A stretch of DNA of 64,000 nt from Desulfobacterium sp. (GTDB lineage: Bacteria > Desulfobacterota > Desulfobacteria > Desulfobacterales > Desulfobacteraceae): the NCBI GenBank assembly GCA_030145245.1, contig JAQYWC010000067.1, positions 1-64,000 of the forward strand, given 5' to 3'. A program made the position numbers and the translations under genes. How positions within the stretch are numbered: the stretch's first letter is position 1; every line of letters starts with the position of its first letter. A model generated the notes under the pieces. That model was not told where the DNA came from. It worked only from the letters and a program-made list of their open reading frames with translations, and searched no databases. Positions 1 to 64,000 of the stretch are shown one piece after another.

Positions 1-2
1 AA

Positions 3-1592
3 CAACCGGCAGAAAAGAGCCCTCCCCCAAAGGAGCCAGGCGCGGCCATGCCCGCGATAGCCCTGTCCGTGGATCAATTTGCCATCACAAACGGCCTTGT
101 CCGCTACAGGGACCAAGGGCAATCCATTGAAAAGGAGATCTCCGGCATAAATCTGAGCCTTGAGGATCTCAACCTTACCAACCCTATTAAACTCAAGTTC
201 TCAGCCCTGGCTGACGGCCATTCCGTTGCCCTCAACGGCCTGGTCGGCCCCCTTGGAAAAGAGCCCGGCAAGGGAACCATCCCCCTTGATATCACCCTCA
301 ATGCCCTGGACGAGATCACCATGACGGTCAAGGGGGTTGTGGTGGATCCCATCCTGGCCCCGAATTTTGACCTCAACCTTGCCCTGCCCCCCTTTTCCCC
401 CAGGAAACTCATGACCGCCCTTGGAAGTGAGAATTTAGTAAAAACAGCCGATCCAAAGGTCCTGGAGCGTCTCTCCCTCAACCTGAATCTCAAGGGAGAT
501 CCCGGGAAGGTGGCTGTTTCAGGCGGCGTCCTCGGCCTGGACGACTCCACCATAAAATTCTCGGCCCAGGCCAGGGAGTTCTCCAAACCCGATCTTGCCT
601 TTGACATGGCACTTGACCAGATCAATCTCGATCGCTACCTTCCCCCGGCCCCCCCAAAAGAAAACCCGCCCACGGTTCCGGCCACCGGACCACCGCAAAA
701 GCCTGCCCCCCGGGGCAAGACAGATTACACCCCCCTCAGGAAACTTGTTATCGACGGAAGCGTCACCATTGGATCGCTTGTAGCCAACCGGGCAAAGATG
801 GAAGATCTCCAAATGAAGATCAAGGGGAAAAACGGGCGGTTCGACATCGATCCCCTGGGGCTCAAGCTCTACCAGGGCAACATCGCATCCTCGGCAGGCC
901 TGGATTTCAGGACCGACACCCCAAAACTCAACCTCAACCTTGAAGCCAGGGATATAGAATCAGGTCCCCTTCTCACCGATGTGCTGGAAAAGGAGATCAT
1001 CCATGGCAAGCTTGAGTCAAGCCTCAAGTTCTCCCTCACGGGCGATACCCCGGATACCGTCAAAAAGAGCCTGAACGGCAACGGGTATCTTAAATTCCTG
1101 GACGGCGCCATCGTGGGTATCGACATCCCGGGGATGGTAAGAAACGTGAAGGCAAGCTTCATGGGTGGAGAAAAATCAACGGAAAAGCCCCGCACCGACT
1201 TTGCAGAACTCCATGTGCCCTTCACCATCAGCAACGGCCTGGTCAACACCCCGGGCACAACCCTTGTCTCACCCCTTCTCCGGATTACGGTAAAGGGAAA
1301 GACCGATCTGGTAAAAGAGACCCTGGACATGCGGGTGGAACCCAAGTTCGTCGCCACCCTGAAAGGACAGGGGGATACCAAAGAGCGCTCCGGCATCATG
1401 GTGCCGGTCCTGATCTCCGGCACCTTTGCCAAACCCAAATTCAGCCCGGACCTGAAATCCATGGTCAAATCGGTCATTCCGACCGAAGAGGAGCTCAAAA
1501 AAGTCATCAAGGACGGCAAAATTGACAAGGAGGAGCTGAAAAAGACGGAAGAAAAGGTCAAGGAGCTGTTCAAGGGATTTAAAATAAAGTAA
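3..1592 (+). CDS. AsmA family protein, C-terminal part (5' end outside window)
   Basis: Frame is open upstream of the track ATG at 48 back to the window edge; AsmA-like C-terminal region (LNGNGYLKFLDGAIVGIDIPGMVRN ... FTISNGLVNTPGTTLVSPLLRITVKGKTDL). Confidence 0.8.
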   Translation, partial: QPAEKSPPPKEPGAAMPAIALSVDQFAITNGLVRYRDQGQSIEKEISGINLSLEDLNLTNPIKLKFSALADGHSVALNGLVGPLGKEPGKGTIPLDITLNALDEITMTVKGVVVDPILAPNFDLNLALPPFSPRKLMTALGSENLVKTADPKVLERLSLNLNLKGDPGKVAVSGGVLGLDDSTIKFSAQAREFSKPDLAFDMALDQINLDRYLPPAPPKENPPTVPATGPPQKPAPRGKTDYTPLRKLVIDGSVTIGSLVANRAKMEDLQMKIKGKNGRFDIDPLGLKLYQGNIASSAGLDFRTDTPKLNLNLEARDIESGPLLTDVLEKEIIHGKLESSLKFSLTGDTPDTVKKSLNGNGYLKFLDGAIVGIDIPGMVRNVKASFMGGEKSTEKPRTDFAELHVPFTISNGLVNTPGTTLVSPLLRITVKGKTDLVKETLDMRVEPKFVATLKGQGDTKERSGIMVPVLISGTFAKPKFSPDLKSMVKSVIPTEEELKKVIKDGKIDKEELKKTEEKVKELFKGFKIK

Positions 1593-1603
1593 TCAGCGCC
1601 TTG

Positions 1604-2347
1604 TCAGACCCCCTTACCCGTGGTCAAAAAGTGCGCCCAGTCACTGCGGCCGAGCCTGGCTGCATCCCTGGCAGAACGATGGTGGTCATAGGCAACCTTG
1701 ATATGCGCCACCATCCAGCCGGCCTCAACTTGTTCAACCATGGCATATGATGCATGGGGGCTAAAGTTCTCCATGGAATGGGGGACAGGGTCTTCATCTG
1801 TATAGGCCGGCAGCCCCACACTTCCCGGATTCACAACCAGCTGACCGGTACTCAGTTCAACCGTGCGCGGCATATGGGTATGCCCGCAAATGATCACCTT
1901 AGAGGCCTGGCCATTCAGCAGCTCCAGGATTTCAGCATCATCACGCACCCTTGGATAACCGGATTCAACGTTTTCCAGCAAGTAAGCAAGGTCGCAGGCT
2001 GGGGTACCGTGGCAAAGATAGATCTCATCGGTCAGCTGGCAATCAAAGGGAAGCGACTTCATCCAGGCCAATGGCTCCTGGCCCAGATCTTCCAGAATAA
2101 ACTGCAGGGTGGGATTTGATTCTATTTCATGGGGTGTGGCCTCATAAATCAGACGATCCTGGTTACCACTGATTGTGACAACCCCATGGTCCATGAGTTT
2201 GTCATAGGTGGCCCTGGGTGCGATGGGCCCATATAGCGTATCCCCAAGATTGACCATGAGATCAGCAGAACGTTTCCTAACGTCATCAATGACGGCCTCC
2301 AATGCATACACATTACTATGGATATCAGCCAACGCTGCAATTTTCAT
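1604..2347 (-). CDS. Metallophosphoesterase (YfcE/calcineurin-like)
   Basis: MKIAALADIHSNVYALEAVI, NLGDTLYGP, GNQD, CGHTHMPR motifs of calcineurin-like phosphoesterases. Confidence 0.85.
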   Translation of the reverse strand: MKIAALADIHSNVYALEAVIDDVRKRSADLMVNLGDTLYGPIAPRATYDKLMDHGVVTISGNQDRLIYEATPHEIESNPTLQFILEDLGQEPLAWMKSLPFDCQLTDEIYLCHGTPACDLAYLLENVESGYPRVRDDAEILELLNGQASKVIICGHTHMPRTVELSTGQLVVNPGSVGLPAYTDEDPVPHSMENFSPHASYAMVEQVEAGWMVAHIKVAYDHHRSARDAARLGRSDWAHFLTTGKGV

Positions 2348-2443
2348 CTTAACTCTCCTGACCTTGTTGAAACCTGTTCACGATATTGGGTAATCCGTTC
2401 ATATATCCCATGCTTTGTCAACAACATTTCCGCCAGTATCGCC

Positions 2444-3349
2444 CTAGGACTGGGATGGCTCCCTGGCTCCCCGGGTTGTATCGAGTCTCAGCCTGATGGC
2501 AGCCTCTGTGACCGGCCCCGGGATGCCATCGGCGACGATCCCTGCGGCAACCTGAAACGCTTTCACAGCCTTTCGCGTGGCCGGGCCATGGCGACCGTCA
2601 ACAACGAGTTTTGGATCTGCCCCAAGGTCATTGAGGGCCCGCTGGAGCCACGTTACAGAGCCATCCTCCTGACTCGCTTCCCAGGCCTCCTCCGGCTCAT
2701 CGCCGGCCTTCAGCAACGCCCACACCTTATTGAACCATGCTTCACGGTCGGCGAAACCTATCAAGCCACCGTTGATACGACGGGTAATCGTGCGGATATC
2801 ATTCTTGTCCGCAAGGTGGTTCAGGTTGTTTGCCGTCCACTCATGCAGGGCTGGTTTCAAGGCGTGTTCAGGAACAATCACCAGATCGGGTTTGCCTTCG
2901 AAGTCAATCCCGCAGGCGTCTCCCATGCGTCGGTGATTGTCCCGTCCGGTGGTTTGGAGCACCCCGTTACCCCGGTAGCGAAATCCGTCGCCGGGCTTCG
3001 TATTGCCAAGTTCCCTTGCCTTACGCGGGTTGCCGAGGCCATACACCCTCTCGGCGATCGCTTCCGGGTGGCGAACCAATTTATCAGCCTCTGCAACCGT
3101 CACCGCAGCGGAATGATGATGGACCCCGAATATCTCAACGAGCCGGGACGCAGAGTAGTTCATGTTCTCCCGCAGGATCGTGAACCCACCCGTCTCATGC
3201 AGGGCCTGGGCCAGGAAATGGGCCATGCGCAGGTGGGTAGTAATTCCGTGGGTCTCAAACAGAGAATCGCCTTTCCGGATTGCTTCACGATAATTGTCCC
3301 GGGCGTTGGGGGCAAGGCGATTGACAGCGTCCATGGTCTTGCTGGTCAT
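2444..3349 (-). CDS. GH19 chitinase/endolysin-like protein with C-terminal peptidoglycan-binding domain
   Basis: MAHFLAQALHETGGF, YRGNGVLQTTGRDNHRRMG, RRINGGLIG typical of GH19 endolysins; VTWLQRALNDLG...VDGRHGPATRKAVKAFQ is a PG_binding_1-type repeat. Start chosen at MTSK, preceded by AAGGAGG. Confidence 0.82.
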   Translation of the reverse strand: MTSKTMDAVNRLAPNARDNYREAIRKGDSLFETHGITTHLRMAHFLAQALHETGGFTILRENMNYSASRLVEIFGVHHHSAAVTVAEADKLVRHPEAIAERVYGLGNPRKARELGNTKPGDGFRYRGNGVLQTTGRDNHRRMGDACGIDFEGKPDLVIVPEHALKPALHEWTANNLNHLADKNDIRTITRRINGGLIGFADREAWFNKVWALLKAGDEPEEAWEASQEDGSVTWLQRALNDLGADPKLVVDGRHGPATRKAVKAFQVAAGIVADGIPGPVTEAAIRLRLDTTRGAREPSQS

Positions 3350-3423
3350 GGAAGGTTCCTCCTTTTTCTTGCATGGATGATTGAATACCTGTCCCCGGGG
3401 AATTTTTATCCCCAAAGGAAAGT

Positions 3424-4086
3424 TTACTGACTACGGTAATGACCAATTATTTTCCATTCGCCCAAAGAAAGCCGAAGCAGCTTTGGACCTTCAAGGAGAT
3501 CTTGTTCAATCGTTTTTCCTGCAAAGACAAAAGGAATGTAGCTCATATTGTGTATGACGTATGGGAAGCCATCACGACGTTTTTTTTTACCTATGATACC
3601 AATGTGAAAATGTATTGTTGATCCAATATCCCAGATAACGATATCCCCGGGTTGCCAGTCCCCGGGTTTATCTATTTTGGTTGAAAGACTTTTCCATTTT
3701 CGCCTGAAAAAAGTTTTCAGTATCCACACCCTGCGTTGATCAATATACTTGTCCGGGGTTTTGACTCCATATGCTTTCTTGTTTGATAAAAGGTCCACAT
3801 GGACTAATTCCTGTAAATCCATACCAGCATTCCGAAGTGCTCTCACAACCAGATCTGCGCATATTCCTTCTTTTGGATTGACGTCACCATTTGGATATAC
3901 GGGCCTGCCGGTATTTTCCCCATTCCTGTATGTTAGCGGAAAATACGTTTCAAGCATTTCCGTATTATATCTTGTTTCGTTCTCAATCTCATCATAGGCG
4001 CCAATCACAATTTCATCATTTACTTGTGCCTGGCAGCTATAAGCAAGAATAACTGACAACCCAACGATTACTAACGCATATTTCAT
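3424..4086 (-). CDS. DUF1287-type secreted protein (NlpC/P60-like fold expected)
   Basis: PNGDVNPKEGICADLVVRALRNAGMDLQELVH, DKYIDQRRV, WQPGDIVIWD, HIGII, VIHN, ITGHYR-like end; N-terminal signal peptide from MKYALVIVGLSVILAYSC. Confidence 0.75.
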   Translation of the reverse strand: MKYALVIVGLSVILAYSCQAQVNDEIVIGAYDEIENETRYNTEMLETYFPLTYRNGENTGRPVYPNGDVNPKEGICADLVVRALRNAGMDLQELVHVDLLSNKKAYGVKTPDKYIDQRRVWILKTFFRRKWKSLSTKIDKPGDWQPGDIVIWDIGSTIHFHIGIIGKKKRRDGFPYVIHNMSYIPFVFAGKTIEQDLLEGPKLLRLSLGEWKIIGHYRSQ

Positions 4087-4198
4087 TATAGTGTACTCCC
4101 GGCATTGAGGGCGGCGACATTTTGCCGTCGTCAAAAAGCCTGTACGGTTTTGATTTTTCCGGCAGATCCTGGTATGATTCTCGATTTAACCTGCGGCA

Positions 4199-4780
4199 GT
4201 GAGTTTCATGCATCACGTCCTAACGGAGTCTATTTTGGAACAATCCCTTCTCTCAAACTACCACAACCTGGTGAAAAAGATCGACAGTTTCTGCCAGGCC
4301 ATGGAAAAACGCTACCCAGAGTCCCTGGCCTGCAAAAAAGGGTGCAGCAGCTGTTGCCGCCACATCTCCCTCTTTCCCGTGGAAGCGCTGGCCCTCAGCA
4401 TGGCCCTGGATACCCTGCCCCTGGAAACCCGGGAAAAGATACGGCACCGGGCCCTGACCACCGATGCCGACGGACCATGCCCCTTACTTGAGGATGGCGC
4501 CTGCCTCATGTACCGCCACCGGCCCATCATCTGCCGGACCCACGGCCTGCCCATCCTGGTGACAGCGGAATCCGGCACCCGCCTGGACCACTGCCCCTTA
4601 AATTTCACCACAGGGGAACCACCAGAGAAGGCCTTTTCCCTGGATCTGGAGCAACTCAACACCCTCTTGTCCGCCGTCAACAACCTGTTTCTGGAAGAGG
4701 CCTTCCCTGAGGAGAGCCTGCCCCAGCGCATCCTCCTCTCAGAGGCCCTGCTCATGGAATGCCAGGTGACCTGCGCCTGA
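4199..4780 (+). CDS. YkgJ-type cysteine-cluster protein
   Basis: CKKGCSSCCRHISLFPVEA and CPLLEDGACLMYRHRPIICRTHG cysteine cluster. Confidence 0.85.
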   Translation: MSFMHHVLTESILEQSLLSNYHNLVKKIDSFCQAMEKRYPESLACKKGCSSCCRHISLFPVEALALSMALDTLPLETREKIRHRALTTDADGPCPLLEDGACLMYRHRPIICRTHGLPILVTAESGTRLDHCPLNFTTGEPPEKAFSLDLEQLNTLLSAVNNLFLEEAFPEESLPQRILLSEALLMECQVTCA

Positions 4781-4785
4781 CGCCA

Positions 4786-4823
4786 AAGAATTGTGTCGAC
4801 CAGAAAAAGTCGGCACAATTCTT
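4786..4823 (+). terminator. Candidate Rho-independent terminator after the YkgJ-type gene
   Basis: AAGAATTGTGTCGAC / GTCGGCACAATTCTT, 15-bp stem with one G.U, 8-nt loop, T-rich tract somewhat downstream. Confidence 0.6.
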
Positions 4824-5046
4824 AAGGTTCTGATTGCTTATTTATTTTTTCATCACGGGTACCTTTTTTCCATATTCCAGTCTCTGTTTCAAATTGCCTG
4901 AACCCAAGAATAATACCGCCTGAACAATGGGCAGCTAAGGAATATATCTCTGGATTTTTCCTGTTCATCATTAAGGGCGGTTGGTGCTGAAACCAATACG
5001 GGTATTTTCAAACCCCACTCCTTTTTTTAAAAGATATAAAATTTTG

Positions 5047-5484
5047 CTATTTTTTCTCCCCACCTTTGCTGATTTGCTTAATCGATTGTGTCCAGAGTGA
5101 ATTTTCCTTAGAGATAAGCCCTTCGATACGTTCAACCAACACAGAAAACTTATCTTCTGTGTCGTAGGGTTTTATGCCGGTAAGATAATAAAATTTCTCA
5201 TGTTTTAAATGTTCAACAGTTGTACGATATTGAATCCAATTTTCATGAAATTTAAACAATGATGATGTTGCAGCGGAGACTGCGATTAATACCCCCAACC
5301 CCCCAACGATCCAGGTCCCATAGGGGATTTTATCACCCATCCCTGAAAGGAATGGTATAAGGGCTGCGGATATTATTTCAGAGAATCGAAGTCTTTTAAA
5401 CCAAATTTGGTTGTGCTTGCTTTTATTTCCGTACCATTCAATTTGATTTTCAAGCCGTTCTGAGAGATACTCTTGTTCATTCAT
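5047..5484 (-). CDS. DUF4231-like membrane protein
   Basis: YLSERLENQIEWYGNKSKHNQIWFKRLRFSEII, two TM segments, FHENWIQYRTTVEHLKHEKFYYLTGIKPY. Start at MNEQEY. Confidence 0.7.
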   Translation of the reverse strand: MNEQEYLSERLENQIEWYGNKSKHNQIWFKRLRFSEIISAALIPFLSGMGDKIPYGTWIVGGLGVLIAVSAATSSLFKFHENWIQYRTTVEHLKHEKFYYLTGIKPYDTEDKFSVLVERIEGLISKENSLWTQSIKQISKGGEKK

Positions 5485-5592
5485 GTTAATTTCCTTGTCC
5501 TTGAATGATACTCCACCTGTACCATACCACCCTACTAAAAAGCAATTGTAAGGATGGCTCTCCGTTCCAGCGAACCGATCATACAAACCGTA

Positions 5593-7593
5593 TCAGATTT
5601 TAAAGCTGCCCACGGCGGCCTGGAGTTTGTCCGCAAGCATGCGCAATTGCTCTGCGCTGACCTTCACCTCTCCGCCGCTGTTTGACATCCTTTGGGTGGA
5701 AGCGTTCACCCCGTTGATATCGGAGGATATCCTTGAGGCGGCGTCTGAGCTCTGGTTGACGTTTTCGGTGACATCGTCGATGCCGCTGGCCACCTGGCCG
5801 ATATTGGTTGCGATATCATTGGTGACCGAGGATTGCTCGTCAATGGAGGTGTCGATGGTTTTTACCATGGCGCTCACCTCTTTGATTGCGGTGGAGATTT
5901 CAGCAATATCCCCCACACTGTTTTCCGTGGTGGCCTGGATTCCCTGGATCCTGGATTTGATATCATCGGTGGCATGGGCGGTCTGCCGGGCAAGCTCCTT
6001 GATCTCGTTGGCAACCACGACAAATCCCTTGCCGGCCTCCCCGGCCCTGGCAGCCTCGATGGTGGCGTTCAATGAGAGAAGATTTGTCTGCTCCGAGATC
6101 TCGTTGATGGTCTGGGTGACCTGGCCGATCTTTTCGGCGGCGTCCCCGAGGCGTTCCATCTTTTCCAGGGCTTTTTCGGCTTTTACTACGGCGGATTCCG
6201 TCATCTGCCTTGCATTGTCGGAACTTGTGGCAACGCCCTGGAAGGTTGCGCTCATCTGGTCGGCGGCAGCGGCGATCATGCCGGTTTTCACCGAGGTTTC
6301 CCCCATGGTGACGGCAATGGCGCCGATGTTGCTGCTGGTCTGGTCGGTGGCCGTTGCAACGGTGACCACCTTTTCCGAGGTTTCCATGGTTTCGGTCACA
6401 AGATCGGAAGCGATGGTGAGAAGGGCTCCGGACGAGGTGCTGACATTTTTGGCGCTGGTGGAGATGTTGGAGACGATTCCCTGGAGCTTTTCCATGAAGA
6501 TGTTGAGCCAGGAGGCAAGCTCTCCGATCTCATCCTTGCTGGTTACGGGCAGGCGCATGGTCAGGTCGCCCTCACCGGTTGCGATATCCTTTATCCGGTT
6601 GACGGTTTCATTGATGGGCTTGGTAATGGTGCGGGAAGAAAAGAAAAGGCAGACGCCGACCCCTGCAACCAAAAGAAGAAGGCTTGCCAGGAGAATGGCG
6701 AACAACGCCCCGCTCATATCCCCTAAAAGCGCGTTGGAGGCGGTATCGATCAACTCGGCTTCATTGGCTTCGGCCACGAGATACCACCCCAGTGCCGGCA
6801 CATACCGGGTCATGACAATGATGCCATCCCCATTCCCGTCTGTCATGGTGAATGAGGCCTGCTCTTTTGAGAGCACCTCCTTGACATGGCCGGCCCAGCC
6901 GGGCTTGTCCGCAAGGTTCAGGGTCTGGAGCCAGGCCTGGTTTTTATGCATCTGGACAAGGCCGTTTTTATCCACCATATAGGTTTCGCCCCTGGCACCC
7001 ACCACCGTGTCGGTCACGCTCTTCATAAAGGCCTCAAGGTTCAGGGACACCGAGGTCAGGCCCAGGAATCGTCCGTTTTTCTCAATTCGCCGGTTGATAA
7101 AGGCGGTGGAGCCATACACCTTGTCATTGATGTGCACATTGATCGAGACCATCTCTTTGCTGTCCTTGAACGCCTTGAACCAGGTGTCCTGGTCGGTAAG
7201 CTGTTTCAGGGTCTGTTTTGAATCGTGGATATCGTAGTAATTCTGTGTGTCCCACAGGACCACGTTGGCCCCGTTGGTGCTGTAATGGGAGGTCACCCCC
7301 TGGAGAAGGGCATACACCGTTTCAACATCCCCCGGGGCTTCGCCGTCCATGATCCACTGGACTAAAAAGGGATTTTCTGCAACGAGAGTAAGGCCCGCTG
7401 CCGGTTCCAGGATGTTCCTGTCAACCACGGCTGAGATATTCTCCATGACCGCAGGCATGTGGATGGTCTGGAGCATCTTTCCCATGCAGGAGCGGCCGAT
7501 CCGATAACTTACCGAGGTCACGATGACGCAGGTAAACAGCAGCATGATCGCTATCAGAATGTTTAATTTTGTTCCAACCCGCTTCAGGCCCAT
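5593..7593 (-). CDS. Methyl-accepting chemotaxis protein (periplasmic Cache sensor, HAMP, signalling domain)
   Basis: Two TM segments around an extracytoplasmic domain; [43 protein letters not shown] hairpin. Confidence 0.95.
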
Positions 7594-7753
7594 AAAAACT
7601 CCTCCCCATGGATAACCGTATCAACATTCAACACCTGCATGACAGACTGGTACATACAAAAATATCAAAAGTTATGCAACTATATTTACTATATAGTACA
7701 CCGCCTGCGATTACTAGGCCGGCCCCCGGGTGGAGGGGAGGAGTATGGCCCGC

Positions 7754-8743
7754 TCAGAACCGATAGGTATTCCCGGCTTTCATAACCAGGGTTTCACTGT
7801 CAAGCTCTGTTTCCATCCGTGCCAGGGAGCGGTCGCAGGTGTCATGGCCTGAAAGCAGCACCTTCGCGGGAGCAGCCCTGTTGATGGCACCAATGGTGCG
7901 GTCGAGATCCGGGTCTGCAATCCGCTGCCAGGGCGGTTTGCCCGTACCCAGGAAGGTCTGGAACCGGATGCCGGCCCGGTTGCCCCGGCCGTCGGAAACA
8001 GGAAAATGAAGCCCGCCCCCCACCCCATGGAGGGGATCGTCGCACAAACCAGCTGCCATGGCCAGGATCACCTCAATGGTGGGATGGCCGCAGCCGGTGA
8101 AGACCACCAGGCCCTTGTTACGGATCCTTGCCACCAGGGACTGCTCCTCGGTGTAGCCCATCATGAAAAGGCTCCTTGCCAGGGGACCGGTGGTGCCGAT
8201 GCCAGCGGCAAGCATCCGGGGAGCTGTGACAACCTCGGCCTCAAATCCCGGGGCTTGGCCATTGTCCGGCAGAAAGCAGGGCTTGGGCTCTCGTGGCATG
8301 AGATTGTCGGGCAGGGCGACCCGCCTTGACCGCTGGGCGGCAATTCCACCCATGTGGTCGCAGTGGAAATGGGAAATGGCCAGGGCATCGACCTGATCCG
8401 GATGAAATCCGAGTTTTTCGGCATTATGGCCAAAGGAAGGACGGGAGGGGCCAAACCCGACGTCAAAGAGCATGGAGCCAAGGTTGGTTTTAAAGAGATA
8501 GGAGACCCCGGCATCTCCCATAAAGCCTGCTTCGGCCCGCCACTCCACCAGCACCGTGATCTCAAGGAAATCCAGCTCAGGCAGGTCAAGGGGCTCGGCA
8601 GCCTTGATCCGCTGCTGGTTAAGGATGGCAGCCTTTGCCAGGTTTTCCCTGTAACGGCTGTTTTTGATCAATAACCAGGGGGCGATAACAGGGGACGCCA
8701 GGACAAGCCCCGGCCACCACAAGGGCGATATTCTGAATGACAT
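7754..8743 (-). CDS. MBL-fold metallo-hydrolase
   Basis: ISHFHCDHMGG motif, LLFDVGFGPS, VFTGCGHPT, LLSGHDTCD. Confidence 0.85.
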   Translation of the reverse strand: MSFRISPLWWPGLVLASPVIAPWLLIKNSRYRENLAKAAILNQQRIKAAEPLDLPELDFLEITVLVEWRAEAGFMGDAGVSYLFKTNLGSMLFDVGFGPSRPSFGHNAEKLGFHPDQVDALAISHFHCDHMGGIAAQRSRRVALPDNLMPREPKPCFLPDNGQAPGFEAEVVTAPRMLAAGIGTTGPLARSLFMMGYTEEQSLVARIRNKGLVVFTGCGHPTIEVILAMAAGLCDDPLHGVGGGLHFPVSDGRGNRAGIRFQTFLGTGKPPWQRIADPDLDRTIGAINRAAPAKVLLSGHDTCDRSLARMETELDSETLVMKAGNTYRF

Positions 8744-8813
8744 GGGGAACCTCGCAAAAAGAGTCTGACGAAACGCGGCTCAATTCCGGGCCGCGTTCCG
8801 TTACGGTAACTGT

Positions 8814-9191
8814 TTATGCCAGCTTTTCTGCTCCTGAATAAACGGCTTCGATTCTCAGTGCTGCTGCGGCATGACCCGGATGCTTGGAAGGATTCCAGGT
8901 TTTCATGTCGTCATAGACCTCGCCACTGATCAGGTAATCAAACGATCCCTTGAGCTGAAAGGACTTGTTCTCCTTGGTGATAAAGAGAAGGGTTCCTTTG
9001 CTGCCCCCAAGGATGTTGGTTTTTGTCTTGTTAAAATAGTTATCTGCAACCACTACGGTGTCCTTGCCGTAAAGGCTGACACAGGACGCATAGATAGAAT
9101 TTGGGACTCCGTCCTCACCAACGGTGGTAAGGATAATGGGCCCCTGGCGGTCTTCCCATGCCTGGGCTACAAGTTCCGGTAATGCTGACAT
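8814..9191 (-). CDS. Pyridoxamine 5'-phosphate oxidase-like flavoprotein
   Basis: MSALPELVAQAWEDRQGPIILTTVGEDGVPNSIYASCVSLYGKDTVVVADNYFNKTKTNI. Confidence 0.8.
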   Translation of the reverse strand: MSALPELVAQAWEDRQGPIILTTVGEDGVPNSIYASCVSLYGKDTVVVADNYFNKTKTNILGGSKGTLLFITKENKSFQLKGSFDYLISGEVYDDMKTWNPSKHPGHAAAALRIEAVYSGAEKLA

Positions 9192-9298
9192 TGTTCCTCC
9201 TGGAATAATCATTGATTCAAATTGGCATATGCCAATAAGTCAAATACCGCTCCAGGACCAAACTGTCAACAAAAAAACCGGACCATGGCGTGCTAAAG

Positions 9299-9850
9299 CT
9301 AAAGTCCTTTATAAACAAGTGACGAATCAAGCTGGGTTGTCCAGGGAGCACCGGAATTTTTCCATCCGTTCACGGTTCTTTCGCCGTTCATGTCCCTGTC
9401 CCCCTCAAATCCGTCGGTGATGGTGTAGACCTCCGTGAATCCGGCCTTGGCAAGCGTGTTGACAGCGGCGGCGCTCCTGCCACCGGACCGGCATATGGCA
9501 AGGATGGTATCGTTTTTCCGGAACCGTTCCGTCACCTGGGCCACAAATTTTTCATTGGCCGGCATCACGGGTCTGTTCATCAACGTTACGCCGGGTTTCA
9601 GGAACAAGAGGGGAATGTTGACCGCCATGGTGGGATGGCCCACAAACACATACTCTCCAATGGTCCTGACATCGAGGATATGAACCGTGTCCGGATCCTG
9701 GGAATATTTCCCATAGGCCTGGCTGGCCGTCACGTATTTGCCAAGCACGGTCCGCTTTTTCCTGGGAAGCGTTGAATCCGCAAAACAGGCCAGGGAGAAA
9801 CTGAATACCAGAAATTGAGCAAGCACCAGTACGACTAACCTTTTTTTCAT
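9299..9850 (-). CDS. Secreted rhodanese-like domain protein
   Basis: Signal peptide; VHILDVRTIGEYVFVGHPTMAVNIP and ILAICRSGGRSAAAVNTLAKAGF. Confidence 0.9.
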   Translation of the reverse strand: MKKRLVVLVLAQFLVFSFSLACFADSTLPRKKRTVLGKYVTASQAYGKYSQDPDTVHILDVRTIGEYVFVGHPTMAVNIPLLFLKPGVTLMNRPVMPANEKFVAQVTERFRKNDTILAICRSGGRSAAAVNTLAKAGFTEVYTITDGFEGDRDMNGERTVNGWKNSGAPWTTQLDSSLVYKGL

Positions 9851-9915
9851 GGTTACCTCCTTTTAGCTTCTTAGCTCCGATTTTCGTGTAATTTTGGCAA
9901 GAGAATCAAAGAACC

Positions 9916-10518
9916 TCAGGCTACCAGAACAATCTTTCCGGCAGCCCCATATCCCTTGAGCATTGTCTCGGTGGCACCCAGGTACTCCTCCTCCACCTCA
10001 AGGGTGTGGGTGGCAAGTTCGGTGTAAACGGTATCAATTACCCTTGCGCCATGCTCCTTTACGGCGTAGAGAAAGGTATCGTTAAAGGGGTAGGGAACCT
10101 CCACCACAAAATGTTCCAGCCTGACAAGCCGGGTGGGGGGTTCAAGGTCGGCTCCTGCCTGGACCGCCCCGGCATAGGCATCGATCAATCCCCGCTTTCC
10201 AAGTTTCACCCCTCCGAAATAGCGGGTCACAACCGCAACCACCTGGGTAAGCCCGTTTGTCGCAAGGGTGTTAAGCATGGGCCGGCCGGCCGTGCCCGAA
10301 GGCTCCCCATTGTCCGAACAATGGCTCATCTCCCCGGTTTCCCCCACACGATAGGCCCAGCAGTTGTGGTTGGCCTGCCGGTGTTGGGCGGATACAGCCG
10401 AGATAAATGCCTTGGCATCTGCAACCGTGGTAACGGGCTCAAGCACACAGATAAACTCGGACCGCTTGATCTTCATGGACACGGTCCTGCCATGGTCAAT
10501 GGTGTAAAAATCGCTCAA
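9916..10518 (-). CDS. yigZ: YigZ/IMPACT family protein
   Basis: KRSEFICVLEPV, HNCWAYRVGE, DNGEPSGTAGRPML, VVAVVTRYFGGVKLGKRGLIDAYAGAV. Confidence 0.9.
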   Translation of the reverse strand: MSDFYTIDHGRTVSMKIKRSEFICVLEPVTTVADAKAFISAVSAQHRQANHNCWAYRVGETGEMSHCSDNGEPSGTAGRPMLNTLATNGLTQVVAVVTRYFGGVKLGKRGLIDAYAGAVQAGADLEPPTRLVRLEHFVVEVPYPFNDTFLYAVKEHGARVIDTVYTELATHTLEVEEEYLGATETMLKGYGAAGKIVLVA

Positions 10519-10694
10519 TTAAACTCCTTTATCCCTTCTCTTGGCTGCAACATCATTCTCCTTGTTTGAGCGACCACGGTAACAAACCAGGCGGCCTAAG
10601 ACAATATTTTTCCGGCAGAACAGATCTGCCGCCTTTACAACGGTCAATGGGGACGATAGAGTTATAAAAAGGGAACCCCAGGGAACAACCGTCC

Positions 10695-12041
10695 ATGGAC
10701 ACCACAAAGATCCTCATCGTCGATAACGAGCCCATCATCCGGGAGTCGCTCTCGGGCTGGCTCAAACGGGACAACTGCCATATCCGGACGGCCCCGGGCG
10801 GCAAGGCCTGCCTTAAGATGCTGAAAAAGCACCGCTTCGACATCCTGCTGGTGGAGATCACCATGGACGGCATCACCGGCATGGAGGTGCTCAAGCATGT
10901 CAAGGAGTTCTATCCCGACATCGACGTGATCATGATCACGGCCTACGGCTCCGTTGCCTCAGCCGTGGCGGCCATAAAGGCCGGTGCCTATGATTATCTT
11001 TTGAAGCCCCTTGCCCCTGAGAAGCTGGGGGTGCTGATAGACCGGCTCATGGATCACCAGCGCAGGAAGCAGGAGAACCTCTTCCTGCGGGAGCAGCACC
11101 GGGAGCACACCCGGTTTGAGAGCATCATCGGCCAGTCCGCCCCCATGCAGGAGATTTTCAACCTGATCCACGATATCCGGGACTCAAGATCAACCGTACT
11201 GATCTCAGGCGAGACCGGCACGGGCAAAGGGCTTGCCGCCAAAGCGATCCACACCAACAGCCCGGCAGGCCAGGGGCCATTTGTGAACGTCAACTGCGGC
11301 GCCATCCCCAATCAACTCATGGAGAGCGAGCTGTTCGGCCACCAGAAAGGGGCCTTTACCGATGCAAAAGAGACCCGCAAAGGCCGCCTTGAGATGGCCA
11401 ACAACGGCACCCTCTTTCTGGACGAGATCGGCGAAATCAGCATGAGGATGCAGATCGATCTCCTCCAGGTGCTGGAGGATAAGATCTTTTACAAGGTGGG
11501 CGGCACCCAGCCCATCACCACCAACTTCAGGGTGATTGCCGCCACCAACCGGGACATCCACCTGGCCATGGAGAAAAAAAGATTCAGGAAAGACCTGTTC
11601 TACCGCCTCAACGTGATCTCCTTCACCATGCCGCCCTTGAGAAAGAGACGGGAGGACATCCCCCTGCTGGCAGACCATCTCCTTCAAAAATTCGTCCAGG
11701 AGACCAACAAGGAGATCCATGGGATCAACCGCAGGGCCATGGACGAACTCATGCTCTATGATTGGCCGGGCAATGTCAGGGAGCTCTCCAATGCCATTGA
11801 ACGGGCCGTGGTGGTGTGCAAGTGCCCCACCATCGAGGCCTGCCACCTGCCCATGGCCAAGCCCGATGGAAAACATCCCCCAAGGGAGAGCCTCACCCTG
11901 GAGGAGATCGAACAGGACCACATCGAGCTTGTGCTGTGCAGGAACCATTGGAATATCGCAAAAAGCGCTTCGATCCTCGGCATCGACCGCTCCACCCTCT
12001 ACAACAAGATCAGGAGATACTGCCTGAAAAAAAATGCCTGA
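10695..12041 (+). CDS. Sigma-54-dependent response regulator (NtrC family)
   Basis: Receiver domain, [29 protein letters not shown]-terminal Fis-type HTH ([23 protein letters not shown]). Confidence 0.95.
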
Positions 12042-12924
12042 CCCCTCTCTCCCAGTCACTCCCGGGCACACGCCCCCTGGGAGCCTTGCCAAAGGTTGCC
12101 CTGTCACCCGCCCCTGTCCCTGTTTCCTGTTCAAGGAAGGCACAGAGACGGTCTGTTTCTCCTTCCATGAACGCCCTTGCCTGCTCCATGAACATGAGGG
12201 CTGCAATCTCCTTTCTCAACCCTTTGCAAAACACCCGGACGATCCAGCCATGGGTATAGGGGTGATCATGGGCAAGGGTTCCATCTTTAACAACCTCTGC
12301 ATTGACGGCCGTGACAACCCCTGTGACAGGAGAGGGAAAGCCGACCCTGACGCCCTTTTTCCCGACTTCCAGGGCAAGCTGCCCCTGGCAAACCTGCTTG
12401 CCCACCAGGGGAGCAACCAAGGTGTCCGGGGGCCCCAGGATCTGCCAGGCAAAATCGTCGATCCCGATCCTCACCTCCCCATCCCCCTCGATGCCCACCC
12501 AGGTATGGCCCTGGTGAAGATAATAGCCCGAAGGAAGAAGCACCCCCTTGATATTGGCAAACTCAACCGGCCTTACCATTGTGTACACCCGGTACTGGTC
12601 GTTGAAATACTGGTCAAAATCGCAATTGATGCACTGAAAGTCCCGGTGACAGGCCCGGAAACTAATCTCCCCCTTCATGTGAAGGACACAGGGCTGTTTG
12701 GCCAGGGGCAGCCGGCGTAAACGATCCTTCCAGAAGATAAAGCGTCCCCTCCTGCCACAAGGCTCTCTGCCCCCCTCCCTTGCCCGCTGGTTCTCCCGGC
12801 ACACCCGGTTCATGGCCCTGTCAAATGGGCAGGCCGCACATTGATACGCCCTGCGGCAGACCTTTTTCCTGACCACCCCCGCCTGCATCCACACACAATA
12901 AGGGGGACCGAACCCATATTCCAT
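12010..12924 (-). CDS. Cysteine-rich protein with GcvH/lipoyl-like domain (paralog 1)
   Basis: GYYLHQGHTWVGIEGDGEVRIGIDDFAWQILGPPD...SPVTGVVTAVNAEV is GcvH-like; N-terminal CxxC-type motifs. Start uncertain. Confidence 0.75.
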   Translation of the reverse strand: MEYGFGPPYCVWMQAGVVRKKVCRRAYQCAACPFDRAMNRVCRENQRAREGGREPCGRRGRFIFWKDRLRRLPLAKQPCVLHMKGEISFRACHRDFQCINCDFDQYFNDQYRVYTMVRPVEFANIKGVLLPSGYYLHQGHTWVGIEGDGEVRIGIDDFAWQILGPPDTLVAPLVGKQVCQGQLALEVGKKGVRVGFPSPVTGVVTAVNAEVVKDGTLAHDHPYTHGWIVRVFCKGLRKEIAALMFMEQARAFMEGETDRLCAFLEQETGTGAGDRATFGKAPRGRVPGSDWERGVRHFFSGSIS

Positions 12925-12956
12925 CAACGGTTTCACCGGAATGCCTCCCTTCAGCT

Positions 12957-13823
12957 TCAGGTACCAAGAAAGGCCAGGGTCAGCTTCTCCCACCCAAGCC
13001 CGGGAAAAGCGCCGAACAGATCCCCTTCTTCAACAGCCAACCGGCCTCCAGCGGTTTTGATCATTCTTTCAAGCCGTGCCACCTCAGTGGCCATCCAGTC
13101 AAGGCTCTTTGTGTCATCCATGAGGGATTTGACCGCCGCCTTGGGATCCGGGCAGATAACGGAAAAGAGCCACCCTTCGCCATAGGGATCCGTTCCAACC
13201 CTGCCATTGACATCCACGATCACCCCGTCCACCGGAGAGAGGAATTTTGCACGATGGCCGTGGCACTCCATGGCCCAGCCCACGCCCCTCAGGCGGAGCT
13301 CGGTTCCCATCAACGGCAGCTCAAGCCTGTCAGGTGCCCCGAACAGTTTCAGGATAAAATCGTCAATACCGACCCTGACACGGCCGCCGCTGTCGATCCT
13401 GGCCCAGGTGTGCCCATGGTGGAAATAGTAACCCAAAGGCACCTCAACCCCCTTGACCGATGGCATGCCCAACTCTGCCGTGCTTCGACCCGGGGTCAGC
13501 ACATCCTCAAAAAACTGGTCAAAATCGCAGTTGACGCAGTGGTAATCATGGGGGCAGACCCGTTTCTCCATGCGCCTTGTCAACGAATGGCGGCACAGCC
13601 TTTCCATGCCGCTCTTTCTGCGCATGGCATCCTGCCAGCTCACCTGGGCCCCGGAAGCCACCTTTTTTCCCATTGCAGCATCGTAGCGGCAGGTGGTGCA
13701 GCTGAAAAAGTTGTTACAACTCTTCTTTTTCACGGCCCCGGCTGCCATCCACAGACAGGGAGGGGTGTTCCCCCCTGTCTTGTCACTTGTGATCGTCCAT
13801 ACCTTGTTTATTGCCTGTTCCAT
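12957..13823 (-). CDS. Cysteine-rich protein with GcvH/lipoyl-like domain (paralog 2)
   Basis: GYYFHHGHTWARIDSGGRVRVGIDDFILKLFGAPD...SPVDGVIVDVNGRV; CNNFFSCTTCRYDAAM, DYHCVNCDFDQFFED shared with paralog 1. Confidence 0.77.
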   Translation of the reverse strand: MEQAINKVWTITSDKTGGNTPPCLWMAAGAVKKKSCNNFFSCTTCRYDAAMGKKVASGAQVSWQDAMRRKSGMERLCRHSLTRRMEKRVCPHDYHCVNCDFDQFFEDVLTPGRSTAELGMPSVKGVEVPLGYYFHHGHTWARIDSGGRVRVGIDDFILKLFGAPDRLELPLMGTELRLRGVGWAMECHGHRAKFLSPVDGVIVDVNGRVGTDPYGEGWLFSVICPDPKAAVKSLMDDTKSLDWMATEVARLERMIKTAGGRLAVEEGDLFGAFPGLGWEKLTLAFLGT

Positions 13824-13974
13824 GGTTTGCCTCCCTTTCAACAATTCTGTCTGACCATGAAACAGCAACATCGATACCAGCACATTTTTTCCACCCACCA
13901 CCCCCATACAAGCCTGATTTAACAAGGTTTTTTACAACAAGTCATTTTTTTTCACAAACCCGCAACAAAAAAAA

Positions 13975-13997
13975 GGGTGCTGGAAAATCCAACACCC
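13975..13997 (-). terminator. Rho-independent terminator on minus strand
   Basis: Minus strand GGGTGTTGGATTTTCCAGCACCC followed by TTTTTTTT. Confidence 0.8.
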
Positions 13998-14168
13998 TGC
14001 AGCGATCAACAGGAGGAACAGCCATCCATGCCCAGTAAAGGATTGATCGCATTTCCCAACAACCGATTCTTATTTTTCCACACCCGGCGAATCTGGATCT
14101 CCAGCTGCCATCCGTGTTGGTATCGTCTGCACCGGAACCGGCCGAACCTATCAGCACCCGTCCCTGGT

Positions 14169-14753
14169 TTAACTCGTTTCAGATGGCTGATCAGAAGAAA
14201 TCCGTTTATCCTTCCCTTTCCCAAGATTGAACTTCTCTGCGATCACATCAATAAGCTTCTCGATCCCCCCGTAAAAAACACGCACACCAACTCCGGTAAA
14301 GAATGCGATGGCGTTGGTATCAAATTTCAGGTGTGCTGAATCTAACCCACTCTTTGGGTCATAGATATACGCAAAGATTAAACCGAGTAACCCACCAAGC
14401 ATGATGCGGATTCCCCACCCACTCCAACGCCGGCTGTCAAAGCATAATTCCGAGGCCCTGTCAGAAAGTCTTTTCATAAGGAAAACGCAAGCGCCTAAAG
14501 CCCCCCACCAAAAAGGACTGAAAGAAACGAGAAAATAGCGATGAAGGTAATACAGAAATGCCAGTCCACCACCCGATGCTGAGGGATTTTGGGAAACCCA
14601 CAGGTCGACGGATGTTGTTCCAACCGCCAAAACCAGAAACAATAATCCCCAGCACAAGATTTTATAAGAGTAACACTTGTATTTGAATTCCGTATCAAGC
14701 AGGGTTCTTCCGCTAACACCTTTTGAATCACCGCGAACACCGGCGTATGTCAA
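14169..14753 (-). CDS. Hypothetical multi-pass membrane protein
   Basis: ORF with several hydrophobic segments and a conserved-looking GVGVRVFYGGIEKLIDVIAEK tail; no family recognised. Confidence 0.6.
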   Translation of the reverse strand: MTYAGVRGDSKGVSGRTLLDTEFKYKCYSYKILCWGLLFLVLAVGTTSVDLWVSQNPSASGGGLAFLYYLHRYFLVSFSPFWWGALGACVFLMKRLSDRASELCFDSRRWSGWGIRIMLGGLLGLIFAYIYDPKSGLDSAHLKFDTNAIAFFTGVGVRVFYGGIEKLIDVIAEKFNLGKGKDKRISSDQPSETS

Positions 14754-14966
14754 TTCAGTTAATTTCCCTCCGGATCCATGCCCCGTTCCGCGGCATACCG
14801 AATCAATAGAATAACCTCGGCATAACTTACCGGATTATCGGTCCCTTCCTTCGGGTATTTTATTCTTCCGTCTGGCATATAACCCTCAATGAACGGTGTT
14901 GAAAACAACACCGTTCTGCGCTTGAATGTTCTAACATCCTTTCATTGGGCATGATGGAGCAGTACT

Positions 14967-15516
14967 TTAATTCGCACCTTTCAAATCAGTGTTACTGAAA
15001 TCTGCTCCCCAAGCCATAACCCCATCCTCATCATCACTACCAATATTCAAAAAGCGACGATCTCCAGCAGAGACATCCAATTTCTGCAGTGATTATCCCT
15101 GGGCAACACAATCCTGGATAACAGCAATTCTACCTCCTTCCCCGATTTTTCCCTGGGCAGAATTTATAACCAGCCAGGCTTGATAGCACTTGGCGTTTTT
15201 CCTTTCATCCTCCCCAAAGAGGACAATTCCAATCATAACAGAAAGTTTCCCTAAATTTTCTAAGTTCTATATAAACGCCCATCTTTTTAGCCCCAATGCC
15301 AACCACCCGCACACCCGGTTCTCCCACCCGGTTGCGTGAGTCAAAAAAAACAATACCTCCCCGACGCAGTTCGGAGGTCAACCGCCACAGGTTTTCGGCA
15401 AGGCGCTGGCAGAAGACAGGCTTAGAAATATAGTCAAAGGCGTTTATCTCAAAGGCTTGCATGGCATAGTCGTGACAAGCTGCGATAAAACCGATTTTGA
15501 CGGAATGGCCTGTCAA
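14967..15516 (-). pseudogene. Decayed response-regulator-like gene (LytTR-type receiver remnant plus frameshifted downstream coding)
   Basis: 15205..15516 carries a receiver C-terminus (HDYAMQAFEINAFDYISKPV); a second frame continues LENLGKLSVMIGIVLFGEDERKNAKCYQAWLVINSAQGKIGEGGRIAVIQDC, then TAA, then VSAGDRRFLNIGSDDEDGVMAWGADFSNTDLKGAN. Confidence 0.55.
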
Positions 15517-15624
15517 CGTTATAGAACATTTAAATCAAACCAGCCAAGAATGTAGACCGGATACTTGAGTTATGTTAAATCTGTCAAGAGTGTAGACCTG
15601 ACCCCAAATAGATGAGGAGCCGTT

Positions 15625-17544
15625 TTGGAAGCATTATTACAGAAATATTTTGGTTTTACCACCTTTAAAAACGGCCAGCGCCAGGTGATCGACACCCTCA
15701 TCAAGGGAGAGTCCGCAGCAGCCATATTTCCCACGGGCGCAGGAAAGTCCCTCTGCTACCAACTGCCGGCAATGGTGCTGCCGGGCCTGACTTTGGTTGT
15801 CTCGCCCCTGCTGTCGCTGATGAAGGATCAGGTGGATTTTCTGCTCTCCTGCAACATCCCGGCGGCAAGGCTCGATTCCACCCTTGACCGGGAGGAATAC
15901 AACCAGATCATGGCAAAGGCAAAAAACGGTGAGCTCAAGATCCTGATGATCTCGGTGGAGCGGTTCAAGAACGAGCGGTTCCGTTATTTTTTAGGTCCGA
16001 TAGCTATCTCCCTTCTGGTGATCGACGAGGCCCACTGCATATCGGAATGGGGCCACAACTTCAGGCCCGACTACCTGAAGATCCCGGCCTATCAGCGCCA
16101 GTTCCGGGTCGGCCAGACCCTGGTCCTCACGGCCACGGCAACGCCCCAGGTGATCGACGACATGTGCGAAAAGCTCGACATTCCCAGAAACAATGTCACC
16201 CTGACCGGGTTCTACCGGAGCAATCTATTCCTCCAGGTCACCCCCATTGCCCAGGCTGAAAAGGCGAACCACCTGGCCGGGCGGATCAACCAGGCCCCCC
16301 TTGCGCCCACCATTGTCTACGTTATCCTCCAGAAAACGGCCCAGCAGGTGGCGGCCCTTCTTAGAAAACAGGGAATCCATGCGGCCCACTACCATGCAGG
16401 CATGAAAAATCCGGAAAGAGAAGAGGTGCAAAACCGTTTTTTCAAGGGAGATCTCACCTGTGTGGTTGCAACCATCGCCTTTGGCATGGGCATAGACAAG
16501 CGAGATATCAGAAGGGTGATCCACTATGACTTGCCAAAATCCATCGAAAACTACAGCCAGGAGATCGGCCGGGCGGGACGGGACGGAAACGACGCCTTTT
16601 GCGAGGTCCTGGCAAACCGGGACGCCATCCATGTGCTGGAGAATTTCATCTATGGCGACACCCCGGAACAAGCCTCCATCCATGCTATCCTTGACCGGAT
16701 CAAAGCCAATCCGGATGAGAATTGGGAAATTTCCGTCCTCACCCTGGCAAACGAGCTCAACATCCGGGTGCTCCCCCTGAAAACCTTACTGGTGTATCTC
16801 GAGATCCAGGGCATCATCGCCCCAAAATTTAGCTATTACAAAGAGTACGCCTTTAAGTTCATACGATCGGCCCAGGAGATAGTCCACACCTTCCAGGAGG
16901 AGAGACAAGGGTTTGTCCAGGCCATCTTTGACCACTGCCAGACAAAAAAGGTGTGGAGCATGGTCGACATGGATGGGATCATCCAATCCTATTCAACGGA
17001 CCGCAAACGCATCGTTACGGCCCTGGAGTACTTTGACGAAAACGGCTGGATCCAACTCAAATCCCAGAAATCCATGGAGATGTATGAAATAAAGAGCAAG
17101 GCATTTGATACAAACACGCTTTCACTCAGGTTGTACAATCTCTTCACGACCCGGGAGACCCATGAGATCCAGAGAATAAAAAGCATGATCCAATTCTTTG
17201 AAAGCAATGCCTGTCTGTCGGCCCGGCTGGCCCGCTACTTTGGCGAAACCCTGGAACAGACATCCTGCGGCCACTGCTCCTTCTGCGCAAGCGGCCAGGC
17301 CCGGATAGAACACTCGACCCCGCTTAAGCCCCTCTCTTCCATCGATTTCAGCACAATCACCAATGACTTCATGAACACGGGGCCGGACAAGGCATCTGTG
17401 TTGAACCTGACAAAATTTCTCTGCGGCATCCATACGCCTTTGTTAACTCGGCTGAAGGTCAAATCAAGCCCCGGCTTCGGAGCCCTGGAACGCTATCCGT
17501 TCCAGGAGGTAAAGGAGTGGATCCAGGACCACAACCATGGGTAG
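15625..17544 (+). CDS. recQ: RecQ family ATP-dependent DNA helicase (TTG start)
   Basis: PTGAGKSLCYQLPA, VIDEAHCISEWGHNFRPDY, LTATATPQV, QEIGRAGRDG, C-terminal zinc cluster CGHCSFC. Confidence 0.93.
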   Translation: MEALLQKYFGFTTFKNGQRQVIDTLIKGESAAAIFPTGAGKSLCYQLPAMVLPGLTLVVSPLLSLMKDQVDFLLSCNIPAARLDSTLDREEYNQIMAKAKNGELKILMISVERFKNERFRYFLGPIAISLLVIDEAHCISEWGHNFRPDYLKIPAYQRQFRVGQTLVLTATATPQVIDDMCEKLDIPRNNVTLTGFYRSNLFLQVTPIAQAEKANHLAGRINQAPLAPTIVYVILQKTAQQVAALLRKQGIHAAHYHAGMKNPEREEVQNRFFKGDLTCVVATIAFGMGIDKRDIRRVIHYDLPKSIENYSQEIGRAGRDGNDAFCEVLANRDAIHVLENFIYGDTPEQASIHAILDRIKANPDENWEISVLTLANELNIRVLPLKTLLVYLEIQGIIAPKFSYYKEYAFKFIRSAQEIVHTFQEERQGFVQAIFDHCQTKKVWSMVDMDGIIQSYSTDRKRIVTALEYFDENGWIQLKSQKSMEMYEIKSKAFDTNTLSLRLYNLFTTRETHEIQRIKSMIQFFESNACLSARLARYFGETLEQTSCGHCSFCASGQARIEHSTPLKPLSSIDFSTITNDFMNTGPDKASVLNLTKFLCGIHTPLLTRLKVKSSPGFGALERYPFQEVKEWIQDHNHG

Positions 17545-17784
17545 AGAAGAAAAATTATCTTTAGACATTAAGAATTGGGGACAGCCAGGGTTGTTTTACC
17601 CAGACGGAACAACCTCCTATGAGCAATAACTCATTTACCCCCAGCACCGTCTGTCAAAGGAATGACGCGGGTTTCAGCTTTTCCTCGACACTCCTGACCA
17701 GCTTCCGGAACACCTGATCCACTAGTTTTTAACCTGACTCCCTAATTTATCTTAGTTTTTTCTTTTTTTTACCCCCCTAAAAAC

Positions 17785-17813
17785 TTGACAAGCTATTTTT
17801 TGCGCAATATGTT
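17785..17813 (+). promoter_or_regulatory. Sigma-70-like promoter for the H1/PhaF-like gene
   Basis: TTGACA (17785-17790), 17-nt spacer, TATGTT (17808-17813); start codon at 17852. Confidence 0.6.
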
Positions 17814-17851
17814 ATATACGAACTTTTAATCACAATGGAGCAAAGCAAAAC

Positions 17852-18388
17852 ATGGCAAATAAAAGCTTAGAAATAGATATGATGGAAGGACTGTTCAACT
17901 CTTTCCGGGAAGCCCTCGCAATCCCCTCTAAAAAGGATATTGAGGCGCTGAACGATAAACTTGACCGTATTGAGAAGATGCTTCTCAAAGCAGCACCCGC
18001 TGTTAAAGCTGATGTGGTTAAGGAAGCACCGGTAGCAGTGAAAGAGAAAGTAGCTGCACCAGTAGAAGAGAAAGTAGCTGCACCCGTGGCAAAGAAAAAA
18101 GCTGCACCGGCACCTGCGAAGAAGAAAAAGGCTGCACCGGCACCTGCGAAAAAGAAAAAGGCTGCACCGGCGCCGGCGAAAAAGAAAAAAGCTGCACCGG
18201 CAAAAAAGAAAGAAGCTGCTTCAGACAAGGTTCTTGAAGTCATTCAGAATCAAGATCAGGGTGCTGATTTCAAAAAAATCAAGGCCGAAACAAAGTTTGA
18301 TGATAAGAAAATCCGGAATATCATTTTCAGACTGCACAAGCTTGGACAGATTGAAAAAGTAAAAAGGGGCGTCTACAAAGCCTCCTAA
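17852..18388 (+). CDS. Phasin/PhaF-like or histone H1-like Lys/Ala/Pro-rich protein with C-terminal winged-helix-like domain
   Basis: N-terminal coiled-coil MEGLFNSFREALAIPSKKDIEALNDKLDRIEKMLLK; KKKAAPAPAK decapeptide repeats; C-terminal VLEVIQNQDQGADFKKIKAETKFDDKKIRNIIFRLHKLGQIEKVKRGVYKAS. Confidence 0.75.
   Translation: MANKSLEIDMMEGLFNSFREALAIPSKKDIEALNDKLDRIEKMLLKAAPAVKADVVKEAPVAVKEKVAAPVEEKVAAPVAKKKAAPAPAKKKKAAPAPAKKKKAAPAPAKKKKAAPAKKKEAASDKVLEVIQNQDQGADFKKIKAETKFDDKKIRNIIFRLHKLGQIEKVKRGVYKAS
18092..18211 (+). repeat. 30-bp in-frame tandem repeat encoding KKKAAPAPAK (three units plus a degenerate fourth)
   Basis: Direct reading of translated sequence and nucleotide repeat aagaaaaaggctgcaccggcacctgcgaag. 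Confidence 0.9.
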
Positions 18389-18406
18389 TCGCTTTATCAA
18401 AAAATA

Positions 18407-18447
18407 TGGGTAGAGAGGCATAGCTTAGGCCATGCCTGCTCTACCCA
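18407..18447 (+). terminator. Hairpin terminator-like structure downstream of the H1-like gene
   Basis: TGGGTAGAG-a-GGCAT-agcttaggcc-ATGCC-tg-CTCTACCCA; no obvious T tract. Confidence 0.5.
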
Positions 18448-18522
18448 ACTTCTCCGACCCAATTCCTGATTACGCCCTTAACACAAATTTTTTGCGCCCT
18501 CTGGCCTGGTTCAGGATTACGG

Positions 18523-19278
18523 TTAAAAGCCCGGCAGCTTAAACTTCATGGTCACGTCCCCAGTCTCTTTGTCTATTTGAATCATCTTCTCCTGATCGTC
18601 CGACCGTTCCATCTTCCGGCCTCCATGCCGGAGTTGAGCACCATTTCTATCTTTTCCGGGGCCTGGCCGTCAAAGACGCCCTTTGAACCCTGGGCATCCT
18701 CTTCCACCGCATCCGGCACCCCCCTGAGCACATCCTCAAGCTTATTTTCCAGGGGTGTTCAGGTGAGCACAATGGCGTGCCTCTTGGAAATCCGCTTGAC
18801 TGCATCCGCAGTTTTCGTGGAGAAATTCTTGATGCGCTGGGCCCCATCAAGGATGATGATATCCGGATTATAACTTGAAAGGATGGTGACATCCCTTAAA
18901 ACGGCTTCGTAATTGGCGATCTTGAACAGGCAGTCATCGTTGGAATAACCGGCTTTTCGCTGTGAGGGATTGCCGGCAATCACCACTGCCTTTTCGTGGA
19001 AAAACTTTTCTATCTCCCGTTTCCTGCAGATGCCTGTCGACCCGGTTCAACAACGTCTCCCTGATGCGGACCCTTTTATCACCGTCCTCTCTGCCACAGC
19101 GCTCCCAGAATAGGCTGGGTGCTTTCCGGAAAGAGTTCCAGTAAACATCCGCAAAAGGAAAGCGCTCCTTTACAAGTCGTTTCCCAAAACCAGACTCTTT
19201 TTTAAGGTAAGCCGCAAGGAAACGAATATGCTTACATGTCCCAAGTCCGTTGGTAAGAGAATCAGGGCAGTATTTCAT
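18523..19278 (-). pseudogene. Decayed SNF2-family helicase remnant
   Basis: Minus-strand fragments: SWIM-like NGLGTCKHI, EIEKFFHEKAVVIAGNPSQ, FKIANYEAVLRD, PDIIILDGAQRIKN, then HAIVLT-stop-TPLENKLED, and C-terminus IQIDKETGDVTMKFKLPGF in different frames. Confidence 0.8.
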
Positions 19279-19516
19279 GGGGTCAGGCTTTCCTTATTGC
19301 CCTTTTTGCCAGTATGATCATGAGAAACAAGCCTGCCCCCGTCCATCAAAGCTGAACTCCGAAAGTTGACTTAATATTAAAACCAGAGCCGTATGTCAAC
19401 CGTTATGAGGCAAATCCCCCACGGACGCCATGGACACAAAACAGGCGAAAAAAGAATTTATATCGCCTCGCATATGAATAGTACCCATTCGAAAGCAAGC
19501 CGATATAGGAGACCTG

Positions 19517-20353
19517 TCAGATATTATGAAACGGGTTGACGTGGCCACCCTGCTCCGGGACTGTTTTAAAGGAAAAAACCACCTCGGTAACGCCGGGGAC
19601 CTCCCGGGCACCGTTTTCTATCCTGGAGATCGTTTCCTCCCCCGGAGAGCCAGCGCCCGGCTCCGTACTGATGTAGACGGTTCCGTTGCTGCAGGTGACG
19701 CAGACCATGGGCGCGATCTTTACCAGGGCAGCCTCGACACTGCTTGCAAGGGCGAGATCATTGATGATTTTCATGGATTCCGGGGTTGACTGGAAATTGG
19801 GTTTCTTCACCAGGTCAACCAGGATGTCAATGGCATCGTCCACGGTGATGGTCTTGATGTTCAGGACCACATCATAGAGCCTGCTGTCCCAGGTATCGGT
19901 GCCATAGAGCTGAATTCCCCACCTTCGTCGCTCTTCATCGTCTTTCTTAAGGATATAGAGGGCCTTGTCCCCGGGAATATTCTCCCGTTTCATCTCCTCC
20001 CTGACCCGGTCGTCCATGTCGGCATTGACCCTTACCTTGAGAACACCCGGAATATTTCCCAGAAAATAATGGCCGGCAAGGCCGTGGTAGACGATATTGT
20101 CCCTCTTGACATGCTGCAGCAGGGCTGAGCGGATAAAGCTGACAAAGCGTTTCTTACCGTGGTGAAACCGTTCAATGACCTGGGGCGCATCGTGGAGGGC
20201 CCGGACCAGCTTTATCTCCGGGATATTGAACTCATCCGAGGCTTCCAGCAGAATATCCCGGGAGATGCACTCATACCCCAGACGCTGTGCCAGTTTTTCC
20301 GCAACCTCTTTTCCACGGCTGTAAGAGCCCCTTGCTATGGTAATAATTGACAT
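19517..20353 (-). CDS. Cytidylate kinase-like family protein with C-terminal extension
   Basis: MSIITIARGSYSRGKEVAEKLAQRLGYECISRDILLEASDEF; NIVYHGLAGHYFL; C-terminal CSNGTVYISTEPG...VPGVTEVVF resembles BON-type domain. Confidence 0.8.
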   Translation of the reverse strand: MSIITIARGSYSRGKEVAEKLAQRLGYECISRDILLEASDEFNIPEIKLVRALHDAPQVIERFHHGKKRFVSFIRSALLQHVKRDNIVYHGLAGHYFLGNIPGVLKVRVNADMDDRVREEMKRENIPGDKALYILKKDDEERRRWGIQLYGTDTWDSRLYDVVLNIKTITVDDAIDILVDLVKKPNFQSTPESMKIINDLALASSVEAALVKIAPMVCVTCSNGTVYISTEPGAGSPGEETISRIENGAREVPGVTEVVFSFKTVPEQGGHVNPFHNI

Positions 20354-20497
20354 AGTCGCTCCTCCCTGTTTGTCGTCGGTTTTTGGGAAAACAATATTGT
20401 GTGGAAGATATAGGAACAAGTATCCTCTGACCGGGCTGAAAAATCAAGGGAAACCCTTGGTTTTTTCGCTGGGGCGAAAAAAGGAATAACGGAACGG

Positions 20498-21715
20498 CTA
20501 CTCGTATTTCAGGGCATTGATGGGGCTCATGGCGGCGGCTTTCCTGGCCGGATAAAACCCGAAAAAAATTCCCACCCCAGCCGAGAACAGGACTGCGGTC
20601 AGGATGATCCCCGGATCCACCACCACGCTGGTTCCCATGATCCTGCCAAGGCCAAATGCGATGCCAAGGCCAAGGACAATGCCAAGGCCTCCCCCCAAGA
20701 GACTCAAAATCATGGCTTCAATGAGAAACTGGGTCAGGATATCCCGTCCCCTTGCCCCCACGGCCATGCGGATACCGATCTCCCGGGTGCGCTCCGTCAC
20801 CGACACCAGCATGATATTCATGATACCGATGCCCCCCACCAGCAGGGAAACGCCGGCAATGGCACTGAGCAAAAGAGTCAGGGTGCCAGTGATCCGGGTG
20901 GCCATGGAGGTGATTTCAGTCTGGCTTCTAATGCGAAAATCATCCCGCTCTTCCGCCCTGAGCCTGTGCCGTATCCTTAAAAGCGCCCGGATCTCGGCCA
21001 TGGCCTGTTCCATGGCTTCCGGCGACCTGGCACTGGCCATGATGGTTCGAACGGTTTTGCCGTCCGAGAGCCGGTACAGGGCCGTGGTGGAGGGAATCAG
21101 GATCACATCGTCCTGGTCTGTCCCCATGGCGGTCTGGCCCTTGGCCCTGAGCACCCCGATCACCTTAAAGGGGACATTCCGGATGCGAATCCGGGTGCCC
21201 AGGGGATCCTGGCCGGAGAACAGCTCATCCGCCACGGTCTTGCCCAGCACCGCCACCTTGGATTTCACCTTGAGATCACGGCCGGCGAAAAAGGTGCCAC
21301 GGCTGAGTTCCAGGTTCCGGATAAGGGGATATCCCGGACTCACCCCCTGGATACGGGTGTTCCAGTTGGCAGCACCCGCAATCACCTGGGCCTGGACCGA
21401 GATCACGGGGGAAACCCCGGCCACCGAGGCAAGATTTTTATCCATGGCCCGGGCATCGGCCATGGACAGGGAGTCCTGGGTACCGGCCCCGCCATGGACC
21501 CCTCTCCGGGAGGCGCTGCCCGAACGGATGATGAGAAGATTGGTACCCATGGAATCCACCTGGCGCTGGATATCCGCCTGGGACCCTTTGCCAAGGGAGA
21601 TAAGGCAGATCACAGAACCCACCCCGATGATGATGCCCAGCATGGTCAGCAGGCTCCGCAAACGGTTCTTTGCAATGCTTTTCAGGGCGACCCCCACGAA
21701 CTTCATCCATTTCAC
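20498..21715 (-). CDS. MacB-like ABC transporter permease
   Basis: ALKSIAKNRLRSLLTMLGIIIGVGSVI, GGIGIMNIMLVSVTERTREIGIRMAVGA, C-terminal FGFYPARKAAAMSPINALKYE. Confidence 0.93.
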   Translation of the reverse strand: MKWMKFVGVALKSIAKNRLRSLLTMLGIIIGVGSVICLISLGKGSQADIQRQVDSMGTNLLIIRSGSASRRGVHGGAGTQDSLSMADARAMDKNLASVAGVSPVISVQAQVIAGAANWNTRIQGVSPGYPLIRNLELSRGTFFAGRDLKVKSKVAVLGKTVADELFSGQDPLGTRIRIRNVPFKVIGVLRAKGQTAMGTDQDDVILIPSTTALYRLSDGKTVRTIMASARSPEAMEQAMAEIRALLRIRHRLRAEERDDFRIRSQTEITSMATRITGTLTLLLSAIAGVSLLVGGIGIMNIMLVSVTERTREIGIRMAVGARGRDILTQFLIEAMILSLLGGGLGIVLGLGIAFGLGRIMGTSVVVDPGIILTAVLFSAGVGIFFGFYPARKAAAMSPINALKYE

Positions 21716-22425
21716 GGTGAACTCTCCTCCCCAAAAGCGTCGCCAACGCCACGGTCCTTTATGATGCGGCCGTCCGCAAGCTCGATGATCCGGTTGGCAA
21801 ACCGGGCCATCTCAGATTCGTGGGTCACAAGGACAATGGTGATCCCCCTTTGATTGAGCCGTTGAAACAAAGTGATCACCTCCAGGGTGGTGGCGGAATC
21901 CAGGTTGCCCGTGGGCTCGTCCGCCAGGATGATGGCAGGTTGGTTGACCAGGGCCCTGGCGATGGCCACCCGCTGCTGCTGGCCTCCTGAGAGCTGGCTT
22001 GGCTCATGGTCGAGCCGTTGGGCAAGCCCCACGGTGGTCAGGGCCTCAACAGCCCGCTGCCGGGATTCCCTGCCCAGGCCCAGGGGGGAATAGAGCAGGG
22101 GCAGCTCCACATTTTCAAGGGCCGATGTCCTTGGGAGCAGATTAAATCCCTGGAACACAAATCCGATCCGCCGGTTCCTGACATGGGCCAGCTGATCCCT
22201 GTCCATGCGGCTCACATTGATCCCTTCCAGGAGATACTCGCCGGTGTCTGCCCGGTCCAGGCACCCCAGGACATTCATGAGGGTGGATTTTCCCGATCCC
22301 GAGGTACCCATGACGGCCACGAACTCCCCCTGGCAGATGGTCATGGTAACCCTGTCCAGGGCCTTGACCGGGGAATCCCCCAGCACAAATGTCTTTGAAA
22401 CATCTTTTAACTCAATGATTTTCAT
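21712..22425 (-). CDS. MacB/LolD-like ABC transporter ATP-binding protein
   Basis: [45 protein letters not shown]. Confidence 0.95.
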
Positions 22426-22722
22426 AAAGACACACCGTTATATTAAGTGACATCCGGATCATACCCCCTTTTGCCATGAATGCCAAATTCAGATCTTCCC
22501 CAATCCAGGGTTCCCCTTGAATATAATCCATTGAAATTTTACAAACCCGATAGTATATAGCTTGATTAGATCAAGCAGGCAGTCGCAAGCCATCGCCCTT
22601 TTTGTCCCAGAAAAATCAGCAAGTCCGATCAATCTTCCCTGTCGCAGGTTTTCCTTACTGCACGGGAAGAAGACCGTTTTTCGTTCCAGCAGCATCAACC
22701 CAAACAAACAGGAGGATCCCTG

Positions 22723-24360
22723 ATGAAAAAACGTCATCATGTGAGAGTTGCATTGATTATGGCCCTTTTGCTATCCTTGTTTATCTTTGCGAGTTGTGAC
22801 GACGATGACAACGACAATGGTAATCCCACCCTCTTAACAGACGGCCTCACTGATTCAAACCTCATCCACTATTCCGGTGAAAGCGGGGATGATCTCGCCC
22901 AGATCACCTACTTTGCCCTGGCCGCGGACAGCGATGCATACAAGGCACTTCCCGAAAGCGAAACCGCCAAGGTTACCAAGATCAAGGCCAACATCCTCCA
23001 CTCCTCCCTCTTCACCCCGGACCAGCTCATCGCCGGCCACGAAGCTTCCGGCACCTTGACGGTCCAGGATGATTCGGGCCTGCGGATCCAGAATGTCTCC
23101 CTCAAGGTCCCGGACAACTGGAACGGGGATCTTGTGGTTGGCGGGACCCCGGGAATGCGCAACGAGTACGCCAGCTGGGCCATCCTGGCACCCTGGCTCC
23201 TGAACAGGGGATACGCCGTTGTGACCGGTAATAAAGGCATCCCCAAAGGCATCGCAGACATGCTGAGCGGCACCCATCCGTCCCAGCACTGGGGCATGAT
23301 GATGCTGGACCTTGCGGACTGGTCCCAGCAACGCCTTGAAGATCTCCACGGCCGCAAGGTGGCCCACACCTATGCCATGGGTCTTTCAAACGGCGGCTAC
23401 CAGGTACGCCGGGCCCTGGAACTGGACCATGAAGCGGTGAATGGCGGCGCTGTCCGGCTCTTTGACGGCGGCCTTGACTGGTCCGGCACCTATTCCCCGG
23501 ATAAAAGGGTCATGGACACCGACAATGACGGCCAGGTATCCCCCCGGGAATATGGGGATTCCAATTCCCTGATTCCCTCCATTGACAAGGCCACGATGGC
23601 CATGGGGTGGGCCTATCCCACGGCAACCAGCATCACCGCCACCCAGTATGACAGGGTCCCCCGGTTTCCCGATGCCCAGGATGGTGTCACATCCGGTGGT
23701 TACGCAACAGAATCGGCTATTTTCTGGGGGGCCTACAACACCATCTCAGACGCTTACAAGGCGATCCCCGGCTACGAAATCTTTAAAGGGGTCGGGTATT
23801 ACAATCTCATCTCCCATGTCTACCGGGCCGACCTCCGGGGGGACACTGCCGCTGAAGCCGGTGTTTACAGCAGTTATAACGATCCTGCAAACCCAGACGC
23901 AGCCCCCCCCGTCTATGCCTGGCTGGCCAGTGCCGACAAAGGGAACTGGACCGCAGAGAGCGTTGAGTACGCCTTAAAGACAGCCAATACCGGTGAGTTC
24001 TCCGTTCCCATGATCAGCCTCCATGGCACCGCTGACGGCCTTCTTGGCACGGTCTCCAATGGCACGGCCTATCGAAATGCTGTGGAAAACTACGGGAATG
24101 CCGATCTTCACCGTTTCTTCCTCATCCAAAACGCCGGCCATGTTGACGCCCATGCCGACGGCGGTCTGGATTATGATTTCAACGGGCAGCCGGGGGATGA
24201 AAATGCAGCGGATGAACTGACCCCCATGCAGGCCTACGCCCAGAGAAGTTTTGATTATCTCGTTGACTGGGTGGAAAAAAAGGTCCTTCCCCCAAATTCA
24301 ACAACCGTGACCACCTCACCTGCAAATGACGTAACAGATCCGGACACCCTGTCCTGGTAG
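22723..24360 (+). CDS. Secreted (lipoprotein) alpha/beta hydrolase, 3-hydroxybutyrate oligomer hydrolase-like
   Basis: Signal peptide ending LFIFASC; VPDNWNGDLVVGGTPGMRNEYAS, GYAVVTGNKG, YAMGLSNGGYQVRRALE nucleophile-elbow-like motif. Confidence 0.65.
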   Translation: MKKRHHVRVALIMALLLSLFIFASCDDDDNDNGNPTLLTDGLTDSNLIHYSGESGDDLAQITYFALAADSDAYKALPESETAKVTKIKANILHSSLFTPDQLIAGHEASGTLTVQDDSGLRIQNVSLKVPDNWNGDLVVGGTPGMRNEYASWAILAPWLLNRGYAVVTGNKGIPKGIADMLSGTHPSQHWGMMMLDLADWSQQRLEDLHGRKVAHTYAMGLSNGGYQVRRALELDHEAVNGGAVRLFDGGLDWSGTYSPDKRVMDTDNDGQVSPREYGDSNSLIPSIDKATMAMGWAYPTATSITATQYDRVPRFPDAQDGVTSGGYATESAIFWGAYNTISDAYKAIPGYEIFKGVGYYNLISHVYRADLRGDTAAEAGVYSSYNDPANPDAAPPVYAWLASADKGNWTAESVEYALKTANTGEFSVPMISLHGTADGLLGTVSNGTAYRNAVENYGNADLHRFFLIQNAGHVDAHADGGLDYDFNGQPGDENAADELTPMQAYAQRSFDYLVDWVEKKVLPPNSTTVTTSPANDVTDPDTLSW

Positions 24361-24368
24361 CGCCTAAA

Positions 24369-25544
24369 TCACCGTTTTCTTGAAGAACGCCTGGGCATGA
24401 GCCGTGTGAAGAAGCCTTTTTTCGACTCAGCCTTTGCCACCTTGATTCCCACCAGGACCACCATGCCCGCCTCCACCCCCTGGCCCTTAATCTCGGTCAG
24501 GGTGCCGTTGGAAATGCCCGGGGTCACCCCAACCCGCCGGGGCTGCCCGGAATCATCCTGAACAAACAGGGCGCTCCCTGATAAAGCGTCCGGGCCGTTG
24601 CCGCCCCCGGGCTTGAAATTCAACGCTGGGGCAGGGGCCAGGAGCACATCCTCCACCCGGTCCAGCACAAAATCCACCGTGGCCGTCATGCCGGGCAAAA
24701 GCACGCCCTGGTCATTGGGAGCCGCCACCACCACGGTATAGGTAACCACATTGGAGACCACAACAGGGTTGAGCCGGATCTGGGAGACCCGGCCCCCAAA
24801 CTTCCTGTCCGGAAAGGTCTGAACCGTGAAGCGAACCTCCTGGTCCTCGCGGATCAGGCCGATGTCGCTTTCGTCAACATCAGCCTCGATCTGCATCTTT
24901 GAAAGATCTTCGGCAATGACAAACAAGGTGGGGGTGCTGTAGCTTGCCGCCACGGTCTGGCCGGCCTCGATGCTCCGCTCGATCACCTTGCCGTTGATGG
25001 GGGATCTGATGATGGTGTTGTCAAGGTTGACCCGGGCCCGCTTCAACACCCCCTGGGCTGCCATGAGAACCCCCTGGGCCGTCTTGTACTCGGTTTCCAT
25101 GATCAGAAACTCCTGGGCAGAGAGATGGCCCTGCTCCATGAGTGGCCTGTTGCGGTCATATTCCGCCCGGGCCTTTGCCAGGGACGCCCGGGCCTGGATC
25201 ACCCGGGCCTTGGCCTCCATGACGCTGGCCTGGAACAGGGCCTGGTCCAGCCGGGCCAGGACCTGCTCCTTTGTCACCTCATCATTATAATCGGCCAACA
25301 CCTGCTCAATGGTGCCGGACACCTGGGTGCCCACACTGACCGTGCCCACGGCAGCCAGGGTGCCGGTGCTGGAGACCAGGTTTTCCAGGTTTCCACGGGT
25401 GATCACCCCGGTTTTGAACCGGTCCCGGGCCTGGGAAACCCTGTCCGGGCGTGATTGAAAAATATCCGATCCAAGGGAGACAAGATAGACGATACCGGCA
25501 ATGATCAGGACCCATTTTACCAGGGCCAGGAACGCTTTAATCAT
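24369..25544 (-). CDS. MacA-like efflux periplasmic adaptor subunit
   Basis: GTLAAVGTVSVGTQVSGTIEQVLADYNDEVTKEQVLARLD, IRSPINGKVIERSIEAGQTV, DVDESDIGLI. Confidence 0.93.
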   Translation of the reverse strand: MIKAFLALVKWVLIIAGIVYLVSLGSDIFQSRPDRVSQARDRFKTGVITRGNLENLVSSTGTLAAVGTVSVGTQVSGTIEQVLADYNDEVTKEQVLARLDQALFQASVMEAKARVIQARASLAKARAEYDRNRPLMEQGHLSAQEFLIMETEYKTAQGVLMAAQGVLKRARVNLDNTIIRSPINGKVIERSIEAGQTVAASYSTPTLFVIAEDLSKMQIEADVDESDIGLIREDQEVRFTVQTFPDRKFGGRVSQIRLNPVVVSNVVTYTVVVAAPNDQGVLLPGMTATVDFVLDRVEDVLLAPAPALNFKPGGGNGPDALSGSALFVQDDSGQPRRVGVTPGISNGTLTEIKGQGVEAGMVVLVGIKVAKAESKKGFFTRLMPRRSSRKR

Positions 25545-26854
25545 GGTTTAAACCCTCTTCCCCTTGCATATTCCAGGGCCGCTGCCTGGATCATCCGGTT
25601 GATGTTTGCCCCAAGGGATCCGTAGCTTGCTTCAACATGGGTAACCCTGGCCCGGGTCAGTTCAGTAAGGGTGGCAGCCCCGACCAGGTATCGCTGCTCA
25701 ACACTCTCCAGGGCCTTTGCCGCATGGGCCAGCCTGGCCCTTGCCACCCGCTCCTGGGCCAGGGTGGTCCTGTAATTTTCCGCAGCCTCCCCCACCTCTG
25801 TCCGGACCCTGTTTTTCCGGCGTTCAAGCTCCAGCGCTTCCATCTGTCTTGTGATTCTCGACTGGGCAATGGCGTGCCGGGTCAGGTGACGGTCAAAGAT
25901 GGGAACGGCAACCGAGATGCCGATGCTGGAAGAAAACTCCTCCATCTGCTCCATCACACCCCCTTTGTCCTGGCCGGAATAGGACGACCCGGCCGTCAGA
26001 AACATCTCCACCACCGGCCTCCCCCCTGCCCGGGCCTGAACGATCTTCTGGTCTGCCGCAAGGATCCTGTGTTCCTGGGCCCTGAGGTCGGCCCTGGCAC
26101 CATGGGCCGGGTCAGAAAAGGTTCCCTGGTCCAAATCCGCGAAAAAAAGAGCGGCAGCCGGCACCATCACCGCAAACTCAATGGCTGAAAAGACCCCCAG
26201 TATCTCCATGAGCTGCATTTTACTCACACTGAACGCTTTGCGGGCGTCCAGGAGATTGAAGCGGGAATCTTCCATCTCCGCCTGCTGCTGGTAGAGATCC
26301 GTGACCGGCCGGGTTCCGGCCGCAACAAAGGCCTTGATCTGCCCGAGCAGCAATGTATGATCCTCCAGGTTATCCTCCGCCACCCCAATGCGCTCCTGTT
26401 TTAACACACATGTCAAATAGGCAGACACGGTATCAAACACCACGGTCTGCTCTTTTCTGTCCCGGGTTTTCAGATAGAATTCAAGGGTCTGCCGGCTCTC
26501 TTCCAGGGCTGCCGTGTCGGCAAACCCCTTGAACAGGTTCACCCGGGAATCCAGGGTTGCCCCCAGGCTCCCATACTCCCGACGGGACTGGGGGGAATTT
26601 TTGGTTGATCGCCGGGAAAAGGAGGTATCCCCGCTGACCATGGGAAGAAACGCATCTTCCTTCATTTTAACCGAAAGGATTGAATGCCGGGTCTGGCTGA
26701 CAGCCTGTTTCAGTTCAGGATTGTGCTTGAGGGCAAGGGATACGGCCTGCTCCAGGGTGACCAGCCGGCCGTCCTGTGCCAGGGCAGGGCCTGCCAACCA
26801 TGCAAGCATGAAACCTGCGACCACCACGCTGCCAATGACAAGGCGTCCCATCAT
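25541..26854 (-). CDS. TolC family outer membrane efflux protein
   Basis: Signal peptide from MMGRLVIGSVVVAGFMLAWLAGPALA; LEQAVSLALKHNPELKQA; paired helical repeats. 4-bp overlap with the adaptor gene. Confidence 0.9.
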   Translation of the reverse strand: MMGRLVIGSVVVAGFMLAWLAGPALAQDGRLVTLEQAVSLALKHNPELKQAVSQTRHSILSVKMKEDAFLPMVSGDTSFSRRSTKNSPQSRREYGSLGATLDSRVNLFKGFADTAALEESRQTLEFYLKTRDRKEQTVVFDTVSAYLTCVLKQERIGVAEDNLEDHTLLLGQIKAFVAAGTRPVTDLYQQQAEMEDSRFNLLDARKAFSVSKMQLMEILGVFSAIEFAVMVPAAALFFADLDQGTFSDPAHGARADLRAQEHRILAADQKIVQARAGGRPVVEMFLTAGSSYSGQDKGGVMEQMEEFSSSIGISVAVPIFDRHLTRHAIAQSRITRQMEALELERRKNRVRTEVGEAAENYRTTLAQERVARARLAHAAKALESVEQRYLVGAATLTELTRARVTHVEASYGSLGANINRMIQAAALEYARGRGFKP

Positions 26855-27133
26855 AATGACCCTTTCCTCGGAGAATGTGTTCCGGAAGATGCGATGCCAT
26901 AACCATAACCTCTTTTCAGATGAATATAAAGGGAACGATAAAGGGGCGTCCCCAATTTCCACATTATTTGTATGCGTCCCTTGACAAAAAGCATCGTCCC
27001 ATCCTACCGTTAGACTTCTCTTGATAAAATGCATTTTCCTATCCTGAAAAATACGACGTGAAAGACTGTGAGGAGATATTCCCATGGAAATTTTTCATCA
27101 GGTCATGGATCTGATCAAGAAAGGAGAACGCCC

Positions 27134-28024
27134 ATGGCTGTAGCACGGGAATTTGAATATTTCAGGCCCGAAACATTGGAGCACTCGATCTCCTTGCTTG
27201 GGGAATACGGCGAAAACGCGAGGGTGCTGGCGGGCGGTACAGATATGGCCTTGAAAATCAAACAAGGTGTTGAAACACCCAAGGCCGTGGTCGATATCAA
27301 GGGTATCAGCGAGCTTGAACGATTGGAATCAACGGATAACGGTCTGCACCTGGGAGCGCTGGTTACATTCAGTCAGGTGATGGCTTCCGGCCTGGTTGCT
27401 GCAAACTTCCCCCTGTTACGGGATGCGGCCGCAACCGTTGGTTCCGTGGGTATCAGGAACCGGGCGACACTGGTGGGAAGCCTCTGTTCCGCCGTACCGT
27501 CACTTGACATCGGTCCGGCCTTGCTGGTCCATGAAGCCGTGGTTTTAACCCGGAGCGCAGGGGGTACACGCAAGACAGGGATCAACAAATGGTTCACCGG
27601 ACCGAAACAATGCGCACTGGAACCCGGGGAACTGGTCACCGGCATTGTTGTCCCCCTGCCCCCTGGAAAGGCTGGGGGATGCTATGTCAAGCGGGGGCGC
27701 TACGCCGGAAAAGATCCGGCCCAGGCCGGAGTGGGCATTCTGGCGATGGAAAAAAATGACTACCGGGTGGCATTCTGCGCGGTCGGCCCTGTGGCAAAAC
27801 GCGCTCCCTCCATTGAAACCTGCCTGCACGGACAGGAACTGACCGACCCGCTGATCAAAGCGGCCCAGGCACTCGTCCCCCAAGAGATCTCTCCCATCAC
27901 CGACATCCGCGCTTCAAAAGCGTATCGCACCCTGATAATAAAAGTCATGCTGGAGCGGGGGTTGAAAACCGCTGTGTCCCGTTTAAAAGGAAAACCCAGC
28001 GCACACGGCGCGATTTGGATATAG
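27134..28024 (+). CDS. Molybdenum hydroxylase FAD-binding subunit (CoxM/XdhB-like)
   Basis: YFRPETLEHSISLLGEYGENARVLAGGTDM, ATVGSVGIRNRATLVGSLCSAVPSLD. Confidence 0.92.
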   Translation: MAVAREFEYFRPETLEHSISLLGEYGENARVLAGGTDMALKIKQGVETPKAVVDIKGISELERLESTDNGLHLGALVTFSQVMASGLVAANFPLLRDAAATVGSVGIRNRATLVGSLCSAVPSLDIGPALLVHEAVVLTRSAGGTRKTGINKWFTGPKQCALEPGELVTGIVVPLPPGKAGGCYVKRGRYAGKDPAQAGVGILAMEKNDYRVAFCAVGPVAKRAPSIETCLHGQELTDPLIKAAQALVPQEISPITDIRASKAYRTLIIKVMLERGLKTAVSRLKGKPSAHGAIWI

Positions 28025-28033
28025 GAGTTTTGC

Positions 28034-28492
28034 ATGAAAAAAACCATCACATTGACATTGAACGGGGACGCAAGGAGCGTAGATGTTGAAACAACCGAGA
28101 CCCTGCTGGCTGTGTTGCGCAATAAGCTCGGTGTGAAAAGCCCGAAATGTGGCTGCGACCAGGGGGAGTGCGGCGCCTGCACCGTTCTTCTGAACGGTAA
28201 AAGCGTCAGAAGTTGCCTGATTTTCTCCGTTGAAGTTGACGGCCAGGAGGTTGTGACCCTGGAAGGCCTTTCCCATAACGGACCAACGCCCCTTCAGCAA
28301 GCCTTTATTGACCGCAGCGCGTTCCAATGCGGATACTGCGCCCCCGGGGTTATCCTCAGCGCCACGGAACTGTTAACGGTAAATCCCCACCCCACCCAAA
28401 CAGAAGTGCAGGAAGCGATTGCCGGCAACCTCTGCCGTTGCACCGGCTATGAATCCCTTATTGAAGCCATTCTGGCTGCGTCCCGGGAGTAA
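28034..28492 (+). CDS. Molybdenum hydroxylase 2Fe-2S subunit (CoxS-like)
   Basis: CGCDQGECGACTVLLNGKSVRSC, QCGYCAPG, NLCRCTGY. Confidence 0.96.
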   Translation: MKKTITLTLNGDARSVDVETTETLLAVLRNKLGVKSPKCGCDQGECGACTVLLNGKSVRSCLIFSVEVDGQEVVTLEGLSHNGPTPLQQAFIDRSAFQCGYCAPGVILSATELLTVNPHPTQTEVQEAIAGNLCRCTGYESLIEAILAASRE

Positions 28493-28499
28493 GGAGGCC

Positions 28500-30860
28500 A
28501 TGGAAGCCATGGAGGAATTGAAATTTGTTGGAAAACCAACGCCGCGAATTGATCAACAGGAAAAGGTCCTGGGAGCAGCCAGGTATGTGGATGATCTTGA
28601 TTTCGGGCCGAACCTGCTCCATGCCCAGGTGGTTGAAAGTTCCCTGGCCCATGCACGGATCAAAAAGATTGACACCTCCGAAGCAGAAAAGCTGCCAGGG
28701 GTGGTCAAGGTTGTCACGGGCAAGGATTTTCCCTACCACTTCGGGCTGTACATGCAGGATCGCCATATCTTTGCCCAGGACAAAGTCCGCTTTGCAGGCG
28801 AACAGGTGGCAGCGGTCATCGCCCGGGATCTTGCCACAGCCAAACGGGCGGCAAAACGGGTGAAAATCATCTATGAACCGCTTCCAGCGATCCTTGATCC
28901 CAGGGAAGCGGTTAAAAAGGATGCCACCCTGATTCATCCGGAACTTGGCGCCTATTCCCATGTGCCCTGGTTCTTTCCCAAACCAGGCAGCAACATCGCC
29001 CATTGGCGTAAGGTTCGCAAGGGTGATACGATTCAGGGCTTTGCTGAGGCGGACCTGATTTTTGCAGATACCTACCGGGTTCCCCGGTATGCCCACTGCA
29101 GCATCGAACTCCATGGCGCCATCGGGTTATGCGATCACAGCGGACGGATAACAGTGTGGGCCGCCTCCCAATCACCCCACACCCAACGCCATATTTTCGC
29201 ACAGGCCCTGGCGCCATTGGGATTTACCCACCAGAACCTGCGGGTGATAACCCCTTATGTGGGCGGCGGTTTCGGCGGCAAGGCCGGCGTAACCATGGAG
29301 ATCCTGGCAGCAGCCCTGCCCACCCTGGTGAAAGGGTATCCCATAAAGATTCACTGGACCCGGGAACAGGAATTCTACAACACCTATCAGCGTCCGGCCC
29401 TGGTCGGGACGTTGAAAATGGGCGTCAAAAAGGATGGCACCATCACCGCCTTTGATTATCTCATCCATTGGGACGCCGGCGCCTACGTGGAATACGGCGC
29501 CAATGTTGTCAATGCATCCGGGCTTTCCGCCACCGGTCCCTACCGGATTCCAAACGTCAGGATCGACGCCCTGTGCGTCTACACGAACCTGCCGCCGGGG
29601 GGTCCCTATCGCGGATTCGGCTACCCGGAGTTGCTGTTCGGCGTTGAATCCCACACCACCCGCATGGCGCAGCAACTGGGCATGGATGTGGTGGCTTTTA
29701 AACGCAAGAACGCCATCAGGGAGGGTGATAAACTGCCCTATGGCGCGCCCATGACGCCCAACGGCCTGACCGAATGTATTGACAGGGTGGTAAAGACCAT
29801 TGAATGGGGTAAAAAAGAAGAGCACAGCGACCCGAATAAGGCGATCGGGAAAGGGTTTGCCATCTTCTGGAAAGCCCCGGCCATGCCGCCCAACGCGGCT
29901 TCCTCGGCGTTCCTGAAATTCAATGAAGATGCCAGTGTGAATCTGCTGATCTCGGCCGTGGAGATCGGCCAGGGGGTTTTAACGGCCATGGCCCAGATTG
30001 CCGCCGAAATCCTGACCGTTCCCCCGGAGAAAATCCGGGTGGAATCCCCGGACACCGACCGGAATCCCTATGAATGGCAGACCGTTGCCTCCCATGTGGC
30101 CTGGGGCACCGGCAATGCGGTTAAACGCGCTGCCATAGATGCCCGGGAGCAGATTTTCGAGGCCGTTCATCACGCCTGTTTTCTTGAAAAGGACGCGCTG
30201 TACCTGGAAGATGAAGCCGTAAAATGCCGGACCCAACCGGGTTTTGCACTTTTATTGAAAGAGATTGTGATCAACGGCATCATGGTGGAAGACGGTACAT
30301 ACCGGGGCGGGCCCATCATGGGCCGGGGCACCTTCATGCCCCGGTTTACCTCCGCCATGGGCGATCCCGACACCGGCCAGGGGGGACATCCCTGCGTGCA
30401 CTATACCGTGGGCGCGGCCGCCCTGACCCTGGAAGTGGATAAGCAAACCGGACGGATGAAGGTGCTAAAAGCTGTGGAAGCCATCGATGCCGGCAAAGCG
30501 ATCAATCCGCAGATAGTAAAGGACCAGATTTGCGGCGGATTGCTCCAGGGCCTGGGCACAGTCCTGTATGAGGATATGCGCTTTGATGAAAGCGGCAAAT
30601 TGCTCAATCCCAACTTCACCGACTACAAGCTTCCCACGGCCATGGATATCCCGGATGAAGTGATTCCCATCATCGTTGAGACCCCGCAGGCGGACGGCCC
30701 GTTTGGCGCAAGGGGCATTGCGGAACATCCCACCATTCCGGCAGCGCCCATGGTGGCCAACGCGGTTTGCGATGCTGTGGGCGTCCGGGTCAAATCCATG
30801 CCGGTCACGGCGGAAAAGGTGGGGCTGGCCCTGGCTGCGGGCCAAACGGAAGTAGAATAG
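28500..30860 (+). CDS. Molybdenum hydroxylase large (molybdopterin-binding) subunit
   Basis: GGGFGGKAGVTMEI, GGPYRGFGYPELLF, GQGVLTAMAQIAAEIL, GARGIAEHPTIPAAPMVANAV. Confidence 0.95.
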   Translation: MEAMEELKFVGKPTPRIDQQEKVLGAARYVDDLDFGPNLLHAQVVESSLAHARIKKIDTSEAEKLPGVVKVVTGKDFPYHFGLYMQDRHIFAQDKVRFAGEQVAAVIARDLATAKRAAKRVKIIYEPLPAILDPREAVKKDATLIHPELGAYSHVPWFFPKPGSNIAHWRKVRKGDTIQGFAEADLIFADTYRVPRYAHCSIELHGAIGLCDHSGRITVWAASQSPHTQRHIFAQALAPLGFTHQNLRVITPYVGGGFGGKAGVTMEILAAALPTLVKGYPIKIHWTREQEFYNTYQRPALVGTLKMGVKKDGTITAFDYLIHWDAGAYVEYGANVVNASGLSATGPYRIPNVRIDALCVYTNLPPGGPYRGFGYPELLFGVESHTTRMAQQLGMDVVAFKRKNAIREGDKLPYGAPMTPNGLTECIDRVVKTIEWGKKEEHSDPNKAIGKGFAIFWKAPAMPPNAASSAFLKFNEDASVNLLISAVEIGQGVLTAMAQIAAEILTVPPEKIRVESPDTDRNPYEWQTVASHVAWGTGNAVKRAAIDAREQIFEAVHHACFLEKDALYLEDEAVKCRTQPGFALLLKEIVINGIMVEDGTYRGGPIMGRGTFMPRFTSAMGDPDTGQGGHPCVHYTVGAAALTLEVDKQTGRMKVLKAVEAIDAGKAINPQIVKDQICGGLLQGLGTVLYEDMRFDESGKLLNPNFTDYKLPTAMDIPDEVIPIIVETPQADGPFGARGIAEHPTIPAAPMVANAVCDAVGVRVKSMPVTAEKVGLALAAGQTEVE

Positions 30861-30881
30861 ATATAAACAAGGAGAAGTATA

Positions 30882-32126
30882 ATGATTAAGAAGCGTAAAG
30901 GTGCAGGATTTTTCCAGTGGCTTTTCATGCTTTCGTTGATCTTTTCCATCTGCGTATTTTCAACGGGAAAGGGCTTTGCCGGATCACGGTTTTCCTTCCT
31001 CGTTGTTGGCGATACACGCACCGAACCGTATATCACAGGCGGGCCCAACGAGCGGGATGGTATCCAAACAGTGTTCAAAAAGCGTTTCCAGGCCCCTTTG
31101 GAACTGTTCTTCGATGAAAACAGCCAGCAACTTGTTCGCGCCGTTCACAAAAAGGGGGAGGGCCATACCATCACCTTGAACTACCGGGACGGCTGGGTCA
31201 GCTCCATGGTTGAGAAGAATAACGGGAATAATCGGGTGATCATGCGGGATACCGGCCGAAAATGGGTCTTTGACCGGATCGTTGCAACCATCAGGAAGGG
31301 GGCCGCCGGCACTCCCGGCCACGCCCGGTTTCTTCTCCACGGCGGGGACATCCCCCTTTTCGGGTTCCAGGGAAAAACCCTGGACGAGAGTCCCTACTGG
31401 CAACTTTTTGAGGATGAGTTGCTGAATCGCCTGCCCCCTGCAGGAAAAGACCTCGGGCTGCCCGGCAGGGTGTTCGTGGCCGTGGGCAACCATGCCACAT
31501 GGGAGGACCCGGCAATCAGCGGCTTTACGACCACCTTACCCTGGCTGGCCGATCCCGGACTGTCCCGGGAGCGCCGGATCTATGCATTCTCCTTCCAGGA
31601 AAGCCGGTTTATCTTCCTGGATTGCGGAGACTACAGCTCCACGGGCACAGCATGGACCAGCCAGTTTCCGCCGTTTGAGGTTCAGATGGAATATCTGACC
31701 GGCCAGCTCAACCAGGCATGGCTTTCGGGAATAAAGAACGTTTTTGTGGTGTATCACAAACCCTCGTATGTAAAGGTCGGTCACGATCCCCTGCCTCCAG
31801 ACCAGAGTCCCCACAGGGTTTTCAGGGAATTCGCCGACAGGCTGAAGATCTGCGTGTTCAACAGCCATACCCACACAACCGAACAATACCGGGTGGACAA
31901 TATCGATTACCTGGTTCTCGGCGGCGGGGGCGCGCCCCAGAAGTTTACGCTCACCAGGCATCCCACAACCGAAAAGGAACTATACTGGAAGGGAAAAGAG
32001 CGGGTGGAAGAGTACAATTACCTGGAAGTCCGGGTAGACGGCCCCAATTTTAAAGCCCTGCTTCACAGGTTCCGGCCCACCCAACCCCAGAACCCCATGG
32101 GCGTGGTGGAGCTATTGACCCGGTAA
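30882..32126 (+). CDS. Secreted metallophosphoesterase
   Basis: Signal peptide; FLVVGDTRTEP, LHGGDIP, AVGNHATWEDP, VFNSHTHTTEQYRVDNIDYLVLGGGG. Confidence 0.85.
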   Translation: MIKKRKGAGFFQWLFMLSLIFSICVFSTGKGFAGSRFSFLVVGDTRTEPYITGGPNERDGIQTVFKKRFQAPLELFFDENSQQLVRAVHKKGEGHTITLNYRDGWVSSMVEKNNGNNRVIMRDTGRKWVFDRIVATIRKGAAGTPGHARFLLHGGDIPLFGFQGKTLDESPYWQLFEDELLNRLPPAGKDLGLPGRVFVAVGNHATWEDPAISGFTTTLPWLADPGLSRERRIYAFSFQESRFIFLDCGDYSSTGTAWTSQFPPFEVQMEYLTGQLNQAWLSGIKNVFVVYHKPSYVKVGHDPLPPDQSPHRVFREFADRLKICVFNSHTHTTEQYRVDNIDYLVLGGGGAPQKFTLTRHPTTEKELYWKGKERVEEYNYLEVRVDGPNFKALLHRFRPTQPQNPMGVVELLTR

Positions 32127-33902
32127 GAAGGCCTTTTCCTGTAACATTGGCTGACCCCCTGGGAAAAACATATGATCCACATAATATTCGGAAAAAGAAG
32201 GTAACGCCGAAAGCTCAATATATTCAGTGCGATCGATAATTGATTGCGCATGATCCCGGGCATTTTTTTCCGTAACATAACGCAGGGCGCCAAAGCCTGC
32301 CGCATTTCCAAGGACAGAGATCCGCGGCAAAAGCGCTTGGGGAATCAGTCCGATACGGACGGCACTTTCTGCCCTTAACGCAGATCCGAAACCGCCTGCA
32401 AGATAAAACGTATCAATGGCATCCGGTGAGATATTAGCTTGCCTGAAAAGAATTTCAATCCCGGCCCGGATGGCCGCTTTTGCAAGTTGAACCTCCCTGA
32501 TATCTTTTTGTGTGAGATAAACAGAGTCGGTAAACATCAATCCTTTTGTTGCATCCAACCGGTCTGCCAGGGGGCCTGAAGAGTCGGCTGACAGCGCGCC
32601 GGTTTCATCAAGAACATTCAACTCCAGGAGAAGTGCAACAGCATCCAGGACGCCGGAGCCGCAGATACCACGGGGAGCTATGTTTTCCATCACCGTAAAC
32701 CCGAGACCCGAGTCTGTTTGATCAACCGTATCGATCGCGCCGGCCTGGCCCGGCATTCCACAGGCGAGGGTCACCCCTTCAAAACAAGGTCCGGCGGCGG
32801 CAGAGCAGCAATAGAATGTATTGTTTGCAAACAATACGGTTTCTGCGTTGGTCCCAAAATCAATGAGAAGAAACGGTTCGGTTGCCTGGTGTGCCTCAAC
32901 AGCAAGAAGGGAAGCAACAATATCCGCCCCGATATAGGAAGAGATGCCAGGCATTAAAAAAGCAGGAGCAGCCGAAGAGATTCCAAGCTCTCCGGCATTT
33001 AACCGCATTGGCTGGGTGGTGATGGGACGAAAGGGTGCTTTTCCGATAAACTCCCCGGGCAGGCCGCAAACCATATGCATCATGGTTGTATTGCCTGCAA
33101 AACAGATCATGCTCACATCATCAAGATCAGCTTCATTCAACAAGGCGTGTAATATTTGATCAATCTGCCCGATGATTGCTTTTTGTACAAAAGAGGTACC
33201 TTTATCAATCGTGTGTTTTATCCTGCTGACAACATCCGCACCATAGGGATATTGAGCATTATGTTCTCCTTTGACACCAACAACATTTTGTCCGTACAGA
33301 TCAACCAGGGTTGCCGCAACCGTTGTCGTTCCGATATCAACGATCAAGGCATGGTGGTCTTTGGAACAGGAAAAGCCGAGAAGGGTATCGTCCTGTACCA
33401 GGGCATATCCCTGTTTGCTGGTCTCCTTCAGATCTTTCAGAAAATAGGGCAATCGTGCCTGTTGCTGCAGCGTCAGGCCATGGCGCCTGACATGACTGCC
33501 ACGGAGCAGGCGTTCCATATCTGTTTCCGGAAAATCACCGGGCGACGGAGAAAGTTCGAATCTTTTCTTTGAGATGGCAGGCGTAAAATCATACGCTTTT
33601 CGTGCAAACGAGGAGAGGACGCAAAGTGAACTTTTATTCGGGAGTGTGATTTCAACTCCTTCCTGGGCCCGGGTATGACACCCAAGGCGAAGTCCGGAAT
33701 CGATGGCCGCCTGCCCGAGCTTAGAGATCTCTTCATCACACGGGGTCGTATTGGCATGGATAAGACATTTTCCGCATTTACCAATGCCGCAAGGGAAATC
33801 CAGCAATCCATGACCTTGCAGCAAAGGGGCAATGGGATCACCCGCTTCCATCCAATATATCTTCTCTGTTGTTTGATCAAAGATCTTTATGGCGATTTTC
33901 AT
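32112..33902 (-). CDS. Corrinoid activation protein (RamA/DUF4445-like, N-terminal 2Fe-2S domain plus ASKHA-type ATPase domain)
   Basis: FPCGIGKCGKCLIHANTTPCDEE 2Fe-2S motif; LIVDIGTTTVAATLVDL; GTNAETVLFANN; GSGVLDAVALLLEL; FYLAGGFGSAL. Confidence 0.92.
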   Translation of the reverse strand: MKIAIKIFDQTTEKIYWMEAGDPIAPLLQGHGLLDFPCGIGKCGKCLIHANTTPCDEEISKLGQAAIDSGLRLGCHTRAQEGVEITLPNKSSLCVLSSFARKAYDFTPAISKKRFELSPSPGDFPETDMERLLRGSHVRRHGLTLQQQARLPYFLKDLKETSKQGYALVQDDTLLGFSCSKDHHALIVDIGTTTVAATLVDLYGQNVVGVKGEHNAQYPYGADVVSRIKHTIDKGTSFVQKAIIGQIDQILHALLNEADLDDVSMICFAGNTTMMHMVCGLPGEFIGKAPFRPITTQPMRLNAGELGISSAAPAFLMPGISSYIGADIVASLLAVEAHQATEPFLLIDFGTNAETVLFANNTFYCCSAAAGPCFEGVTLACGMPGQAGAIDTVDQTDSGLGFTVMENIAPRGICGSGVLDAVALLLELNVLDETGALSADSSGPLADRLDATKGLMFTDSVYLTQKDIREVQLAKAAIRAGIEILFRQANISPDAIDTFYLAGGFGSALRAESAVRIGLIPQALLPRISVLGNAAGFGALRYVTEKNARDHAQSIIDRTEYIELSALPSFSEYYVDHMFFPGGQPMLQEKAFLPGQ

Positions 33903-34048
33903 AGCATACGGTTTGTTCCGGAACTTGATTCCAAGCGGGTCAGGATCATCACAGGGTCCCTAGGGAAAGCCCATGACCACAACAGGAGAACCGGAACTCC
34001 TTTATACGAAGTTCCGGTTCTGCCCGATAAACGTCACAGGATAAAATC

Positions 34049-34696
34049 CTATGCATGTGCCAGGGCACAGATCTCCAAAGCTTTTGCTGCCGCAGTCGGC
34101 GCGTCCGGCGTATAATAGTCTGCGCCAACAGACTCACAGAAATCCGCATTGATGGGAGCGCCACCGACCATCAGTTTTACTTTTCCTGCAATGGAGCTGT
34201 TTGCAATACTTGCCACAACATCCTTAATATGTACCATGGTGGTTGTCAGCAGCGCAGAACAGGCAATCACATCCGCATTGTTCTCAATGGCCGCTTCAAC
34301 ATATTTTTCAGGTGCCACATCGGTTCCGATGTCAATCACATTAAGGCCTTTGCTCTCCATCATCATGCGAACAAGATTCTTTCCAATGTCATGGAGATCA
34401 TCCTTGATGGTTCCGATAACAACGGTTCCTTTGGATTTAACATTTGCACTGACCAGTAATGGACGCAGCATGTCTGTTCCCACCGACATGGCACGGGCGG
34501 CAATAAGGACTTCCGGGATAAAGATATCATTATTTTTAAACCGCTGGCCAATGACATCCATTCCAGCCATCAAGCCGTTATCCAGAATATCCTGGGGGGA
34601 AATTCCTTCGTCAATCGCCTGCTGGACGAAAACTTTCACTTCCGCCATTTTACCTTTTTGCAAATTTTGAGATATATCTTCAAATACTGTGCTCAT
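34049..34696 (-). CDS. Corrinoid-binding methyltransferase protein (MtbC/MttC type)
   Basis: GTIKDDLHDIGKNLVRMMMESKGLNVIDIGTDV (DxHxxG cobalamin motif) and helical N-terminus. Confidence 0.95.
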   Translation of the reverse strand: MSTVFEDISQNLQKGKMAEVKVFVQQAIDEGISPQDILDNGLMAGMDVIGQRFKNNDIFIPEVLIAARAMSVGTDMLRPLLVSANVKSKGTVVIGTIKDDLHDIGKNLVRMMMESKGLNVIDIGTDVAPEKYVEAAIENNADVIACSALLTTTMVHIKDVVASIANSSIAGKVKLMVGGAPINADFCESVGADYYTPDAPTAAAKALEICALAHA

Positions 34697-34717
34697 AATA
34701 TGTCCTTCCTGATTTTG

Positions 34718-35611
34718 TTATCGCTGAATAAGTCCCTTGATGAAAAATGCATCCCGGACCTCTTTTAATGTTCCTCGCATGCAGATAATGGTAAGGGGGG
34801 CCAACGCAGTTTCCGCTTCCCTGACTTCAAATCCCCTGCCCGTATCTGAGATATAATAATTCTTCCGGCCGCATTTGATATACCCTTTTACCCTGAGTAT
34901 CTTCCCGTTTTCCTTCAGGGTCTCCAACAGTTGCTCCGGCGGCACCGCAATCTGGGAGATGGTAAAACTTTCCGGCCGGTTGTCCTTTGTGTTCAAGCTG
35001 CCGATATGGAAGCTTTCCCGATGTTCTTCACATACCGACAGGATATTTATGTCGGATTTTTCTTCTATGATACCCACATCCTTATTAATGCTTTTAAGGT
35101 ACGCTTTTGCGGCACTCTTCTCTTTTTCAGAGGTGATATCCCCCTTGGTCAGCAGCACCAGGTCCGAAGCCCTGATCTGCCGGGGAATCACTTCAAGAAC
35201 ATGGGAAAGTTTCACGCTTTTTATGGGGTCAAATGCACAGATCGTACAAAGGTGCTCAAAGTCGGATTCAAGATGAGCATTGTTCAGCAGAAGATGCATG
35301 CCTGCAGGGTCCGCCATGCCGGAGGCTTCGATAAAGATCAATTCCGCAGGAGATGTTGCCAGGTGCAGAAGCGCTTTTACAAATGACTCTTTCAGGCAGG
35401 CGCAAAAAATGGACCCCCCGCCGATTTCCAGGATCGCCTCATCCGGCACCTCGGCGTTTCGAATAAGGGTTCCGTCCACAGGGATCTCTCCAAAGTCATT
35501 CAGCAGAACCCCGACTTTATAGTGGGCATATTGATTCAGAAGGTGACGGAGAAGCGTGGTTTTCCCACTGCCTAAAAAACCACATAGTATAATAATTTTT
35601 TTCTTCTTCAT
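34718..35611 (-). CDS. CobW/P47K family GTP-binding protein
   Basis: CGFLGSGKTTLLRHLL P-loop, IEASGMADP, GGGSIFCACLKESF. Confidence 0.9.
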   Translation of the reverse strand: MKKKKIIILCGFLGSGKTTLLRHLLNQYAHYKVGVLLNDFGEIPVDGTLIRNAEVPDEAILEIGGGSIFCACLKESFVKALLHLATSPAELIFIEASGMADPAGMHLLLNNAHLESDFEHLCTICAFDPIKSVKLSHVLEVIPRQIRASDLVLLTKGDITSEKEKSAAKAYLKSINKDVGIIEEKSDINILSVCEEHRESFHIGSLNTKDNRPESFTISQIAVPPEQLLETLKENGKILRVKGYIKCGRKNYYISDTGRGFEVREAETALAPLTIICMRGTLKEVRDAFFIKGLIQR

Positions 35612-35674
35612 ATTTTCCAGCCTTCAATTTTACAAGGCGACCCCACACCCAGCGGTATGGGGTCGCCTGAATCG

Positions 35675-37033
35675 CTACTTTTGAGATGCAAGAACAATCT
35701 CTTCCCGGAGCTGCTCCACGGTTGGAATAAGAGAAACATGTTTTATCTCACCGTTGATAACGATGGAAGGCACATTTTTCAATTCGATTTTATTCATGAA
35801 ACTGATGTTTTCAGGATACATGATAGACCGTTCAACCACTTCGACCTTTACATCGCCGCAGATGGCCTGGGCATCATTTGCAGCTTTCACCATATAACCA
35901 CATGCCGCACATGTTTTGGAGTCAATACTGACAACCTCCACAAGCACATGGTCAAGGCTCTCATAGTCAGGCAGGTCGATCTCAGGAAGGTTGTCTTTGG
36001 CAGTATAGTTCTCAAGGGCTTTTTTGACTGCCTCCCTGTTATGAACCGCCTGACCCACCCCGATCAAGTTGGCTGCCGGAGCGTCAAACGGCACATCACA
36101 GCCGGGAGCAAGTATAAACAAATGGGTCCCCATTTTTTCCATGAGCTCAATGGCTTCTTTCTGGTTGTCCTGCTGGGTTCCCAGAAGCATGGTGATGGTA
36201 AGCTGTAAATTTCCGGACATGGTAATGCCATACTTGTCCGTGACTTTTTTGGCTTCAACAATGTCAACATTTTCATCAATGGCAATGCAGCCGGGGGCTG
36301 TTTTGCACATGGGTTCTATATTCTTTGTTGCGTCTCCGCATACAAAGAAGGAGGACGGAACGCCCTGCTCTTTTATGGAAGCGAACAGACGGGAATAGGG
36401 TTCACTCAAAAATGTTTCAAACATATCCGGTGAAATCTGAGAAACAAGGGGATCTACGGCTGCAATAATATCGCACCCGGCTTCAATGTAAAATTTTGCA
36501 AGGTCGGCAACAACGTCTGCGCAGTAATTGACAAGCGCTTTTACCCCTTCCTCATTATCATACATATCCATGAAGATATTGGTCCCCCGAAGGTGGGAGG
36601 CCAGGGTAAATGGGCCGCAAACCAGACCATACATGGCCACATCCGGCTTTGCCGCTTTAAACCGGCGCATGACATCCAGATTCAGCGGGATACGGCCATC
36701 GGTTTTCTCCAGCCGTTGTGTCGGGATCACAAGTTCCGAACCGCTCAGGGGATGGGTGCAAACGGTCGGGGGGGTATTCTTATACCAGGTCAGGTCACAT
36801 CCCAGGATTTCAGCCTCAACCTGCAGGTCGAAAATGGGGGGCATGCCATCCGGCGTATATTGCTCTTCTGCTTCGATCAGGCATTCAAGGAGTTTATCCG
36901 CAGATTTGAATATCTCTTCTGCCGTATATCCTTTCAGATTTGCAATTTGAGAACCTGTGTAAGGAACCCAGGGACACCGTTCAACCGTTTTTCCCTGGAG
37001 TACATCTAAAATAAGTTGTTTTCCTGTCATCAT
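35675..37033 (-). CDS. Uroporphyrinogen decarboxylase-family (MtaA/MtbA-like) methyltransferase fused to C-terminal thioredoxin-like domain
   Basis: UroD-type N-terminal region (VERCPWVPYTGSQIANLKGYT, LVCGPFTLASHLRG, IIAAVDPLVSQISPDMFETFLSEPY, PGCDVPFDAPAANLIG) followed by VEVVSIDSKTCAACGYMVKAAND...ELKNVPSIVINGEIKH. Confidence 0.88.
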   Translation of the reverse strand: MMTGKQLILDVLQGKTVERCPWVPYTGSQIANLKGYTAEEIFKSADKLLECLIEAEEQYTPDGMPPIFDLQVEAEILGCDLTWYKNTPPTVCTHPLSGSELVIPTQRLEKTDGRIPLNLDVMRRFKAAKPDVAMYGLVCGPFTLASHLRGTNIFMDMYDNEEGVKALVNYCADVVADLAKFYIEAGCDIIAAVDPLVSQISPDMFETFLSEPYSRLFASIKEQGVPSSFFVCGDATKNIEPMCKTAPGCIAIDENVDIVEAKKVTDKYGITMSGNLQLTITMLLGTQQDNQKEAIELMEKMGTHLFILAPGCDVPFDAPAANLIGVGQAVHNREAVKKALENYTAKDNLPEIDLPDYESLDHVLVEVVSIDSKTCAACGYMVKAANDAQAICGDVKVEVVERSIMYPENISFMNKIELKNVPSIVINGEIKHVSLIPTVEQLREEIVLASQK

Positions 37034-37080
37034 TCTTTCCTTTTATCTCCTGTTACAATCAGTACGCTTTGACTACCGGA

Positions 37081-38673
37081 TCAGTTCAGTTTGCTGGTCT
37101 CAAGCAGATGGGATGATAGTTTTTCCAGAAGCGCCTTTTCCTGGGCTTCCTCATACTTTACCTGTTCTTTCTTTAGCGTCTTGAACAGGGAAACCACCAT
37201 AAACCAGACCATGGGGAGGAATGGTGCACCGGCCAGAATCCCGGCAAACTTGACCCCGTCAAGCCCGTTTGTGTTCAACAGAACAATGGAGATCGCTCCA
37301 ATGATGAGTCCCCACAAAAGAACCATGCTCTTTTTGGGCTCCAGGGCGCCATAGGACATCTGCATGGCGATAAAGAGAGACGCAGCATCCGCAGATGTGA
37401 TCAGGAAACCTGCCACGCTGAGAAAGATGAGACAGTTAATGATAACACCACCGCCAAAAGCTGCGGCAACCGCATAACTGCCCTGGGCGGGATTTATTTG
37501 AACCTGTGCCCAGATATTTCCGATCTGGTGTGCATCGAGAAATTGAGTTGCCGTCATCAAAACGCCAAACCAGACAAACGAAACACAAACAGGGATAAAA
37601 AGAACACCGAGTACGAACTGCTGAATGGTTCTTCCACGGGAGATACGGGCGATAAACCCACCTACAAAAGGCGCCCATGAGATATTCCACAGCCAGTAGA
37701 AAATAGGCCAGTCATAGGTCCAACCGTCTGAGAGGTTTTGGGTGTCAGTAAACAATGCCATGGTAAAGAAATGGTTCAGATACTGACCAATGGTTTCAAC
37801 CATGCCATTGAGTAGCAGGACTGTGGGTCCGGCAAAAAGGATAAAAAGGAACCACGCCACAGAGACCCAGACATTACCGGTACTGATCAGCTTGATTCCC
37901 TTGTGCAGTCCTGAGTAGGCTGCAAGGGTATATGCAATAATAATGGAAAACATGATGATTGCGTTGCCCCAGAGACCGACCTCGATACCGAAAATATTTT
38001 TCAGGCCGACACTGAAAAGCATCAACCCAAGGCAGTTGGCGGCAGCAGCCCCCCAGAGAGCGGTGATGGAGGAGATAATTTCAGCAATTCGGCCCCAGAC
38101 AGTCTCTGATGCGTTTTCTCCGAGCAATCCATAAAAGGCACCGGAAACCGTCATCGGCCGTCCCAGGCGGAATGCCGGAAACGCAATCGCCAGGCCGACG
38201 ATGGCATAAATGGCCCACTGGTGAAATCCCCAGTGCAGCATTGCAGCACCTTTTGCTACAAGGTAAGCGGATTGAGTGCCCGACTCTGCAAGGTAAGGCG
38301 TCTTATAAAAGTGCCACAGAGCTTCCCCAAAAGGCCAGAAGACATATCCGGCACCCAGCCCGCAGCCAAACAATAATGAGATCCAGGCAAAGGTAGTGAA
38401 TTCCGGCCGGTCGTCATCTTTTCCCAGGCGAAGGTCCTTATATTTACCAAAGGCAAGGAAGAGCAGCAGGGGAATAAAAATAAACACGCTAAGAATAAAA
38501 AACCAGCCGAATTTATGGCCAATAAAGTTTTTAGCACCTTTCATCACTTCCACAAACCCGGTGGCGTCCGTTGCCGCCCAGACAAGGGAAAGAAAGGTAA
38601 GTCCCAGTGTAACCCAAACAAGTAATTTATCGATCGAACCACGTTTGTCGATTGTTTCAGCTTTAGTTTCCAC
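37081..38673 (-). CDS. BCCT family transporter
   Basis: Multi-pass; WISLLFGCGLGAGYVFWPFGEALWHF, MLHWGFHQWAIYAIVGLAIAF, PIFYWLWNISWAPFVGGFIARISRGRTIQQFVLGVLFIP. Confidence 0.95.
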   Translation of the reverse strand: METKAETIDKRGSIDKLLVWVTLGLTFLSLVWAATDATGFVEVMKGAKNFIGHKFGWFFILSVFIFIPLLLFLAFGKYKDLRLGKDDDRPEFTTFAWISLLFGCGLGAGYVFWPFGEALWHFYKTPYLAESGTQSAYLVAKGAAMLHWGFHQWAIYAIVGLAIAFPAFRLGRPMTVSGAFYGLLGENASETVWGRIAEIISSITALWGAAAANCLGLMLFSVGLKNIFGIEVGLWGNAIIMFSIIIAYTLAAYSGLHKGIKLISTGNVWVSVAWFLFILFAGPTVLLLNGMVETIGQYLNHFFTMALFTDTQNLSDGWTYDWPIFYWLWNISWAPFVGGFIARISRGRTIQQFVLGVLFIPVCVSFVWFGVLMTATQFLDAHQIGNIWAQVQINPAQGSYAVAAAFGGGVIINCLIFLSVAGFLITSADAASLFIAMQMSYGALEPKKSMVLLWGLIIGAISIVLLNTNGLDGVKFAGILAGAPFLPMVWFMVVSLFKTLKKEQVKYEEAQEKALLEKLSSHLLETSKLN

Positions 38674-38712
38674 GAATAGTTCCCAACTGATAAAATTTAT
38701 TTACAACAAAAA

Positions 38713-40137
38713 TCAACCATTGTTTTTGACAAACAAGTCCAGTTTTTCTTTGATGGCGTCATCCAGATCCGGCTTGGAGAATTCCCTTACAAGCTTCTCT
38801 CCTCTTTCCCGGATGGTATCGATCAGAGGCTTTTTGCCATTGGTATACCAGGCTTCCAGTCCTTCCCGGTAACAATAGTCCGGCTGCCAGGTTGCTTGCC
38901 GGCAATTTAATGCCGTGTGCATGTTGGTGAGGTATTCGCCACCCGGTCCGACCTCTTTGATCACATCGAGGGCCAGGCCGTCTTCGCTCAGATCGATTTT
39001 GGTTCGCATGGCTTTTGCGTAGCCGCAGATCTCATCATCCATAACAAGTTTGTTAAAAGATGCCGCCAGGTAAGAAGAGAGACAACCGGAACTGTGCTGG
39101 ATGAAATCAGCCCCAACATCCATGGCGTTCAGCGTGGCACTCATGGATTCAAACCCTGCCTGGGCATCGATGTCGCAGGCTTCCGTAAGCGCGCCGCCCC
39201 CCCGGCAAGGCAGGCCATAATGATGACCCAATTGCACGCCGGCTCTTATGATCTTGGAGAATTCAGGCGCACCTAAGGAGACAACAACAGAACGCATATC
39301 CATGATGCCGGATGCGCAGCCATAGATAACCGGCGTACCCGGAGAGACCAGCTGGGCAAGCACAATCCCCGCAAGCACTTCTGCATTCTGAAGGATTAAA
39401 ACACCGCCCATTGTCACAGGACCGGTGGCTCCGCCCGTAACAAGGGAAGCAATCAGCATGGGCTGCCGGTTCTCGGCAAACGCCATTAACGCTTCACAGG
39501 AGTGCTTTTCATACCGGAGGGGGGTAAGGCTGTTAATCAGAGAGATTGAAAAAGGATTTTCTTTCAGGTACTCCCGGTCACAATCAAAAAGGATCTCTCC
39601 CATTTTCATGCAGTCCTCCACGCCTTTTGCCCCCTGGGTGCTGCTTCCCATAAAGGGTTTATCGGAATGGGTCATGGAAGTGTAGAGCATGTGGATATGT
39701 GCTTTTTCCGAAGGGATGTCACTGGGATCGCAGAGTAAATACCCGACCATATCCTGGTTTGGAAGCTCATGGGACAGGGCGGTAAGGGTCTTGTAATCCT
39801 CCAGGGTCCCCCGGCGCATATTGCCTTCAAAATCAACAACATAGGGAGGGCCGTAGATCGGTGAGAAAACCGGATTTTCACCACCGATAACAACATTCCT
39901 CTCTTTGTTGCGTGCATGAACCGTAAACGAGGAAGGACATGCCTTTAACGCCCCGTTAACCTGTTCTTCTGTAAAAAAGACAGTATCGCCATCGACTTTA
40001 AAGTTATTCTCTTTAAAAAGTGCAATACTGTCTTCGGATAAAAATTGAATTCCCGTCGACCCAAGCAGGTCTAAGGTTGTGGAATGGAGAGTCTCTATTT
40101 CTCCCGGGGTTAACGCCCACATCGGTTGTAACGCCAT
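38713..40137 (-). CDS. MttB-family trimethylamine/quaternary-amine methyltransferase (non-pyrrolysine, glycine betaine methyltransferase-like)
   Basis: LDLLGSTGIQFLSEDSIALFKENNFKVDGDTVFFTEEQVNGAL, GPPYVVDFEGN, DAQAGFESMSATLNAMDVGADFIQHSSGCLSSYLAASFNKLVMDDEICGY; single 474-aa ORF with no internal stop. Confidence 0.92.
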   Translation of the reverse strand: MALQPMWALTPGEIETLHSTTLDLLGSTGIQFLSEDSIALFKENNFKVDGDTVFFTEEQVNGALKACPSSFTVHARNKERNVVIGGENPVFSPIYGPPYVVDFEGNMRRGTLEDYKTLTALSHELPNQDMVGYLLCDPSDIPSEKAHIHMLYTSMTHSDKPFMGSSTQGAKGVEDCMKMGEILFDCDREYLKENPFSISLINSLTPLRYEKHSCEALMAFAENRQPMLIASLVTGGATGPVTMGGVLILQNAEVLAGIVLAQLVSPGTPVIYGCASGIMDMRSVVVSLGAPEFSKIIRAGVQLGHHYGLPCRGGGALTEACDIDAQAGFESMSATLNAMDVGADFIQHSSGCLSSYLAASFNKLVMDDEICGYAKAMRTKIDLSEDGLALDVIKEVGPGGEYLTNMHTALNCRQATWQPDYCYREGLEAWYTNGKKPLIDTIRERGEKLVREFSKPDLDDAIKEKLDLFVKNNG

Positions 40138-40746
40138 CTGAACAATTCTCCTTTATTTTATGGATGAACTGCAACCGCCCTTGCGATTCAGCTCTTTCCC
40201 CCTTCTGACAAGGGGTACCGCCACTTTTCCAAGCAGACGGGTTGCCGGTTTTGCCGACCAAATAATAAAGGGGTAAACCTGTGGATTATCCCCTTATTGT
40301 TTGGTACCTGGGATGAAAGTTGAACGGGTACAGAAACAAGGATATAGGAATGACAAGTCCCTTGCGCCTGGCTGTTACTTTCCCCAGATAAAAAAAAATC
40401 CACTTTAAGTTATGTAATTTGAGAGTTTTTTCAGGATCGGATTACTTTTTGCCGAGAACCACCAAACAATTCAAATTGCAACCATTTTTTTGTCACTTGC
40501 CCGTCAACAATCAGACTATCCCCAAGGCGTTAACAAGCATACGCGATCTATAAATTATTTGCTATTTTTTATCAAGCGAAAAAATTAATAACTGAATAAG
40601 TCTCTTAGTTACGATGTTCCATCTGGGAAAACACCATTCGAGTAAAACCGCTCCGGACAAAAAGGCAAACCCTTGAAAGCACAGCACATACAAGACAAGA
40701 ACCATCTGCAGCCCCTCCCGGAAATCTGGCAGAGCCAAGGCGCCAC

Positions 40747-40850
40747 GATGCGTTATCGCATCAAAAAATACCCCTCGATGCGATTTCGCATCACAACTAT
40801 TTTGCGATGCATTATCGCATCAAAATTGCTCTGCGATGCGACAGTGCATC
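40747..40850. repeat. Array of four 16-bp palindromes GATGCRNNNNYGCATC with 29-30 bp periodicity
   Basis: GATGCGTTATCGCATC (40747), GATGCGATTTCGCATC (40777), GATGCATTATCGCATC (40806), GATGCGACAGTGCATC (40835). Confidence 0.9.
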
Positions 40851-40863
40851 AAAGAAAAGCTGG

Positions 40864-41778
40864 TCAAAGAGAAAAAATAGAATCCTTCCACTCCGGAAGC
40901 GGTTTGAAGAATCCCTGGGCCGAAAGGGCGCGGTGGAGAACAGTCAGCTCACAGGTCAGATCCCCGGCCGGAGTAAAGGAGTAGTCATGCAGGGCCATGG
41001 AAGCTCGCAGAACCGGTGCTTTCAACCCCAGAACCGATTCCAGCAGGGTTACGGAGGCATCGGTATCCAGGGACGGATAGAGGGATGACAGCCGGTCCAG
41101 GAGTCCGGTGATCTCCTCTTTATGACCATGGGCCCAGGTTTTATCCGCCAGGATGACGATGGGGAACCCCATGCCGTCCACCCGGAGGGAGGTCAGCACC
41201 CGTCCGAACCCATTTGCCACGGCAATTGACGGTGTGGGTTCGCTTGCCACGATGGCGTCCACTTCTCCGGCCGCAAGGGCGTTCAGCTGCAGGCCGGGCT
41301 TAAGATCCAGAATGTTGCCGGTGAGCTTCACCCCTGTTTGCTTCTCCACCAACAGAAGCCCTCCGTGGGTGGAGGTGCCCCTTTTAACTGCCAGCTTCCG
41401 TCCCGTCAGATCCTCCAGGGAGGAGATGGACGTATCTTTTGCGGAAACCACAATTCTGTGGCGTCCCGGACCAGAGGAATGACTGCCGATCAGAACAAAC
41501 CGCCCGGGATACCGGGAGAGCACCTGCAACGCCGTCGTATCTCCCATGGTGGCCATGTTTACACTACCCGTAACAAGGGCCTCGGCGGTTTCCGGGCCTG
41601 ATGAAAAGCGTTTCCAGGAGTAGGGGGCTTTTCCTCCTGCCCCACCCTCTGCCATGAGAATAAAGGGAACATCTCCGATCCTGTCCTGGTAGGCAATGGA
41701 AACCTCGTTGCCGGAAGAACAGGAGAACAACAGTGGCAGCAGCAGCAGTAGTAGTTTGATGGTTTTTTTAAGTTTCAT
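40864..41778 (-). CDS. ABC transporter substrate-binding lipoprotein (SsuA/TauA/NMT1-like)
   Basis: Lipoprotein signal LLLLPLLFSCSS; VNMATMGDTTALQVLSRYPG, LTGRKLAVKRGTSTHGGLL, LAAGEVDAIVASEPTPSIA. Confidence 0.85.
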   Translation of the reverse strand: MKLKKTIKLLLLLLPLLFSCSSGNEVSIAYQDRIGDVPFILMAEGGAGGKAPYSWKRFSSGPETAEALVTGSVNMATMGDTTALQVLSRYPGRFVLIGSHSSGPGRHRIVVSAKDTSISSLEDLTGRKLAVKRGTSTHGGLLLVEKQTGVKLTGNILDLKPGLQLNALAAGEVDAIVASEPTPSIAVANGFGRVLTSLRVDGMGFPIVILADKTWAHGHKEEITGLLDRLSSLYPSLDTDASVTLLESVLGLKAPVLRASMALHDYSFTPAGDLTCELTVLHRALSAQGFFKPLPEWKDSIFSL

Positions 41779-41782
41779 TCAG

Positions 41783-42556
41783 TCAGTCTCTTTCCCGGCA
41801 GGATGGACAACAAAGCTCCATGGACCGGATAATCTCTTTTTTTAATGTTAGAAAATCAGGAGAATCAAGTTTTTTCTGGGCTTCCCTTAAGTCCCAGCGT
41901 TTAACCAGTCTGCCCGGACGGGCGGACAGCAGGAGGATTTCCGATCCAAGACGGATCGCCTCCTCAATGGAATGGGTGATAAACAGAATGGTGATGTTTT
42001 CCCTTTTCCACAGATCTGCCAATTCCTGATCCAGCCTGTCCCGGCTGCGCTCATCAAGGGCGCTGAAGGGTTCGTCCATGAGCAAAAGAGAACCGGACAG
42101 GGCCAATCCCCTGGCAATGGCTGCTTTCTGCCGCATCCCCATGGAAAGCTCCGAGGGATAGGCCTGGTCAAATCCCTTCAGCCCCACCAGGTCCAGCAGG
42201 CGCCCGGCTTCCCGGGCAGCATCGCTGCCGTTGTGTCCGCTCTGCCCCAGGGCCAGCAGCAGATTGTCTATCACACGCATCCAGGGAAACAGGCTCTCTT
42301 CCTGAAACACCACCGCACGTTCCCGTGAGACGGTTGTTACGGGTTGTCCGTTAAAGGAGATCTGGCCGTGGGTCGGCCGGATGAATCCTGCGGCCATATT
42401 TAACAGGGAGGACTTGCCCGAACCGCTCGGCCCCAACAGACAGGTAAAACTTCCCTTTTCAAGGGAAAATGAGACAGAATCCAGGGCATGGACCTTGCGT
42501 TTTCTTTCTGCTTTATACCAGTGGGAAATAGCGTCAAAACTCAGAACTTTGCTCAT
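41783..42556 (-). CDS. ABC transporter ATP-binding protein (SsuB/TauB-like)
   Basis: GPSGSGKSSLLNMAAGF, ELSMGMRQKAAIARGLA, LLMDEPFSALDERSR. Confidence 0.94.
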   Translation of the reverse strand: MSKVLSFDAISHWYKAERKRKVHALDSVSFSLEKGSFTCLLGPSGSGKSSLLNMAAGFIRPTHGQISFNGQPVTTVSRERAVVFQEESLFPWMRVIDNLLLALGQSGHNGSDAAREAGRLLDLVGLKGFDQAYPSELSMGMRQKAAIARGLALSGSLLLMDEPFSALDERSRDRLDQELADLWKRENITILFITHSIEEAIRLGSEILLLSARPGRLVKRWDLREAQKKLDSPDFLTLKKEIIRSMELCCPSCRERD

Positions 42557-43332
42557 CCGTTCAGTCCTCTTTTGATTCTCAGGGACCGTTCCAGGGGTTC
42601 AAACAGGAATTTTTCAAAGGCCAGTCCGAAAAGGGCGATCAGGCAGATAAATGCCAGGGCGGAAGTAAAATCCCGGGTCCACCGGGCCTGAAGAATGCTG
42701 AATCCCAGCCCCTGGTTGGTACCAACGATCATCTCTGCGGCAATCAGAACCCGCCAGGCAGCAGCGAATCCCAGGCGGATGCCGGTCACCAGTCCCGGGC
42801 TGACAGCGGGCAGATAGATGCGCCACAGGCTTGTCAGGGGGCTCAGCTCCATCATGGCGGCAACCCGCCTGAACACCACGGGGATATCCCTTACAGCAGC
42901 CTGGGTGTTAAAGACAACCGGCGGCAGGGCGGTCATGGTGATCATGAACACGGTGGCTCCTGACCCCACACCAAAAAACAGCAAAGCCACAGGAATCCAT
43001 GCCATCCCCGGGATGACCTGGAGAATCGACAACAGCGGCAGCAGCAGGTGTCGGAGCGTCTCAAACCGGCCGGTTCCTATTCCCAGGGGGATTCCCACAA
43101 GGAGACCCGTCAGGAGTCCTTTGAACCAGAGGGACAGGCTGCTGGCCAGATGCTCCCACAGGGTATGCCCATAGATGGACTCTCCGGCGGAAAGCGCTTT
43201 CAGGCGGATCAGCACATCCAAGGGTCCTGGAAAGGGCACGGTTCCCCGGTAATGACTCACAAGCCGGGCGCCCAGCGCCCAGAGGAGGAGGAAAAATAAT
43301 ATACCGGCTACGGAGAGCAAAGAACGCTTCAT
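42553..43332 (-). CDS. ABC transporter permease (SsuC/TauC-like)
   Basis: HLASSLSLWFKGLLTGLLVGIPLGIGTGR, EAA-type loop VFRRVAAMMELSPLTSLWRIYLPAVSPGLVTGIRLGFAAAWRVLIAAEMI. Confidence 0.93.
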   Translation of the reverse strand: MKRSLLSVAGILFFLLLWALGARLVSHYRGTVPFPGPLDVLIRLKALSAGESIYGHTLWEHLASSLSLWFKGLLTGLLVGIPLGIGTGRFETLRHLLLPLLSILQVIPGMAWIPVALLFFGVGSGATVFMITMTALPPVVFNTQAAVRDIPVVFRRVAAMMELSPLTSLWRIYLPAVSPGLVTGIRLGFAAAWRVLIAAEMIVGTNQGLGFSILQARWTRDFTSALAFICLIALFGLAFEKFLFEPLERSLRIKRGLNG

Positions 43333-43517
43333 TTTTCCTATTTTATTCTCACACCCTGATTGATAATTATTTAAAGCGAAGAAAAGCTGTTATCCTAGCG
43401 GCATTGGGACTTGTTTATCGGTCGCCGGTTCCATGCTTGAAAATCCAGCATTCGATTAAAAGGGGCTTATAGCGATTACACGGATTCATGTCAATCTAAA
43501 AAGTTCTAGGGGAAGGG

Positions 43518-43568
43518 CGCCCATAAAATTAGAACATTCCTTCATGGAAACTTATAATTTTATGGGCG
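43518..43568. repeat. Inverted repeat, 14-bp perfect arms (CGCCCATAAAATTA / TAATTTTATGGGCG)
   Basis: Direct reading; located just 3' of the TolC-like gene on the minus strand. Confidence 0.85.
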
Positions 43569-43578
43569 TCCCCAAGTT

Positions 43579-44850
43579 TTATTCCAGGAGCTGTTCCATG
43601 TCGCTGGCAAGTTCCCTTTGCTGGAGGAACAGGCTTTGGAGGGTGAACCTTGCCTCGGCGTAGGAGAGGCTGAACTCCCCCAGCCGGGTCAGGGTGATGG
43701 TGCCGGCCCGGTAATGTCCCCGGGCATCTTCGTAGTTCTCCTTGGCGAGCTTTACGCTCTCCTGCTGGAGGTTTATCCGCGCCTCCACCTCTGTCCGTCT
43801 GATTCCCAGGGAGTTGACCCTGGCCTTGAGCTCCTTTTCGGTGAGGCTGAGCTGGTCTTGGGCCTTTTTAAGCGTGGCCCTGGCTGCGGCCTTTTTTGAC
43901 CGGGCAAGGCCGCCGGAGAAGATAGTCCATCTGACCTCCACCCCGGCGGCCAGGGACTCTGTCATTTCATCGGTCTCCTCTCCTGCGGTTTTGCCTGAGA
44001 CAAACAGGGATGCCGTGGGAAAGAGTTCCGAGCCAGCGATCCTGTAATTGAGCTTTGCGCCGTCCGCCAGGGCACCATCGGACTGGAGATCCAGGAGATT
44101 CCCCTTTTCAAGCCGTTTCACCAGCTCCCGGTCCAGGGCCGCAAGATCCGGTGCCTGGGAAAGGTCTCCTTCGGGAACCAGGGGTTCTGCGCCAGGGGGA
44201 ATGCCCAGGGAAGTGTTGAAATCCGTCAGGGCGTCTGAGAGCCCTCTTTTTGCCGAGATAAGCTCGCCTGTGGCCACATTGAGGCTCTGCATGGCCTGGC
44301 GGACGTCCAGGGAGGTGGCGTAGCCGTTGTCCCGGAGATCGGTGGCATCGGCAAGCTCCATCTGCCTCTGGTCGAGACGGTCCTGGAAGATGGTAAGCTC
44401 GGCCTGCTTGTGGAGGAAGTTGAAGAACAAGCCCTTTACCAACCGGGTGATATCCCGCTCTCCTGCGCTCTCCTGGAGCCTTGACCGCTGGAGGTAGTTT
44501 TTCTCAAGAACGAGGCTGTCCCGGATTTTGCCGCCGGCAAAGATCGCCTGGTTCAGGCTCACCTCCCCGGAGATCTCCCTGTCCGGAGAGTCGAGGTCGG
44601 CGTTATCCTCCATCTCCGTCCAGCCGCCCTCAAGGGAAACCTGGGGTTTGGCAAATGCCCCTGCCCCGTGTCCTGCCTCAAGGGTTTCAAGTGCGCCCTG
44701 GCGGACCATGCTTGCGGACTCCCCATGGTCCAGGGCGTATTGGATCGCCTCGCCCAGGGGTATACCAAAACAGGAGACCGGGATTGCCATAAGCAAAAAT
44801 GCCAGGGGCAGGAGGGCGGATATAAAACCTATAATTGGGTAATTTCTCAT
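43579..44850 (-). CDS. TolC family outer membrane efflux protein
   Basis: Signal peptide; LGEAIQYALDHGESASMVRQGALE; EVSLNQAIFAGGKI; EVRWTIFSGGLARSKKAAAR. Confidence 0.9.
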   Translation of the reverse strand: MRNYPIIGFISALLPLAFLLMAIPVSCFGIPLGEAIQYALDHGESASMVRQGALETLEAGHGAGAFAKPQVSLEGGWTEMEDNADLDSPDREISGEVSLNQAIFAGGKIRDSLVLEKNYLQRSRLQESAGERDITRLVKGLFFNFLHKQAELTIFQDRLDQRQMELADATDLRDNGYATSLDVRQAMQSLNVATGELISAKRGLSDALTDFNTSLGIPPGAEPLVPEGDLSQAPDLAALDRELVKRLEKGNLLDLQSDGALADGAKLNYRIAGSELFPTASLFVSGKTAGEETDEMTESLAAGVEVRWTIFSGGLARSKKAAARATLKKAQDQLSLTEKELKARVNSLGIRRTEVEARINLQQESVKLAKENYEDARGHYRAGTITLTRLGEFSLSYAEARFTLQSLFLQQRELASDMEQLLE

Positions 44851-47800
44851 TTGCCAAACTTCCTTTTGAGATAGATCCTTGTGTTTTCGTATAGCTCATA
44901 TTCCACGGGCACGATCAACAGGGCCAGCAGGGTGGCGCTGGCAAGGCCCGTGACAAAGGCCGTTGCCATGGGCGCCCAGGAGATGGAGCGGGTGGGAATC
45001 CCGATGGCCATGGGCAGCAATCCCAGCATGGTGGTGATGGTGGTGATGAGCACCGGCCGCATTCTGGCTGCGCAGGCCTCTATCACCGCATCCCGGACAC
45101 TTGCGCCCGTATCCCTCCTCACGTTCATGAAATCCACCAGCAGCAGGGAGTTGTTGACGGCAATTCCGGCCAGCCCCACCACGGCCATGAAACTTCCCAG
45201 GGTAAAGGTGGTCCTTGTGAAAAACAGGCCCATCACCACCCCGATCAGGGCAAAGGGCACGGCGGAGATGATGATGACCGGCTGAAAGTAGTCGGAAAAC
45301 TGGGATGCAAGCACCATATAGATGCCCATGAGGGCGATGACAAAGGCGATCCCCAGGGCGTTGAAGGACTTGCTTGTGGACTCGAACTCACCGCCGTAGG
45401 AGAGAAAGATACCCGGAAGCTGCGCCTGGTTCTCTTCAAAATGGGTCTGGATGAGCTTCTGGACCCTGGCCGGGGAGAGCTTGGAGCCCTCCTTGATGTT
45501 GGCGGTGAGGGTGATGGTGGGCCGGGCCTGGTACCTGGACCGGACCGAAGTCTCGTAGGCCCAGCTGGCGGTCACCAGGTCCCGGAGCAGCACCGGGGAC
45601 GCACTGTCTTCCACCACGGGCACGGCCAGCACATCCATGGGGTTGCCGAGTCCTTCCCCCACCCTGACCGCGTCGCTGTTTCTGCCCAGGCGGACCAGGA
45701 GGTCTATCTCCTCGTCCACGGTGCGGTACTCTCCGGCCCTGGCACCGTTCAGGGCGCCGGCCACAAGGGAGGTGATCCGGCCCGGGTCAAGGCCGTACTC
45801 AAAGGCGACCTCCTGGCGGGTCAGGTACTTCACCACCCGCTTCAATACGGGCCGGTTGTCCTCAAGGTCGGTGACGTCGGCAAACCTGGGATCCCGGGTA
45901 ATATATCCCATAAGGAAATCCGCGGCCGCCATTGCCTGCTCGGTGGTCATGGCAGATACCCGGACGTTAACAGCCTTGCCCGTGGGCGGGCCGTCCGGCT
46001 CCTCAAACACCCGGACCAGGGGTCGTGCCGGGGAATCGCCGAATTTTTTGTCCAGGAACTGGCCCACCTGTTTTCGAATGAACCCAAGATGGGCCATGGG
46101 ATCGTTGTCCGGGTTTTCCGGAAAATTCCGCACGCCGGCATCCGGGAGGGTCACGATCACCTCGCCGTACCGGCTGCCGGAGAACTGGGAGCGGTCCTCG
46201 TCCTCGTAGCTGCCTGCCGTTCCCGCCACCGCTTCCGCCTGCTCCGGGCCAAAGGAGAGGATCAACCCGGAGAGATCCCGGACCATCTGGTCGGTGCTCT
46301 CAAGGGAGGTGCCCGGCGGCATGGTCACGGCGGCATGGTACCTGAAATAGTTGCCGGGAAAGAGCTCCACCTTGATCAGGGGCATGATGCCGCTCATTGA
46401 AAGCACCAGGACCCCAAAGCAGACAAAAAAAAGGGCGGAAACCAGGGTGCAGGTGATGAACTTGTGGTTGAGGAGCCGTTCAACCGTCCAGCGATAGATG
46501 CGCCAGGCCGGCGCAAATATCCCGGATCGTAAGTGGGCAAAAGGGTCCTGGAACTCGTCCCCGGACGAGGTGCCCAAACTTTTTTTCTGGCCCCAGTTGA
46601 GAACATGGACCGGCAGGATGAAGAGCGCTTCGAACAATGAGGCGATCAGGGCGTAGGTCACGGTCTTGGGAATCACCCCAAGGAACTCCCCCACGGTGCC
46701 GGTCATGAGAAGCATGGGCAGGAAGGCCAGCACGGTTGTAAGCATGGAGCTGATCACCGGCATCATAATCTCGGAAGTGCCTTCGATGATGGCCGGCTTC
46801 AGCAGCAGGCCCTTCTCCATGTGCCTTGCAATGTTCTCCACGATGATCACGGCCGAGTCCACGATGATGCCCGTCACCAGCACAAAGGCGAACAGGCTGA
46901 TGGTGTTCAGGGTCACCCCGGTGGCCTTCATGATAATCATGGAGCAGAGAAAGGAGAAGGGAATGCCGATGGCGGTGAGCATGGCGTTCCTGAACCCCAG
47001 GGTGATCCAGAGCACCAGGGTCACAAGGATGAGCCCGGAGACCATGTTGCCCCCCAGGGTGTTCACCGACTCGTCGATCTCAATGGTGGTGTCGTTGGTA
47101 AAGGCAAGGGTAATGCCCTCATCCCTGAACTGCTTCTCAAACGCTCCTGCGATCTCCTTGACCCGGGCCACCATGTCAAGGGCATTGGCCCCCTCCTCCG
47201 CCTTGACCCCCAGGCCCATGGCGTCTTTTCCGTTCACCGAGATGATGGTGCGGGGATCCCGGTAGCCAACCCTGGCCGTTGTCACCAGGTCCTGGACCCG
47301 GATGAAGTTGCCGTCCCCGTCCCTGCGGACCACCACATCCAGCACCTCCTGCTGGGAGGAGAACCGCTTGCCCGCGTCCAGCATGTACTCGTTGGTGTCC
47401 TCCCGGAACCGGCCAGTGGGGATCTTGGTGTTGGCCGAGTTCACCGCATCCAAGGCCTGGTTAAAGGTGATCCCGAAACGCCTCAGCTTTTCCGGGTCCA
47501 GGGACACGTGGAACTCCTGGTCATACTCCCCTGACACCTCCACATTCCTGACCCCGGAAATCTTCAACAGCCGGGCCTCAAGTTCGTCCGCATACCGCTG
47601 CAACCCCGCCGGGGCCATCTCCCCCATGAGATTGACCGTGATCACCGGCCACTGCTTGGAGTCCATGAAGGTGAAGGTGGACTCGTCCGCCTCCATGGGC
47701 AATTCGTTCCGGATGTTCTGGATCCTGAACCGCAACTCGTCGTAGAGATCCCGGTATTTGGAGTCGTCCACGAACTTGACCTCCACGGACGAGAAGTTCC

Positions 47801-48059
47801 GGTAGGAGTTGGACTGGATATACTCCACACTCTCAAGGTCCTCCAGGGCCTCCTCGATCTGGATGGTGACAAGGTTCTCCACGTCGTCCGCCGATGCCCC
47901 GTAATAGACCGTGTTGATCAGCACCCGGGCAAGATCTGCCGTGGGCATGTTCTCCACCGGGGTGGTGAGGAGGGAAAAGGCGCCCCCTACCACCAGGATC
48001 ACAAAGAGGACGTTTATCAATACCGCCTGCTTGACGGTGAACTTTACGATTGATCTCAT
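44847..48059 (-). CDS. RND efflux transporter (HAE1/AcrB-like permease)
   Basis: 1070 aa, PVENMPTADLARVLINTVYYGASADDVENLVT, GIPFSFLCSMIIMKATGVTLNTISLFAFVLVTGIIVDSAVIIVENI, VGLAGIAVNNSLLLVDFMN. Confidence 0.95.
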   Translation of the reverse strand: MRSIVKFTVKQAVLINVLFVILVVGGAFSLLTTPVENMPTADLARVLINTVYYGASADDVENLVTIQIEEALEDLESVEYIQSNSYRNFSSVEVKFVDDSKYRDLYDELRFRIQNIRNELPMEADESTFTFMDSKQWPVITVNLMGEMAPAGLQRYADELEARLLKISGVRNVEVSGEYDQEFHVSLDPEKLRRFGITFNQALDAVNSANTKIPTGRFREDTNEYMLDAGKRFSSQQEVLDVVVRRDGDGNFIRVQDLVTTARVGYRDPRTIISVNGKDAMGLGVKAEEGANALDMVARVKEIAGAFEKQFRDEGITLAFTNDTTIEIDESVNTLGGNMVSGLILVTLVLWITLGFRNAMLTAIGIPFSFLCSMIIMKATGVTLNTISLFAFVLVTGIIVDSAVIIVENIARHMEKGLLLKPAIIEGTSEIMMPVISSMLTTVLAFLPMLLMTGTVGEFLGVIPKTVTYALIASLFEALFILPVHVLNWGQKKSLGTSSGDEFQDPFAHLRSGIFAPAWRIYRWTVERLLNHKFITCTLVSALFFVCFGVLVLSMSGIMPLIKVELFPGNYFRYHAAVTMPPGTSLESTDQMVRDLSGLILSFGPEQAEAVAGTAGSYEDEDRSQFSGSRYGEVIVTLPDAGVRNFPENPDNDPMAHLGFIRKQVGQFLDKKFGDSPARPLVRVFEEPDGPPTGKAVNVRVSAMTTEQAMAAADFLMGYITRDPRFADVTDLEDNRPVLKRVVKYLTRQEVAFEYGLDPGRITSLVAGALNGARAGEYRTVDEEIDLLVRLGRNSDAVRVGEGLGNPMDVLAVPVVEDSASPVLLRDLVTASWAYETSVRSRYQARPTITLTANIKEGSKLSPARVQKLIQTHFEENQAQLPGIFLSYGGEFESTSKSFNALGIAFVIALMGIYMVLASQFSDYFQPVIIISAVPFALIGVVMGLFFTRTTFTLGSFMAVVGLAGIAVNNSLLLVDFMNVRRDTGASVRDAVIEACAARMRPVLITTITTMLGLLPMAIGIPTRSISWAPMATAFVTGLASATLLALLIVPVEYELYENTRIYLKRKFGK

Positions 48060-48089
48060 GCATTAAGCTCCTTGAACGTGTTTGCTATA

Positions 48090-49103
48090 TCAGGAGTGAC
48101 CGTTCTCGATGAGAACAGCCCCTATCCTGATTTTGTCGCCGGGGGCGATGATGTACCTGTTGCCCGTCTCCCCCAGCACCACCACGTTGATGGTTTCACC
48201 GGTATCAGCAAGGGTGATCCTCGGGGTGTCAAACCGGTTGGTAAGGGCGGATTTGGGAACGGAGAAGCCCCCGGTATCAAGACAGAGGGATAGAACGCAC
48301 TGAATCCCGCCCCGCTCCATGGCCGGGTAATCCTCGATTTTAAGCTCCATGGCAAGCTTCCGGGTGGTTTCGTTGAACACAGGGTTTATCCAGTTGAGGC
48401 TGGCACGGCACGGAACGCCCCCCACCATCACCTCAAACCCTTTGGAAAGGTTTTGCAAGGCGGCAAGCTCCGGGGAGGAGACCGCCAGGGGAACCACCAT
48501 GGGGCTGAAATCAGCCACCTTGCCCAGGGGCGTGCCAACTGCGACGGTATCCCCCGGCTCAACGCCCTTGCCGGTCACCACCCAGCCCTGGGGAGCGCTT
48601 ATGAAATGACGCTTCCGGGTCTCCAGCTGTTCAGCCAGGGTGTTGGCAAGGGCCTGCTTCTCCACGGCCAAAAGCTCCAGGTCCAGCCGGGCCTGGGTCA
48701 GGCTTTCCAGGGCGGCATCCCGTTTGACCCCGGTCTCCCTGTCCTCCTTGTGGAGCCTGTCGATGCGGTTGAACTCCTTTTCCAGGTACCCGACGTTGGA
48801 AAGGGCCTTGGCGCGATTCCCATCAAGCTTGTCCAGGGAGAGCCGGGTGGCCTTGATCCGGTAATCGATGAAGGTGGTGTCGATCTCGATAAAGGGACGC
48901 TTGCCCAGGATGTCGCCGATCTCGTAGTTCACCTTGACAACCCTTCCCGCAACCTCCGGGGTGAGGTTTACCACGGTGTTGCTCCGGGTGTAGCCAGTGA
49001 GGGTCACAAGCCTGCTGGCCGTCTCCACCACACAGGGCTCTCCTGCCTTCAGGGATGACGGCAGTACAAGACAGAAAGCCATCAGACTCAATATTCTCTT
49101 CAT
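48090..49103 (-). CDS. Efflux RND periplasmic adaptor (HlyD family)
   Basis: VVNLTPEVAGRVVKVNYEIGDILGKRPFIEID, ISAPQGWVVTGKGVEPGDTVAVGTPLGKVADFSPMVVPLAV. Confidence 0.88.
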   Translation of the reverse strand: MKRILSLMAFCLVLPSSLKAGEPCVVETASRLVTLTGYTRSNTVVNLTPEVAGRVVKVNYEIGDILGKRPFIEIDTTFIDYRIKATRLSLDKLDGNRAKALSNVGYLEKEFNRIDRLHKEDRETGVKRDAALESLTQARLDLELLAVEKQALANTLAEQLETRKRHFISAPQGWVVTGKGVEPGDTVAVGTPLGKVADFSPMVVPLAVSSPELAALQNLSKGFEVMVGGVPCRASLNWINPVFNETTRKLAMELKIEDYPAMERGGIQCVLSLCLDTGGFSVPKSALTNRFDTPRITLADTGETINVVVLGETGNRYIIAPGDKIRIGAVLIENGHS

Positions 49104-49170
49104 GTTCCATTTCCTTTTCTATTTTTTCCATCCCCCATGGGGGGTTGATTTTACCTGGGCATGAATGAAT

Positions 49171-49187
49171 AGCCATAACCGTGCCAA
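49171..49187 (-). promoter_or_regulatory. Sigma-54 (-24/-12) promoter for the RND efflux operon
   Basis: Minus strand TTGGCACGGTTATGGCT, GG-N10-GC spacing. Confidence 0.7.
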
Positions 49188-49238
49188 GGGGTAAAAGCCC
49201 CGTAGGAACAGCCTATTGCAATATCAGCGCCTTAAGAC

Positions 49239-49295
49239 TTGCCTTATCCGGCAAATCGTGTTGTCATATACGGCAAATATTGTCAGATGCGACAA
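49239..49295. promoter_or_regulatory. Three tandem palindromes TTGYC-N6-GRCAA, candidate activator binding sites (UAS)
   Basis: TTGCCttatccGGCAA (49239-49254), TTGTCatatacGGCAA (49261-49276), TTGTCagatgcGACAA (49280-49295). Confidence 0.75.
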
Positions 49296-49322
49296 ATTGA
49301 ATTTCGACTTTTGAAAAGGATC

Positions 49323-50855
49323 ATGATCATGGTTGATGAAAACCAGTTTTTCAGGGAGGTGACCCGGCGGATCTGCGGCAACCTTGACATTGAGAAGGCC
49401 CTGTTGGACTGCCTCTCCTACCTCAAGGAGTTTATCCCCGTGGAGACCATGCTGCTGAACACCTATGAACGGGATATCGGTGCCATCCGGAACATCGCCC
49501 AGGTTTCCGAGTCGCCCATGGAGAGATGGTATGACACCATTCCCCTGCCCCCGGATGTGAGGGCAAAAATCTTAAAGAAAACCCCCTCCTTCAAGGTCAA
49601 GATCGTGGATGACCCTGAAACGGATCAGATCGCCCGGGTGGTGGCAAAACATACCAATATTGACAAGTGGTGCTCCCTGGTGATGCATCTGGAGGTGGCC
49701 GAGTTTCACCTGGGGGTGCTGGTGATCACCTGCAAGGGCAGGGGGAAGTATTCCCAGGAGCACGCCCGGCTGCTGCTCGAGGTGCACGATCCCTTTGCCA
49801 TTGCCATGTCCAACGCCCTCAAGCACAAAGAACTCAAGCAGCTCAAGGATATGCTTGCCGACGACAACCGCTACCTGAACCGTGAGCTGATGCAGCTCTC
49901 CGGGGATCGCATCATCGGCCGGGAGGCGGGCCTGAAATGGGTGATGGAGCAGGTGGCCCAGGTGGCGCCCGGGGCGAGTCCAGTGCTGCTGCTCGGGGAG
50001 ACCGGCGTGGGAAAGGAGGTGATCGCCAACGCCATCCACGACGCCTCCCCCAGAAAGAATGGCCCCTTCATCAAGGTGAACTGCGGCGCCATTCCCGACT
50101 CCCTTCTGGACAGCGAGCTGTTCGGCCATGAAAAGGGGGCATTCACCGGCGCTTTTGAAAAAAAGAGGGGACTTTTTGAACGGGCGGACAACGGCACCCT
50201 CTTTCTTGACGAGATCGGAGAGCTTCCCCTCCAGGCCCAGGTGAGACTCCTGCGGGTGATCCAGCACCAGGAGATCAACCGGGTGGGCGGGGTCAGGTCG
50301 GTACGGGTGAATATCCGTGTAATTGCTGCAACCCACCGGGATCTCGAGGGGATGATCGCGGACAACCGGTTCAGGACGGACCTGTGGTTCCGCCTCAACG
50401 TGTTCCCCATCCTGATTCCGCCCCTGCGGGACAGGCCATCGGACATCCCGGATCTTGTCCACCATTTCATCCGCCGCAAGGCCAGGGCCCTTAGGATTCC
50501 CCTGACACCGTCCATGGCCATGGGCGAAATGGAACGACTCATGAACTACCCGTGGCGGGGAAACGTCAGGGAACTTGAGAACCTTGTGGAGCGGGCCCTG
50601 ATCCGGCACAAGGGGGGCATGCTTTTTTTCGAGGATATGCCTTCCGGCGCAACGCCCTCCCCATTAACGGAACAGCCCCGGGAGGACCTGGACCTTAACC
50701 TGGCCATGGCGGCCCACATGAGGAAAGCCCTCACCCTGGCAGGCGGAAAGATCCATGGTCCGGGCGGGGCAGCGGAACTTCTCAGGATCAACCCCAGCAC
50801 CCTGAGAAACCGGATGAAACGCTTAGGAATTCCCCATGGAATAAAACGCGGATGA
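49323..50855 (+). CDS. Sigma-54-dependent transcriptional activator with N-terminal GAF domain
   Basis: GAF-like N-terminus; GETGVGKEVIANAIH, ELFGHEKGAFTGA, Fis-type C-terminus GGAAELLRINPSTLRNRMKRLGI. Start at MIMVDENQFF. Confidence 0.93.
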   Translation: MIMVDENQFFREVTRRICGNLDIEKALLDCLSYLKEFIPVETMLLNTYERDIGAIRNIAQVSESPMERWYDTIPLPPDVRAKILKKTPSFKVKIVDDPETDQIARVVAKHTNIDKWCSLVMHLEVAEFHLGVLVITCKGRGKYSQEHARLLLEVHDPFAIAMSNALKHKELKQLKDMLADDNRYLNRELMQLSGDRIIGREAGLKWVMEQVAQVAPGASPVLLLGETGVGKEVIANAIHDASPRKNGPFIKVNCGAIPDSLLDSELFGHEKGAFTGAFEKKRGLFERADNGTLFLDEIGELPLQAQVRLLRVIQHQEINRVGGVRSVRVNIRVIAATHRDLEGMIADNRFRTDLWFRLNVFPILIPPLRDRPSDIPDLVHHFIRRKARALRIPLTPSMAMGEMERLMNYPWRGNVRELENLVERALIRHKGGMLFFEDMPSGATPSPLTEQPREDLDLNLAMAAHMRKALTLAGGKIHGPGGAAELLRINPSTLRNRMKRLGIPHGIKRG

Positions 50856-50883
50856 CCGGACAAGGGGTGTCAGCCCCATGGGA

Positions 50884-53835
50884 TCAGATGGGCAGTCGGA
50901 CAATGAATGTGGCGCCCTTGCCGGGTGTGGACTCCACCGCCATGGTGCCGCCATGGTCTTCGGTGACGATAAAGTAGGAAACAGAAAGGCCAAGGCCGGT
51001 TCCCATGCCAACCTCCTTGGTTGTAAAAAAGGGCTCAAACACCCGTTTTCGGATCTCCCCGGGAATCCCGGGCCCGTTGTCTTGAACCTCGATCCGGGCC
51101 ATACTGTTTTCCCGGATCACCCTCAGGGTAAAACAGGGAGTCTCTTTCCGGTCCTCCGCCTCCCCCATGGCCTCGGCCCCGTTTTTCAGAAGGTTCAGCA
51201 GCACCTGCTGGATCTTTACGGCGTGGCAGGCCACCTTGGGCAGATCCGGATCATACTCCCTGACAATCTCAATATGCCTGAAATCGTATTTTTTTGTCAG
51301 GTCATAGTCACTTTCGGCCAGGGACACGGTCTTGTCCATCAACGCCTTCAGGTCAACAGGGACTTTTTTTGAATCGCTCCTGCGGCTGAAAGAGAGCATG
51401 TTGTGAACAATATCAGCGGCCCGCAACCCGGCGTTTCGTATGGATTCCAGCATGGTCACGATCCCCCGCTTGTCCATGAACGCCTGTATCGCTTCCATGG
51501 TGGTTCCGCTCTCCTCAGCTGCGCGTTTGTTTACCGGCAGATCCGTTGAGATACGCTTTAAAATCACCTGGGCGCTCTGGAGCATCCCGGCAAGGGGATT
51601 GTTGATCTCATGGGCCATGCCTGCGGCAACCCCGCCCACAGAGAGCATCTTTTCCGCCTGGATCATCATCTCCTCCAGGCGCACCCGCTCTGTTATGTTC
51701 CGGGCAATCCCCACCACCCCGGACATCTTTCCGTCCGGATCCAGTACGGGTTCCCCCTTTACATCCCAGACACTGCCGTCCCGGGCAGATATTTTGGCAT
51801 GCTCGGGTTTCCCTGTTGTTAACGCCTTGAATACCGGGAAATCTTCGCACACCTTTTCCATATTCCCCCACACATCGCAGCATTTTGCCCCGATCACCTG
51901 CTCATGTTTTTTCTCTAAATAATCCAGTGCGGTCTTGTTTGCCCAGAGGATCTCACGGGCCTTGTTGACAAACCACATGTTTGCGGAGATGCAGTCCAGT
52001 ATGGCTTTTTTCTGGGCTTCACTCCCGCGCAGCATCTCTTCCGTCTTTTGACGTTCAAGGATCTGCCTTTCAAGGTGCCGGTTGGATTTGACGATCTCCC
52101 GGGTACGCTCGGCCACCAGCTCTTCCAGGTGTTCCCTGTACAGCTTCAGTTCATGCTCGGTCCGCTTGTCTTTTGTGATATCTATAATAACACCGTCCAG
52201 ATGGGTGCACACCCCGCTCTCATCCAAAACGCCACGGCCCCTTTCAGCCACCCAGCGTTCCTCTCCGTCTGAATCGATGATTCGGTATTCCATCATAAAC
52301 GGCCTGTTCTGCTCAAGGCTCTCTTTTATGACTCTTTCCACCATTTCACTGTCATCCGGATGAATGATGCTTGCATAAGTCCTGACCCTGTTATGGAGAA
52401 AATCCAAAACCGGGTATCCGGTGATCTCCTCAACGACCTGGTTGATAAACAACATTGTCCAGTCGGCATCGCAATAACAGCGGTACACAATGCCGGGGAT
52501 GTTCCCGGCCAGGCTTTTAAACCGTTCCTCCCCCTCCCTGAGTTCAAAAATCTTGTCGCCAATGGCATCGCGCATATGGATAAAGCTTCTTGCCAGACCC
52601 CCCAGCTCATCTCTTCGCTTCCCATCCAGTCGGATACTGAAATCGCCGGAGGCAAGCTGTTCTGTTGCGTTGACAAACTTCTGCAAAGGAACGCCCACCT
52701 GGTTGCGGAGAGTAAAGTAAAGTATGCCGGCCACGGCAATCAGGACGATCAATCCTGAAATCAGAACCATCCTGGCTGAGCCGTACGCCCGGCCGGTAAC
52801 AAGGGATTCTGGAAAGATAGTCACAAAATACCAGCCACTTCCCTTGAGCCTTGTGGCAGCCAGGTACTCATCATACGCTTTGTTAAAGATCAACGCCCGT
52901 TTGCCATGCTCTTTTCTTACCATCTCCCAGATAGTAAAAAGGTGCTTGTCTCCGGCCTTGGGAATATGAAACCGGCCTTTTTTTGCCTGGATCTCCTCCA
53001 TCAGTCCGGGATGGGCGATCAGGCGCCCGTCCGGCCTGAAAATCATATTGTATGACCCGAAAAGCGTATCTTTCAAGGTCCTGTCAACAAGCTCGTTAAG
53101 GGTGATGTCATGACCGATGGTCGCGATATGCCGTTCATTCAGATCAACCGGGGTCTCGCAGGAAACCATCCATTTTTCGGCCACTTTGTCATAAAAAAGC
53201 CCGGTCCAGACCGTTTTTCGCAAGGGATTGTGTTTTTTATCGGCGACCCAGGCAAACTCCTCGTCCGGGGCATAAAAATCGGCTGGTGCATTTTGGCACC
53301 AGCCCGGTACCTCCGGCCAGTACACCACCATGATATTGTCCGGGGTGCTGATATAGGTATCCTGGAACCGGTTTCGCAGGGCCGGTCCAAAACGGGTGCA
53401 CACGTTGTAATAAACAAGGACACGACGGCGGATGTCCGCATTGATTTCAAGGTCTTTCCCGATAAAAACGCAGGCCTGCCTTTTCCCGTCAAAAAGCCCG
53501 GGCCTGTTCCGGATCACCCCGTCATCGCCCCTGACAAACAACTTTTCAAACGCTTCGTGGGGATCGCGATCCCCAAACGCCTCAAGCCCCCTTATGATCT
53601 CCCTGCCCAGGAACCCATGGTTCTCTTTTGCTAGCAGGAAAATGCCCTCTTCGATCTGGCCCCGGTGAATCGCATGCTTTTCAAGATTCACCAGGGCCTG
53701 TTCCTTGAGAAACGCAACCATGCTGAAATAGCTGATCCCGGTAATGGCAATGACGATCAGCCCGGTAAAGAGCCCTGCCCATAGAAGGGTCTGCATGTAA
53801 ATGGAACCGACGGAGGATGGCAGTTTGAATTGCAT
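50884..53835 (-). CDS. Sensor histidine kinase (Cache-HAMP-PAS-PAS-HisKA-HATPase), copy A
   Basis: [24 protein letters not shown]-box, [11 protein letters not shown]-box, [22 protein letters not shown]. Confidence 0.95.
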
Positions 53836-53880
53836 TTCAAACCGTAGAATGGAAGCTTATTTTTTGTCAAGAAAAACCTA

Positions 53881-53911
53881 CCGCACCCTGCCCCGGAAGG
53901 GCCGGGTGCGG
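53881..53911 (-). terminator. Hairpin between the two kinase genes
   Basis: Minus strand CCGCACCC...GGGTGCGG stem followed by TAGGTTTTTC. Confidence 0.6.
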
Positions 53912-53922
53912 GTAACCTGTGA

Positions 53923-56868
53923 TTATATGGGCAGGCGGACGATAAACCTGGCGCCATTGCCGGGGGAGGACTCCACCGTCATTGTGCCGCCATGATCTTC
54001 GGTGACGATAAAGTAAGAGACAGAAAGGCCCAGGCCAGTTCCCATGCCAACCTCCCTGGTTGTATAAAACGGCTCAAACACCCGTTTTCGGATCTCCCCG
54101 GCAATCCCGGGCCCGTTATCTTCAACCTCGATCCGGGCCATTTTGTTTTCGCGGATCAATCTCAAAGTAAAACAGGGCGCCTCTTTCCGGTCCTCCTCCC
54201 CGCACATGGACTCGGCCCCGTTTTTCAGAAGATTCAGCAGCACCTGCTGGATCTTGGTGACCTGGCAGGCCACCTTGGGCAGATCCCGATCATACTCCCT
54301 GACAATCTTGATATGCCTGAAATCGTATCTCTTTGTCAGGTCATAGTCACTTTCGGCCAGGGCCAAGGTCTTGTCCATCACCACCGTCAGATCAGCAGGG
54401 ACTTTTTCAGAATCGCTCCTGCGGCTGAAAGAGAGCATGTTGTGAACAATATCAGCGGCCCGCAGCCCAGCGTTTCGTATGGATTCAAGCATGGTCACGA
54501 TCCCCCTCTTTTCCATGAACCCCTGTATCGCTTCCATGGAGGTGCCGCATTCCTCGGCTGCACGCCTGTTCACCGGCATATCATTTGAGACCCGGTTTAA
54601 AATCACCTGGGCGCTCTGGAGCATTCCGGCCAGGGGATTGTTGATCTCATGGGCCATGCCGGCGGCAACGCCGCCCACAGAGAGCATCTTTTCCGCCTGG
54701 ATCATCATCTCCTCCAGGCGCACCCGCTCTGTTATGTTCTGGGCGATCCCCACCGCACCGAGCATCTTTCCGTCCTGATCCAATACGGGTTCCCCTTTTA
54801 CATCCCAGACATTGCCATCCCGGGCAACTATTTTGGCGTGCTCGGGTTCCCCGGTTTTTAACGCCTTGAATACCGGATAATCTTCGCTCACCTTCTCCAT
54901 ATCCGCCCACACATCACCGCATTTGACCCCGATCACCTGATCATGGGTATTGCCGATATAATCCAGGGCTGTCTTGTTTGCCCAGAGGACCTCAAGGGCG
55001 CCGTTGACAAACCACATGTTTGCGGAGATACCGTCCAGTATGGCTTTTTTCTGGGCTTCGCTACCGCGAAGCATCTCTTCCGTCTTTTTGCGTTCAAGGA
55101 CCTGCTTTTCAAGCTGCCTGTTGGATTTGACGATCTCACCGGTACGCTCGGCCACCAGGTCTTCCAGCTGTTCCCTGTAACGCTTCAGTTCATGTTCGAT
55201 CCGCTTGCTTTTTGTGATCTCGATGAGCACACCGTCCAGATGGGTACACTCCCCGTTCTCACTAAAAACCCCCCGTCCCCTTTCAGCAACCCAGCGTTCT
55301 TCCCCGTCTGAATCGATTATCCTGAATTCGATCATGAACGGCCTTTTCTGTTCAAGGCTGTTTCTTACGGCATATTCCACCATTCCCCGGTCAGCCGGAT
55401 AGATGATGCTTGCGTAAGTCCTGACCCTGTTCCCTATAAAATCGGACGCAGGATATCCGGAGATCTCCTCAATGACATCGCTGATAAACACCATTGTCCA
55501 CTCGGCATCGCAATTACAACGGTAAACAATACCGGGAATGTTCCCGACCAGGCTTTTAAACCGCTCCTCGCTCTCCCTGAGTTTGAAAATCTTGTCGCCA
55601 ATGGCGTCGCGCATATGGCTGAAGCTCCTTGCCAGAACGCCCAGTTCATCTGTTCTCTTCCCATCCAGGCGAATGCTGAAATCGCCGGCGGCAATCTGCT
55701 CTGCTGCGCTGACAAACGTCTGTAAGGGAACGCCCACCTGTTTACGGATGGTAACGTAAAGGATGCCTGCCTCAGCGATCAGGAGGATCAATCCTGCGAT
55801 CAGAACCACCCTGGCTGAGCCGTACGCCTGCCCGGTAACAAGGGAATCGGGAAAAACCGTCACAAAATACCAGCCGCTCCCCTTAAGTGTTGTGGCAGAG
55901 ATATATTCATTGTACGCTTTGTTAAAGATCAGCGTCCTTTGCCCATGGTCATTTCCTACCATCTCCCAGACAGCCAAAAGATGATTGTCTCCGAAATCGG
56001 GAATATGGAACTGCCCTTTTTTCGCCTTGATCACCTCCATCAGTTCAGGATGGGCAATGAGGCGCCCGTCCGGCCTGAAAATCATGTTGTATGACCCGGA
56101 AAGCGTATCTTTCAAGGTCCTGTCAACAAGCGCGTTAAGGGGGATGTCATGGCCCAGGGTGGCAATATGCCTTCCCTTCAGGTCAACCGGGGTTTCACAG
56201 GAGACAACCCATCTCCCTGCCACTTTGTCAGGCAAGAGACCGGTCCAGACGGTTTTCCGCAAGGGGTTGTGTTTTTTATCGGCGACCCGGGCAAACTCCC
56301 CGTCAGGGGCATAAAATTCCCCGGGTGCATTTTGGCACCAATCCGGCTCCTCCGGCCAGTAAACCACCACAATGTTGTCCGGGGTGCTGATATAGGTATT
56401 CTGGAAGCGGTTGTGCCAGGCAGGTCCGAAACGGCTGCACAATTTGTAATAGACAAGGACCCGGCGACGGACATCAGCATTGATTTCAAGGTCTTTCCCG
56501 ATAAAAACGCAGGCTTCCCTCCGACCGTCAACAAGTCCTGGCCGGTTCCTGATGGCCCCGTCATCGCCCCTTACAAACAGTTTCTCAAACGCTTCGTAAG
56601 GGTCGCTGTCCCCAAGTTCCTCAAGCCCCCTTATGATCTCCCTGCTGAGAATCCCATGGTTCTCTTTTGCAAGTAAAAAAATACTCTCTTCGATCTGCCC
56701 CCGGTGGATCGCATGCTTTTCAAGATTATCCAGGGCCTGTTCCTTGAGAAAAGACACCATGCTGACATAGCTGATCCCGGTGATGGCAATGACGATCAGA
56801 CCGGTAAAGAGACCGGCCCGGATAAGGGTCTGCATGTAAATGGAACGGGCTGAGGATAGTCGTTTCAT
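53923..56868 (-). CDS. Sensor histidine kinase (Cache-HAMP-PAS-PAS-HisKA-HATPase), copy B
   Basis: Near-colinear paralog of 50884..53835 over the full length. Confidence 0.95.
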   Translation of the reverse strand: MKRLSSARSIYMQTLIRAGLFTGLIVIAITGISYVSMVSFLKEQALDNLEKHAIHRGQIEESIFLLAKENHGILSREIIRGLEELGDSDPYEAFEKLFVRGDDGAIRNRPGLVDGRREACVFIGKDLEINADVRRRVLVYYKLCSRFGPAWHNRFQNTYISTPDNIVVVYWPEEPDWCQNAPGEFYAPDGEFARVADKKHNPLRKTVWTGLLPDKVAGRWVVSCETPVDLKGRHIATLGHDIPLNALVDRTLKDTLSGSYNMIFRPDGRLIAHPELMEVIKAKKGQFHIPDFGDNHLLAVWEMVGNDHGQRTLIFNKAYNEYISATTLKGSGWYFVTVFPDSLVTGQAYGSARVVLIAGLILLIAEAGILYVTIRKQVGVPLQTFVSAAEQIAAGDFSIRLDGKRTDELGVLARSFSHMRDAIGDKIFKLRESEERFKSLVGNIPGIVYRCNCDAEWTMVFISDVIEEISGYPASDFIGNRVRTYASIIYPADRGMVEYAVRNSLEQKRPFMIEFRIIDSDGEERWVAERGRGVFSENGECTHLDGVLIEITKSKRIEHELKRYREQLEDLVAERTGEIVKSNRQLEKQVLERKKTEEMLRGSEAQKKAILDGISANMWFVNGALEVLWANKTALDYIGNTHDQVIGVKCGDVWADMEKVSEDYPVFKALKTGEPEHAKIVARDGNVWDVKGEPVLDQDGKMLGAVGIAQNITERVRLEEMMIQAEKMLSVGGVAAGMAHEINNPLAGMLQSAQVILNRVSNDMPVNRRAAEECGTSMEAIQGFMEKRGIVTMLESIRNAGLRAADIVHNMLSFSRRSDSEKVPADLTVVMDKTLALAESDYDLTKRYDFRHIKIVREYDRDLPKVACQVTKIQQVLLNLLKNGAESMCGEEDRKEAPCFTLRLIRENKMARIEVEDNGPGIAGEIRKRVFEPFYTTREVGMGTGLGLSVSYFIVTEDHGGTMTVESSPGNGARFIVRLPI

Positions 56869-56876
56869 CGATATGG

Positions 56877-57779
56877 TTACTCGGTTTTCTTACTGAAATA
56901 GAGATTGACAAATGCCAGAATCGAGGTGCCGAATATCATCAGAAATGAGATGGCGTTTATCACCGGCGTACTGCCGTCCCTCACCTGGAGGTAAAGATTG
57001 ATGGGCAGTGTGGGCTGGGACCCCACCAGGAAAAGGGTGGTGTTAAAATTCTCAAAGGACATGAGAAACGCCACGGCCCCGGCCCCGAGGATGGCCGGGC
57101 GCAGGAACTTCAGGGTGATGTGCCAGATCACCTCAAGCCTGTTGGCCCCAAGATTCAGGGCGGCCTCTTCCAGGGTCCGGTCGAATTTCTTCAACCGCGC
57201 CGACACCACCAGGGTGACAAAGGTGGTGATAAAGGAGAACTGCCCCAGCACCACCAGCCAGAAACCGGGCCGGAACAGGCCCACGTCCAGGTTGAAGGAC
57301 TCCTCGAAGAAAGTACCCAGGGTGTTGGAAAAGAGCAGAATGGAGATGCCCAGGATCACACCGGGGATCACCAGGGGCAGCAGCATGAAAAAATAGAGGA
57401 GCTGCTTGAACCTGAACTCCTCCTGCTCGAACAGAAAGGCCCCCAGGGTGCCCACGGATGTGGCGAAAAGGGAGACGAAAAAGGCTGTCTGGGCGCTGAC
57501 AAGGATGCTGTCAAGGTTCATCTGATCGTGGAAGATGCCCAGCCGGGAAGGGGTATCGGCGAAAAACCAGTCCAGGCAGAAACCGTTCCAGGGCAGGGCC
57601 GGGAACATGGAATCGTTGAATGCCAGGATGGATGTCACGGCAAGGGGGGCAAAGAGAAACACAAAAAACAGCGTCACGTAAAGCTTGAAGCAGATGGAAT
57701 AGGTCTTGGAATTTGGAAGGGATCGTATCATTTTACCACCTTGCTGAGTTTCTGGCCGGTAAGTTTCAGGCCAGCCCAT
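56877..57779 (-). CDS. ABC transporter permease (PotC-like)
   Basis: TM segments and EAA loop LEEAALNLGANRLEVIWHITLKFLRPAILGAGAVAFLMSFENFNTTLFLVG. Confidence 0.9.
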   Translation of the reverse strand: MGWPETYRPETQQGGKMIRSLPNSKTYSICFKLYVTLFFVFLFAPLAVTSILAFNDSMFPALPWNGFCLDWFFADTPSRLGIFHDQMNLDSILVSAQTAFFVSLFATSVGTLGAFLFEQEEFRFKQLLYFFMLLPLVIPGVILGISILLFSNTLGTFFEESFNLDVGLFRPGFWLVVLGQFSFITTFVTLVVSARLKKFDRTLEEAALNLGANRLEVIWHITLKFLRPAILGAGAVAFLMSFENFNTTLFLVGSQPTLPINLYLQVRDGSTPVINAISFLMIFGTSILAFVNLYFSKKTE

Positions 57780-58633
57780 ATGATCAAAGAGGAGAGAATA
57801 AGCAGCAAAAAGCCAAAGGCGCTTCCCTGGTTCCAGTTAAAGCTTGCGATGAACTGGTTGTATATCTGCTCGGTGAACCACAGGGAGTTCTTGCCGCCCA
57901 TGAGGTTGGGGGTAAGGTAGTTGCCAAGGGTCAGCATGAACACCACGATGGAACCGGAGACAATGCCCGGCATGGAGTGGGGAATGATGATCCTCACAAG
58001 GATGGTCCACATGTTTGCACCCAGGTCATAGGCCGCCTCGATAAGGGACTTGTCAAGGCTTTCCAGGACCGATATCAGCGGCACCACCATGAAGAGCATG
58101 GAGGTGTAGACAAGGCCGAGGATCATGGTGGCATCGTTGTAGAGCATCTCCACGGGTTTGTCCAGTATGCCCATCTGGACCAGGAAGTGGTTGATCACCC
58201 CGCTCTCCCGCAACAGGATCATCCATCCGTATACCCTGACAAGCTCGCTCACCCAGAAGGGCAGGAGGAGGAGCAGCATGAGAAAACCGGAAAATTTCGG
58301 TGCCACCACATGGGTGATGTAGAAGGAGACCGGCAGCGCAATGATGAAGGTCAGCACGGTCACCAGTATGGAGTAAAGGGCGGTCCTTGCAAATGTGGCC
58401 CAGTAGATCGGTTCCTCAAAGAAATTAAGATAATTGGCAAAGCTCCATACCATCTCTCCAAAATCATCCTCCGCCCGGAAGGACATGATCAAAAGGTCCA
58501 TATGGGGCAGCAGGATCATCAGGAAAAGCCAGAGCAGGATCGGTGTAAGGAAAAAAAAGAGATACCATCTGCCGTGATTCTTCATGACCGGCCCTCTTTT
58601 CCCGGAAAGCAGATACCCGAATCCCCGTGCCAT
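57728..58633 (-). CDS. ABC transporter permease (PotB-like)
   Basis: FVYGWMILL-like region, SLIEAAYDLGANMWTILVRIIIPHSMPGIVSGSIVVFMLTLGNYLTPNLMGG. Confidence 0.92.
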   Translation of the reverse strand: MARGFGYLLSGKRGPVMKNHGRWYLFFFLTPILLWLFLMILLPHMDLLIMSFRAEDDFGEMVWSFANYLNFFEEPIYWATFARTALYSILVTVLTFIIALPVSFYITHVVAPKFSGFLMLLLLLPFWVSELVRVYGWMILLRESGVINHFLVQMGILDKPVEMLYNDATMILGLVYTSMLFMVVPLISVLESLDKSLIEAAYDLGANMWTILVRIIIPHSMPGIVSGSIVVFMLTLGNYLTPNLMGGKNSLWFTEQIYNQFIASFNWNQGSAFGFLLLILSSLIIWAGLKLTGQKLSKVVK

Positions 58634-59709
58634 CCGATCTCGATCCTGTCGGAGGGCCGGATATGATCAAACTGCCTGTTCTGGGGCAACCCGATGATCA
58701 GCTCCTTTTCCGAGTTCAACGGGGTGGCAAGCAGCCGGGAGTTTGCCCCGTCAAAGAGGATCGCCTTGACCACCACCTCAAACCGGTTCAGCTGATCCAT
58801 GGAGGGATCGGGCTGGATCAGCATGGCCTCGGGCCTCAGGAAAAGATCAACCCCGGCATCGGGGGCAAAGGTTTTTCCATGGGTATTGATGGTAAAGGAG
58901 TTGCCCTCGGGGGTCACAACGGTGGCCATATTGCCTGAAAGGCCCGTGAGCCTGCCCGACCATGCGTTGTTATCGCCGACAAACTGGGCGGTAAAGGGTG
59001 TGGACGGATTGCTGTAGAGGTTCTGGGGGGTATCCACCTGCTCGAACCGGCCCTTGTTCATCACGGCCACATAATCGGACATGACAAGGGCTTCGGACTG
59101 GTCATGGGTAATATAGACAAAGGTGGTGCCCACCTTGGCCTGGAGCTTTTTCAGCTCCACCTTCATCTGGTCCCGGAGTTTCAGATCCAGGGCCCCCAGG
59201 GGTTCGTCAAGGAGGAGGACCGTGGGCTCCAGCACCAGGCACCTTGCAATGGCCACCCGCTGTTTCTGGCCACCCGACAGCTGGTCGATCTTTTTATGGG
59301 CAAACCCCGGCAGTCCCACCCGTTCGAGTATGGTTTCGGTCTTTTTTTGAATATCTGCCCTGCCCACCTTCTGTCGTTGCAGGCCAAAGGCGATGTTCTC
59401 GGCCACGTTCATCATGGGAAAAAGGGCCAGGTGCTGGAAGATCAGGTTCACGGGCCGCTTGTTGGGAACAACCCCCGCCATGTTTTCCCCCCGGATGGAG
59501 ATGATGCCGTCCGTGGGTTCCGTGAATCCAGCGATCATCCGGAGAAGGGTTGTCTTGCCGCATCCTGAAGGGCCGAGGATCGAGAAGAACCGGCCCTGCT
59601 CAACATCAAAGGATACCGAGTCCACAGCCGTGAACTCCTCAAATTTTTTGGTGACATTTTGTACGGATAAGTCTGTTTGCATATTTTTGTCCGGGGAAAG
59701 GGTGAACAT
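58582..59709 (-). CDS. ABC transporter ATP-binding protein (PotA-like)
   Basis: GPSGCGKTTLLRMIAGFTEPTDG, QLSGGQKQRVAIARCL, LLLDEPLGALDLKLR, C-terminal TOBE-like region. Start may be the downstream Met (59682). Confidence 0.94.
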   Translation of the reverse strand: MFTLSPDKNMQTDLSVQNVTKKFEEFTAVDSVSFDVEQGRFFSILGPSGCGKTTLLRMIAGFTEPTDGIISIRGENMAGVVPNKRPVNLIFQHLALFPMMNVAENIAFGLQRQKVGRADIQKKTETILERVGLPGFAHKKIDQLSGGQKQRVAIARCLVLEPTVLLLDEPLGALDLKLRDQMKVELKKLQAKVGTTFVYITHDQSEALVMSDYVAVMNKGRFEQVDTPQNLYSNPSTPFTAQFVGDNNAWSGRLTGLSGNMATVVTPEGNSFTINTHGKTFAPDAGVDLFLRPEAMLIQPDPSMDQLNRFEVVVKAILFDGANSRLLATPLNSEKELIIGLPQNRQFDHIRPSDRIEIGWHGDSGICFPGKEGRS

Positions 59710-59835
59710 GAAGCGCAGGCCTCAATTGATGCCATGGGGCGAAGATATTTCCAACAGAAACCGGCGCTTCGAAGAAACAGGGGTTCCCGGGCCAACGCCC
59801 GGGAACCGGATTTTAACGATGGACCTGGGCGGTCC

Positions 59836-60903
59836 TTATTTTGAGGCCTTGACCTTGTCCATGGTCTTGCCCTCAATGGATTCAAGCTTGGCAGGAACCG
59901 GGGGATACCAGTTGATATTGTCGATATCCTTCTTAGGGAAGGTGCGCTCGAAATTATCCCGCACAGCCGCATCGGTGAGCTTGATGGCGCCGTCGGAAGC
60001 GGTTGCGCATTTTTCAATGTTGGTGAACACGGCCGCATTCTCAGGCCTGAGCATGAAGTTGATCCATTTGTAGGCCGCCTCGACGTTCTTGGCTTTTGCC
60101 GGAATGGCAAAGGTATCGATCCAGCCCAGGGCGCCGCTTTTGGGAGCCACAAAATCGATCTCGGGATTATCCCGGTGGAGCTTCCACCCGCCGTTGTCCC
60201 ATGCCATGGCCACATACACCTCGCCGGATCGCATGGACTGGAGCAGTGCATCCCCGTTTGCCCAGTAGTTCTTCACAAGGGGTTTGCCCTGGACAAGGGT
60301 GTCCTGAACCTGGTCCATCAGCGCCTTGTACGCTTTTACATCACCGTATTTTGCAAAGGGATCGTCCCCCAGGGAGAAAGCCGTGGCAATGAGGGTCGGC
60401 CGTTTCAGGCGGTAGCTGACCCTGCCCTCATATTTTTTGTCAAACAGGGCGGAGTAATCGTTGGCTTCCGGCGCATATTTTTTGTTGACGATGAGTCCGG
60501 ATGTGCCCCAGCAGAAGGGAACCGCATGGCTCTCACCCTTAACCTGGGTGTTCTTTTTAACGGCATCCAGCATGGATGGAATGATCTGAGAGGTAGTGAT
60601 CTTTGAGTAATCCAGGGGCTGATAGATCTTGAATTTCGCCTGCACGGAAGAGATTCTGTCCTGGCTCGGCTGGGCCAGGTCAAAGCCAGCTCCCCGGGTG
60701 GCCCGGAGTTTTGCGATCATCTCTTCGTTGTTGGTAAAGGTTGCCTTTACTGTGATTCCGGTCTCTTTTTCAAACTTTTCCACCAGAACTTTAGGGGCAT
60801 ACCCTTTCCAGGTCAGCAGTTCAAGGGTTTCAGCCGACGCCTGACCCAATCCTGCGATCAGAAACATCGAGATCAATAAAACAACCAAAATAGCCTTTTT
60901 CAT
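59836..60903 (-). CDS. Extracellular solute-binding protein (PotD-like)
   Basis: Signal peptide; LELLTWKGYAPKVLVEKFEKETGITVKATFTNNEEMIAKL; AAYKWINFMLRPENAA. Confidence 0.9.
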   Translation of the reverse strand: MKKAILVVLLISMFLIAGLGQASAETLELLTWKGYAPKVLVEKFEKETGITVKATFTNNEEMIAKLRATRGAGFDLAQPSQDRISSVQAKFKIYQPLDYSKITTSQIIPSMLDAVKKNTQVKGESHAVPFCWGTSGLIVNKKYAPEANDYSALFDKKYEGRVSYRLKRPTLIATAFSLGDDPFAKYGDVKAYKALMDQVQDTLVQGKPLVKNYWANGDALLQSMRSGEVYVAMAWDNGGWKLHRDNPEIDFVAPKSGALGWIDTFAIPAKAKNVEAAYKWINFMLRPENAAVFTNIEKCATASDGAIKLTDAAVRDNFERTFPKKDIDNINWYPPVPAKLESIEGKTMDKVKASK

Positions 60904-61037
60904 GTTTTCTCCTTCTGATACTGTTCATCATTAAAAAATAGCCTGCATTCCGTGTAATTGAACGTATTTGCCAGGCAAAGTCAATCATTAATAGGTCACG
61001 CCTGTTAGATTATGATTAGAGGGTCCGATTATTTTTT

Positions 61038-62456
61038 TTGCCCTGTTTCACATTTACATCCCCCCCCATTTTCTGTATGAATGGGACAGATCCAAGCAGA
61101 TCATTGACATTCGTGGAGCCACCCCACCCTGCCGGGGACTCCTTTGGCTATCAAGACAACCCCTTGGAAAACACCTTGAGTAATTCAAAAAAAGAGTCCC
61201 AGAAGATCCCCGCAGACGACCTCTACAGTTTTATCAATGACTTCCCTGCCCTGCTGTGGCGCATTGAAATCGCCAGGGCCCGCATCGAATTTCTCAACAG
61301 CAACACCGATGTTGCCCCGGGGGTGGACGGCACCCTCCTGCTCAAGAACATCGCATATCGGAACAAGGTGCTTCTGCCCGAGGATCTTCACCTGCTCGAA
61401 ACCTTTATGGAGTCGGTCAGGGAGGGAAAAAACGCGGCAACGATTTTCCGGGTAAATACAAAGGATGCCGCCATCTCCTGGCTCAAGCTCACCGGCACCA
61501 TCAACCTGAAAGATCCCCGCTACTACTACGGCTATCTCCTCAACGCAGACGACACAGTGTCGGTGATCAAGGGGGTGCTGGGCCGTGATCTTGAACTGCA
61601 ACTGATGATCGAGGATGCGGACAACCCCGTGCTGCTGGTGGAATATGACGCCCAGCGGGTCATCTGCGCCAACCCTGCAGCAAAAGAGCTGTTCGGCCTC
61701 ACGGAAGCGGATCTCAGGCACCTGCCCTTCCATGAACTCCATTGCCATACCCTGAAACAGCCCCTGGAACCCGTGCTGAAGGAACTGCCTTTGTCCAGGA
61801 AATGGGTGGGGAAACTTAAATACCTTTCAACCGACGGAAATAATGTGATCACAGCGGAAACCGTGGTGCGCTATCTGGTTCACAAAGAGCGCAGGCTGAT
61901 TCGCATATCCCTTCAGAACCCACGGGTGAACAAGACGCCGGATCCCTCGGTGTCCGCCTCAAGCGCCCAGGACCTGGAAGCCCTTGCACAATCCCTTACC
62001 CCCCTCCACACCATGGACAAGATCATGGAGACCTGCCTGGCAAGCCCTGTCATTTCAGCCCAGTGTGATGCCATCCTCTTCTCCGATATCCAGGTGCGCA
62101 AGAACATGGTAACGGTCTATGGCGCCGGCGTCCCGTTTCCCGGGGTCAAAGAAAACGAGACCTTTTCCTACAAGGGAACCATTGCCGAGGACATCAACCG
62201 CTACGCCCTGGACCACCTGGTGGTGGATGACACCCAGGACAGCATCAAACCCATTGACTGGGCCCTGTTTGTTCCCCGGGGCATCCGCTCCTATTTTGCC
62301 ATGCCCTTTTACAGCCGCAAGGTGCTGCGCACCGTGCTGATCCTCTGCTCCACCACCCCCGGCCATTTTGCGGGCAGGAGCACGGATGATTTCCTGCCCA
62401 TGTTCCGGACCATCAATACGGCGATCCGGGCCTGGCGACGACACCATCGCCGTTAG
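61038..62456 (+). CDS. PAS/GAF-domain protein without recognised output domain
   Basis: Two PAS-like regions (FLNSNTDVAPGVDGTLL..., VLLVEYDAQRVICANPAAKELFGLTEADL) and C-terminal GAF-like region. True start may be further downstream. Confidence 0.65.
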   Translation: MPCFTFTSPPIFCMNGTDPSRSLTFVEPPHPAGDSFGYQDNPLENTLSNSKKESQKIPADDLYSFINDFPALLWRIEIARARIEFLNSNTDVAPGVDGTLLLKNIAYRNKVLLPEDLHLLETFMESVREGKNAATIFRVNTKDAAISWLKLTGTINLKDPRYYYGYLLNADDTVSVIKGVLGRDLELQLMIEDADNPVLLVEYDAQRVICANPAAKELFGLTEADLRHLPFHELHCHTLKQPLEPVLKELPLSRKWVGKLKYLSTDGNNVITAETVVRYLVHKERRLIRISLQNPRVNKTPDPSVSASSAQDLEALAQSLTPLHTMDKIMETCLASPVISAQCDAILFSDIQVRKNMVTVYGAGVPFPGVKENETFSYKGTIAEDINRYALDHLVVDDTQDSIKPIDWALFVPRGIRSYFAMPFYSRKVLRTVLILCSTTPGHFAGRSTDDFLPMFRTINTAIRAWRRHHRR

Positions 62457-62506
62457 CGCCTTTCCCGGCCCCTGCCACCCGTTATCATGGGTATGCTTTT
62501 TCTAAA

Positions 62507-62519
62507 TTGGTACCACCAA
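62507..62519. promoter_or_regulatory. Candidate GntR/FadR-family operator TTGGTaccACCAA
   Basis: Palindrome of TTGGT-N3-ACCAA type upstream of the GntR gene. Confidence 0.5.
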
Positions 62520-62652
62520 AATCCAATTATTTTAATCAATTGCCCCTTTTTTCCCTTGACATGATCTGCTTTTCTGGATAACTGAATATACCAATATTTG
62601 ACAATTTATCATTATCTCATTCGGCGACACGGTTACTCGGTGAGGAAGGCAG

Positions 62653-63375
62653 ATGATGCAACGAACGCTGTTAAAACAATTAAAAGTTTTTATCAACGAA
62701 CTCGACCTTAAGCCCGGCGACCGCCTTCCTGCCGAACGGACCCTTGCCCAGGAGTTCGGGGTGGGCCGCAACTCCCTGAGACGGCTGCTTCACACCCTGG
62801 AAGGCCGGGGGCTGATCCGCATCAAAAAAAGCAGCGGCACCTTTCTCCGGGCCCGTTTTTTCAACCCCACAAGCCTCCCCCTTGATGAGAACACCCAAAA
62901 CCCTGAGAAACTGGTGGCAGACCAGCTGGAAACCGCCTTTCTCTTTTTCCCCCTGATGGTGGAGCAGGCCGCCCTTCGCATCAACCCGGCCCAGCTGGAA
63001 GAGTTGCAGAAACGCAACGTTGCCCTGGGCCAGAGCATCTTCTCCAAGGATCCCCACAAGGTGTGGACAGAGAGCCTCTCCTTTTTCAGGCTCGTGGCCT
63101 TTGGCACGAATAACAGTTTCATGGTCGCCATCATGGAACAGATCTGTTCCGTGGATATGGAGCCGTTCAAGCGCTTTTTTGAGATAAACCGGAAAAGACA
63201 GGAACAGCTCTTTGCCGACCATGTCAACATATTGCACGCCCTGAAGGCACACAACCCGGAGGGGGCAAAACAGGTCACCCGGGAATACGTGCTCCACCTG
63301 TGCAAGGTGCTGGGCCCCCAGGTGAATATCCTTCCGGACGCAATCCGGGAACGGCTCAACAAGGAGGCACCATGA
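62653..63375 (+). CDS. GntR/FadR-family (FCD) transcriptional regulator
   Basis: LKPGDRLPAERTLAQEFGVGRNSLRRLLHTLEGRGLIRIKKSSGTFL wHTH; helical FCD-like C-terminus. Confidence 0.92.
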   Translation: MMQRTLLKQLKVFINELDLKPGDRLPAERTLAQEFGVGRNSLRRLLHTLEGRGLIRIKKSSGTFLRARFFNPTSLPLDENTQNPEKLVADQLETAFLFFPLMVEQAALRINPAQLEELQKRNVALGQSIFSKDPHKVWTESLSFFRLVAFGTNNSFMVAIMEQICSVDMEPFKRFFEINRKRQEQLFADHVNILHALKAHNPEGAKQVTREYVLHLCKVLGPQVNILPDAIRERLNKEAP

Positions 63376-63632
63376 CCAAAGGCCTTGAACGAAGGGCGTT
63401 TTTCAAGATGGTCTTCCAGAAAGCTGCCAGCACCATTCAAACCATGGCCGGCCAGGTGGGCGAAGGTGATGATACCGGTCATGATCCGGAGAGGATGGCA
63501 CCGGTCATCCTGTCGGATCTCCCCCCTGAACTCATGGCCATGGAAGCCGAACGGCTTGGACTCGATCCCCGGACCGACCGGGAGCAGGTAATTGCCGCCA
63601 TACAGGCCGCCATGCACGGCCCCGGCACCTGA
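63372..63632 (+). CDS. Small hypothetical protein (86 aa), translationally coupled to the GntR gene
   Basis: ATGA overlap with upstream stop, GGAGG Shine-Dalgarno; MTKGLERRAFFKMVFQKAAS. Confidence 0.7.
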   Translation: MTKGLERRAFFKMVFQKAASTIQTMAGQVGEGDDTGHDPERMAPVILSDLPPELMAMEAERLGLDPRTDREQVIAAIQAAMHGPGT

Positions 63633-63760
63633 CCCAAGGATTCCCCAAAGAAGAAAAGCTCAAAAACATAGAAAAATCAGAGCAGGACGGAGCGCTGGAC
63701 TCGCAATCGGGCGCTCCGCCCATAACCCAACACAACCCCTAATACGAATCAGGAGGTTTT

Positions 63761-64000
63761 ATGGAAAGGTTTGGCGAACACTACCTTGAAGAGCGCAAGC
63801 TTGTCAAGAGATGGTCCGGCCCAATCCCCGCACTGGTCAGCCTGTTGCTGACCCTGACGGTTTTTTACGCAACCTGGTGGATCTTCCAGGATCCCCGGGG
63901 CCTCATGCGCATGTACACCCCGTATATCGGATACATGTACTGCCGCTGGTGGCTCATCATGATGATCTGGATGGTCTATATCTTTGACTTCTGGCCCTTT
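63761..64000 (+). CDS. Multi-pass membrane protein, 5' part only (runs off window; absent from ORF track)
   Basis: ATG at 63761 preceded by AGGAGG; open to window end: MERFGEHYLEERKLVKRWSGPIPALVSLLLTLTVFYATWWIFQDPRGLMRMYTPYIGYMYCRWWLIMMIWMVYIFDFWPF. Confidence 0.8.
   Translation, partial: MERFGEHYLEERKLVKRWSGPIPALVSLLLTLTVFYATWWIFQDPRGLMRMYTPYIGYMYCRWWLIMMIWMVYIFDFWPF

Follow-up and report, generated by a model that had tools for sequence, protein, structure and literature searches.

Among the closest described relatives of the locus reported here are the MtgB/MtgC systems of Desulfitobacterium hafniense and Methanolobus vulcani B1d, which combine a non-pyrrolysine MttB with an adjoining betaine carrier and a cognate MtgC-like corrinoid protein, and use MtgA (MtrH family) or MtaA as the second methyltransferase. 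A pyrrolysine trimethylamine (TMA) operon has been described in the gut sulfur bacterium Bilophila (PMC7593587), and the second methyltransferase step of bacterial TMA systems was called uncharacterised in 2021 (PMC8318568). The UroD-type methyltransferases MtaA/MtbA and Mlp (PMC10418091) have the UroD fold, with Cys ligands at HxC and APGC, and their genes are associated with those of a corrinoid protein and an activase.

The locus was found in a window of 64,000 nucleotides (the whole stretch of DNA that was analysed) from a Desulfobacterium sp. genome. Like the MtgB/MtgC systems, it encodes an MttB of the non-pyrrolysine type whose predicted pocket is the same as theirs, an adjoining carrier and an MtgC-like corrinoid protein; its MttB is 42% identical to the D. 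hafniense MtgB (DhMtgB). Unlike them, it has a UroD-thioredoxin fusion (UroD-Trx) where they use MtgA or MtaA, and it adds a CobW GTPase. Compared with the pyrrolysine TMA cassette of Desulfovibrio, the corrinoid protein (about 70% identity), UroD-Trx (73-77%), CobW and the activase are homologous, whereas the window MttB is non-pyrrolysine and 28% identical, a BCCT carrier is present, and DUF1638 and the pyl genes are absent. UroD-Trx shares the fold, the Cys ligands and the gene association of MtaA/MtbA and Mlp but has Phe for the His ligand and a C-terminal thioredoxin (Trx) domain, and scores below every family cut-off.

The original prediction of a six-gene, minus-strand corrinoid demethylation locus held up, as all six ORFs are intact and their Pfam and NCBIfam domains match it (Table 1). 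The genes are separated by 39, 47, 63, 21 and 146 nt, and because of this spacing they are consistent with a single operon. Scans for promoters and terminators in front of MttB gave no excess over shuffles, and the window contains no tRNAs and no Rfam families above the gathering cut-off. The gene content and domains also support the suggested function of the locus, which would be the import and corrinoid-dependent demethylation of a quaternary amine.

Table 1. Genes of the locus, with their proposed roles and the evidence for each assignment
Feature	Position	Strand	Evidence
MttB-superfamily non-pyrrolysine methyltransferase, 474 aa; proposed quaternary-amine:corrinoid MT1	38713..40137	-	Pfam MTTB
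BCCT-family carrier, 530 aa; proposed substrate importer	37081..38673	-	Pfam BCCT, solved relatives, motif
UroD-thioredoxin fusion (UroD-Trx), 452 aa; proposed MT2	35675..37033	-	Pfam, NCBIfam, AlphaFold2 model
CobW/COG0523-type GTPase, 297 aa; proposed metallochaperone	34718..35611	-	Pfam cobW, motifs
Corrinoid protein, 215 aa, MtgC/MttC-like; proposed methyl carrier	34049..34696	-	Pfam, NF047996, motif
RACo/RACE-type reductive activase, 596 aa; ferredoxin motif and ASKHA domain	32112..33902	-	Pfam, NCBIfam

The corrinoid protein carries the B12-binding (4e-23) and B12-binding_2 (7e-20) domains of Pfam and a DLHDIG cobalamin motif. It scored 202 bits against the MtgC family NF047996 (cut-off 370) and is 71% identical to its counterpart in a gut Desulfovibrio TMA operon. 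CobW matched Pfam cobW (117 bits, 9e-34) and has the P-loop GFLGSGKT; its metal motif is CACL, kept as CxCL in the clade, where the COG0523 criterion is CxCC, and FCxCL in place of CxCC is common to the cassette CobW proteins. The activase, predicted to be RamA-like, is indeed a corrinoid activase (Pfam Raco_middle 5e-43, RACo_C_ter 9e-68), but of a type known from bacteria, RACo/RACE. Two features give it this label: the N-terminal ferredoxin motif C-x4-C-x2-C-x28-C (residues 38-75), and the fact that RACo chains are the only relatives with a solved structure. Its scores agree, with 307 bits against AcsV/RACo and 123 bits against the RamA family TIGR04270 (two C-terminal 4Fe-4S clusters; cut-off 500).

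MttB, the carrier and the likely substrate

MttB matched Pfam MTTB with 420 bits (9e-126; family cut-off 25). The ORF is uninterrupted and has no in-frame amber codon, Leu317 occupies the pyrrolysine position, and PylS was not found in the whole genome of the window (best match 33.5 bits, cut-off 178). A pyrrolysine reading is ruled out by the absent amber codon and the absent PylS, and the expectation of a non-pyrrolysine enzyme is thereby confirmed. The protein is a singleton, with about 43% identity or less to the sampled members of the phylum and order.

The best solved relative of MttB is DhMtgB (2qne, 9yce; 403 bits), for which docking predicted a glycine betaine pocket of Y94, N199, R309, H345 and F/Y353 (PMC6855144). 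Loss of the substrate pocket had been named beforehand as an outcome that would speak against the locus acting on quaternary amines; all five predicted positions are kept in the window protein, as Y95, N202, R312, H348 and Y356. The same residues occur in other Desulfobacterota homologues, and the pocket pattern is therefore not specific. The identity table of this comparison was used with the zero cells of rows L043, L045 and L047 left out. Arg312 and His348 stand at positions predicted to contact the betaine carboxylate, and these two residues are Tyr and Phe in the amber-codon TMA enzyme. As there is no amber codon and no PylS, and the pocket is conserved, our best guess for the substrate is a carboxylated quaternary amine, and among these glycine betaine or a close betaine. 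Of the substrates first suggested (glycine betaine, proline betaine, carnitine or choline-like), choline-like compounds, which have no carboxylate, would probably fit the pocket less well.

The carrier matched Pfam BCCT (456 bits, 1e-136). Among solved structures it comes nearest to a trimethylamine transporter (294 bits), followed by BetP (275 bits). In its WW-I-x-W motif, Asn is found at one position that is aromatic in the other BCCTs compared. These traits could weakly complicate the betaine reading.

Three further MttB loci of full length occur in the genome of the window, and all of them encode a corrinoid protein together with a protein of 266-269 aa. Pterin_bind matched all three of the 266-269 aa proteins, and the one that was scored is a MeTr-type methyl-THF:corrinoid methyltransferase (329 bits, cut-off 259). 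UroD-Trx is present only at the window locus among the four. The MttB gene on contig C39 was considered as a pyrrolysine gene and rejected, as its apparent in-frame TAG lies upstream of the start codon.

The UroD-thioredoxin fusion and its relatives

UroD-Trx consists of a URO-D domain (1e-55) followed by a Thioredoxin_3 domain (7e-6) with CAAC at residues 375-378. The best PDB match of its confident AlphaFold2 model (pLDDT 92.5) is the methylcobalamin:CoM methyltransferase MtbA (4ay8; TM 0.89 on target). In this protein family, a thioredoxin domain is fused to the fold of a corrinoid methyltransferase. Its scores are below all curated cut-offs, at 155 bits for TIGR01463 (cut-off 235), 124 bits for MtaA (400) and 117 bits for MtbA (600). 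Of the His-Cys-Cys zinc coordination of MtaA/MtbA, the two Cys ligands are present as Cys232 and Cys312, and were seen in all relatives examined apart from several that encode the Cys312 position as UGA. The His of the HxC motif is replaced by Phe230, and the classical zinc site is therefore incomplete. Because of the lost His ligand, the fused Trx domain and the UGA-containing relatives, UroD-Trx is, judging from its sequence, not a standard MtaA/MtbA, and the MtaA/MtbA-type reading first suggested does not apply to it in simple form.

The in-frame UGA lies exactly at the position of the second Cys of MtbA (APGU) in the UroD genes of loci L024, L025 and L027-L031. These relatives are split, with a UroD gene that is followed in some loci by a separate CAAC thioredoxin-like gene. 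They look like a candidate selenoprotein family; SelA was found in each of the 20 genomes searched for it, that of the window among them, which is permissive and does not discriminate. An MtrH-like protein is encoded near UroD relatives without a fused Trx domain in L035, L036 and L037 (UroD plus a separate Trx gene in L036, UroD in the other two), therefore the UroD protein of these loci probably acts on something different. In L036, Trx genes and a flavoprotein resembling thioredoxin reductase are encoded as well. At L036 7616-12180 and L037 9750-12826, the MtrH-like gene and a large gene were observed near the UGA-containing UroD; in L036 the large gene encodes a GltD/NuoF-like flavoprotein, and two Trx-like genes are found there.

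In a genome scan, UroD-Trx was 73-77% identical in metagenome-assembled genomes (MAGs) of gut Desulfovibrio and Mailhella. Four gut Desulfovibrio loci (L007, L008, L010 and L011) have the gene run UroD-Trx, CobW, corrinoid protein, DUF1638, activase and MttB, with the pyl genes on the other side of the cassette and PylS in the genome. In L007, the pyrrolysine position of MttB is encoded by an in-frame TAG, and the protein scored 491 bits against the TMA family (cut-off 525; partial). The window locus thus shares its genes for the corrinoid protein, UroD-Trx, CobW and the activase with the pyrrolysine TMA operons. The best-conserved members are UroD-Trx (77%) and the corrinoid protein (71%), in spite of an MttB identity of only 28%, which is consistent with UroD-Trx acting on the corrinoid protein.

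UroD-Trx is the sole UroD protein in the four gut Desulfovibrio MAGs. Neither MtrH nor any other stand-alone THF-type methyltransferase (MeTr) was found in them, an absence that is provisional as these are MAGs, and the two pterin-binding proteins of each genome are FolP- and MetH-like by score and length. As it is the sole UroD protein and no stand-alone MtrH or MeTr was found, the second methyltransferase of the gut TMA systems is most plausibly UroD-Trx, the only candidate found. TMA is the precursor of TMAO, and its removal in the gut is important for this reason; taken together, the window locus and the related gut loci make UroD-Trx a specific, testable candidate for the uncharacterised TMA step. 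A full-text literature search found no paper joining UroD, thioredoxin, corrinoid protein, methyltransferase and CobW.

Genomes of another family of the window's order carry one to three copies of UroD-Trx. Two loci of that family (L070 and L078) contain MttB, BCCT, corrinoid protein and UroD-Trx and come near the window arrangement, and a third (L072) has the run UroD-Trx, activase, MttB, corrinoid protein, CobW and DUF1638. UroD-Trx genes without a nearby MttB were found in L075, L076, L077 and L079. In L079, from a genome of the same genus, UroD-Trx and CobW (9054-11308) lie downstream of genes that look ABC-importer-like from their sequence beginnings, with no MttB or corrinoid gene near them.

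Proposed mechanism and its alternatives

We propose that the locus is an acquired quaternary-amine demethylation operon with UroD-Trx as MT2, and we put the probability of this whole scheme at roughly 60%. The BCCT carrier would import a carboxylated quaternary amine, and MttB would transfer one of its methyl groups to the Co(I) corrinoid protein. UroD-Trx would then take the methyl group from the methyl-corrinoid protein into one-carbon metabolism, with tetrahydrofolate (THF) or a thiol as the acceptor, THF being slightly favoured on metabolic grounds. The RACo-type activase would re-reduce Co(II), CobW would probably supply the metal of the module (Zn or Co), and the Trx domain could keep the Cys/Cys site reduced or supply the thiol. 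Gene content, folds, motifs, the composition of the island and the cassette held in common with the pyrrolysine TMA operons are established here, whereas we infer the substrate, the methyl acceptor and what CobW and Trx do; the MT2 role of UroD-Trx draws on genomic and structural inference. The scheme is weakened by the Phe in place of the zinc-ligand His of MtbA, by the three MeTr-type enzymes at the other MttB loci, which could serve instead, and by the UroD-Trx genes that have no MttB nearby.

With UroD-Trx still acting as MT2, sulfide, homocysteine or some other low-molecular thiol could take the place of THF as the acceptor. The Cys/Cys site (Cys/Sec in relatives) would then bind or activate the thiol, and the Trx domain would keep the site reduced. 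Methyltransferases of the UroD superfamily whose zinc site is Cys-Cys have S or Se as their target (PMC10418091), and this family chemistry favours a thiol, as do the Trx domain, the MtrH-like protein (the expected THF-side enzyme) near UroD in L035-L037, the flavoprotein and Trx genes of L036, and the use of MeTr enzymes at the other MttB loci of the genome. However, the methyl group would be wasted if sulfide were methylated, the gut Desulfovibrio genomes would be left without an identified route from TMA to THF, and the characterised bacterial quaternary-amine systems deliver methyl groups to THF (PMC8604678). Metabolic logic and the gut genomes favour THF, and a thiol acceptor is a possibility that we take seriously but doubt. 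We consider it rather unlikely, and offer it as speculation, that UroD-Trx is an undescribed class of MT2 serving both pyrrolysine TMA and non-pyrrolysine betaine systems of sulfate-reducer-type bacteria, which would pass the methyl group to a thiol rather than to THF, with the classical His missing from its Cys/Cys (or Cys/Sec) site, its own Trx as reductant and a metal loaded by a dedicated CobW GTPase.

Alternatively, UroD-Trx might not be the MT2 but assist the corrinoid cycle in redox or repair, and transfer of the methyl group to THF would then fall to one of the three MeTr-type enzymes encoded at other places in the genome. The lost His ligand, the fused CxxC Trx domain and the UGA at the second Cys of relatives would suit such a role, but MtbA is the best fold match of the predicted structure, an activase is already encoded in the locus, and the gut Desulfovibrio cassettes occur in MAGs without a stand-alone MeTr or MtrH, which makes this role improbable. 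We give equally little credence to a substrate resembling that of the gut relatives, in which a different methylated amine (TMA or something choline-like) would replace the carboxylated betaine. The nearest solved relative of the carrier, the Asn in its motif and the TMA methyltransferases of the closest cassettes all point in that direction; the predicted carboxylate contacts of the non-pyrrolysine MttB, which the TMA enzyme replaces with Tyr and Phe, and the lack of PylS in the genome argue for the betaine. The Moorella MtaA was tried as a UroD-type precedent for transfer to THF and dropped, as a recent paper puts its methanol MtaA1 at 29.7 kDa, smaller than a UroD protein.

Origin of the locus and its flanks

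The locus has a G+C content of 47-52%, and most kilobases on its flanks have 55-62%. At third positions, G+C is 0.47-0.56 in its genes and 0.61-0.69 in the flanking genes measured. In the tree, the window UroD-Trx clusters with Desulfovibrionaceae (95/93), apart from the copy in a genome of the same genus (G728), to which it is 47% identical. By its composition the locus is a low-G+C island, and we read it as horizontally acquired.

Four copies of a palindromic repeat of about 30 nt (GATGCGxxxxCGCATC), spaced 29-30 nt apart, were observed at 40734-40851, between the island and an SsuA-type ABC gene set. This set comprises three minus-strand ABC transporter genes (40864-43332), and its substrate-binding protein scored 100 bits against the SsuA family, below the cut-off of 163.5. 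On the other side of the island, three plus-strand ORFs at 27068-30860 resemble, on inspection by eye, a set for a CoxM/CoxS/CoxL-type molybdenum hydroxylase.
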